From Candidatus Poribacteria bacterium (lineage in GTDB: Bacteria > Poribacteria > WGA-4E > WGA-3G): a stretch of 32,884 nt of DNA. Position numbers and translations under genes: made by a program. Shown here piece after piece: positions 1 through 32,884 of this stretch (positions are counted from its first letter, which is position 1; each line of letters begins with the position of its first letter). Where the stretch lies: positions 1 through 32,884 of the forward strand of contig JAJEBZ010000137.1 of assembly GCA_022822275.1 (NCBI GenBank). Direction: 5' to 3'. The notes beneath the pieces are model-generated. The model was given only the letters and a program-made list of their open reading frames with translations, did no database searches and was not told the origin of the DNA.

Positions 1-1
1 T

Positions 2-94
2 GTCAAAAACATCTTAGGCACTTCGGTGCATAGCTGGCTTAGCAGCTATTGTGGAGCAGACGTAAGACGCATCTCTCTTAGAGAGAAACGCTAA
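2..94 (+). CDS. tnpB: C-terminal end of a TnpB-type transposon protein (cut by the window edge)
   Basis: An open frame enters from the left edge and stops at 92-94, giving about 30 residues that begin VKNIL and contain CGADVRR. TnpB (OrfB) proteins of IS200/IS605 elements end in this way: the last RuvC motif (D.NA..NIL) is followed by a short tail with a C-G-x-D-V-R sequence. The visible part would start just inside that motif. TnpB is the RNA-guided nuclease of these elements, and its guide RNA usually overlaps the 3' end of the gene. The hairpin that follows at 112-132 supports the call. Whether the full gene is intact cannot be judged from this window. Confidence 0.6.
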   Translation, partial: VKNILGTSVHSWLSSYCGADVRRISLREKR

Positions 95-111
95 CTGCTA
101 CGAAGCACAAG

Positions 112-132
112 CCCCAACCTTCAGGTTGTGGG
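112..132 (+). mobile_element. Right-end hairpin of an IS200/IS605-type element
   Basis: CCCCAACCT and AGGTTGTGGG face each other across a two-base loop, with one bulged T in the second arm. An imperfect hairpin a few tens of bases after the tnpB stop is the typical right end of IS200/IS605 elements, where TnpA binds, and it also forms part of the TnpB guide RNA. The exact cleavage site just beyond it cannot be fixed without the left end or an empty site. Confidence 0.5.
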
Positions 133-177
133 TACTATGACGATCTTAACTCCATCACAACTATTGGAGATTGAACT

Positions 178-357
178 ATGAACGATATTCTTGAAGAAGT
201 CCGAGAAGCGAAGCGACAGGTTAACAACCGTTATGATAACGATATCCACAAATACTGCATTGATGTGAGACGTAGGCAGGAAGAACTAAAGAAGCGCGGT
301 ATAAAATTTCTACGTCTCAATAGCAAAAAGGAACGAAAACCTGTCTGTAATGTCTGA
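178..357 (+). CDS. Small antitoxin-like protein, 59 aa
   Basis: The 59-residue frame starts at ATG 178, with GGAG eight bases upstream. It begins MNDILEEVREAKRQ and is rich in charged residues, so it is probably helical throughout. The pattern EVR..R....N.YDND in the first 25 residues resembles a common family of small proteins (EVR..R..IA..F.YDL) often found beside toxin genes in cyanobacteria and other bacteria; that comparison is from memory. A second member lies at 6881-7117. No toxin gene follows: the stop codon falls inside the interspersed repeat at 351. It may therefore be a solitary antitoxin or one whose partner was lost. Confidence 0.6.
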   Translation: MNDILEEVREAKRQVNNRYDNDIHKYCIDVRRRQEELKKRGIKFLRLNSKKERKPVCNV

Positions 358-736
358 ACCAGGATTACCAGGATTTACGGATTGCCAGGATAAGATACCG
401 GCATGAGAGGGTAGGGCGGAGAATGCGCGGGTGGGTGCGGAATCGCGGATTACGCAGATTACGCGGCGGTGGGTGCGGAATCGCGGATTACGCAGATTAC
501 GCGGAGCGCGCGGAGAAGATACCGGCATGAAATCATATTGCTTAGATGTTGCTTATCCTAAGTAATAAAACCTTATCCTGCGATCTTTTCCGCGTAATCC
601 GTGAAATCCGTGAAATCCGAGATTCTGTCTGAACAAGGATTACCAGGATTTACGGATTGCCAGGATAAGATACCAGCATGAAAGGGTAGGGCAAAGGTAT
701 ACACGTATACACGTATACACGTATACACGTATACAC
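351..736 (+). repeat. Left copy of a composite direct repeat flanking the Rep block
   Basis: The module starts TGTCTGAACCAGGATTACC and runs through GATAAGATACCGGCATGA. It continues into two tandem 38-bp units (431-468, 469-506) built on GGTGCGGAATCGCGGATTAC. A second head (626-690) follows, and the module ends in the GTATACAC array. The order head, AATCGCGGATTAC units, GGAGAAGATACC.GCATGA, GTATACACGTATA is repeated in the same orientation at 3539-3740. No gene is visible in 358-748; this repeat fills that stretch. Confidence 0.8.
697..736 (+). repeat. Five tandem perfect copies of the 8-bp unit GTATACAC
   Basis: Five uninterrupted copies of GTATACAC run from 697 to 736 and end 12 bp before the 3' end of the minus-strand gene at 749. 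The unit contains the palindrome GTATAC, so each copy could bind a dimeric protein. One related stretch, GTATACACGTATA, occurs at the matching place in the second composite repeat (about 3724-3736), which suggests the array grew by slippage from a single ancestral site. Confidence 0.9.
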
Positions 737-748
737 TTTGTTTTGTGT

Positions 749-1030
749 TCAGAAGCGTTGGAGGACGTTGTTGAGTTCTTTGTTGAGGGCACTGCGGACA
801 ATCTCCATTTCGGAGATGCCTTTGAGGCGCGCTGCGTCTTTGATGTCCTGCCGTTGCTGGGGCGTAAAGAGTTGTTTGCGTTCTTTGTTCTCTTCGCGTT
901 CGGCGTATTCGTCGAGGGCGCGGCGGACGATCTCAACTTGTGTGAGTCCGGTTTTTGCGTTCTGTTCTTTGATCCATCTGAGTTGGTTTTCGGTGAGGGT
1001 GAACGTTGCTGAAAGTAGTCTGCTGGGCAT
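749..1030 (-). CDS. Tandem ribbon-helix-helix DNA-binding protein, 93 aa
   Basis: The protein has two similar halves. Residues 7-45 read FTLTENQLRWIKEQ...TQVEIVRRALDEY and residues 53-88 read LFTPQQRQDIKDAA...SEMEIVRSALNKEL. Each half shows the beta strand, helix, turn, helix pattern of CopG/Arc-type ribbon-helix-helix domains with the conserved EIVR.AL segment. One chain would therefore form the pseudo-dimer that is usually made by two chains. Start ATG 1030 is preceded by AGGAG at normal spacing and by a promoter at 1081-1110. Next to a Rep_3 initiator, such a protein could be a copy-number, partition or antitoxin-type repressor; which of these is inference. Confidence 0.75.
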   Translation of the reverse strand: MPSRLLSATFTLTENQLRWIKEQNAKTGLTQVEIVRRALDEYAEREENKERKQLFTPQQRQDIKDAARLKGISEMEIVRSALNKELNNVLQRF

Positions 1031-1080
1031 GGGTTGCTCCTTTTCTGTTTTATATTTTGTTATTTATGAGTTCACTTTTA

Positions 1081-1110
1081 ATTATACTTTTTGTTATGGG
1101 TGTGTTGCAA
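1081..1110 (-). promoter_or_regulatory. Promoter for the ribbon-helix-helix gene
   Basis: Read on the minus strand, TTGCAA (1110-1105) and TATAAT (1086-1081) are separated by 18 bp, about 50 bp upstream of the start codon at 1030. The -10 box is a perfect consensus and the -35 box matches four of six positions. Confidence 0.55.
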
Positions 1111-1123
1111 GTGAAAGCAAGAT

Positions 1124-1256
1124 TTATGTGTTTTCTGCTTGGTGTCCGATTTGGAAGACGATCATGTCGAAGCTGTAGCGGAAGTTGTCATCGGTGATGC
1201 GTGGGCAGAACAGTTCAGAGGGGCGTTTGCCAAATTTGCAACATGCGAGATATAGG
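1124..1256 (-). other. Possible frameshifted C-terminal extension of the tail-chaperone-like gene
   Basis: Just past the stop of the gene at 1257, another minus-strand frame (offset +1, equivalent to -2) stays open to a TAA at 1124. It reads like real protein: NLYLACCKFGKRPSEL and later FDMIVFQIGHQ. That frame is open back to 1534, so ribosomes could switch anywhere in the overlap. In many tailed phages the tail assembly chaperone gene is read this way, giving a short G and a long G-T product; lambda uses a -1 shift and Mu a -2 shift. A sequencing error or an old frameshift mutation would look the same. Confidence 0.4.
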
Positions 1257-1796
1257 TTAGTTAGGTGTGCTTTGCCTGTCTCCGTTTGGCTCCACTTCCG
1301 GAAATCGGTCGAGAAGGGCTGCACCCTCCCCCGGTGCGTTGACGATGCTGTATGCTTGGAAGAGTGCTTCCAGCATGCTGTCTGATATGTCTTCGATTGG
1401 GTGTCCGTTGCCGTGTCCGTAGTAGGAGAAGCTGGGGTTGACGATGTGCGATGCGACCATGTTGCGTTGGAAGTCTCTGTTGACTCGTATGATTTCGTCG
1501 ATTTCTTCTTCGGTGAAGTCTGCGACTGGGACACCGTGTACTTTTTCGCTGAGTGCGTAGACCTCTGGTGTGCGTTCTAATAGCAAGGATGTTGCGAGCG
1601 GTGAGGTGTTTAGCACTTCTACTTGGAATGTTTTTCCGTCTATGTTGATTTCAACGTGTGCGGTGCGTTTGTAGTCTTTTTCTAATACGGCGGCGTTGAG
1701 TAGGGGTGCGTTGGATTTTTCGTTGTTTTGTAGCCGTCTGGTGTTTTTGTAGGTTTTGAGTTGTTGGTCTATCTGTTCTTGGATTTTTTGTTCCAT
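1257..1796 (-). CDS. Phage tail-chaperone-like protein, 179 aa
   Basis: The start chosen is ATG 1796, with GAGG eight bases upstream; an in-frame TTG at 1820 lacks such a site. The N-terminal 35 residues are charged and helical. They are followed by HVEINIDGKTFQVEVLNTSP and then an acidic helical region, DFTEEEIDEIIRVNRDFQRNMVASHIV. The C-terminal half has NP(S)FSY..., ISDSMLEALFQAYSIVNAP and LLDRFPE. This order (domain with helices, then a conserved NP.., then F plus an alternative-frame FGKRPSEL) resembles tail assembly chaperones of tailed phages. There are no other tail genes nearby, so the role is uncertain. It lies between the Rep gene and the ribbon-helix-helix gene on the same strand. 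Confidence 0.55.
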   Translation of the reverse strand: MEQKIQEQIDQQLKTYKNTRRLQNNEKSNAPLLNAAVLEKDYKRTAHVEINIDGKTFQVEVLNTSPLATSLLLERTPEVYALSEKVHGVPVADFTEEEIDEIIRVNRDFQRNMVASHIVNPSFSYYGHGNGHPIEDISDSMLEALFQAYSIVNAPGEGAALLDRFPEVEPNGDRQSTPN

Positions 1797-1853
1797 TGAG
1801 GTTACCTCTGTTTGTTTCAATTCTCTTTAAATAAGGATTTTTGCGTAGGACCC

Positions 1854-1915
1854 GGTTCGGTTAGGAAACCGAACCTACCGATAGATCGTGCCTGGGCGCA
1901 AACTGAAAGTTTGCG
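1854..1915. repeat. Two intergenic hairpins
   Basis: GGTTCGGTT (1854-1862) pairs perfectly with AACCGAACC (1867-1875) across AGGA. CGCAAACT (1897-1904) pairs with AGTTTGCG (1908-1915) across GAA. The second hairpin belongs to the AAACT.AGTTT repeat family also seen at 3815 and 11757. Neither is followed by a T tract on the plus strand, so these look like interspersed repeats rather than terminators. Confidence 0.7.
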
Positions 1916-2005
1916 GTACAAAGACTCGGGCCAAGTTCACGTTTATTGTTCATATTAGTATAACGCAAAAGGGTCGGGGAATGGTGGGGATTCTGGGGGT
2001 GGGAA

Positions 2006-2034
2006 CAATAGATATCCAATAGATATCCAATAGG
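2006..2034. repeat. Short direct repeats next to the Rep gene, iteron-like
   Basis: The 11-bp unit CAATAGATATC occurs twice head to tail (2006-2016, 2017-2027), followed by a truncated CAATAG (2028-2033), just after the 3' end of the Rep gene. Rep_3 initiators bind direct repeats (iterons) at plasmid origins, so this is a candidate origin. Two and a half copies is fewer than in typical iteron arrays. The complementary CTATTGGATAT occurs at the right end of the window (32865-32875). Confidence 0.35.
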
Positions 2035-2046
2035 ATTGGGGGGTGG

Positions 2047-3372
2047 CTATTTTTCTTCGAGACGTTCGATTTGTGTTTCGTAGTATTCTGTGATTTTTGC
2101 GATTTGGTCTGGTATGAATTCGCGTGCGACGATGGCGTTTATATCCCCGAAGTACATACCGCTGGCTTTGTATGCTTCTCGTGGCGAGTCGTAATCGGTC
2201 AGGACATCTTTTGAGAAGTCAGACATGACTTTGACAGAGGCTTTGTCGATGAGTTCTGGATTTTCTTTGATGGCTTGCTTGATGGCGGCGTGCTGTTTTT
2301 GGCGCATCTCTTTCCTGAGGGATCGGATCATCGCTATTCTATCTCTTTGACTTTTTTCATAGAGTTTCTCTTGATATTCTGGGTCTTGATAGTTATCGTT
2401 TATTGCGGAGACGATGAACCCGCCAGCGTTTCTGAGGTCTGTTTTGAAGAGTGAAAGTCCGATTTTCTCTTCAACATATTCGTCGAAGTCGTCAGTGTCG
2501 ATAGGGTGTGCGTTTTTGTCTACTGCGTCCCATTGCTGTGTGGCGATTCTGCGTGCTTCTTTGTGTGAGACACCGGCTTGGATGAGTTTGACAGCGATTG
2601 GGGGCAGTTCTTCTATATCCATGAAGAGCGATGTTTGTGTTACCTCTACTGCCTCCTCTACCGGTTCAAATGTGGGGAGTTCCTCCATTCGTGTAATTAT
2701 GAATTTGAGTTCAGTTACGCTGCGTCCTTGGTGTTTCGTTTCTACCTCTATGCGAAAGTTTGTGAGTTCGTTGATCTCCTTGATAGAAGCTTTAATGATA
2801 TCTCGGTTGAGTACTTTGTATGTCGGATATTCGTCGTTTTCGAGTCCCATCAAGTCTCTAAACTGCTCTATAGACATGAACGGGGTTTCGCCTTCGTGTC
2901 GTGCGATGTCGAAGTAGTCGTAACAGACCTCCCACAAGATGACAGCGTATCTACTGGAGAACTCGTTTTGTAGGCGTAGGTTGATTTTCGTGTAGATGCG
3001 TGGGTTGTAGAGTTTGAGGCGTAGATGTGGTGCGAATCCGTAAGTGCAGATGCCGTTTTCAATCTCTGCGGAGGCGAGGAGTGAGGCAACACCCCAGACA
3101 TCATGTCTGTCCTTTGCTAAGATATTCCATTTTACCGTGTAGTCTACGAGTGTCTCTAATGTTTCCTTGAGATGGTCATGGTTATTACTATCAAAACCGA
3201 GGCTCCGTGCAAGGTCCGACATACTGATGCGGTGGATGTCTGTTGATGGAAGTTCATCGTATGCGTTTGCGAGCAGTACGTTCCACGCTCTACGTTGTAG
3301 GTGTGTAATTCGGCTCTGTATCTGTATGGCTGGGCTGGCTTTGATGACTTCATCTATTTCATACATGTGCAT
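2047..3372 (-). CDS. rep: Rep_3 family plasmid replication initiator, 441 aa
   Basis: Residues 1-250 match the Rep_3 (RepB/RepA) initiator fold of two winged-helix domains. The first begins with VIKASPAIQIQSR.THLQRRAWNVLL and DLARSLGF; the second includes SRYAVILWEVCYDYF, SIEQFRDLMGL and YKVLNRDIIKASIKEIN. Such proteins bind iterons and open the origin of theta-replicating plasmids. Residues 250-441 are a charged, helical tail (EEAVEVTQ, QAGVSHKEARRIA, a coiled region near EKSQRDRIAMIRSLRKEMRQ) typical of larger members. ATG 3372 is preceded by AAAGGAG nine bases upstream; an upstream TTG lies in repeat sequence. A consensus promoter lies at 3447-3475. A plasmid initiator inside what looks like a chromosome suggests an integrated replicon. 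Confidence 0.9.
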   Translation of the reverse strand: MHMYEIDEVIKASPAIQIQSRITHLQRRAWNVLLANAYDELPSTDIHRISMSDLARSLGFDSNNHDHLKETLETLVDYTVKWNILAKDRHDVWGVASLLASAEIENGICTYGFAPHLRLKLYNPRIYTKINLRLQNEFSSRYAVILWEVCYDYFDIARHEGETPFMSIEQFRDLMGLENDEYPTYKVLNRDIIKASIKEINELTNFRIEVETKHQGRSVTELKFIITRMEELPTFEPVEEAVEVTQTSLFMDIEELPPIAVKLIQAGVSHKEARRIATQQWDAVDKNAHPIDTDDFDEYVEEKIGLSLFKTDLRNAGGFIVSAINDNYQDPEYQEKLYEKSQRDRIAMIRSLRKEMRQKQHAAIKQAIKENPELIDKASVKVMSDFSKDVLTDYDSPREAYKASGMYFGDINAIVAREFIPDQIAKITEYYETQIERLEEK

Positions 3373-3387
3373 TTTAGTGCTCTCCTT

Positions 3388-3437
3388 TGTCTGAACCAGG
3401 ATTTTCAACTGTCTGAACCAGGATTTACAGGATTTTT
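3388..3437 (+). repeat. Two truncated heads of the TGTCTGAACCAGG repeat in the rep leader
   Basis: Heads start at 3388 (TGTCTGAACCAGGATTTTC) and at 3410 (TGTCTGAACCAGGATTTAC). They match the first 17-28 bp of the composite repeats at 351 and 3539. They lie between the rep promoter (3447-3475) and the rep ribosome binding site, so they are transcribed in the leader of the rep mRNA. Confidence 0.8.
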
Positions 3438-3446
3438 CTCATCATC

Positions 3447-3475
3447 ATTATAACTTAAAGGTTATACGATGTCAA
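3447..3475 (-). promoter_or_regulatory. Consensus promoter for rep with an operator-like palindrome
   Basis: On the minus strand, TTGACA (3475-3470) and TATAAT (3452-3447) are both perfect and are 17 bp apart. An inverted repeat with arms TATAAC and GTTATA (3449-3466) covers the -10 box and most of the spacer. A protein bound there would block RNA polymerase, which fits autoregulation by Rep or repression by the ribbon-helix-helix protein; the binder is inferred. Confidence 0.75.
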
Positions 3476-3538
3476 GAAAAATATCACCTAATGAAGTTAG
3501 AATAATACTTTAGGTAATTCGCGGAGATACTTATTTTT

Positions 3539-3740
3539 TGTCTGAACCAGGATTTACAGGATTATCGGATTACCAGGATAAGATACCGGCATGAGAGGGT
3601 ATGGCGGAGGATGCGGGGTTGGGGACGGAATCACGGATTACGCGGCGTTGGGTACGGAATCGCGGATTACACAGATTTCACGGAGAGCGCGGAGAAGATA
3701 CCTGCATGAAAGGATGTTGCAAGTGTATACACGTATAACT
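3539..3740 (+). repeat. Right copy of the composite direct repeat flanking the Rep block
   Basis: It starts TGTCTGAACCAGGATTTAC and repeats the module order of 351-736 in the same orientation. The order is GATAAGATACCGGCATGAGA, two GGAATC(A/G)CGGATTAC units, GCGCGGAGAAGATACC and GCATGAAAGG, then GTATACACGTATA. It differs from the left copy by scattered substitutions and has only one GTATACAC site. With the left copy it brackets all three genes of the Rep block (749-3372). Confidence 0.8.
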
Positions 3741-3814
3741 CAAGTTGCTACCTATAGGATTTAGACCTGCAGACACCGTTTTTAATAGTGTACAATACAG
3801 TTTTCGCAAGTTTT

Positions 3815-3872
3815 TGTAGCACAAACTGTCAGTTTGTGTGCTAAGAGGCACAATCTAACAGATTGTGCTACA
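3815..3872. repeat. Paired-hairpin interspersed repeat
   Basis: The 58-bp unit begins TGTAGCACAA and ends TTGTGCTACA, so its ends are a perfect 10-bp inverted repeat. Inside are two smaller hairpins built on ACAAACTG/AGTTTGTG and CAATCT/AGATTG. A second unit of the same design is at 11757-11815 and a single hairpin is at 1897-1915. With the composite repeat before it, this fills the gene-free stretch 3373-3948, which also carries the rep promoter. Confidence 0.75.
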
Positions 3873-3948
3873 AAGGTGGCAACTTAGGTTAATATAATCA
3901 ATAAATCGTATTGTATCAACAGTTACACTTTTAACTATTGAGGTAACT

Positions 3949-4731
3949 ATGGATAATTTTGTTAAATTGCCAACTAACTTCTCAGATTATTTACAGATTG
4001 AAAATGCAGAACTGCGGTTTTCTGAAGCAACCAAGGTCGCATCACAGATCACCAGAGCAGGTATTCAAATCTATCCGAACATGGATCACGCGGCAATTTT
4101 CTGTGACCCGCCACACATTGTTGCTGATGGACTAAAACAACTCGGTTATGTCAATGGCTGGGATGCACGGTGTTATCCATCACCTGTTGACGGATGCGAC
4201 TATATCAATGTATCTGCTCAATTACCAAAAAAATGTCTTGCACATAATGATGGATGGTTTGACTATGTTGCAGTTGTGCATCCTGTTGACACAGCAGCAC
4301 TTGAACACATGCTCGGACAAGGGTATGGCAATCCGTTTATCCACCACTTGACATGGGGAATTGTGCCACCCAAACGAAACTCCGCAGATGATTTTGAATA
4401 CGCAAGCCGTGTTGTGCCGTTTATGGTGGAAAAACGGCATATCATTGGCAACGCAATCGGTGATGAACCTGGCACGCTTATCATCGCCTTGCCAGAAAAT
4501 GTCATGACACACCCAAAATATGAAGACGCACTATCCGAATGGATTGGCGACCTTGACGCGGAAGAATTTCAAGTTGAATCCATGCAAGGTGGTGGTTTCT
4601 TGATTCAGTTCTTTGTCTTGACTGGTGGTAGAATTGAAGTTGCATTACGTGTAGACACGACCCAGACGTTCAATCCCAAAAGCGTCCACAAGATTTCTGA
4701 AGATGAAATCAGTGCTGTACAAGGGAAATAG
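3949..4731 (+). CDS. Unrecognised protein, 260 aa
   Basis: ATG 3949 is preceded by GAGGT at normal spacing. I do not recognise the family with confidence. There is no signal peptide or membrane segment, so it is probably cytoplasmic. The pattern includes MDHAAIF.D, GLKQLGYVNGWDARC, DYVAVVHPVD and a histidine-rich NPFIHHLTWGI. Repeated H/D-strand segments of this sort occur in glyoxalase/VOC-type metal-binding folds, but this is only a weak resemblance. The C-terminal part ends in a beta-rich segment (FLIQFFVLTGGRIEVALRV). It stands alone between repeat DNA and the nuclease-like triplet. Confidence 0.75.
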   Translation: MDNFVKLPTNFSDYLQIENAELRFSEATKVASQITRAGIQIYPNMDHAAIFCDPPHIVADGLKQLGYVNGWDARCYPSPVDGCDYINVSAQLPKKCLAHNDGWFDYVAVVHPVDTAALEHMLGQGYGNPFIHHLTWGIVPPKRNSADDFEYASRVVPFMVEKRHIIGNAIGDEPGTLIIALPENVMTHPKYEDALSEWIGDLDAEEFQVESMQGGGFLIQFFVLTGGRIEVALRVDTTQTFNPKSVHKISEDEISAVQGK

Positions 4732-4777
4732 TGATATTAACATTTGTTCAGTTTCACTTGATGAAAAGGAATTAAGC

Positions 4778-4802
4778 GTGTTACACTTAACACATCTATA
4801 AT
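4778..4802 (+). promoter_or_regulatory. Possible operator and -10 box before the nuclease-like triplet
   Basis: GTGTTA (4778-4783) and TAACAC (4788-4793) form a perfect inverted repeat across CACT. A consensus TATAAT follows at 4797-4802, about 50 bp before the start at 4851. No good -35 box lies at the right distance, so an activator-dependent or weak promoter is possible. Confidence 0.35.
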
Positions 4803-4850
4803 ACACTGGAAGGTTTGGAATAATTTTACCGTAAAGGAGATACTGTTGTA

Positions 4851-5456
4851 ATGGCTTATAGCAATTTTACATTAGAAACAGTTCGGAAAAACTTTCAATT
4901 AGAGACGGTACAGTCAATAGGCATTTTTTCTGACATAGCACCTGTGAGTCCGCGCGACCATTTTATATCCGATCTTGCGAAAAAGGTATCAGTAGCCTCT
5001 GCTGTAAACACAGAAAAGGCAAGGTCAGAGTTGATTGTTGCAGATGTTCTATTTGAGCTTCTTGAGTATTTTAATCAACGTATCAGTCTCTTTTCGGGAA
5101 TTGAGTTTAACGTTGATGTGGAAGAGGGTTTGACAGGTGTCTGTGATTTTCTGATAAGCAAATCACCGGATCAACTCTCTTTAGAGGCACCCGTTATTAT
5201 TCTTGTTGAGGCAAAGAAGGAAGATTTAACAGCGGGACTTGGGCAGTGTGTCGCTGAGATGCTTGCCGCACAACGTTTTAACGCAGAAAAAGGCAACGAC
5301 ATTCCTATCATTTACGGTACTACCACCTCAGGTACAGATTGGCGATTTCTTAAATTAGAGGGGCTCAAACTGCACATTGATACCGCAGCCTACCAGATCG
5401 TACAGTATGACAAAATCCTCGGCATCCTCTCAAGCATGGTAGAGCAGAAGGCATGA
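4851..5456 (+). CDS. PD-(D/E)XK nuclease-like protein, copy 1 of 3
   Basis: This 201-residue protein has the spaced acidic motif of the restriction-endonuclease-like fold: E60 (KARSE), D99 in GVCDFLI, E120 and K122 in LVEAKKED, and Q132 in GQCVAEM. The D...ExK...Q order on predicted beta strands matches the PD-(D/E)XK catalytic core. Related stand-alone proteins starting MAYSNFTLE are common, uncharacterised, in cyanobacteria and other bacteria (from memory). The substrate is unknown. GGAG lies upstream of ATG 4851. It is the first of three tandem copies, and the 35 bp after it (5469-5503) are repeated almost exactly after copy 3. Confidence 0.8.
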   Translation: MAYSNFTLETVRKNFQLETVQSIGIFSDIAPVSPRDHFISDLAKKVSVASAVNTEKARSELIVADVLFELLEYFNQRISLFSGIEFNVDVEEGLTGVCDFLISKSPDQLSLEAPVIILVEAKKEDLTAGLGQCVAEMLAAQRFNAEKGNDIPIIYGTTTSGTDWRFLKLEGLKLHIDTAAYQIVQYDKILGILSSMVEQKA

Positions 5457-5590
5457 AGTGCTCCATGGACTGAGTATCTTAATCGGGAGTGAGTTGTTGA
5501 ACGTGTTGCGACAGATTAATCATTGCGCGGAGATAAATTAGACACATTAGGGTATAATTTGTTATATTACTTTTTAGGAGGGACAACGCA

Positions 5591-6196
5591 ATGGCTTATA
5601 GCAATTTTACTATTGAAGAAGTAATTAAAACGTTTCAGTTAGAAACGGATGAAGCAGCGGATTTCTCTTCCAAAATAGAACCGGTAGCTCCGAGTGAATA
5701 TCTCACAACAACACTGTCGCGTAACGTGCCGTTAGCCCTTGCTATAGGCACAGAAAAGGCGAAGTCAGAAATGATTGTTACCAGTGTTCTTATTGAACTC
5801 CGTGAACATTTCACGCGGCGTATTAGTTTATTTTCAGGCATTGATTTCAACGTTGATGTAGAAAACGGCTTGACCGGTGTGAGCGACTTCTTGATTAGCC
5901 AATCACCAACACAATTTTATTTAGAGGCACCTATTATCGTCCTCGTTGAGGCAAAAAAGGATGAACCGACGACTGGTTTTGGGCAGTGTGTTGCAGAAAT
6001 GATCGCCGCACAACGTTTTAACGCCGAGAGAGGGAATGAAATCCCTTGCATTTATGGAGCTGCTACTACGGGTACAATGTGGCACTTTCTCAAAATGAAA
6101 GGACAACAACTCTACATTGATAGAGCACCCTATTCAATTGGGCAATGCGACAAAATCCTCGGCATCCTATCAAGCATGGTAAAGCAACAGGTATAA
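5591..6196 (+). CDS. PD-(D/E)XK nuclease-like protein, copy 2 of 3
   Basis: It has the same 201-residue length and alignment as copy 1, starting MAYSNFTIEEV after AGGAGG. The putative catalytic residues are all kept: E60, D99 (GVSDFLI), E120 and K122 (LVEAKKDE), and Q132. It is the most divergent of the three, for instance GAATTGTMWHFLKMKGQQL where copies 1 and 3 have TTSGTDWRFLKLEG, so it probably split off first or has changed specificity. It ends 21 bp before copy 3 and is likely co-transcribed with it. Confidence 0.8.
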   Translation: MAYSNFTIEEVIKTFQLETDEAADFSSKIEPVAPSEYLTTTLSRNVPLALAIGTEKAKSEMIVTSVLIELREHFTRRISLFSGIDFNVDVENGLTGVSDFLISQSPTQFYLEAPIIVLVEAKKDEPTTGFGQCVAEMIAAQRFNAERGNEIPCIYGAATTGTMWHFLKMKGQQLYIDRAPYSIGQCDKILGILSSMVKQQV

Positions 6197-6217
6197 GATA
6201 TTCTGGGAGATTTGAAA

Positions 6218-6823
6218 ATGGCGTATAGCAATTGGACTTTAGAAACAGCGGTGGAAAAATTTCGTCTTGAAAAGTTTGAAACCTTGGGCGTATTTTCTGA
6301 AATAGCACCAGTGGATCCAAGTGCACATCTGATAACCGCTTTGGCGAAAAAAGTGTCGTTGGCCGCGTCCATAAACACAGAGAAAGCAAGATCAGAATTG
6401 ATTGTCGCTGATGTCCTTGTCGAACTACGTGAAAGGTTTGAAAACCGTATCAGTTTCTTTTCAGGTATTGATTTCAACGTTGACTCAGAAAACGGATTAA
6501 CAGGTGTGTGTGATTTTCTGGTAAGTCTCTCACCCGCACAACTTCATTTAGAAGCACCCATTATTATTCTTGTTGAAGCAAAGAAAGAAGATTTGACGGT
6601 CGGCCTTGGTCAGTGTGTCGCGGAGATGCTTGCTGCACAACGTTTTAACACCGGTAAAAGCAATGAAATTCCTCGGATTTATGGGGCTACTACCTCTGGA
6701 ACAGATTGGCGATTTCTCAAATTGGAAGGGCAAAATCTGCATATTGATATAGAACCCTACCAAATCGCGCAGTGTGACAAAATCCTCGGTATCCTCTCAA
6801 GCATGGTGGAACAAAAGGCATGA
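6218..6823 (+). CDS. PD-(D/E)XK nuclease-like protein, copy 3 of 3
   Basis: I chose ATG 6218 because GGGAG lies eight bases upstream and the product (201 aa, starting MAYSNWTLE) then matches the other two copies; an in-frame TTG at 6212 would add two residues. All putative catalytic residues are kept (GVCDFLV, LVEAKKED, GQC). It is closer to copy 1 than to copy 2 through the C-terminal half. The 35 bp following it (6824-6858) match those after copy 1 with two differences, so copies 1 and 3 come from a duplication that included downstream DNA. Confidence 0.8.
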   Translation: MAYSNWTLETAVEKFRLEKFETLGVFSEIAPVDPSAHLITALAKKVSLAASINTEKARSELIVADVLVELRERFENRISFFSGIDFNVDSENGLTGVCDFLVSLSPAQLHLEAPIIILVEAKKEDLTVGLGQCVAEMLAAQRFNTGKSNEIPRIYGATTSGTDWRFLKLEGQNLHIDIEPYQIAQCDKILGILSSMVEQKA

Positions 6824-6880
6824 ACTGAGAATCTTAATCGGGAGTGAGTTATTGAACGGATTGGAGCAGGGAATCGTAAA

Positions 6881-7117
6881 ATGGAAAACAAAGAAATTAT
6901 GGAATGTAGCATCATGGAAGAAGTTCGCGAAATGCGGCATAAAATCTCTGCAGAATTTGGACACGATTTTAAACGATTGGGAGCGTATTACCAAGAGCTT
7001 CAAAAAGAGATGCGGAAGTCTGGAAAATACAAGTTTGCCGATCTGCCAAGCAGGGAGTCCAAACCCAAAGAGGTAAGTTGCTCTGAAATAGTGGATAAAC
7101 TTTATAACAAAAGTTAA
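6881..7117 (+). CDS. Small antitoxin-like protein, 78 aa
   Basis: From residue 12 the protein reads MEEVREMRHKISAEFGHDFKRL, then a helical stretch with Q-E-L-Q-K and KFADLPSR. This is the EVR..R..I...F..D small-protein family also seen at 178-357, often found beside toxins (from memory). AGGGA lies upstream of ATG 6881; an internal ATG at 6914 would give a product closer to family length. It follows copy 3 of the nuclease-like triplet by 57 bp on the same strand. It could be an antitoxin or partner for that protein, but no data here show this. Confidence 0.65.
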   Translation: MENKEIMECSIMEEVREMRHKISAEFGHDFKRLGAYYQELQKEMRKSGKYKFADLPSRESKPKEVSCSEIVDKLYNKS

Positions 7118-7132
7118 CATTTTCAATTTTTG

Positions 7133-7161
7133 TTGACAAAAGGAATTCTGATATATACTAT
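7133..7161 (+). promoter_or_regulatory. Promoter for the gene at 7212
   Basis: TTGACA (7133-7138) and TACTAT (7156-7161) are 17 bp apart; TATACT at 7154-7159 gives a 15-bp alternative. The -35 box is a perfect consensus. Confidence 0.65.
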
Positions 7162-7171
7162 CTAACATCAA

Positions 7172-7198
7172 TTCGGATAATTACAACAATTATCTGAA
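7172..7198 (+). promoter_or_regulatory. Leader hairpin directly before the ribosome binding site
   Basis: TTCGGATAATT (7172-7182) and AATTATCTGAA (7188-7198) pair along 11 bp, with one G-T pair, across ACAAC. The hairpin lies about 10 bp after the -10 box and touches the AAGGAG of the gene at 7212. It could act as an operator in DNA or as a structure controlling ribosome access. Confidence 0.6.
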
Positions 7199-7211
7199 AA
7201 GGAGAAACACA

Positions 7212-7988
7212 ATGTTGACACAAAACGAAGTCTTTGAAAAGCTTTTAGTAATCTTGAACAAGAATAGTAATTTAGACTACGATACTCTGTTGGATAGATA
7301 TGAAACAATTATGAAATTTACAGTGCATACGGCAGTTTTCCTAGAAAATGATTACAAAGTAGAAGGAAGTCCTGCCCTAATAGCCTATAAACAAATGACG
7401 ATGTCTTGCTTACAAGAGGCAGAGTCGCATCTATTCAGTATTCTCTGGTTGAGCTTTTTAGATGAGAACAACATAAGTTCGGTACACATATTGCGAGGAT
7501 TGCTTTTCCGATCGATTGACCTTTTCTATATTGGTGAAGATATCAGTCAACGAATGGATAGATATATGAGATATATCTCAAACCCAAATTTTAGATTAAG
7601 CGATAATTACAAAAGACCTAACCAGTGGTCGGAGCACTCAATTATTGATATGATTGAAAAGGGTATAGTTCAAAAATATAGAAATGTTTACGATTCCAAA
7701 ATTGCTGATCAAACTAAGGAGAGATACGAGTACCTCCATAGTGCTTGCAATGAAGTGATTCATGGTTCATTAACTCTCAATGTATACGCAAGTGAATTTG
7801 ATGGCAGTGCGGTAACATACGGCGCAGATTTAGAAGAACCGGTAATTCCAAACTATTGGGATCACACAGTAGATTTGTATTCTGACGTACTAAGGGGATT
7901 TGCTTTCATATTTGATCTAGACACACCAGAAAAATTAGCCGAGAATTTAAAACAACATCTTGAACGAAAAACCAGAGATGATTCCTAA
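7212..7988 (+). CDS. Unrecognised helical protein, 258 aa
   Basis: ATG 7212 follows AAAGGAG and a leader hairpin under a good promoter (7133-7161), so it is its own transcription unit. The protein is predicted to be mainly helical and soluble. A central stretch, ERYEYLHSACNEVIHGSL, resembles the second half of DUF5677/HEPN-like helical domains, in which a conserved H lies near the end of a helix (S..VH). That is a loose match and I do not assign a function. Base use is more AT-rich in appearance than in the downstream propeller gene. Its position next to nuclease-like and antitoxin-like genes would fit a defence or stress role, which is inference. Confidence 0.75.
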   Translation: MLTQNEVFEKLLVILNKNSNLDYDTLLDRYETIMKFTVHTAVFLENDYKVEGSPALIAYKQMTMSCLQEAESHLFSILWLSFLDENNISSVHILRGLLFRSIDLFYIGEDISQRMDRYMRYISNPNFRLSDNYKRPNQWSEHSIIDMIEKGIVQKYRNVYDSKIADQTKERYEYLHSACNEVIHGSLTLNVYASEFDGSAVTYGADLEEPVIPNYWDHTVDLYSDVLRGFAFIFDLDTPEKLAENLKQHLERKTRDDS

Positions 7989-8062
7989 AAATAGCACCAT
8001 CCGCGATATCAATAATCAGGACTGCAGAATTATAGGATATTTGTATTTTAAGAAAAAGATTT

Positions 8063-9673
8063 ATGAAACGACTCCACTTCTTCATTTCAACGCTACTTCT
8101 TGTCACAACCCTTTTCCTCTCAAATGGTTTTGCGCAGGATTATGTTCTCCATAAAACACTCAATGGACATGTGGATTCGGTCTGGAGTGTATCGTTCAGT
8201 CCGGATGGACATAAACTCGCCAGTGGAAGTGCGGATGGCACCATCCGCTTATGGGATGTCACCACAGGTAGACACCTACAAACACTCAATGGACATACAG
8301 ATTCTGTCACGATCGTCTCATTTAGTCCGGATGGACAAACACTCGCAAGTGGAAGCTGGGACACCACCATTCGTTTATGGGATGTCACCACAGGTAAATA
8401 CCTACGAGCGCTTATAGGACATACACACATGATCGATAGTGTCTCATTTAGTCCAGATGGACATACGCTCGCAAGTGGGGGTTGGGATACCATTATCCGC
8501 TTGTGGGATGTTGCTACAAGCAAACAGAAAAAAACGCTCAGAGGACATAGATTCGGGATCCATAACATATCGTTCAGTCCGGATGGGCAGACGCTCGCGA
8601 CTGGGAGTCTTGATACTACCGTCCGTCTTTGGGATGTTGCTACAAGTAGACACAAAGAAACTTTCACAGGGGTGGGTGTATGTTTCAGCCCGGATGGACA
8701 AACACTTGCTACTACTGACGGTATTTTGACGGGTGTTAATCCTGTCCGTCTTTGGGATGTTGCCACAGGTAAACAGAAAAGAATTTTCATGGGACGTATG
8801 GCTGGAGGGCATGACGTATGCTTCAGTCCGGATGGGCTCACACTTGCAAGTGGGAACTGTCTTTGGGATATTGCTACAGGTAGACTAAAACAAATTCCCA
8901 CGGGGAATAGGATTTTAGCATTCAGTCCGGATCGACAAACGTTTGCAAGTGGAAGTCTTAATGGGACCGTCCGCTTATGGCGAATCTCCACTTCGCGGTC
9001 CACATACACAAATCCTTCCACACTGTCAAAACCCACCGCAGACCAAGTCTACGAGAAAGCCATCCGCGCAGTCATGTGGATAGTCAACCCCGGAATAGGC
9101 GAAGGCAGCGGCGTACTCATCGACAAAAAATCCAAACTTGCCATCACCAACGCACACGTCACAGGCAAGCAAAACACAATAGACGTATATTTCCCCGCAC
9201 CAGACGAAAAAGGCGAACTGATTAAAGACCGAAACTTCTACTTGAAAAGTAGCGATGTGCTGAAACGACTCGGCTATTACACCAAAGGACACGTCATCGC
9301 AAAAAATGAGAAAACCGATTTGGCAATCATCAGACTTGATGGATTACCCGAAACTGCCCGCCAAATTGACTGGAAACTCACACCACCCACAACGAAGGCA
9401 GGTGAATTGGTCTACATTCTCGGCAATCCTGCAAAACAGGAGTTGTGGCGTTGGACACTTGGCGAATTTCTGAAGGATCACGGAGATTTTCTGCACATTC
9501 AATCTGATGTGTTCGGTGGTAACAGTGGCGGTCCAGTACTTAACAAACAAGGCATCCTACTCGGCATCGTAGCGCGGAGCGATCAACTCATGAATGCTGC
9601 AGCCATCCCCGCAAGGAACATCAGTAAATTACTCTCTGAATCAAAGGTGAAACACACACGAATGCGTAAATAA
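8063..9673 (+). CDS. Secreted WD40 propeller fused to a trypsin-like serine protease, 536 aa
   Basis: Residues 1-25 form a signal peptide ending NGFAQ. Residues 31-310 are WD40 repeats of about 42 residues, with GH, SFSPDG..LASGS and RLWDV marking each. Seven can be counted: blades 1-4 are well kept and 5-7 shortened, enough for one closed propeller. From 325 to 530 lies a trypsin/Deg-type protease domain with the full triad: H365 in ITNAHV, D419 in TDLAII and S488 in GGNSGGPV. There is no PDZ domain. The propeller probably recognises a protein partner for the protease outside the cytoplasm. The start has only a weak ribosome binding site. Tandem blades share DNA identity, so they were duplicated recently. 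Confidence 0.92.
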   Translation: MKRLHFFISTLLLVTTLFLSNGFAQDYVLHKTLNGHVDSVWSVSFSPDGHKLASGSADGTIRLWDVTTGRHLQTLNGHTDSVTIVSFSPDGQTLASGSWDTTIRLWDVTTGKYLRALIGHTHMIDSVSFSPDGHTLASGGWDTIIRLWDVATSKQKKTLRGHRFGIHNISFSPDGQTLATGSLDTTVRLWDVATSRHKETFTGVGVCFSPDGQTLATTDGILTGVNPVRLWDVATGKQKRIFMGRMAGGHDVCFSPDGLTLASGNCLWDIATGRLKQIPTGNRILAFSPDRQTFASGSLNGTVRLWRISTSRSTYTNPSTLSKPTADQVYEKAIRAVMWIVNPGIGEGSGVLIDKKSKLAITNAHVTGKQNTIDVYFPAPDEKGELIKDRNFYLKSSDVLKRLGYYTKGHVIAKNEKTDLAIIRLDGLPETARQIDWKLTPPTTKAGELVYILGNPAKQELWRWTLGEFLKDHGDFLHIQSDVFGGNSGGPVLNKQGILLGIVARSDQLMNAAAIPARNISKLLSESKVKHTRMRK

Positions 9674-9771
9674 TTAGAAACATGACATCTTTTACCAGTG
9701 GAGAACCAAACTCACAAATCCGCGCTCTCCGCGTCCTCCGTGATTCTGACAAGGTGAGTGTAAAGTTTTAC

Positions 9772-9800
9772 TTGACAATTATTATCATAAGTTATATACT
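9772..9800 (+). promoter_or_regulatory. Promoter for the first LamG-like gene
   Basis: TTGACA (9772-9777) and TATACT (9795-9800) are separated by exactly 17 bp. Part of the interspersed repeat (CGCGCTCTCCGCGTCCTCCG) lies just upstream, at 9721-9740. Confidence 0.75.
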
Positions 9801-9805
9801 AAATT

Positions 9806-9828
9806 CCATTACTATAGAATAGTAATGG
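9806..9828 (+). promoter_or_regulatory. Perfect palindrome at the expected transcription start
   Basis: CCATTACTAT (9806-9815) and ATAGTAATGG (9819-9828) form a perfect 10-bp inverted repeat across AGA. It begins five bases after the -10 box, covering the start of transcription. This is a classic place for a repressor site. A leader stem-loop is the alternative. Confidence 0.65.
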
Positions 9829-9918
9829 AGAAATGTCTTTAATACTCTAAATTATCTTCAAAACGTTTCTTTTTTTACCAACAAAATATAAATATGATTT
9901 TACCAAAAGGAATTCAAA

Positions 9919-10704
9919 ATGAAAACTATTGTCTTAACATCCGCTTTACTATTTGTTGTCGGATTAATGTTGCCTCCTGTATTTTCCGTTGATTTAGAAG
10001 ATGGGCTTGTGGCTTATTGGGATTTCAATGAAATAGATGGTGACACTGTAAGCGATGTCTCTGAAAATGGGCACGATGGAATGTTGATAGGTGATCCACA
10101 ATGGACAAAGGATGGCTACTTCGGTGGAGCTCTTGAATTTGATCAAGCTCAGGATGAAGTTAACGTTCCTTATCATGAAGATCTCAATCCAGAAACATTT
10201 ACCATAACTGCTTGGGCAAACGTTGAACCCGGGAGCGGAAGTCATCGTGCAGTTGTTTCCTGCCGTGATGATGTTATTGGAAATGCACAGCAGGTGAGAG
10301 GGTATATTTTTTACGCAGAACCTAATAATACATGGGAGTTTTGGACCGGTGCTGGACCGACACCCTGGAAAACTGTTTTGGGCCCTAATGTAAACCTTGG
10401 TGACTGGGATCATCTTGTCGGAACTTATGCTGATGGCACAATGGAATTCTTTGTTAACGGAGTATCTGTAGGAAAAACAGATTCTGATCTCGTGCGCAAT
10501 TCAGCACAAGAATTACTCATTGGTGCTGGCCAAAATGAGGGGCAAAGCCACAATTTTCACTTCAAAGGTATGATTGACGAAGTGCGTTTATACAATCGTG
10601 TTCTCGACACAAGCGAAATCGCAGCTGTGATGAAAAGCGAATCATTAGATGTCAAAGCCTCAGGTAAATTAGCACTTACTTGGGGACAACTCAAAGCGAA
10701 ATAG
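9919..10704 (+). CDS. Secreted LamG-like (concanavalin-type jelly roll) protein, 261 aa
   Basis: Residues 1-23 are a signal peptide. Residues 28-235 form one LamG-like domain: GLVAYWDFNE at the start, NGHDG.L.GDPQW, FGGALEFDQAQDEVNVPYHEDLNP, FTITAWAN, a central WDHLVGTYADG..EFFVNG, then FKGMIDEVRLYNRVLD. These domains bind sugars or proteins outside the cell. The final residues, KLALTWGQLKAK, are shared with the next gene and are separated from the domain by a short linker; a tail of that kind may serve export or anchoring, which is inference. AAAGGAA lies upstream of ATG 9919. It has a promoter and operator-like palindrome of its own. Confidence 0.88.
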   Translation: MKTIVLTSALLFVVGLMLPPVFSVDLEDGLVAYWDFNEIDGDTVSDVSENGHDGMLIGDPQWTKDGYFGGALEFDQAQDEVNVPYHEDLNPETFTITAWANVEPGSGSHRAVVSCRDDVIGNAQQVRGYIFYAEPNNTWEFWTGAGPTPWKTVLGPNVNLGDWDHLVGTYADGTMEFFVNGVSVGKTDSDLVRNSAQELLIGAGQNEGQSHNFHFKGMIDEVRLYNRVLDTSEIAAVMKSESLDVKASGKLALTWGQLKAK

Positions 10705-10829
10705 GAATATCAAAACAAAAGTCGTTATTGTATTTATTCGTTATGAAGAACAGCTTAAGGGTTGCTGTAAGTACTTCGTATAGAACGAATTTCAATAAAA
10801 CCCTTAAAATAAGTTATGAAAGGGAAAAA

Positions 10830-11594
10830 ATGAACAATATTAAAATGCTAACTATAACACTATTGATTATCGGTTTCTTAGGAATACCGATATTAACCCA
10901 TGCGGTAACTGAGGGGCTTGTGGCATTCTGGGCATTTGATGAAACAGAAGGCGGTATCGCAAATGACTCAAGCGGAAACGGACATGATGGTGCATTAGTG
11001 GGAGACCCACAATGGGTTGATGGGTACTACGGAGGTGCACTTGAATTTGATCAGGCACAAGATGAAGTGAACATTACGTTTCATGAAGATTTGAATCCAG
11101 AAACATTTACCATCTGTGCTTGGGCAAACACTGCAACTGATGGAACAGGACATCGCGCCGTGATGTCTTCTCGGGATGACTTCCCACAACGGGGGGTTAT
11201 CTTTTATGCAAATCCCAGTAACGTATGGCAGTTCTGGACTGGTGTTGGGGAAGGATGGAATCCGGTTACAGGTCCAGCTGTGAATCTTGAAGAATGGGAC
11301 CACCTTGCAGGGGTTTATGCTGATGGCAAACAGAAATTCTACGTAAACGGCAATTTGGTAGCAGAAGCTGACGCTTCGCTAAGTGTCAATACTGCTCAAG
11401 AATTCCTAATAGGTGCTGGTGCAAATGAAACCGATAGTCACAATTTTTTCTTCAAAGGCAAAATTGATGAAGTCCTAATCTATAACCGTGCACTAAGCGA
11501 AGATGAAATCGCAGCAGTAATGGAAACAAAGGTAACTGCAGTAGAACCTTACGGAAAAGCTGCAATTACATGGGGACAACTCAAAGCAAAATAG
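10830..11594 (+). CDS. Secreted LamG-like protein, paralogue of the preceding gene, 254 aa
   Basis: The start ATG 10830 follows AAAGGGA and gives a normal signal peptide (MNNIKMLTITLLIIGFLG...THA). An upstream in-frame start at 10680 would overlap the previous gene and bury the signal. The domain aligns throughout with the gene at 9919: GLVAFWAFDE, NGHDGALVGDPQWVDG, GGALEFDQAQDEVN, WDHLAGVYADGKQKFYVNG and KIDEVLIYNRAL. It ends ITWGQLKAK, nearly the same tail. The two genes are a tandem duplication and are likely co-transcribed, since no promoter is evident in the 125 bp between them. A terminator follows at 11639. Confidence 0.87.
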   Translation: MNNIKMLTITLLIIGFLGIPILTHAVTEGLVAFWAFDETEGGIANDSSGNGHDGALVGDPQWVDGYYGGALEFDQAQDEVNITFHEDLNPETFTICAWANTATDGTGHRAVMSSRDDFPQRGVIFYANPSNVWQFWTGVGEGWNPVTGPAVNLEEWDHLAGVYADGKQKFYVNGNLVAEADASLSVNTAQEFLIGAGANETDSHNFFFKGKIDEVLIYNRALSEDEIAAVMETKVTAVEPYGKAAITWGQLKAK

Positions 11595-11638
11595 GAGTGA
11601 TTGTATACTCTCATTTATATTAATCCTAATTATCAGAT

Positions 11639-11672
11639 GAAGGGTAAGGTCCAAGTGCTTTGCCCTTCTTTT
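11639..11672 (+). terminator. Probable intrinsic terminator after the LamG pair
   Basis: GAAGGGTAAG (11639-11648) pairs with TTTGCCCTTC (11659-11668), with two G-T pairs, and is followed by TTTT. It lies 45 bp after the stop of the second LamG-like gene. Confidence 0.6.
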
Positions 11673-11756
11673 ATAGGTTAACACCAACTTTAAACGATCA
11701 CTAATAGTTTATGTACATCCTGATATATAGTAAAATCTATAATTATCTTTACACTG

Positions 11757-11815
11757 CTGTAGCGTAAACTTTCAGTTTGCGCAAGTACGACACAAACTAA
11801 AAGTTTGTGCTACAG
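11757..11815. repeat. Paired-hairpin interspersed repeat, second copy
   Basis: Starting CTGTAGCGTAAACT and ending AGTTTGTGCTACAG, it has the same outer inverted ends and two inner AAACT/AGTTT hairpins as the unit at 3815-3872. It sits in the intergenic stretch 11595-11980, which also contains the LamG terminator and the promoter of the next gene. Confidence 0.75.
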
Positions 11816-11887
11816 AATACACGGGAGGAACTGTTTTCCATGCGGACCGATAGCAATGTAAAAGTAATTCTAAAATCTACTATAATT

Positions 11888-11916
11888 TTGACACACCTTC
11901 ACATCCATGCTATAAT
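11888..11916 (+). promoter_or_regulatory. Consensus promoter for the Gfo/Idh/MocA gene
   Basis: TTGACA (11888-11893) and TATAAT (11911-11916) are both perfect and 17 bp apart. This is one of the strongest-looking promoters in the window. Confidence 0.8.
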
Positions 11917-11936
11917 AAACTATTCATAAAATGAAA

Positions 11937-11954
11937 ATGGGGTTACAACCCCAT
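11937..11954 (+). promoter_or_regulatory. Perfect palindrome in the leader of the Gfo/Idh/MocA gene
   Basis: ATGGGGTT (11937-11944) and AACCCCAT (11947-11954) form a perfect inverted repeat across AC, about 20 bp after the -10 box. It could be a repressor site responding to the sugar or polyol handled by the downstream enzymes, or a leader stem-loop. Confidence 0.6.
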
Positions 11955-11980
11955 CATGCACAGAAGGAGCCAAGACATAT

Positions 11981-13009
11981 ATGGCAGATATTATCAAAGG
12001 TGCTGTACTCGGGTATGGGGCGGCATTCAATATGGGTAGAGCACACGCAAATATGATGCAAAACACAGACGGCATCACATGTGTGGCTGTGTGCGACATT
12101 GATCCAGAACGGACAAAGGCAGCGAAAAAGGATTTTCCCGACATCCGAACTTACAATTCAGTTGAGGATCTTGTAGCAGACGATGATGTTGACCTCGTTG
12201 CGAACGTACTACCTCACAGCCTACACTGCGGTCCAACCGTGGCAGCTCACAACGCTGGCAAACACGTTGTCGTTGAAAAACCGATGTGTGTCACAATTGC
12301 AGAAGCTACTGAAATGATTACTGCGGCGAAAGAAAATGATGTGATGCTATCAGTCCACCACAATCGCAGATGGGATGCAGATTTTTGGACACTCCGCGAA
12401 ATTGTTCATTCCGGTGTCGTTGGAAAGGTCTATTGTGCTGAAATGTGGAGCGGTGGTTACGGTAGACCAAACCCGAATTGGTGGCGGAGTGTCAAAGCTA
12501 TCTCCGGAGGTCAATTCTACGACTGGGGGGCACACTTCCTTGATTGGCTACTTAACATTCTTGAAGCACCAATGATTAACGTCACTGGTTTTTTTCAACC
12601 GAACCTCGTTTGGAAAGACATTACCAACGAAGACCACGTACAAGCGGTAATTCGATTTGCAGAGGGTGAATTTGTTGCGGATGGTGCGTCAGCAAACATC
12701 CAGATGTCTAACATCGCGAAGGTCGGCGGACCAAAATGGAAAATGCTCGGTTCACACGGATCCATTGTTTCTGAAGGTGGACAATATCACGTCTTATCCG
12801 AAGTTGAAGGGCATCCGAAAGAGCAGAAAGTCGGGCATCACGGCAGACCCGGACCTCGCTACTATGAAAATATCGTTGAGCACCTAAATGAGGGCACACC
12901 ATTGCTTGTGACACCTGAGTCCGCTCGTCGCGTTATTGCTGTCATGGATTTGGCAGAAAAATCATCAAAAACGCATCAGTCTGAAACAGTGCCTTACGAG
13001 TTTGAGTAA
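11981..13009 (+). CDS. Gfo/Idh/MocA family oxidoreductase, 342 aa
   Basis: The N-terminal Rossmann domain has GYGAAFNMG (11-19) for NAD(P) binding and an acidic residue in VCDIDPER that suggests NAD preference. EKPMC at 99-103 is the family signature with the active-site lysine. The C-terminal alpha/beta domain has HHNRRWD and YDWGAHFLDWLL, which carry the usual catalytic Asp and His. Members oxidise or reduce sugars, inositols and related compounds; the substrate here cannot be told. AAGGAG precedes ATG 11981. A sugar/polyol dehydrogenase follows 82 bp later on the same strand, so the two may act in one catabolic route. Confidence 0.9.
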   Translation: MADIIKGAVLGYGAAFNMGRAHANMMQNTDGITCVAVCDIDPERTKAAKKDFPDIRTYNSVEDLVADDDVDLVANVLPHSLHCGPTVAAHNAGKHVVVEKPMCVTIAEATEMITAAKENDVMLSVHHNRRWDADFWTLREIVHSGVVGKVYCAEMWSGGYGRPNPNWWRSVKAISGGQFYDWGAHFLDWLLNILEAPMINVTGFFQPNLVWKDITNEDHVQAVIRFAEGEFVADGASANIQMSNIAKVGGPKWKMLGSHGSIVSEGGQYHVLSEVEGHPKEQKVGHHGRPGPRYYENIVEHLNEGTPLLVTPESARRVIAVMDLAEKSSKTHQSETVPYEFE

Positions 13010-13031
13010 TACCGACCTGCTGACAACTATA

Positions 13032-13061
13032 GCAAGAGCGGAGTTGGCACTCCGTTCTTGC
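13032..13061. repeat. Hairpin between the two dehydrogenase genes
   Basis: GCAAGAGCGGAGT (13032-13044) and ACTCCGTTCTTGC (13049-13061) form a 13-bp stem with one G-T pair across TGGC. No T tract follows, so it is a weak terminator at best. It could limit read-through from the Gfo/Idh/MocA gene, or be another interspersed repeat. Confidence 0.6.
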
Positions 13062-13091
13062 AATTACCTGCCTATAATCTAACTAACCTTC

Positions 13092-14108
13092 ATGAAAGCC
13101 ATCGTTTTTGAAAAAAATCAGCAGTTAAGCATCCAGGATAAACCGATTCCCACACTCAATGATGGGGATGTGCTTATCCAGATGCAGTTGTGCGGCATCT
13201 GTGCATCTGACCTTGCCGCCCTCCGTGGCGATATATCAGACTATACCCCGCCTGTCGTCATGGGGCATGAACTCGCAGGCGTAATCGTTGAGAGCCGACA
13301 CCCAGACGTTAAAATAGGCGAAAGAGTTACCGTAAACCCTATGCTTTCCTGCGGCGAATGCCAACACTGCCAAAATGACCAGGACAAATACTGCAGGACA
13401 ATCGAAGGCATCGGACACGACATTGATGGTGGCTACGCCGAATATATCCGAATGCCGAAACACGGTGTTGATACAGGCAAGCTCATCCGAGTACCAAATA
13501 CGATCCCACCAGAAAAATTACTTTTCCTTGAACCGTTAGGTTGCTGTTTAAATGCAATGCAGGAAACCATTTTCCAAAACTCCGTTGCAATCCTTGGTGC
13601 CGGTCCCATCGGCTTAATGTTTACCCAATTGACGAAACGGGCAGGCTTAGCAACATACATCTTTGACCCCCTACCTCGCCGTAGAGCTATCGCAGAAACT
13701 GTCGGAGCCGATGCCACTTTCAACATTTCTCCTGACGATGTTGCACATCTACATGAAATCACCCACGGTGGCGTTGATACCGTCATCTCCGCAACAACAA
13801 ATAACGAATCAGCGATTAACCTCTCGTATCAGATAGTCCGAAAAGGAGGTTGTATCAACTTCTTCGGACTTGCTCCTGAAGGAGAAGAACTCTGTATCAA
13901 CTTGGAGCAATTTCATTATGATGGGTACAAGTTGATGGCATCGTGGGCATTTACACGTGCCAGTCTTGAAGAAGCACGCAACCTCATACTGCAAAACGCA
14001 ATCAGCTTTAAACCCCTATTAACCCATCAGTTCCCGATTATACAAGGCTTAAAAGCATTTGATAATGCTACAGCACAGCACGGAATAAAAACTGCTTTAC
14101 ACCCTTAA
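13092..14108 (+). CDS. Zinc-dependent alcohol/polyol dehydrogenase (MDR family), 338 aa
   Basis: Medium-chain dehydrogenase with all zinc ligands. The catalytic zinc is set by C37 (LCGICASD), H59-E60 (GHE) and E147 (LEPLG). The structural zinc is held by C87, C90, C93 and C101. The coenzyme fold has ILGAGPIG at 168-174. The family oxidises alcohols, sorbitol, threonine and similar substrates with NAD(P). The closest overall type is the sorbitol/threonine dehydrogenase group, inferred from layout. ATG 13092 has no strong ribosome binding site. It lies directly after the Gfo/Idh/MocA gene and probably works with it on a sugar or polyol. Confidence 0.9.
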   Translation: MKAIVFEKNQQLSIQDKPIPTLNDGDVLIQMQLCGICASDLAALRGDISDYTPPVVMGHELAGVIVESRHPDVKIGERVTVNPMLSCGECQHCQNDQDKYCRTIEGIGHDIDGGYAEYIRMPKHGVDTGKLIRVPNTIPPEKLLFLEPLGCCLNAMQETIFQNSVAILGAGPIGLMFTQLTKRAGLATYIFDPLPRRRAIAETVGADATFNISPDDVAHLHEITHGGVDTVISATTNNESAINLSYQIVRKGGCINFFGLAPEGEELCINLEQFHYDGYKLMASWAFTRASLEEARNLILQNAISFKPLLTHQFPIIQGLKAFDNATAQHGIKTALHP

Positions 14109-14356
14109 ATTGAAGCAAGTTCCGTGATATTTCTTTTAGATAGCATCCGTTTACAACTATTTAAAACCTGATATTTGCTTTGGGGAGTGTAACCTGCTAC
14201 CTATAATTAACGTGTTAATTTGCGGAGGGACATTATAGTTATTAACCCAATCCATTTTCTACAACAGTTGTTTCAAAAGAACATTAAGTCTAAAAAAACA
14301 TTAAAGGGAATGCAATTATTGTTGAATTATATGTTCAATAATTTTGCAAATATAGT

Positions 14357-15199
14357 ATGGTTCTCGGTGCACACGTTTCCACAGCAGGTGGAATCCATAA
14401 CGCTATCAAAAATGGTGATAACCTCCAGTGTGATGCAATCCAAATTTTTCTTGCGAACCCAAACCGTTGGGAATCAAAACCGCCTACCACTGATGTACTT
14501 GAGAAATTTTGTGAAGCATGGGCAGAATCCCCTATTCGGAATATAATTGTTCACGATATTCATCTCAGCAATCTGGCATCACCCAAACAAGATGTGTTAG
14601 AAAAGTCACGCGTTGTGTTTAAAAGTCAAATGGAATTAGCACATAAAACTGGAATACCACACATAGTTACACATTTAGGCGCACATCTTGGTGAAGGTGA
14701 AGACTTTGGGTTAAAGTTGTTAAGCGAAAGTTTTGACTTACTTTTAGAAACTACAGACGCACCGAATGTTAAAGTCCTGCTTGAAACGACTGCTGGACAA
14801 GGAACAAACCTTGGCTACTGCTTTGAGCATTTACGAGATGTTATCGGTATGTCAAAATATCCAGACCGCTTTGGAGTCTGTTTAGATACTTGTCACGTTT
14901 TCGCTGCCGGTTATGATATACGAACCAAAGCAGATTGTGACAATACATTTGAAAAATTTAACAAAATTATCGGTTTGGAACGACTAAATGCATTTCATAT
15001 CAATGACGCAAAATCAGAATTTCAAAGCCGAGTAGATAGACACGAACATATAGGGGAAGGAAACATCGGAACAACAGCATTTGAATATATCCTTAATGAT
15101 ACACGTTTTGAAGAAACGCCACTCATTATTGAAACGCCACAAATGAACACAATGCATGGAAAAAACCTTACAACACTTCGTAGTTTAGTAAAAAAATAA
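14357..15199 (+). CDS. nfo: Deoxyribonuclease IV (endonuclease IV, AP endonuclease), 280 aa
   Basis: Endonuclease IV is a trinuclear zinc enzyme that cuts DNA at abasic sites in base excision repair. The protein begins VLGAHVSTAGG, the family start, and keeps the metal-binding segments: THLGAHLGEG, LLETTAGQGTNLG, CLDTCHVFAAGYD, HINDAKSEF and the RHEHIGEGNIG signature. It ends with an LIIETP motif. Length is normal. No clear ribosome binding site precedes ATG 14357, and the 248 bp upstream hold nothing else I can identify. A small membrane zinc-ribbon gene follows 39 bp downstream. Confidence 0.95.
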   Translation: MVLGAHVSTAGGIHNAIKNGDNLQCDAIQIFLANPNRWESKPPTTDVLEKFCEAWAESPIRNIIVHDIHLSNLASPKQDVLEKSRVVFKSQMELAHKTGIPHIVTHLGAHLGEGEDFGLKLLSESFDLLLETTDAPNVKVLLETTAGQGTNLGYCFEHLRDVIGMSKYPDRFGVCLDTCHVFAAGYDIRTKADCDNTFEKFNKIIGLERLNAFHINDAKSEFQSRVDRHEHIGEGNIGTTAFEYILNDTRFEETPLIIETPQMNTMHGKNLTTLRSLVKK

Positions 15200-15238
15200 A
15201 AAGTCACTACTGTTTTACTTATAGTTTTAAGGAAACAA

Positions 15239-15406
15239 ATGCAGATTGGTGTGGGAGAAGTTCTATTTCTCATCCTCATTTTTCTGGGAATAATATTGGT
15301 ATCTCGGATAATCGCGCATATTAGAATTAAACGAATCTGTCCTGGCTGTGGGTTAGTATTTCGGACTAATGATTCAAAGTGTTCCTCATGTGGATACATT
15401 TTCTGA
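15239..15406 (+). CDS. Small membrane protein with a zinc ribbon, 55 aa
   Basis: ATG 15239 follows AAGGA at good spacing and the frame stops at 15406. Residues 7-26 are a single hydrophobic segment (EVLFLILIFLGIILVSRIIA). Residues 34-51 hold two Cys pairs, CPGC and CSSC, ten residues apart, as in a compact zinc ribbon. The predicted arrangement is one membrane helix with the zinc ribbon on the positively charged (cytoplasmic) side. Function is unknown. It follows nfo closely and could be co-transcribed with it. Confidence 0.65.
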   Translation: MQIGVGEVLFLILIFLGIILVSRIIAHIRIKRICPGCGLVFRTNDSKCSSCGYIF

Positions 15407-15642
15407 GATAAGATTAAAAGGTAAGACTTCGTGCATTTACTCCCAGATTTAGATGTGATTGGAACCATTAAGAACTGCGTCTTTAATAAACTTTGTATAC
15501 TTATATGTGACTAATGTCTGTCAATTTCTTGGCGGCATTAAAGTAAAGACTCATTATGCATCAAGTGAGTTATGGAATTGTTTGCTTTCAAGTGAACATG
15601 TTGATGCTGCAGCCGTGTCTTTCAAAAGAAAAGGATAGGTAG

Positions 15643-16518
15643 ATGGAATATATTAAAGATAAAATGCAAGATACGTCTTTCCAACATTTAATAAACGCAG
15701 TGAAAAATATATATGCCCTGACAGGGTTAATAGATGCTAAGCTTGAAAATATATACTTGCATAATAATTTCAAAAAAAGAAAACTCAACTTCCTGCTAAT
15801 GCCCTTTCTTAGTACAGCATTTTTTCTTTTTTTAGGTACTATTGGTTGTACAGATACACCTTATACAGGACCAATATTGACGGTTGATCATGTTGATAGG
15901 TATATGAGCACAACTGGTGAAGATACAGTCTGTCTGCAAGATGGATTTGATACAATTTGCCTCAAAACGATCACTCCAGAAGAAACCCCAGAACCTGCCC
16001 CCATTGTTGAAATCCATCCAGCAAGCGTGGTATTCATGTTTTTTTACGAAAACCGTCCTATACTACGTACTGAAAAGGTTATGGACACCACTGAATTAAT
16101 TCAGGAATTGATAGATTCCGGTAGACTTCAATTGCCCCCAGATAGCAATGGAAACAGTTCGTATACCTCAAAAACCGCAGATGAATGGATAATTGAAATT
16201 TATTATCCTGAATCTTTTCCTGAAAATGAACGTGGTAATACTCCTAAAACTAGTGGACTTGACATAAGAATTGGCGAAGGGAAAGAATTGGCTGCAAAAA
16301 AAGAAGACGATCTTGAAATAAAGAATTTTAAGCAAATTGATGGACCTAACAACATCCCCGGGGTGCAGTTTACTATTGAGGCTGAGAGTAATGACATAAC
16401 AATTCATGTAAATGGCTTGGTGATAGACTATACAGCAATGTTTTACATTAAAACTGATGGTGTAGCATCTGATGAGAATACATATACCTTCCAAGTACAA
16501 CCCATCAAAGATCCATAA
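15643..16518 (+). CDS. Probable lipoprotein, 291 aa, paralogue of the gene at 16944
   Basis: A hydrophobic segment at 50-67 ends GTIGC, a lipobox-like site with Cys69, so the mature protein would be a lipid-anchored protein. The stretch before it (about 45 residues) is unusually long for a signal peptide; a start at a later ATG (15799) is possible but lacks a ribosome binding site. After the Cys comes DTPYTGP, then a VCLQDGFDTICLKTI pair of cysteines, SVVFMFFYENRPIL, MDTTEL and, after a short Ser/Asn-rich linker, DEWIIEIYYPESF. All these match the gene at 16944. The family is not recognised. In this copy the linker is short and lacks the Asn-Gly expansion. Confidence 0.75.
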   Translation: MEYIKDKMQDTSFQHLINAVKNIYALTGLIDAKLENIYLHNNFKKRKLNFLLMPFLSTAFFLFLGTIGCTDTPYTGPILTVDHVDRYMSTTGEDTVCLQDGFDTICLKTITPEETPEPAPIVEIHPASVVFMFFYENRPILRTEKVMDTTELIQELIDSGRLQLPPDSNGNSSYTSKTADEWIIEIYYPESFPENERGNTPKTSGLDIRIGEGKELAAKKEDDLEIKNFKQIDGPNNIPGVQFTIEAESNDITIHVNGLVIDYTAMFYIKTDGVASDENTYTFQVQPIKDP

Positions 16519-16650
16519 CAGGAATATTCAGTTTTAAGTATTCTATGTTGATGACTTTAACTTAGCGTATATTTCGTAGGTGGGGAATGCCTAATGAAGA
16601 TTAATTTATTAATTCGGTAATTTAAATTCTAAACAAACCCGGTAGGCGGG

Positions 16651-16695
16651 GAATGCCAAAAGGCATTCATACCCGGGGAATGCTATATAGCATTC
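16651..16695. repeat. Two adjacent GAATGC palindromes
   Basis: GAATGCC pairs with GGCATTC (16651-16668), and GAATGCTAT with ATAGCATTC (16678-16695, perfect). Both are embedded in GGTAGGCGGGGAATGCC...CATTCATACC. Related pieces recur at 16808-16824 and 32570-32610. This is another interspersed repeat family. The rest of the gene-free stretch 16519-16943 shows only AT-rich DNA and further fragments of the same repeat. Confidence 0.7.
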
Positions 16696-16943
16696 ATACC
16701 GTTGATTTCTTGATTTCTTGATTTGCGGTTTCCTAACCAATTCAGAATACCAAACGCGTATTCTGACATACTATAAACAAAATTACCGAAATTATTTTTT
16801 AATCTTCATATGGTATTCATACCGTTGATTCTGAATAGAGTATTAGTGACACCCGACCTACGCGTCCAATTCGCGAATGTTATAAATTTTTGCCAAAAAC
16901 TGCAAACTAAATACCCTTGGAACCCATAGGATGGAGTTTCATC

Positions 16944-18638
16944 ATGCACAAATACATAGTAAATACCAGTAAGATGTTTTATCAATATACGATCAACACT
17001 ATGACCGGTTTTACTGCTGTTATAATTGGTGCTTTAAGTATCATTCTTTATTGCACCTCTGGTTGTTCTGACAATCCATATACAGGTTCAATGATGCGAC
17101 CTGAAAATGTAGATCAATATCTTAACTACTCCAAAGAAGGATATGTTTGCATTGATAATGGATATGAGACAGCATGTGTCACCCTTATCCCCAAACAAAG
17201 TATAAGCAGCTTACCAACAATTCATGTATACCTTTCAAGTATTGTTTATGTCTTTTATTACAAAGGGAAAGTCATTATGCGAGCGGAAAGAAATATGGAC
17301 ACTTCTGACCTTAGAGACCAAATTACAAATGGAGGAAATACAGGCAACGGAGAAGATAACGGGAACACCAATGGAGGAAACACAGGCAACGGAGAAGATA
17401 ACGGGAACATCAATGGAGGAAACACAGATAACGGAGAAGATAACAGAGACAATAATGGAGGAAACAATGGAAACAACGGAAACAACGAAAACACTGGAAA
17501 CAACGGAAACAATGGAAAAAGCGGAAACAACGGAAACAACGGAAATAATGGAAATAATGGCAACAATGGAAATAATGGGAACAACGAGAACAGTGAAAAT
17601 AATGGAAACAACGGAAACAACGAAAACACTGGGAGGAACACTGGAAACAACGGAAACAACGGAAATGACGGGAACAACGGCAACAACGGAAATAATGGAA
17701 ATAATGGAAACAGCGGAAACAATGGAAACAATGAGAACAATGAGAACAACGGAAATAATGGAAACAATGAGAACAACGGAAACAACGGAAACAACGGAAA
17801 CAACGGAAACAACGGAAACAACGGAAACAACGGAAACAACGGAAACAACGGAAACACTGGAAACAACGGAAACACTGGAAACAACGGAAATAATGGAAAC
17901 ACTGGAAACAATGGAAACAACGAGAACAACGGAAATAATGGGAACACTGGAAACAACGGAAACAGCGAAAATAATGGAAACAATGGGAACAGCGGAAACA
18001 ATGGTGGAGTTACTTCTCCCAACAACCCGAACCCCAGTGGTCACAATCCCCCAGACAATGTGTTGTCACACCTTGTTTATGGTCATGCTGATGACGAACC
18101 ACCTGATCCCAAAATGGTAGATGGATGGATAATTTGGATATACTACCCTCACAATTACGTAAAGGACGATAACGGCGATGGTTTGGAAGATAATCCGCGT
18201 GGATTAGGTCTTGGTCCAATCCACCCACAGACGGGGCCACGTTCAGTTGATGATCCGATTACAGAAGAAAGAGATGATTACGGGTTTACGTTCAGTGTGA
18301 CTGGTGGTGAGGTAGAAAGTTTTTCCCAAAGCAGTGGTCCCTGTACCGATGAACGTATCGGGCATTCGCCTCCCCTCGATACTGAAGACACCCGTGAGTT
18401 GGGGCAAGACAACCGTGATGACTATAACAACGTACCCTGCAACGCAGAAAAAAGTGATTATAGCGTGCAGTTCTTCGTCAAAACAAATTCGGAAAAAATA
18501 ACGATTACTATTGTCTGGAATGCTGGGATGTACTCGGGTCAGACGCAAAAATTCAACATCATGAAAGAAATTAGCATGAAAAAACGGGATGAGGAAGGCT
18601 ACGATCCTGATCATAACAACCAATACAGATGGGATTAG
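16944..18638 (+). CDS. Probable lipoprotein with a long Gly-Asn-Asn repeat, 564 aa
   Basis: ATG 16944 is preceded by GGATGGAG seven bases upstream; an in-frame TTG at 16917 has no such site. A hydrophobic segment ends TSGC (Cys41), a lipobox-like site. The N-terminal part (DNPYTGS, VCIDNGYETACVTLI, SSIVYVFYYKGKVIM, MDTSDL) and the C-terminal part (DGWIIWIYYPHNY, then SVQFFVKTNSEKITITI) match the paralogue at 15643. Between them, residues 129-355 are three 14-residue NGGNTGNGEDNGN units and about 60 G-N-N triplets with some Glu, Ser, Thr and Lys. The region is hydrophilic and probably extended, perhaps a surface stalk or adhesin spacer. The C-terminal domain has extra Asp-rich segments and two cysteines. 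Confidence 0.75.
   Translation: MHKYIVNTSKMFYQYTINTMTGFTAVIIGALSIILYCTSGCSDNPYTGSMMRPENVDQYLNYSKEGYVCIDNGYETACVTLIPKQSISSLPTIHVYLSSIVYVFYYKGKVIMRAERNMDTSDLRDQITNGGNTGNGEDNGNTNGGNTGNGEDNGNINGGNTDNGEDNRDNNGGNNGNNGNNENTGNNGNNGKSGNNGNNGNNGNNGNNGNNGNNENSENNGNNGNNENTGRNTGNNGNNGNDGNNGNNGNNGNNGNSGNNGNNENNENNGNNGNNENNGNNGNNGNNGNNGNNGNNGNNGNNGNTGNNGNTGNNGNNGNTGNNGNNENNGNNGNTGNNGNSENNGNNGNSGNNGGVTSPNNPNPSGHNPPDNVLSHLVYGHADDEPPDPKMVDGWIIWIYYPHNYVKDDNGDGLEDNPRGLGLGPIHPQTGPRSVDDPITEERDDYGFTFSVTGGEVESFSQSSGPCTDERIGHSPPLDTEDTRELGQDNRDDYNNVPCNAEKSDYSVQFFVKTNSEKITITIVWNAGMYSGQTQKFNIMKEISMKKRDEEGYDPDHNNQYRWD
17328..18008 (+). repeat. Coding minisatellite: three 42-bp units, then about sixty 9-bp units
   Basis: Three 42-bp units occupy 17328-17453, each coding a 14-residue N-G-G-N block. 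From 17454 the 9-bp unit GGAAACAAC (Gly-Asn-Asn) repeats about 60 times with third-base and single-base variants. GAA or GAG replaces GGA in several units, turning Gly to Glu. At 17631 a 12-bp unit (Gly-Arg-Asn-Thr) shifts the phase by one codon. The repeat keeps the reading frame throughout. All other frames across it are also open for hundreds of bases, purely because of the periodic composition. Confidence 0.95.
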
Positions 18639-18689
18639 TAGTAAAAGAAAAAAGTAAATGTGAATTCTGCTCACTGAAGTGTGGCATGT

Positions 18690-19973
18690 ATGGATACCGC
18701 AAGAATTCAAATCAAAGCAGGCAACGGTGGTAATGGCTGTATCAGTTTTCGCCGTGAGAAATATGTCCCTCGCGGTGGTCCCGATGGGGGTGATGGAGGA
18801 GATGGTGGAAACGTCATTCTTGTCGCTACCCTTGGGATGAGCACCTTGATCGATTTACGACATAACCCACGTCAAGTCGCTGGAAACGGGAAACACGGTG
18901 CTGGCAAACAACGGGACGGAGCGGATGGTGACGATCGCATCATAAAAGTACCAGTCGGCACTATAGTCAAAGATAACAACGCAGATGAATTACTGGCAGA
19001 CCTGACAGAACCCGAGCAGACTGTTATAGCAGCACGCGGTGGTATTGGTGGCAAAGGCAATTCACGCTTTAAGAGTAGCACCTTTCAAGTCCCTCGTGTT
19101 GCAGAATTAGGTGAACCAGGTGAAGAACGAGAGATCAGTCTTGAAGTCAAACTCATCGCTGATGTGGGTTTAGTCGGTTACCCAAATGCTGGTAAATCCA
19201 CACTCCTTGCACGCACCTCTGCCGCAACACCAAAAATCGCATCCTACCCATTTACAACCCTCATACCCAACTTAGGTGTCGTCCGTATTGACCAAGACCA
19301 TAATTTTGTCCTCGCAGACATCCCAGGATTGATTGAAGGTGCACACAAAGGTGCTGGTTTAGGACATCAGTTTCTCCGACACATTGAACGCACAAAGATG
19401 CTTATTCATGTCATTGACCTCAGTGCCACAGACGGTCGAGACCCAATCAAAGACTATGAGCAATTAAACCTTGAACTCGGACACTATAATCCTAAATTGA
19501 CCGACCTACCCCAACTAATCGCACTCAACAAAATAGATACTCCAGAAGCAGAAGCAAATTTAGGACGAGTCCAGTCCTATTTTGGCAAGCGAAAGGTCTT
19601 TCCTATCTCTGCAATTACTGGTCAAGGCGTTGATGCATTAATGCAACAAACGAACCGTTCCTTACTCTACCTTGAAGCAAAAGCACGAAAAGAAGCTGAA
19701 ACAACCATTACTTACGAAGATATACCGCTACCAGAACCAAGGACACGTTTTGAACTTGAGAAAACGCCAGAGGCGTTTATCATCAGTGGAGCTGAACCAA
19801 AACGCGCTGTCGTGATGACTGACATGGAAAATGAACAAGCACTGATTCTACTGTTTCGAAAATTAAAAAAGATGGGAGTAATAAACGCATTAACCCGTGC
19901 AGACGTCAAAGAAGGTGATACAATTCGGATAGATGAATTTGAATTCACTTATAATCCAAGAATAATCAAGTAA
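18690..19973 (+). CDS. obg: Obg-family GTPase, ribosome assembly, 427 aa
   Basis: Obg binds the 50S ribosomal subunit and couples GTP state to ribosome maturation and stress responses. The N-terminal Obg fold (residues 1-157) is glycine-rich, with GNGGNGC, PRGGPDGGDGGDGG and GGIGGKGN. The G domain has G1 GYPNAGKST (163-171), a PFTT switch, DIPGLIEGA (G3), NKID (G4) and SAITG (G5). A C-terminal OCT domain runs from about 345. I prefer ATG 18690, which gives the usual short start before the Obg fold; an in-frame GTG at 18681 would add three residues. It begins an obg-proB-proA cluster, a common arrangement. Confidence 0.97.
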   Translation: MDTARIQIKAGNGGNGCISFRREKYVPRGGPDGGDGGDGGNVILVATLGMSTLIDLRHNPRQVAGNGKHGAGKQRDGADGDDRIIKVPVGTIVKDNNADELLADLTEPEQTVIAARGGIGGKGNSRFKSSTFQVPRVAELGEPGEEREISLEVKLIADVGLVGYPNAGKSTLLARTSAATPKIASYPFTTLIPNLGVVRIDQDHNFVLADIPGLIEGAHKGAGLGHQFLRHIERTKMLIHVIDLSATDGRDPIKDYEQLNLELGHYNPKLTDLPQLIALNKIDTPEAEANLGRVQSYFGKRKVFPISAITGQGVDALMQQTNRSLLYLEAKARKEAETTITYEDIPLPEPRTRFELEKTPEAFIISGAEPKRAVVMTDMENEQALILLFRKLKKMGVINALTRADVKEGDTIRIDEFEFTYNPRIIK

Positions 19974-19984
19974 AGTAAAACAGT

Positions 19985-21181
19985 ATGAATAATACAGAAG
20001 AAATTTTTACGCAAACTCACACATCTGTACAAGTCAACAATACGGAACCTAATAGAAAGTTTCATGCTCGTAAATGCCTTTCCAATGTCAAAAGAATTGT
20101 CGTAAAAGTCGGTAGTAGCACAATTTCAGACAACCTACGCATTAATGAATCGGTACTTGACGGTCTTGTTCACGATTTAGCCACAGTCAAACAGAAGGGA
20201 ATTGAAGTAATACTTGTGACATCTGGGGCAATTGCAGCAGGTTGGCCCTATCTTGGTCTTAACACAAAACCACAGACATTACCAGAATTGCAGGCATCTG
20301 CTGCAGTCGGTCAGATACGATTAATGGCCGCTTATGAAGAACGTTTCCGTAAATATCATCAAGTGTGCAGCACACATTTACTCACACAAGATGACTTTTC
20401 CGACAGAAAACGTTACACACGTATGAACGATGCGATACAGAAGTTACTCCAACTCGGTGCAATTCCTATTATTAACGAAAATGACAGTGTTGCAGTTGAC
20501 GAAATAAAGGTCGGCGATAATGACACGCTTTCTGCTTATGTTACCAATCTTACCCAAGCCGACCTACTCATCATTCTATCCGATCAACAAGGGCTCTTTA
20601 CTGCAGATCCAAGACACAATCCTGATGTGGAATTAATCCATACCGTTGACACTATATCGGAAGAGATTTGGCAAACGGCTGGAAATGCTGGGACTGTAAG
20701 TGGCACGGGTGGCATGGTAACAAAACTACGAGCCGCTGAAATCGTTACTGCCTCTGGGGAAATGGTGCTAATCGCTTATGGACGAGAACCTATGGTTGTT
20801 ACACGGATTCTAAAAGGTGAATTGCTGGGTACGCTTTTCCTACCAAACACACGTATTTCTGGTCGTAAACGATGGATCGCCTATTCGCGTCCCCCCCAAG
20901 GTTACCTCGTTGTCGATAGCGGTGCTCGTAACGCACTCGTTCAAGGTGGAAAAAGCTTATTACCCGCTGGTATTCGGCGCGTAGAGGGACATTTTAATTA
21001 CAGCGATACAGTCTCATGCTTCACAGAGGATGGTGTAGAAATCGCACGAGGTTTGATAAATTATAACTCAACCGATACTTCAAAACTGGCAGGAAAACAA
21101 ACGCATGACATAGGAAAAATACTCGGATACCACGATTACGATGAAATCATACACCGGGATAATCTGGTGCTACTTAACTGA
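19985..21181 (+). CDS. proB: Glutamate 5-kinase, proline biosynthesis, 398 aa
   Basis: The enzyme phosphorylates glutamate to gamma-glutamyl phosphate, the first step to proline. The amino acid kinase domain starts at about residue 34 (NVKRIVVKVGSSTI) and contains VTSGAIAAG, LLTQDDF, PIINENDSVA and the GTGGM.TKL segment. A C-terminal PUA domain covers the last 100 residues (GYLVVDSGARNAL, LLPAGIRRVEG). About 30 residues before the kinase domain are extra and look unstructured, so the true start may be downstream. It follows obg by 11 bp and is surely co-transcribed with it. Feedback inhibition by proline is usual for the family. Confidence 0.97.
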   Translation: MNNTEEIFTQTHTSVQVNNTEPNRKFHARKCLSNVKRIVVKVGSSTISDNLRINESVLDGLVHDLATVKQKGIEVILVTSGAIAAGWPYLGLNTKPQTLPELQASAAVGQIRLMAAYEERFRKYHQVCSTHLLTQDDFSDRKRYTRMNDAIQKLLQLGAIPIINENDSVAVDEIKVGDNDTLSAYVTNLTQADLLIILSDQQGLFTADPRHNPDVELIHTVDTISEEIWQTAGNAGTVSGTGGMVTKLRAAEIVTASGEMVLIAYGREPMVVTRILKGELLGTLFLPNTRISGRKRWIAYSRPPQGYLVVDSGARNALVQGGKSLLPAGIRRVEGHFNYSDTVSCFTEDGVEIARGLINYNSTDTSKLAGKQTHDIGKILGYHDYDEIIHRDNLVLLN

Positions 21182-21257
21182 GTTCAATTAGACCTGTTTG
21201 AACCTTGTAGAGTAAGGTGTCACAGTCTCATCCACACACTTCATAGGAAAAAGCAAT

Positions 21258-22520
21258 ATGAACGATAACATCCAGAAAATGATTAGATCAAAAGCAAAAA
21301 AAGCTAAAATAGCGATGCGTATTTTGTCGCGTAGTTCTGCCGATATTCGTAACAATACGTTATTAGCAATGTCTGAGAACATCCTTAAGGCAAAAGAAGA
21401 AATACAGGAAGTAAACCGATCTGATCTTGAAAACGGCAAGAATACAGGGCTTGCTGCACCACTCATGCAGCGACTGTTGTTAGACGATAAAAAAATTGAA
21501 CGAATGGCGGATAACCTACGGCAGGTTGCCGCACTGCCTGACCCTATCGGGCAGATTATCAGCATGGGAGAACGTCCCAACGGACTCAAAATCGGCACAG
21601 TGCGTGTTCCCATCGGTGTTGTCGGTGTCGTTTACGAGTCACGCCCAGACGTAACCGTTGAGGTATCAGCACTCTGCATCAAATCTGGAAACGGAGTTAT
21701 CCTTCGTGGCGGTTCCGAAGCAATTCATTCCAACACAATTCTGGCAAGAATCCTCAGTAATACCGCTGAAACAGAAGGTGTACCAGATGCAATACAGTTT
21801 GTTGAAACCACTGACCGACAAGCTGTCTACGAACTGATTCGACTACCAGAGTATATTGATCTTGTCATTCCACGTGGTAGTAACGAATTTGTTCAGTTCT
21901 TGATGCGAGAATCTGACATACCGGTACTTGGACACGCAGACGGCATTTGTCATATATATGTAGATGCAGCTGCTGACCTTGACATGGCAAACAAAATCTG
22001 CATGAATGCAAAGGTAGGATACAAGGTTGCTGTCTGCAATGCATTAGAGACTCTCCTTGTGCATACCGATGTTGCAGATGAATTCCTCCCCAGTTTCTGT
22101 GCAATCATGAATGAAGCCAAAGTTGAAATCCGGGGATGCGATAGAACCCAGAAGATTGTTTCTGAGGCAAAACCGGCAACTGAGGATGACTGGCGCACTG
22201 AATATCTCGATTATATCCTCTCCATTCGTGTAGTGGACGACATAGACACCGCAATAGAACATATAGAAACTTACGGCTCACACCATTCTGATGCAATCAT
22301 CACCGAAAGTTATTCAGCATCACAACGTTTCTTGAAAGAAGTAGATTCTGCTGCAGTCTATATCAATGCAAGTACTGTCTTCACCGATGGCTATGAATTC
22401 GGGTTAGGGGCAGAGGTAGGTATCAGCACACAGAAACTCCACTCCCGAGGTCCTATGGGACTTGAGGGGCTAACAAGTTATAAGTATGTTATCTATGGAG
22501 ATGGTCAGGTGCGTGAGTAG
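21258..22520 (+). CDS. proA: Gamma-glutamyl phosphate reductase, proline biosynthesis, 420 aa
   Basis: The enzyme reduces gamma-glutamyl phosphate to glutamate semialdehyde with NADPH, using the product of ProB directly. It belongs to the aldehyde dehydrogenase superfamily: VPIGVVGVVYESRPDVT, ILRGGSEA, then VAVCNALETLLVH holding the catalytic cysteine, and ASTVFTDGYEFGLGAE near the end. Length is normal. AGGAAA precedes ATG 21258. It is the last gene of the obg-proB-proA cluster, and a strong terminator follows at 22549. Confidence 0.97.
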   Translation: MNDNIQKMIRSKAKKAKIAMRILSRSSADIRNNTLLAMSENILKAKEEIQEVNRSDLENGKNTGLAAPLMQRLLLDDKKIERMADNLRQVAALPDPIGQIISMGERPNGLKIGTVRVPIGVVGVVYESRPDVTVEVSALCIKSGNGVILRGGSEAIHSNTILARILSNTAETEGVPDAIQFVETTDRQAVYELIRLPEYIDLVIPRGSNEFVQFLMRESDIPVLGHADGICHIYVDAAADLDMANKICMNAKVGYKVAVCNALETLLVHTDVADEFLPSFCAIMNEAKVEIRGCDRTQKIVSEAKPATEDDWRTEYLDYILSIRVVDDIDTAIEHIETYGSHHSDAIITESYSASQRFLKEVDSAAVYINASTVFTDGYEFGLGAEVGISTQKLHSRGPMGLEGLTSYKYVIYGDGQVRE

Positions 22521-22548
22521 ACACGAGTAAAATAGTTATACACTCTTG

Positions 22549-22580
22549 GCAACCTTGTTTTCAAGGTTGCTTCATTTTTA
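22549..22580 (+). terminator. Intrinsic terminator after proA
   Basis: GCAACCTTG (22549-22557) pairs perfectly with CAAGGTTGC (22562-22570) across TTTT, followed by the T-rich TTCATTTTT. It separates the proline cluster from the defence-like cassette that begins next. Confidence 0.85.
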
Positions 22581-22606
22581 TAAGGGATAATGGGATAATT
22601 TTTCAC

Positions 22607-22635
22607 TTGACCAAAAATCAAAAATCTGTTACACT
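22607..22635 (+). promoter_or_regulatory. Promoter of the DUF499 cassette
   Basis: TTGACC (22607-22612) and TACACT (22630-22635) are 17 bp apart, placed between the proA terminator and the DUF499 gene. The expected transcription start is near 22642. Confidence 0.65.
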
Positions 22636-22666
22636 GCTAAAAATTATGGAAGGGAGTATAAAACAC

Positions 22667-25600
22667 GTGAATGCATCCAAGAGTCCTAATCAGGACGCGC
22701 TTTATGAAGCACTTAACATCTATCGCGATGCTATGCGAGCCTTTATGTTCAAAAACATGAAGGCAGTGTCTGGAGTACTGACAGAAGAAAATATACATAA
22801 TGAAACAGATTTTGATATTAACAGTTTTCCATACCTATTCAGAAAGCATTGGCACGCTGTCTTTGAACAACGTTTTGATCCAGATCGAGATGTTCGCAGT
22901 GCTGTCGGTGTTATAACAGAGGCACGAAATAAGGTCTCACACCCTGGATCAGATGATCTTGAATCAGGATATGCTATCGGCAGACTACATGAAATTGCCG
23001 ATATGTTGGGACAAATCCATGCTCCTGAACAGAAGCGGGAAGTTGAAGCTATTCGTGACAAGTTGTTAACCAGTGCTGTTACACCGCCAGATGATAAACC
23101 GAAACTACCACGTAGGAAGACAACTGACCTAACACCTTGGCGCGATGTGATACGTCCTAACAATGATGTCATTGAAGGCACTTTCCGCAAATCTGAATTC
23201 GCAGCGGATCTCCAAGAGGTATTTGAAGGTAAGGCAAAAACCGAAGAATACGGCGAAACCGATGTCTTCTTTAATCAGACATACATTACACCCGGACTCC
23301 GCGAATTATTAATCAATACGTTAAAACGACTCGCAGGTAAAGGCGGTGATCCAGTTATTCAACTCAAAACCGGTTTTGGCGGTGGAAAAACCCATAGTCT
23401 CATTGCACTTTACCACCTTATTGATGGAGCGAATATACTGAGAGAACTTTCAATAGATGGTGAATACGCACGCCTCCGTCAAGAAATCGACGAAATTATG
23501 TCGGAAGCAGAATGGGATCCTAATACTCCGATTAACGCCAACGTCTCTGTCCTTGTTGGCACCTATCTTTCCACTACCGACTCGGATGAAACTAAACAGG
23601 GAGATCCACTCAATACACTCTGGGGCAAAATGGCAGAACAACTTGGGGGACAGGATGCCTACGATTTTATACGTGATGCCGCACTTAAAGGTATTTCTCC
23701 CGGTGGAAAGCAGTTGGACGATCTTTTTGAATATGTCGGTCCCTCTGTTATCTTAATAGATGAACTTGTGGCTTACGTGCGCAATGTAGATGCTGATGTG
23801 CAAGCACGTCTTTATACCTTCATTCAAACACTCACACACTCCATAAAAAGATCTAAGAACGTTGTGCTTGTGGCAACTTTACCTGAGGGCAAGACACAAG
23901 CAGGTGGACAAGTAGGAGTAACTGTTCTTGATGAGCTTGAGGAAATCCTAAAACGGGTTGATGCTGTCTCAATTCCATTAGAAGTTGACAACGCATTTGA
24001 GGTAGTCCGTAGACGATTGTTCGGTCCTGTCCTTGACGAAACAGAGCGTGACCAAACTTGTGAAGCGTTCAGAAAAATTTACCATAACTCGCGCAGCGAA
24101 TACCCCGAAGGTGTAAACGATCAGCAGTACTTACAACGCCTGAAAACCTGCTATCCAATCCATCCAGAGATATTTGATAGACTTTTTCAAGATTGGTCTG
24201 TCATCCCCGGATTCCAGAAGACACGTGGTGTGCTGCGTATTATGGCAACCTATATTTCACGTCTCTACCGAGAACAAGATCAATCCCTCTTGATAATGCC
24301 CGCAAACCTCCCCTTAGAAGATCCCGCACTCGCTGACGAATTTACTCGGCTGCTCGCGCAGTCCGGTGGAAATTGGGCCCCGGTGGTCCAAGAGGTAGAC
24401 AGCCACGGTTCCCGTACCGACGAAATTGACAGGAAATCCACAGTATTTGTTAACGTTGGTGGGGCTGCACGTCGGATCGCCCGTACTGTGTTTTTCGGTA
24501 GTGCGACAGGTGGTGCATTTAAAGGTATAACAACTCGTCAGATTCATCTTGGGGTTGTTGAACCGGGACAAACCGTTTCTACCTACAACGATGCACTCGG
24601 CAGAATGACTGGCAACCTATACTATCTCTATAATTTAGATGATAGATATTATTTTCACACTCAGGAGAACCTTAACAAGGTCGCTTTAGACCGTGCTGAT
24701 CAATATACCGATGAAGATGTTTACAGTGAAATTATATCACGATTAGAAAGAGCAGTTGGGCGCGTGCCGACTGTAAAAGTTTGTCCCACATCACCAAGCA
24801 TGGTAGAAGACTCTGAGGATATTCAATACGTTATTCTTCCGCCGCAGGCATCCTTAGCAAGTCGAGAAAAGGATGACGATACTGCACATCCAACAGCACT
24901 TAATATTCTCAAATATAGTGGTGATGATGAAAAGCAGCGCATCTTCAAAAATACGCTTCTCTTTATCACAGCAAAACGTGATGATATACGAGAACTCAGA
25001 AATCTTGTGAAAAATTACCTTGCATGGAATTCTATTAGGAACGGTGATGATCGACACAGTGCGCTTAGGAACCTTGAAGGAACACGATTTGATCAGACTA
25101 CGGAAAACCTTGAATCTGCTGAGGATTCGGTATCTACAACACTTTTTAAAGCGTACCGATGGGGGCTTGTGCCGACGCAAAACAATCCACAAAAAAGCGA
25201 ATACGATTTTTCTGATGTTACCACAAAAACAGATAATCTGAATATCGTACCTCGCATGCGAGATCAATTTATCGCCGATGATACTGTCATTAAAGAAATA
25301 GCACCTTCAGTATTTGCCGAAAAGTTACAGCAATATATCTGGAGCAACAGTGCCTACCAAGAGCATATTGAGATAGCCAAGCTTTGGGAACTTATGGCAC
25401 AAAACGTTTATATGCCACGATTGCGGGACCGGGGCGTCCTATCAACATGTATCAAAGAGGGAGTTTTGACAGGGACATTCGGGTTTGCCCACGCGTACAC
25501 AGATGGCGATTACGTCAACTTTCGGTTTGAAGAAAATGTCGGGGCACTCCGAATAGAGAAAGGCACAACTGCAATCCTGATAAACCCTGAATTGGCAAGA

Positions 25601-25969
25601 ATTATCAAGGAAGAAAAAGAAAAGCAGGAAGAAGAACATCAAAAAAAGGAAAAAGGAAAAGATGATCCAACCGAGAAAGATTCAAAGGGGGAAACTACAG
25701 AAGAAGAAACCGAAAAAGGTAAAGAACCTTCACCACCTACTGGACCTAAACGTGTTATTATAACCAAAACCTTAGAGTTGGAATTGCCTTTTGCCGACGA
25801 GATTGGCGTAATCCAAGACGAAATTGTACGCACGCTACAAGCCGATGGTGGAGGGGTAAAGATCGAAATCGTTGTTACCGCTGATAAATCCGAAGGGTTT
25901 TCGGAAAACACTACTCGTTCTGTCCGATTGAACAGTGAACATATTGATGCAGAATTCAAAAGTGATTAG
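22667..25969 (+). CDS. HEPN (Swt1-like)-DUF499 ATPase, predicted defence protein, 1100 aa
   Basis: I prefer GTG 22667, ten bases after AAGGGAG. A TTG at 22607 is inside the -35 box, and ATG 22646 would leave almost no leader. Residues 1-125 resemble the Swt1-type HEPN domain, with R87NKVSH92, an R-x4-H motif typical of HEPN RNases. DUF499 follows: GTFRKSEFAADLQEV, Walker A TGFGGGKTH (K240), Walker B ILIDEL (D364-E365). The C-terminus has a highly charged stretch (EEKEKQEEEHQKKEKGK) then a small beta-rich domain. DUF499 ATPases are found with DUF1156 methyltransferases in predicted anti-phage loci. Both the ATPase motifs and the HEPN motif look intact. Confidence 0.88.
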   Translation: MNASKSPNQDALYEALNIYRDAMRAFMFKNMKAVSGVLTEENIHNETDFDINSFPYLFRKHWHAVFEQRFDPDRDVRSAVGVITEARNKVSHPGSDDLESGYAIGRLHEIADMLGQIHAPEQKREVEAIRDKLLTSAVTPPDDKPKLPRRKTTDLTPWRDVIRPNNDVIEGTFRKSEFAADLQEVFEGKAKTEEYGETDVFFNQTYITPGLRELLINTLKRLAGKGGDPVIQLKTGFGGGKTHSLIALYHLIDGANILRELSIDGEYARLRQEIDEIMSEAEWDPNTPINANVSVLVGTYLSTTDSDETKQGDPLNTLWGKMAEQLGGQDAYDFIRDAALKGISPGGKQLDDLFEYVGPSVILIDELVAYVRNVDADVQARLYTFIQTLTHSIKRSKNVVLVATLPEGKTQAGGQVGVTVLDELEEILKRVDAVSIPLEVDNAFEVVRRRLFGPVLDETERDQTCEAFRKIYHNSRSEYPEGVNDQQYLQRLKTCYPIHPEIFDRLFQDWSVIPGFQKTRGVLRIMATYISRLYREQDQSLLIMPANLPLEDPALADEFTRLLAQSGGNWAPVVQEVDSHGSRTDEIDRKSTVFVNVGGAARRIARTVFFGSATGGAFKGITTRQIHLGVVEPGQTVSTYNDALGRMTGNLYYLYNLDDRYYFHTQENLNKVALDRADQYTDEDVYSEIISRLERAVGRVPTVKVCPTSPSMVEDSEDIQYVILPPQASLASREKDDDTAHPTALNILKYSGDDEKQRIFKNTLLFITAKRDDIRELRNLVKNYLAWNSIRNGDDRHSALRNLEGTRFDQTTENLESAEDSVSTTLFKAYRWGLVPTQNNPQKSEYDFSDVTTKTDNLNIVPRMRDQFIADDTVIKEIAPSVFAEKLQQYIWSNSAYQEHIEIAKLWELMAQNVYMPRLRDRGVLSTCIKEGVLTGTFGFAHAYTDGDYVNFRFEENVGALRIEKGTTAILINPELARIIKEEKEKQEEEHQKKEKGKDDPTEKDSKGETTEEETEKGKEPSPPTGPKRVIITKTLELELPFADEIGVIQDEIVRTLQADGGGVKIEIVVTADKSEGFSENTTRSVRLNSEHIDAEFKSD

Positions 25970-25975
25970 AATGCC

Positions 25976-26004
25976 TTGACTTTAGCAACACTCTGTAATA
26001 CAAT
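25976..26004 (+). promoter_or_regulatory. Internal promoter for the toxin-antitoxin pair
   Basis: TTGACT (25976-25981) and TACAAT (25999-26004) are 17 bp apart, starting six bases after the DUF499 stop. The pair at 26056-26708, and perhaps the genes after it, can be transcribed independently of the DUF499 gene. Confidence 0.65.
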
Positions 26005-26055
26005 ATTTCTATGGCACAAAACTACGATAATATGACAAAAAAGGAGGGAACTGGG

Positions 26056-26313
26056 ATGGAGGTAATCATCAAATTGACAACCAAACAAATTATTGATTCT
26101 ATCCAACAGATGCCAGGGGAAGATAAGTTAGCTGTTGTCCTTGCACTCGCGAAGGAATCGATGCCGCACCGTGCGGAACGGATGCAATATCTTGAATCAA
26201 AGGTTCGAGATGTTTGCGCTAAACGCGGATTGAATTGGGATACTATGACAGACGAAGATCGCCAGGATTTCATCAATGATATTGTCCATGAGGACCGTGA
26301 ATGCGCCCTATAG
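26056..26313 (+). CDS. Probable antitoxin paired with the PIN-domain toxin, 85 aa
   Basis: ATG 26056 follows AAGGAGG at ideal spacing, which decides this start over an in-frame ATG at 26011. The protein starts MEVIIKLTTKQIIDSIQQMP and continues with helices (DKLAVVLALAKE, AERMQYLESKVRDVC). The beta strand followed by two helices at the start is usual for small antitoxins upstream of PIN toxins. Its last 13 bases overlap the PIN gene, so the two are translationally coupled. No DNA-binding domain is clearly visible, so autoregulation, if any, would need another motif. Confidence 0.75.
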   Translation: MEVIIKLTTKQIIDSIQQMPGEDKLAVVLALAKESMPHRAERMQYLESKVRDVCAKRGLNWDTMTDEDRQDFINDIVHEDRECAL

Positions 26314-26708
26314 TGGTTTACGATACAAATGTGCTAATATCTGGTATGATTTGGGGAGGTGTTCCTTATGATTGCATAGCACTTGCCCAGCGAAATAAAG
26401 TGGAAGCGGTAACCTGTTCTGAAATACTTAACGAGCTCTCGGAGAAATTAACTACTAAGTTTAATGCATCCCCTTCCCAGGCCGCTGACATAGTTGCTGA
26501 ACTCCTTAGTTTTCACCGATCAGTCAGAATTACGAATCAACTTAAGAGTGTTACTGCGGATCCCGATGACGATAAGGTGATAGAATGTGCCGTTGTGGGA
26601 GGTGCCACCCACGTTGTTACTGGCGACAAGAAGCATCTGTTACCACTTGGAAGTTATAAAGGTATTCCTATTGTGAAAGCCGCAGATCTTCTCATACAGT
26701 TCCAATAA
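26301..26708 (+). CDS. PIN-domain toxin (COG1569 / TIGR00305 type), 135 aa
   Basis: PIN domains are metal-dependent RNases, and in toxin-antitoxin pairs they stop growth by cutting tRNA or other RNA. The acidic residues are in place: D8 in VVYDTNVLISG, E41 and E45 in CSEILNEL, D87-D91 in ADPDDDKVIECA, and D109 in TGDKKHLL. The sequence type (YDTNVLIS..W.G.P, GDKKHLLPLG.Y.GI.IV) fits the single-domain family TIGR00305, normally a toxin. The start ATG 26301 lies inside the antitoxin gene in another frame. It sits between the DUF499 and DUF1156 genes, so it interrupts what is otherwise a two-gene core. Confidence 0.9.
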   Translation: MRPIVVYDTNVLISGMIWGGVPYDCIALAQRNKVEAVTCSEILNELSEKLTTKFNASPSQAADIVAELLSFHRSVRITNQLKSVTADPDDDKVIECAVVGGATHVVTGDKKHLLPLGSYKGIPIVKAADLLIQFQ

Positions 26709-26731
26709 AAATTAATTGTTGACAAAGTACT

Positions 26732-29530
26732 ATGAATAATTACCGAAAAAAACTTATTGAGGTGGATATACCACTACAAGATATAAATAAAGAATCTGCA
26801 AAAGACGCTTCCCTAACACATGGACACCCCTCAACCTTACATAAATGGTGGGCACGCCGTCCCCTCGCTGCGTGCCGCGCCATCATTTTTGCCAGTATGG
26901 TGGATGACCCTTCCGAATGCACTGACGAATTCCCCACTGAATCCGATCAGAAAGCAGAACGCATTCGCCTCCACAACATTATTAAACGACTCATTATTTG
27001 GAAAAATAGCAATGACGAAAATATATTGGCAGAAGCACGTTACGAAATTGCGAACTCTGTTGCACGCAATAATGGTGAAAATCTTAATGCCTTTCGTGAG
27101 AGGCATAAAAATGATCCAAAGGCAGTACTACAGTACCTCAATGACCACTGCCCAGCTGTCTATGACCCGTTCTGCGGTGGCGGTTCTATACCGCTTGAAG
27201 CACAACGATTAGGTTTACGCGCACGTGGGAGTGATCTCAACCCGCTCCCCGTTCTTCTCACCAAGGCGATGATTGAATTGCCGCCGAAGTTCCACAATCA
27301 AGCACCTATCAATCCTGATGCCGATCCGTCCCTCCCCTCGCTTGCGGGGGGACAAAGGGGGGTAGGAGGATGGAAAGGCACTGCTGGTTTAGCTGACGAT
27401 GTCCGTTACTACGGAAAATGGATGCGCGAGGAGGCGTACAAACGTATCGGACATCTCTACCCGAAAGTAACGCTGCCAGACGGCACCGATGCAACCGTGG
27501 TAGCATGGCTTTGGGCGCGTACAGTGCCATGTATTAACCCCGCATGTAGTTTCGCTATGCCTTTGATATCTACCTTTAAGTTATCAAGAAAGAAGGGTAA
27601 TGAACACTGGATAAAGCCGATAATTGACCGAGAATCAAATATGATTTCGTGGATTGTGCAAACAAATAGTGCAGAAGTACCGAAACCTACCGTAAGTAGA
27701 ACAGATGCGAATTGTTGTGGGTGTGGAACTGCTGTCAAATTGGCTTATGTTCGAGAACAAGGAAAAGCAGGCAAAATCGGAGAAATAATGACAGCAATAA
27801 TCGTAGATGGTAAGCCAAAAATGTTTGTACCTCCTACGGATACACACATCCATATCGCTCTGTCTACTCAACCTATGTGGAAACCTACAGGTAAACTTCC
27901 CGTACGTGCTTTAGGTTTTTCTATCCAGAATTACGGGTTCGTAGAATGGAATCAACTTTTTACAAATCGGCAGTTAACCGCTCTCTCTACCTTCAGCGAC
28001 CTTTTAGGAGAAGTTTGTGAACTTATCATGCAAGATGGAGCGGAATCCGAATATGCTTCAGCTATATGTACTTACCTTGCTTTTGCCATTGACCGAACCG
28101 TTGAGAGCAATTCCAGTTTTGCGATATGGGACACTTCTGGAAATAGTATAATGCCAGTTTTCGGTATGCAAAAAATATCAATGATGTGGGATTTTGCTGA
28201 AGCAAATCCTTTTTCAACTTCAACGCAAAATTGGATGTCTCAAGTTGAATGGGTTGCAAAAGTTATTGAGAATTTGCCACCTCCTGCAAACAAAGGTAAA
28301 GTATATCAAGCAAATGCAGCCACGACAATGAAAGCGACCGATGTGCCAATTTTCGTAACTGATCCACCTTATTATAAAAACATCGGTTATGCGGATCTTT
28401 CCGATTTCTTTTATGCTTGGCTAAGACCTTTACTTCGCGATACTCATCCAGAAATATTCGGGAGTATGTTTACTCCGAAGGATGAAGAGATAACTGCTAG
28501 CCCGAGGTTTGAAAATCCTACGAAACACTTTGAAAAACTGTTGAGTAAGGCATTAATTAAAATGCGCCAACACTGTTCTGATAAGTTCCCTACATCTATT
28601 TTTTATGCCTATAAACAGCAGGAAGAGGAACGCGATGGGACTACCTCCACAGGTTGGGAGACAATGCTCGCTGCAATTGTAAATGCGGGGTTTCAGATAG
28701 TTGGGACCTGGCCAATGCGAACAGAACGACCAACTGCTCTTAAGGCAAAGAAAAACGCCCTTGCCTCTTCTATTGTCCTTGTATGCCGCCCGCGCCCCGA
28801 AGATACACCTATCATCACCCGCAATGATTTTATACAAGAGCTCAAAAAGGAGATGCCGCTTGCCCTTGATGGACTTACACGTATCGCAAACATCAGACCT
28901 GTTGATGTGGCACAAGCCTCTATTGGTCCGGGCATGGAGATCTACTCCCGCTACAGCAAAGTGATACGTGTTAATGGTGAGACCGTGCCAATACGTGAAG
29001 TGCTCATGCATATCAACAACGAAATCGCCGCCTACCTTGAAAAAGAGACAGGTGAACTTGACCCCGAAAGCCAGTTTTGCCTGACATGGTTACAGCAGCA
29101 CGGCTACATGGAAGGTGATTTCGGAGATGCCGATGTACTTTCAAAAGCAAAAGATGTAGACCTTGTCGCTATGCACAATAAGGTACTGCTTAGAGATCGC
29201 GGCAAGGTTCGGTTATTAAAAGTTGAAGAATATGCGGAACGTGAAAATAGTGAAGATATGACAGCATGGGAAGGGTGTCTACGGATGGTGTGGCATCTAT
29301 CAGGCGCGGAGAACAGCGAAGGTATTTCGGGATGTGCTGGCGTTGCACGTGCAATGCGTGACTTTGAATCAGCAAGACGTCTGGCGCGTGTGCTGTTCGC
29401 TTACTATGAAGCACGCGGCGACGCGACAAGTGCATCAGACTATAACAATCTCGTAACCGAATGGCAGTATATATCGGAAACAATGGGTTCACCACAGACA
29501 GAACCTCCGACACTGTTTGATAATTTATAG
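26732..29530 (+). CDS. DUF1156 DNA methyltransferase, predicted anti-phage component, 932 aa
   Basis: The N-terminal DUF1156 region is clear: LIEVDIPLQDIN, GHPSTLHKWWARRPLAACRA. Methyltransferase motif I is DPFCGGGSIPLEA (145-157) and motif IV is DPPY (544-547), giving an amino-methyltransferase of the N6-adenine or N4-cytosine class. A zinc-ribbon-like segment (CINPAC ... CCGCG) lies between them. Length is normal. About 15 residues near 199-213 (PSLPSLAGGQRGVGG) come from an inserted repeat. The ATG at 26732 lacks a good ribosome binding site, but it lies 23 bp after the PIN gene and may be translated from the same mRNA. Confidence 0.93.
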   Translation: MNNYRKKLIEVDIPLQDINKESAKDASLTHGHPSTLHKWWARRPLAACRAIIFASMVDDPSECTDEFPTESDQKAERIRLHNIIKRLIIWKNSNDENILAEARYEIANSVARNNGENLNAFRERHKNDPKAVLQYLNDHCPAVYDPFCGGGSIPLEAQRLGLRARGSDLNPLPVLLTKAMIELPPKFHNQAPINPDADPSLPSLAGGQRGVGGWKGTAGLADDVRYYGKWMREEAYKRIGHLYPKVTLPDGTDATVVAWLWARTVPCINPACSFAMPLISTFKLSRKKGNEHWIKPIIDRESNMISWIVQTNSAEVPKPTVSRTDANCCGCGTAVKLAYVREQGKAGKIGEIMTAIIVDGKPKMFVPPTDTHIHIALSTQPMWKPTGKLPVRALGFSIQNYGFVEWNQLFTNRQLTALSTFSDLLGEVCELIMQDGAESEYASAICTYLAFAIDRTVESNSSFAIWDTSGNSIMPVFGMQKISMMWDFAEANPFSTSTQNWMSQVEWVAKVIENLPPPANKGKVYQANAATTMKATDVPIFVTDPPYYKNIGYADLSDFFYAWLRPLLRDTHPEIFGSMFTPKDEEITASPRFENPTKHFEKLLSKALIKMRQHCSDKFPTSIFYAYKQQEEERDGTTSTGWETMLAAIVNAGFQIVGTWPMRTERPTALKAKKNALASSIVLVCRPRPEDTPIITRNDFIQELKKEMPLALDGLTRIANIRPVDVAQASIGPGMEIYSRYSKVIRVNGETVPIREVLMHINNEIAAYLEKETGELDPESQFCLTWLQQHGYMEGDFGDADVLSKAKDVDLVAMHNKVLLRDRGKVRLLKVEEYAERENSEDMTAWEGCLRMVWHLSGAENSEGISGCAGVARAMRDFESARRLARVLFAYYEARGDATSASDYNNLVTEWQYISETMGSPQTEPPTLFDNL
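27326..27372 (+). repeat. Hairpin repeat inserted in frame in the methyltransferase gene
   Basis: The DNA reads like an interspersed repeat: CTCCCCTCGC, TT, GCGGGGGG, then GGGGGGTAGGAGG, with a GC-rich hairpin unlike the surrounding codons. It codes PSLPSLAGGQRGVGG, low-complexity residues that interrupt the otherwise conserved transition from NPDAD to GTAGLADDVRYYGKWM. The frame is preserved. Confidence 0.7.
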
Positions 29531-29572
29531 GCATACGTTTTGTGCCATCAACTATCTAATGGAATTTGGCTC

Positions 29573-29941
29573 ATGCGTGATACTATTACCCCTTACGTCT
29601 TACAGTATCAACTAAAACGCAACTTGCGTCCCTTCACGCGCGAAGAAATTCAGAAACTGCCGACTGGACAACGTGGCGTATATGTCTTGTGGCGAAAAAC
29701 TGGGACAGAAGGACGAAATGAATGTGTCTACGTTGGGGAGTCAACAACGTGTGTGCGGAGGCGTTTATTACAACATTACGATGGCACTACAAACCCTGAT
29801 CTCCATAAACAACTCCGGCTGTTTCAGGGAATTGTCCAATTTGCAGTAGAATTCACAGAGGATGCAGAGGAAACGGTGTTATTGGAAACGGAGTTAATCC
29901 GTGCATGGCAACCGAAGACGAATAAGAATAAGTTAGATTAA
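29573..29941 (+). CDS. GIY-YIG nuclease-like protein, 122 aa
   Basis: ATG 29573 gives MRDTITPYVLQ; an in-frame TTG at 29540 would add 11 residues and overlaps nothing. The GIY-YIG catalytic elements are all visible: RGVYVLWR (GVY at 35-37), VYVGES (YVG at 53-55), R62/R63 and H68 in VRRRLLQHY, and E105/E107 followed by QPKTN with N117. These make up the two motif strands, the arginine helix and the metal-binding glutamate. Standing alone, the domain is small and needs a partner for targeting. It follows the methyltransferase by 42 bp on the same strand and ends the cassette, so it is the likely nuclease. Confidence 0.85.
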   Translation: MRDTITPYVLQYQLKRNLRPFTREEIQKLPTGQRGVYVLWRKTGTEGRNECVYVGESTTCVRRRLLQHYDGTTNPDLHKQLRLFQGIVQFAVEFTEDAEETVLLETELIRAWQPKTNKNKLD

Positions 29942-29987
29942 ACAACCTCTTTAAACTGATTACCGACTGCTAACAACCGATAGCCAA

Positions 29988-30839
29988 TTACCGTCGCCGT
30001 CTGCGTTTCTGAGGACGTGACGACTCGTTTTCAGGCTCAGGAATAGGTACTTCAGTATCAACGACAACCCTTGGACGTTGATACATCCAATAAATAAATC
30101 CGATACCAAAACAGAACAGAATAATACTTACAAGTTGCGGAGATGTCAGCCATGACAGCGTATGATCAGCAGGGAACACACGCGGAGTCAATCGCCAAAA
30201 TTCTGCGATAAACCTTTCAACAGCAAGCATAACAAGACTCGCACCAAAAATCAACCCTGGGATTTCAGCAGTTTTTTTCCTTTGTGACCAAAGGATACCA
30301 AAGCAAATAAAGGACATTGAGGTCTCATAAATAGGAGTTGGGTGAACCTTCTCAGTAGTTGGTACTGTGCCGTCTGGAAATGCCATTGCCCACGGCACAT
30401 CGGAAGGCGGTCCGTAATCACCATCCCCCGCAAGCAAGCACCCGATGCGTCCGATACCATAACCAAGCAGTAAAAGTGGGCCGATAATGTCTGCTGTCGG
30501 TAGAAATGGATTAGAGGAACGGTAAACGACCCAGGTAACAGCAACACTCCCACCGATTAAACCACCATACCATACCAAACCAGTAGGACTAAATATTTCT
30601 CTAATTGAAAACTCTGATGCAACAAAAAGTACATAATAAATTTTTGCCCCAATTATCCCACCAATCGCACCCGCAACGACTATCGTTGTAGCTATATCTC
30701 CCTGAAAACCGCGTCGATTCAACTCGCGCTGCAAAAGCACACTACATGTAATAAAGGCAGTGGCTAACATAACCCCATAACTATGTATGCCTATAGGTAT
30801 AGAAAAGATTGTTCCAAAATCAAAAAGTGTTGGATACAT
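29988..30839 (-). CDS. lgt: Prolipoprotein diacylglyceryl transferase, 283 aa
   Basis: Lgt transfers diacylglycerol to the lipobox cysteine of prelipoproteins, the first step of lipoprotein maturation at the inner membrane. About seven hydrophobic segments are visible. Family motifs are HSYGVMLATAF, VWYGGLIGG, GYGIGRIGCLLAGDGDYGPP, DVPWAMAFP and HPTPIYE. The GDGDYG variant of the signature differs from the GNF.N form of proteobacteria but is common in other phyla. The C-terminus ends in an arginine-rich tail (RPQKRRRRR), extra to the core. It starts 5 bp after livF on the minus strand. The two putative lipoproteins at 15643 and 16944 would be its clients. Confidence 0.95.
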   Translation of the reverse strand: MYPTLFDFGTIFSIPIGIHSYGVMLATAFITCSVLLQRELNRRGFQGDIATTIVVAGAIGGIIGAKIYYVLFVASEFSIREIFSPTGLVWYGGLIGGSVAVTWVVYRSSNPFLPTADIIGPLLLLGYGIGRIGCLLAGDGDYGPPSDVPWAMAFPDGTVPTTEKVHPTPIYETSMSFICFGILWSQRKKTAEIPGLIFGASLVMLAVERFIAEFWRLTPRVFPADHTLSWLTSPQLVSIILFCFGIGFIYWMYQRPRVVVDTEVPIPEPENESSRPQKRRRRR

Positions 30840-30844
30840 TTAGA

Positions 30845-31549
30845 TTATTCCCCGAGATACGCTTGCCGCACCCGCTCATCTGCTAAAAGATCAACGGAAG
30901 TCCCCTCAATTGTGATTTCACCTGTTTCCATCACATACCCCCTGTCCGTTACATTCAAAGCAATTTGTGCGTTCTGTTCAACCAATAAAATTGTCGTACC
31001 CTCTTCATTTATCTGTTGTATAATTTCAAAGATCTGTTTTACTATCAAGGGAGCAAGTCCTAAAGAGGGTTCATCAAGTAGAAGGAGCCTTGGATTTGAC
31101 ATGAGCGCGCGTCCGATCGCTAACATCTGCTGTTCACCACCGCTGAGACTGCCACCGCGTTGTTTACGCCGCGTCGCAAGAATAGGAAAATAATCAAATA
31201 TCTTATCAAGGTCAGTTCTTATTCCAATTGTGTCTTTTCGGATGTAAGCACCGAGTTCAAGGTTTTCAAGCACCGTCATATCAGGGAAAATAAGACGGCC
31301 TTCAGGGACTTGGGATATACCGAGTGAAACGCGTTGTTCTGCTGAGGTAGTTGTTATATCCTGCCCCTCAAAGAAAACGCTGCCTTCTACTGGTTTATGA
31401 ACACCTGAAACCGTCATCAATGTTGTAGATTTACCAGCACCGTTTGCCCCAATCATACAAACTTTTTCACCAGCGTTTACCTTAACAGTAATACCCCGTA
31501 CAGCACGGATGTTCCCATAATAAGTGTGGATATCTCTAAGTTCAAGCAT
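30845..31549 (-). CDS. livF: Branched-chain amino acid ABC transporter ATPase, LivF type, 234 aa
   Basis: It powers uptake of leucine, isoleucine, valine or related compounds as a heterodimer with LivG. Walker A is GANGAGKST, the ABC signature is LSGGEQQMLA, Walker B is LLLLDEPSLGL, and the switch glutamine/histidine region is LLVEQNA. The LivF-type signature EGRLIFPDMTVLENLELGA is present. ATG 31549 overlaps the end of livG by 8 bp, so the two are translationally coupled. No permease or binding protein genes of the system are in this window. Confidence 0.93.
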   Translation of the reverse strand: MLELRDIHTYYGNIRAVRGITVKVNAGEKVCMIGANGAGKSTTLMTVSGVHKPVEGSVFFEGQDITTTSAEQRVSLGISQVPEGRLIFPDMTVLENLELGAYIRKDTIGIRTDLDKIFDYFPILATRRKQRGGSLSGGEQQMLAIGRALMSNPRLLLLDEPSLGLAPLIVKQIFEIIQQINEEGTTILLVEQNAQIALNVTDRGYVMETGEITIEGTSVDLLADERVRQAYLGE

Positions 31550-32354
31550 CTTCGGATGTTCCTAAATAAGCTTCTATGACACGTTCATCGTTTTGCACAT
31601 CTGCCGGTTGCCCTTCACTGATTTTCTCACCATGGTCTAATACAGTCACCCAATCAGATATCTGCATAACAACTTTCATATCGTGTTCAATCAACAGCAC
31701 CGAAATGCCTTGATCACGAATAGTATAGATGAGTGAAATAAGTTCTTGCGTCTCCTGCGGATTCATACCTGCAGCGGGTTCATCAAGAAGAAGTAGTGAA
31801 GGGCCCGTTGCTAAAGCTCTGGCTATCTCAACACGACGTTGGTCTCCGTAGGATAGATTTCCAGCTGTCTGGTTACTAACGTCACCTAACCCAACAAAAT
31901 TAAGCATTTCTATTGCGAATTCAGTAACCTGTTGTTCTTCTTGCATCTGTGTCTTGGTACGAAACACTGCACCGATGAAGGCACTGAAGGCGCGAGTACG
32001 AAATGATTCTACATAATCATTTAGAAGGTGTCTCCCGATTTTTACATTGTCCAAAACCGTTAGTTCAGTGAATAATCTAATATTTTGAAATGTTCGAGCT
32101 ATACCAAGACCCGTAACCTCATCTGGGCGTAGACCAGTAATACGCTTCCCTAAAAAATTGACATTCCCAAGCGTAGGTTTATCCAAACTGGTAACACAGT
32201 TAAACAGTGTTGTTTTTCCCGCACCGTTAGGGCCAATCAAACTGGAGATTTGGCCAGGGAGTACCCGCATTGATACTTTTGACAACGCGATTACACCACC
32301 ATAGTGACGACTTAACTCCCGTGTTTCAAGAATACTTCTCGGTGTAGTAGACAT
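31542..32354 (-). CDS. livG: Branched-chain amino acid ABC transporter ATPase, LivG type, 270 aa
   Basis: Partner ATPase of LivF. Motifs: GPNGAGKTT (Walker A), the LivG-type GLGIARTFQNIRLF, LSYGDQRRVEIARAL (signature), LLLLDEPAAGMNPQE (Walker B) and LLIEHDMKVV (switch His). I prefer ATG 32354, eight bases after GGGG; ATG 32360 would lie right against the ribosome binding site. A promoter lies upstream at 32387-32415, so livG begins the livG-livF-lgt operon. Confidence 0.92.
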   Translation of the reverse strand: MSTTPRSILETRELSRHYGGVIALSKVSMRVLPGQISSLIGPNGAGKTTLFNCVTSLDKPTLGNVNFLGKRITGLRPDEVTGLGIARTFQNIRLFTELTVLDNVKIGRHLLNDYVESFRTRAFSAFIGAVFRTKTQMQEEQQVTEFAIEMLNFVGLGDVSNQTAGNLSYGDQRRVEIARALATGPSLLLLDEPAAGMNPQETQELISLIYTIRDQGISVLLIEHDMKVVMQISDWVTVLDHGEKISEGQPADVQNDERVIEAYLGTSEDA

Positions 32355-32386
32355 TTTCATCTCCCCATCAATTTTACTCTTTATAT

Positions 32387-32415
32387 AGGATACCTTAAGA
32401 ATAAGACATTGTCAA
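32387..32415 (-). promoter_or_regulatory. Promoter for the livG-livF-lgt operon
   Basis: On the minus strand, TTGACA (32415-32410) is perfect and TATCCT (32392-32387) matches four of six, with a 17-bp spacer, about 35 bp before livG. The rest of 32416-32525 is AT-rich with no gene visible. Confidence 0.65.
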
Positions 32416-32525
32416 CACTTTTGCACAAGGTTATTTAGTTTTAAGAAATTATCGCCATGCAAGTTAACTATAAGTTAATATTGAAAAATTGTATATATAG
32501 ATGTTTATGTGGTATCCTTGTTTCT

Positions 32526-32722
32526 TGTCTGAACCAGAATTTACAGAATTAGTAGATTTTCAAATCAAAGGTATGAATCATGGCGAATGCCATACGCGCA
32601 TTCCCCGGGATTGGAGTTTGGTGCATGAGATTGCTATTCAAAAGTCGACATAATGCTTATCAAAAATCCTTGATGAGGTAATCCTGGTAATCTGGAAATC
32701 CTGAAAATCCTGGTTCAGACAA
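32526..32722. repeat. 197-bp inverted-repeat element sharing the TGTCTGAACCAG ends
   Basis: The left end begins TGTCTGAACCAGAATTTAC and the right end finishes AAAATCCTGGTTCAGACA, its reverse complement for 12 bases and similar further in. Between them is a fragment of the GAATGC/GCATTC repeat (about 32583-32612) but no reading frame. A short element with terminal inverted repeats and no gene is what a non-autonomous transposon (MITE) looks like. No target-site duplication is clear. The remaining 32723-32884 shows no gene. Confidence 0.6.
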
Positions 32723-32884
32723 AAAAATAAATATCTCAAAATAAGCAAACCGAAAAGACTAACACCTGTGATAGAATTTACTCAAAAACCTAAAACTAAA
32801 TAACCCTGCAGAAATATTCAATTGTCCAGTTTTTTCAAATACATTATGAAGCATTAACGGAAATCTATTGGATATTTATTAGAT

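What the first reader, a model, noticed from the sequence alone, without database searches (positions are those of the whole stretch)
351..3740. Rep_3 initiator block bracketed by composite direct repeats: a possible integrated replicon
Two copies of one composite repeat (351-736 and 3539-3740) lie in the same orientation on either side of three minus-strand genes including a plasmid initiator. Recombination between them would release a circle of about 3.2 kb with a Rep gene and candidate iterons. The repeats may be the cause of integration or a later, independent invasion.
Basis: partly seen in the sequence, partly recalled or inferred. Interest (0 to 1): 0.65.

Follow-up and report, generated by a model that had tools for sequence, protein, structure and literature searches.

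The report
Stranded phage-plasmid remnant beside repeats
In a draft genome of a sponge-type bacterium (Candidatus Poribacteria), the 'plasmid' block is most likely a stranded scrap of a virus that lived as a plasmid: its replication gene survives but its origin is gone, and the repeats around it are ordinary genome-wide repeats that do not mark a releasable circle.

Summary
The block is real: RHH gene, frameshifted gene, Rep_3 initiator, with similar direct repeats either side (84% over 191 bp). The interpretation changes in four ways. (1) The repeats belong to a dispersed family (92 matches from 40 of 266 scored candidates). (2) The 'iterons' are units of that family. Every close Poribacteria Rep homologue with readable upstream DNA has a 22-bp iteron array; the window has none, nor was an array found elsewhere in the genome. 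The window Rep has the longest tip branch among the ingroup Reps. (3) The other two genes are phage-derived. The 187-aa ORF has a conserved +1/-2 shift (CGA-TTT-YC), like the gene before the tape-measure gene in a Poribacteria tailed phage (a tail assembly chaperone). The RHH gene has homologues near terminase in five virus contigs. A relative carries phage structural genes, this chaperone, RHH and a Rep_3 with iterons on overlapping contigs: a phage-plasmid. (4) The chromosomal join (3733/3734) falls at a ~155-bp MITE; the sister genome and the MITE target duplication point to larA, on contig C262, as the native neighbour. So the integration itself is unproven (strain variant or chimera). Verdict: remnant of a Rep_3 phage-plasmid, origin lost, no evidence of excision.

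The parts
1..141 (.). Dispersed repeat at the contig start, identical to the first 141 bases of contig C309; both contigs break here. The end hairpin recalls IS200/IS605 ends (from memory only).
351..736 (+). Left composite repeat: about two units of a dispersed family, ending in a (TATACACG)n array
749..1030 (-). Ribbon-helix-helix protein, 93 aa. Homologues: 69% on the Rep contig of G011, 56% about 1 kb from terminase on G034:C22, 47-61% in five IMG/VR phage contigs carrying the same terminase lineage
1124..1820 (-). Tail-assembly-chaperone-like gene: 187-aa frame (1257-1820) plus a +1/-2 frame continuation to 1124; shift site CGA-TTT-CC near 1309. A 343-aa homologue with the same shift site precedes the 1979-aa tape-measure-like gene on G034:C16
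2047..3372 (-). Rep_3 initiator, about 441 aa, intact; longest terminal branch of the ingroup Reps in its tree and most sole departures from invariant columns (7), including R215H and A197S in WH2
3379..3385 (-). Likely Shine-Dalgarno sequence of Rep (AGGAGAG); dispersed repeat units begin just upstream of it at 3388, where relatives have promoter and iterons
   Evidence: (direct reading)
3388..3434 (+).
3539..3733 (+). Right composite repeat; its TATACACG array stops at 3733 at the join
3738..3889 (.). MITE, about 150-157 bp, TIRs ACTCAAGTTGC / GCAACTTAGGT, at least 40 copies in the genome, AT-rich 7-8 bp target duplication. Right flank TAATATA is repeated on the larA side in contig C262, not on the Rep side (ACGTATA)
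3949..4731 (+). Conserved chromosomal gene (orthologues in 49 of 60 relatives); in sister G007 it follows a larA-like gene after a spacer of about 60 bp

Best explanation
The block is a remnant of a Rep_3-type phage-plasmid of Poribacteria. In the ancestral element, Rep would bind a 22-bp iteron array just upstream of its own gene to start plasmid replication, while a tailed-phage structural module (with a frameshifted tail assembly chaperone before the tape measure gene) would make particles. In the window only Rep, the chaperone and the RHH gene are left. Dispersed host repeats now stand where promoter and iterons should be, from about 15 bp before the start codon, so the block should not replicate by itself even if a circle formed. 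Shown by sequence: gene identities, iteron loss, the shared frameshift site, linkage of these genes in a relative, dispersed nature of the repeats, ambiguity at the MITE. Inferred: iterons as the origin, the chaperone role, loss of replication, and the order of events. Whether the block lies in the main chromosome, in a strain variant, or was joined to gene 3949-4731 by the assembler is not settled.
For: Rep3_N/Rep3_C. Poribacteria homologues at 47-65% with 2-13 iterons wherever at least 150 bp upstream are held; none in window 1-4000 and no array found in the own genome with a one-mismatch core pattern. Window Rep nests among iteron-bearing relatives (97/96) with an end branch of 0.5 against 0.03-0.17 for its sisters. 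Chaperone homologue E 1e-13 on G034:C16 directly before the tape-measure-like gene, on a contig with terminase, portal, major head protein, endolysin and a Rep_3 with 6 iteron matches. Same CGATTTYC shift in the window, G034 and two IMG/VR phage contigs. RHH homologue near terminase in five virus contigs and on G034:C22, and on the Rep contig of G011. A chaperone relic about 8 kb from Rep in G001. Dispersed repeats. MITE and target-duplication analysis.
Against: Rep, chaperone and RHH frames are all open, so decay is not advanced. Gene order (Rep-chaperone-RHH, one strand) differs from G034. None of six IMG/VR contigs of this phage lineage holds a detectable Rep (all fragments), so Rep and phage genes may have been put together separately. 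No circular form was found, and G034's element is not shown to be extrachromosomal. Pfam and PHROGs give no chaperone hit; that role rests on position, homology and the frameshift. Iterons diverged beyond the matrix, or lying beyond the contig edge, cannot be excluded.
Confidence: 0.7

Rival explanations
1. Mis-joined live replicon: the block sits on a free plasmid or phage-plasmid, and the assembler joined it to the chromosome through the MITE; its iterons lie on unassembled or unbinned sequence.
For: The join is at a high-copy MITE. larA (contig C262) is the native left neighbour by synteny and by the perfect TAATATA duplication; C28 and C262 share 99-109 exact bases with this MITE copy. The left contig edge is also a repeat.
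Against: No iteron array found anywhere in a 96% complete genome. The repeats that replace the origin start about 15 bp from the Rep start codon, well inside the contig, where relatives have iterons 20-750 bp upstream. Long Rep branch.
Confidence: 0.17
2. One reading: an integrated replicon that excises and integrates by recombination between the composite direct repeats.
For: Direct orientation; the two copies are each other's best match.
Against: 84% identity over 191 bp is ordinary for this dispersed family. No iterons, no recombinase in the block, no circular junction. The repeats are not found as brackets of other Rep loci.
Confidence: 0.04
3. Rep kept for a new chromosomal role (domesticated DNA-binding protein).
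For: Intact frame and Shine-Dalgarno sequence; iteron-less Rep homologues sit in shared gene surroundings in G056/G057.
Against: It is the only Rep3 copy in its genome and is absent from most relatives; no conserved surroundings; fast branch.
Confidence: 0.09

Closest known systems
Phage-plasmids (P1-like and others; PMC10879196)
   Same: Phage structural genes and a plasmid initiator in one element (seen on G034 contigs); gene loss yields plasmids or integrated remnants
   Different: Poribacteria host, Rep_3 with 22-bp iterons; the window keeps only three genes and no origin
Rep_3 / RepB-family iteron plasmids (Rhodobacteraceae, Acinetobacter)
   Same: WH1 and WH2 initiator domains; 28-35% identity among the best plasmid matches; relatives carry iterons and some have ParA plus RHH genes
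   Different: No iterons and no partition genes in the window
Lambda gpG/gpGT-type tail assembly chaperones
   Same: Gene next to the tape measure gene in G034, with a frameshift near its 3' end
   Different: Shift is +1/-2 at CGA-TTT-YC, where lambda uses -1 (PMC5009743); in the window no tape measure gene follows

Membership tests
Rep_3 initiator | Rep3_N (WH1) and Rep3_C (WH2) domains | tested here: met
   62 bits each, above cut-offs
Rep_3 replicon | Iteron array next to rep | tested here: not met
   No hit in 1-4000, no array found in own genome; present in all close Poribacteria relatives with readable upstream DNA
Rep_3 replicon | Autonomous circular form | tested here: inconclusive
   No end overlap in nine relatives' contigs; no reads available for the window genome
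Phage-plasmid | Phage structural genes and plasmid initiator in one element | tested here: inconclusive
   Met on G034:C16; in the window only one tail-type gene, an RHH gene and Rep remain
Phage-plasmid | Extrachromosomal maintenance and particle formation | not testable with these tools
   Needs reads or experiment
Frameshifted tail assembly chaperone | Gene directly before the tape measure gene with a conserved frameshift near its 3' end | tested here: inconclusive
   Shift site and homology met; position met in G034 and similar in L171/L173, not in the window, which has no tape measure gene
Composite-repeat-bounded excisable element | Repeats specific to the element | tested here: not met
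   92 matches genome-wide from 40 scored candidates

The most novel reading that the evidence does not exclude
Poribacteria carry an undescribed lineage of Rep_3 phage-plasmids with 22-bp iterons and a +1/-2 programmed frameshift in the tail assembly chaperone. The window preserves a stage in its decay in which the initiator outlives its origin, which was displaced by dispersed host repeats.
Probability: 0.4. Interest if true: 0.55.

Novelty: new member of a known kind. Interest (0 to 1): 0.4.

Why it matters
It turns a claim of an excisable mini-plasmid into a concrete, checkable case of phage-plasmid decay, and points to a phage-plasmid lineage in an uncultured, sponge-associated phylum for which a full-text search found no paper naming both. 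It also supplies a 22-bp iteron motif and a conserved frameshift site that can be used to find intact members, and it warns that MITEs in these genomes create ambiguous contig joins.

Tried and rejected
Single-protein scan of genome contigs with Rep found nothing; the alignment scan worked. Rfam on 1-5000 gave only sub-threshold chance hits. Circularity by end overlap: none. Empty-site comparison upstream of 3949-4731 was complicated by an older rearrangement shared with G007; the larA linkage solved it. A MITE insertion beside Rep as the cause of the join was considered and set aside: its Rep-side flank ACGTATA lacks the family's T-A-rich target form and does not match the right flank. PHROGs and Pfam gave no chaperone name. 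PDB profile search with the Rep alignment: no hit. Chaperone scans of IMG/VR with the window and G034 proteins: none. No TnpB was found beside the C149 copy of the 1-141 repeat, so the IS200/IS605 guess is unproven.

Full report
What was checked. The window is the whole of contig C310 (32,884 bp) of a 4.53 Mb, 320-contig draft genome; named matches to its Rep family are Candidatus Poribacteria. The Rep gene carries both Rep_3 domains and is the only Rep3 match in its genome.

The repeats. Searching the own genome with 351-736 gives 92 matches from only 40 scored of 266 candidate places. The copies on either side of the block are each other's best match at 84%, but among other fetched copies nearest-neighbour identities run from 78 to 99%, so this needs no special link to the block. 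A further unit lies near 32.7 kb of the same window. The three copies upstream of Rep that look like iterons are units of this family; the first starts at 3388, just upstream of the Rep Shine-Dalgarno sequence.

The missing origin. Relatives were found in 18 of 60 genomes and in 41 named loci. In Poribacteria relatives at 47% identity or more with at least 150 bp of upstream DNA there are always iterons, mostly spaced by 22 bp (consensus GTTAAAGGTGAAGGTTTATGGG), 2 to 13 above the cut-off. The window has none in 4 kb on either strand; its best score is below the mean best of shuffled sequence. A one-mismatch search for the iteron core in the own genome gives single scattered hits, fewer than its reversed control. 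The window Rep falls inside a supported clade with iteron-bearing Reps (97/96) and has a longer tip branch than any other ingroup Rep (0.5); it also has the most sole departures from otherwise invariant columns, two of them in WH2. Together these suggest an initiator released from its origin, though its frame is intact.

The other two genes are phage-derived. The 187-aa ORF has only one clear partner among 60 relatives, G034. There a 343-aa homologue lies directly before a 1979-aa tape-measure-like gene, on a contig with terminase, portal, maturation protease, major head protein and endolysin (PHROGs). In both, the reading frame changes near the 3' end at CGA-TTT-YC by +1 (or -2), and the continuation is homologous. 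Genes in the same kind of position on two IMG/VR phage contigs, L171 and L173, shift at the same site. This fits a tail assembly chaperone with programmed frameshift; in lambda and many phages that shift is -1 (PMC5009743). The RHH gene has homologues 1-2.6 kb from terminase in five virus contigs and on G034:C22, and 69% on the small Rep contig of G011.

A phage-plasmid in a relative. G034:C16 joins the structural module to a Rep_3 gene with iterons about 0.7 kb beyond the tail-fibre-like gene; C22 shares 31.8 kb of it exactly and adds the RHH gene. In G001 a truncated chaperone lies about 8 kb from Rep, ParA and tyrosine recombinase genes on a contig with chromosomal-looking genes. Phage-plasmids are known to turn into plasmids or integrated remnants by gene loss (PMC10879196). 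Limits: six IMG/VR contigs with the same terminase lineage show no Rep (all fragments), and circularity was not shown.

The chromosomal join. Gene 3949-4731 is a conserved chromosomal gene. In sister G007 it follows a larA-like gene after about 60 bp. In the window genome that larA gene ends contig C262, whose last 96 bases equal window 3734-3829. Those bases begin a MITE with at least 40 copies. MITE copies have AT-rich 7-8 bp target duplications; the window's right flank TAATATA is matched by the larA side of C262 and not by the Rep side (ACGTATA). A third contig, C28, shares 109 exact bases of this MITE copy. So the native order is larA-MITE-3949 gene, and the Rep block's link to the chromosome is either a variant in part of the population, joined at a TATA microhomology, or an assembly join. 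The assembly alone cannot tell.

Conclusion. A remnant of a Rep_3 phage-plasmid with its origin lost, next to ordinary dispersed repeats. Confidence is about 0.7 for what the block is, and low for where it lies.

Noticed in passing
window 3738-3889: A MITE family of at least 40 copies (251 first-look candidates) with AT-rich 7-8 bp target duplications; several contigs end inside copies.
   Followed up: yes
G010 contig 1, six places: Six terminase-large copies, each in a 640-660 aa frame with about 170 extra residues between query residues 211 and 232; possibly an intein, and repeated related prophages in one closed genome.
   Followed up: no
G000 C191:5-370 and C253:2-253: Terminase fragments at contig starts: the window genome holds other members of this phage lineage broken by assembly.
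   Followed up: no
window 22607-29530: HmaC-like ATPase and HmaB-like methylase (PADLOC) flank small genes including a PIN protein; the helicase of the Hma defence system was not looked for.
   Followed up: partly
window 4851-6823: Three tandem paralogues of about 200 aa; the first matches a PD-DExK model.
   Followed up: no
window 16917-18638: Secreted-looking protein with a long Asn/Gly-rich (NGN-type) low-complexity stretch.
   Followed up: no
window 1-141 and C309:1-141: Identical 141-base contig starts, hinting at an assembler word size of 141 and a repeat at the contig edge.
   Followed up: partly
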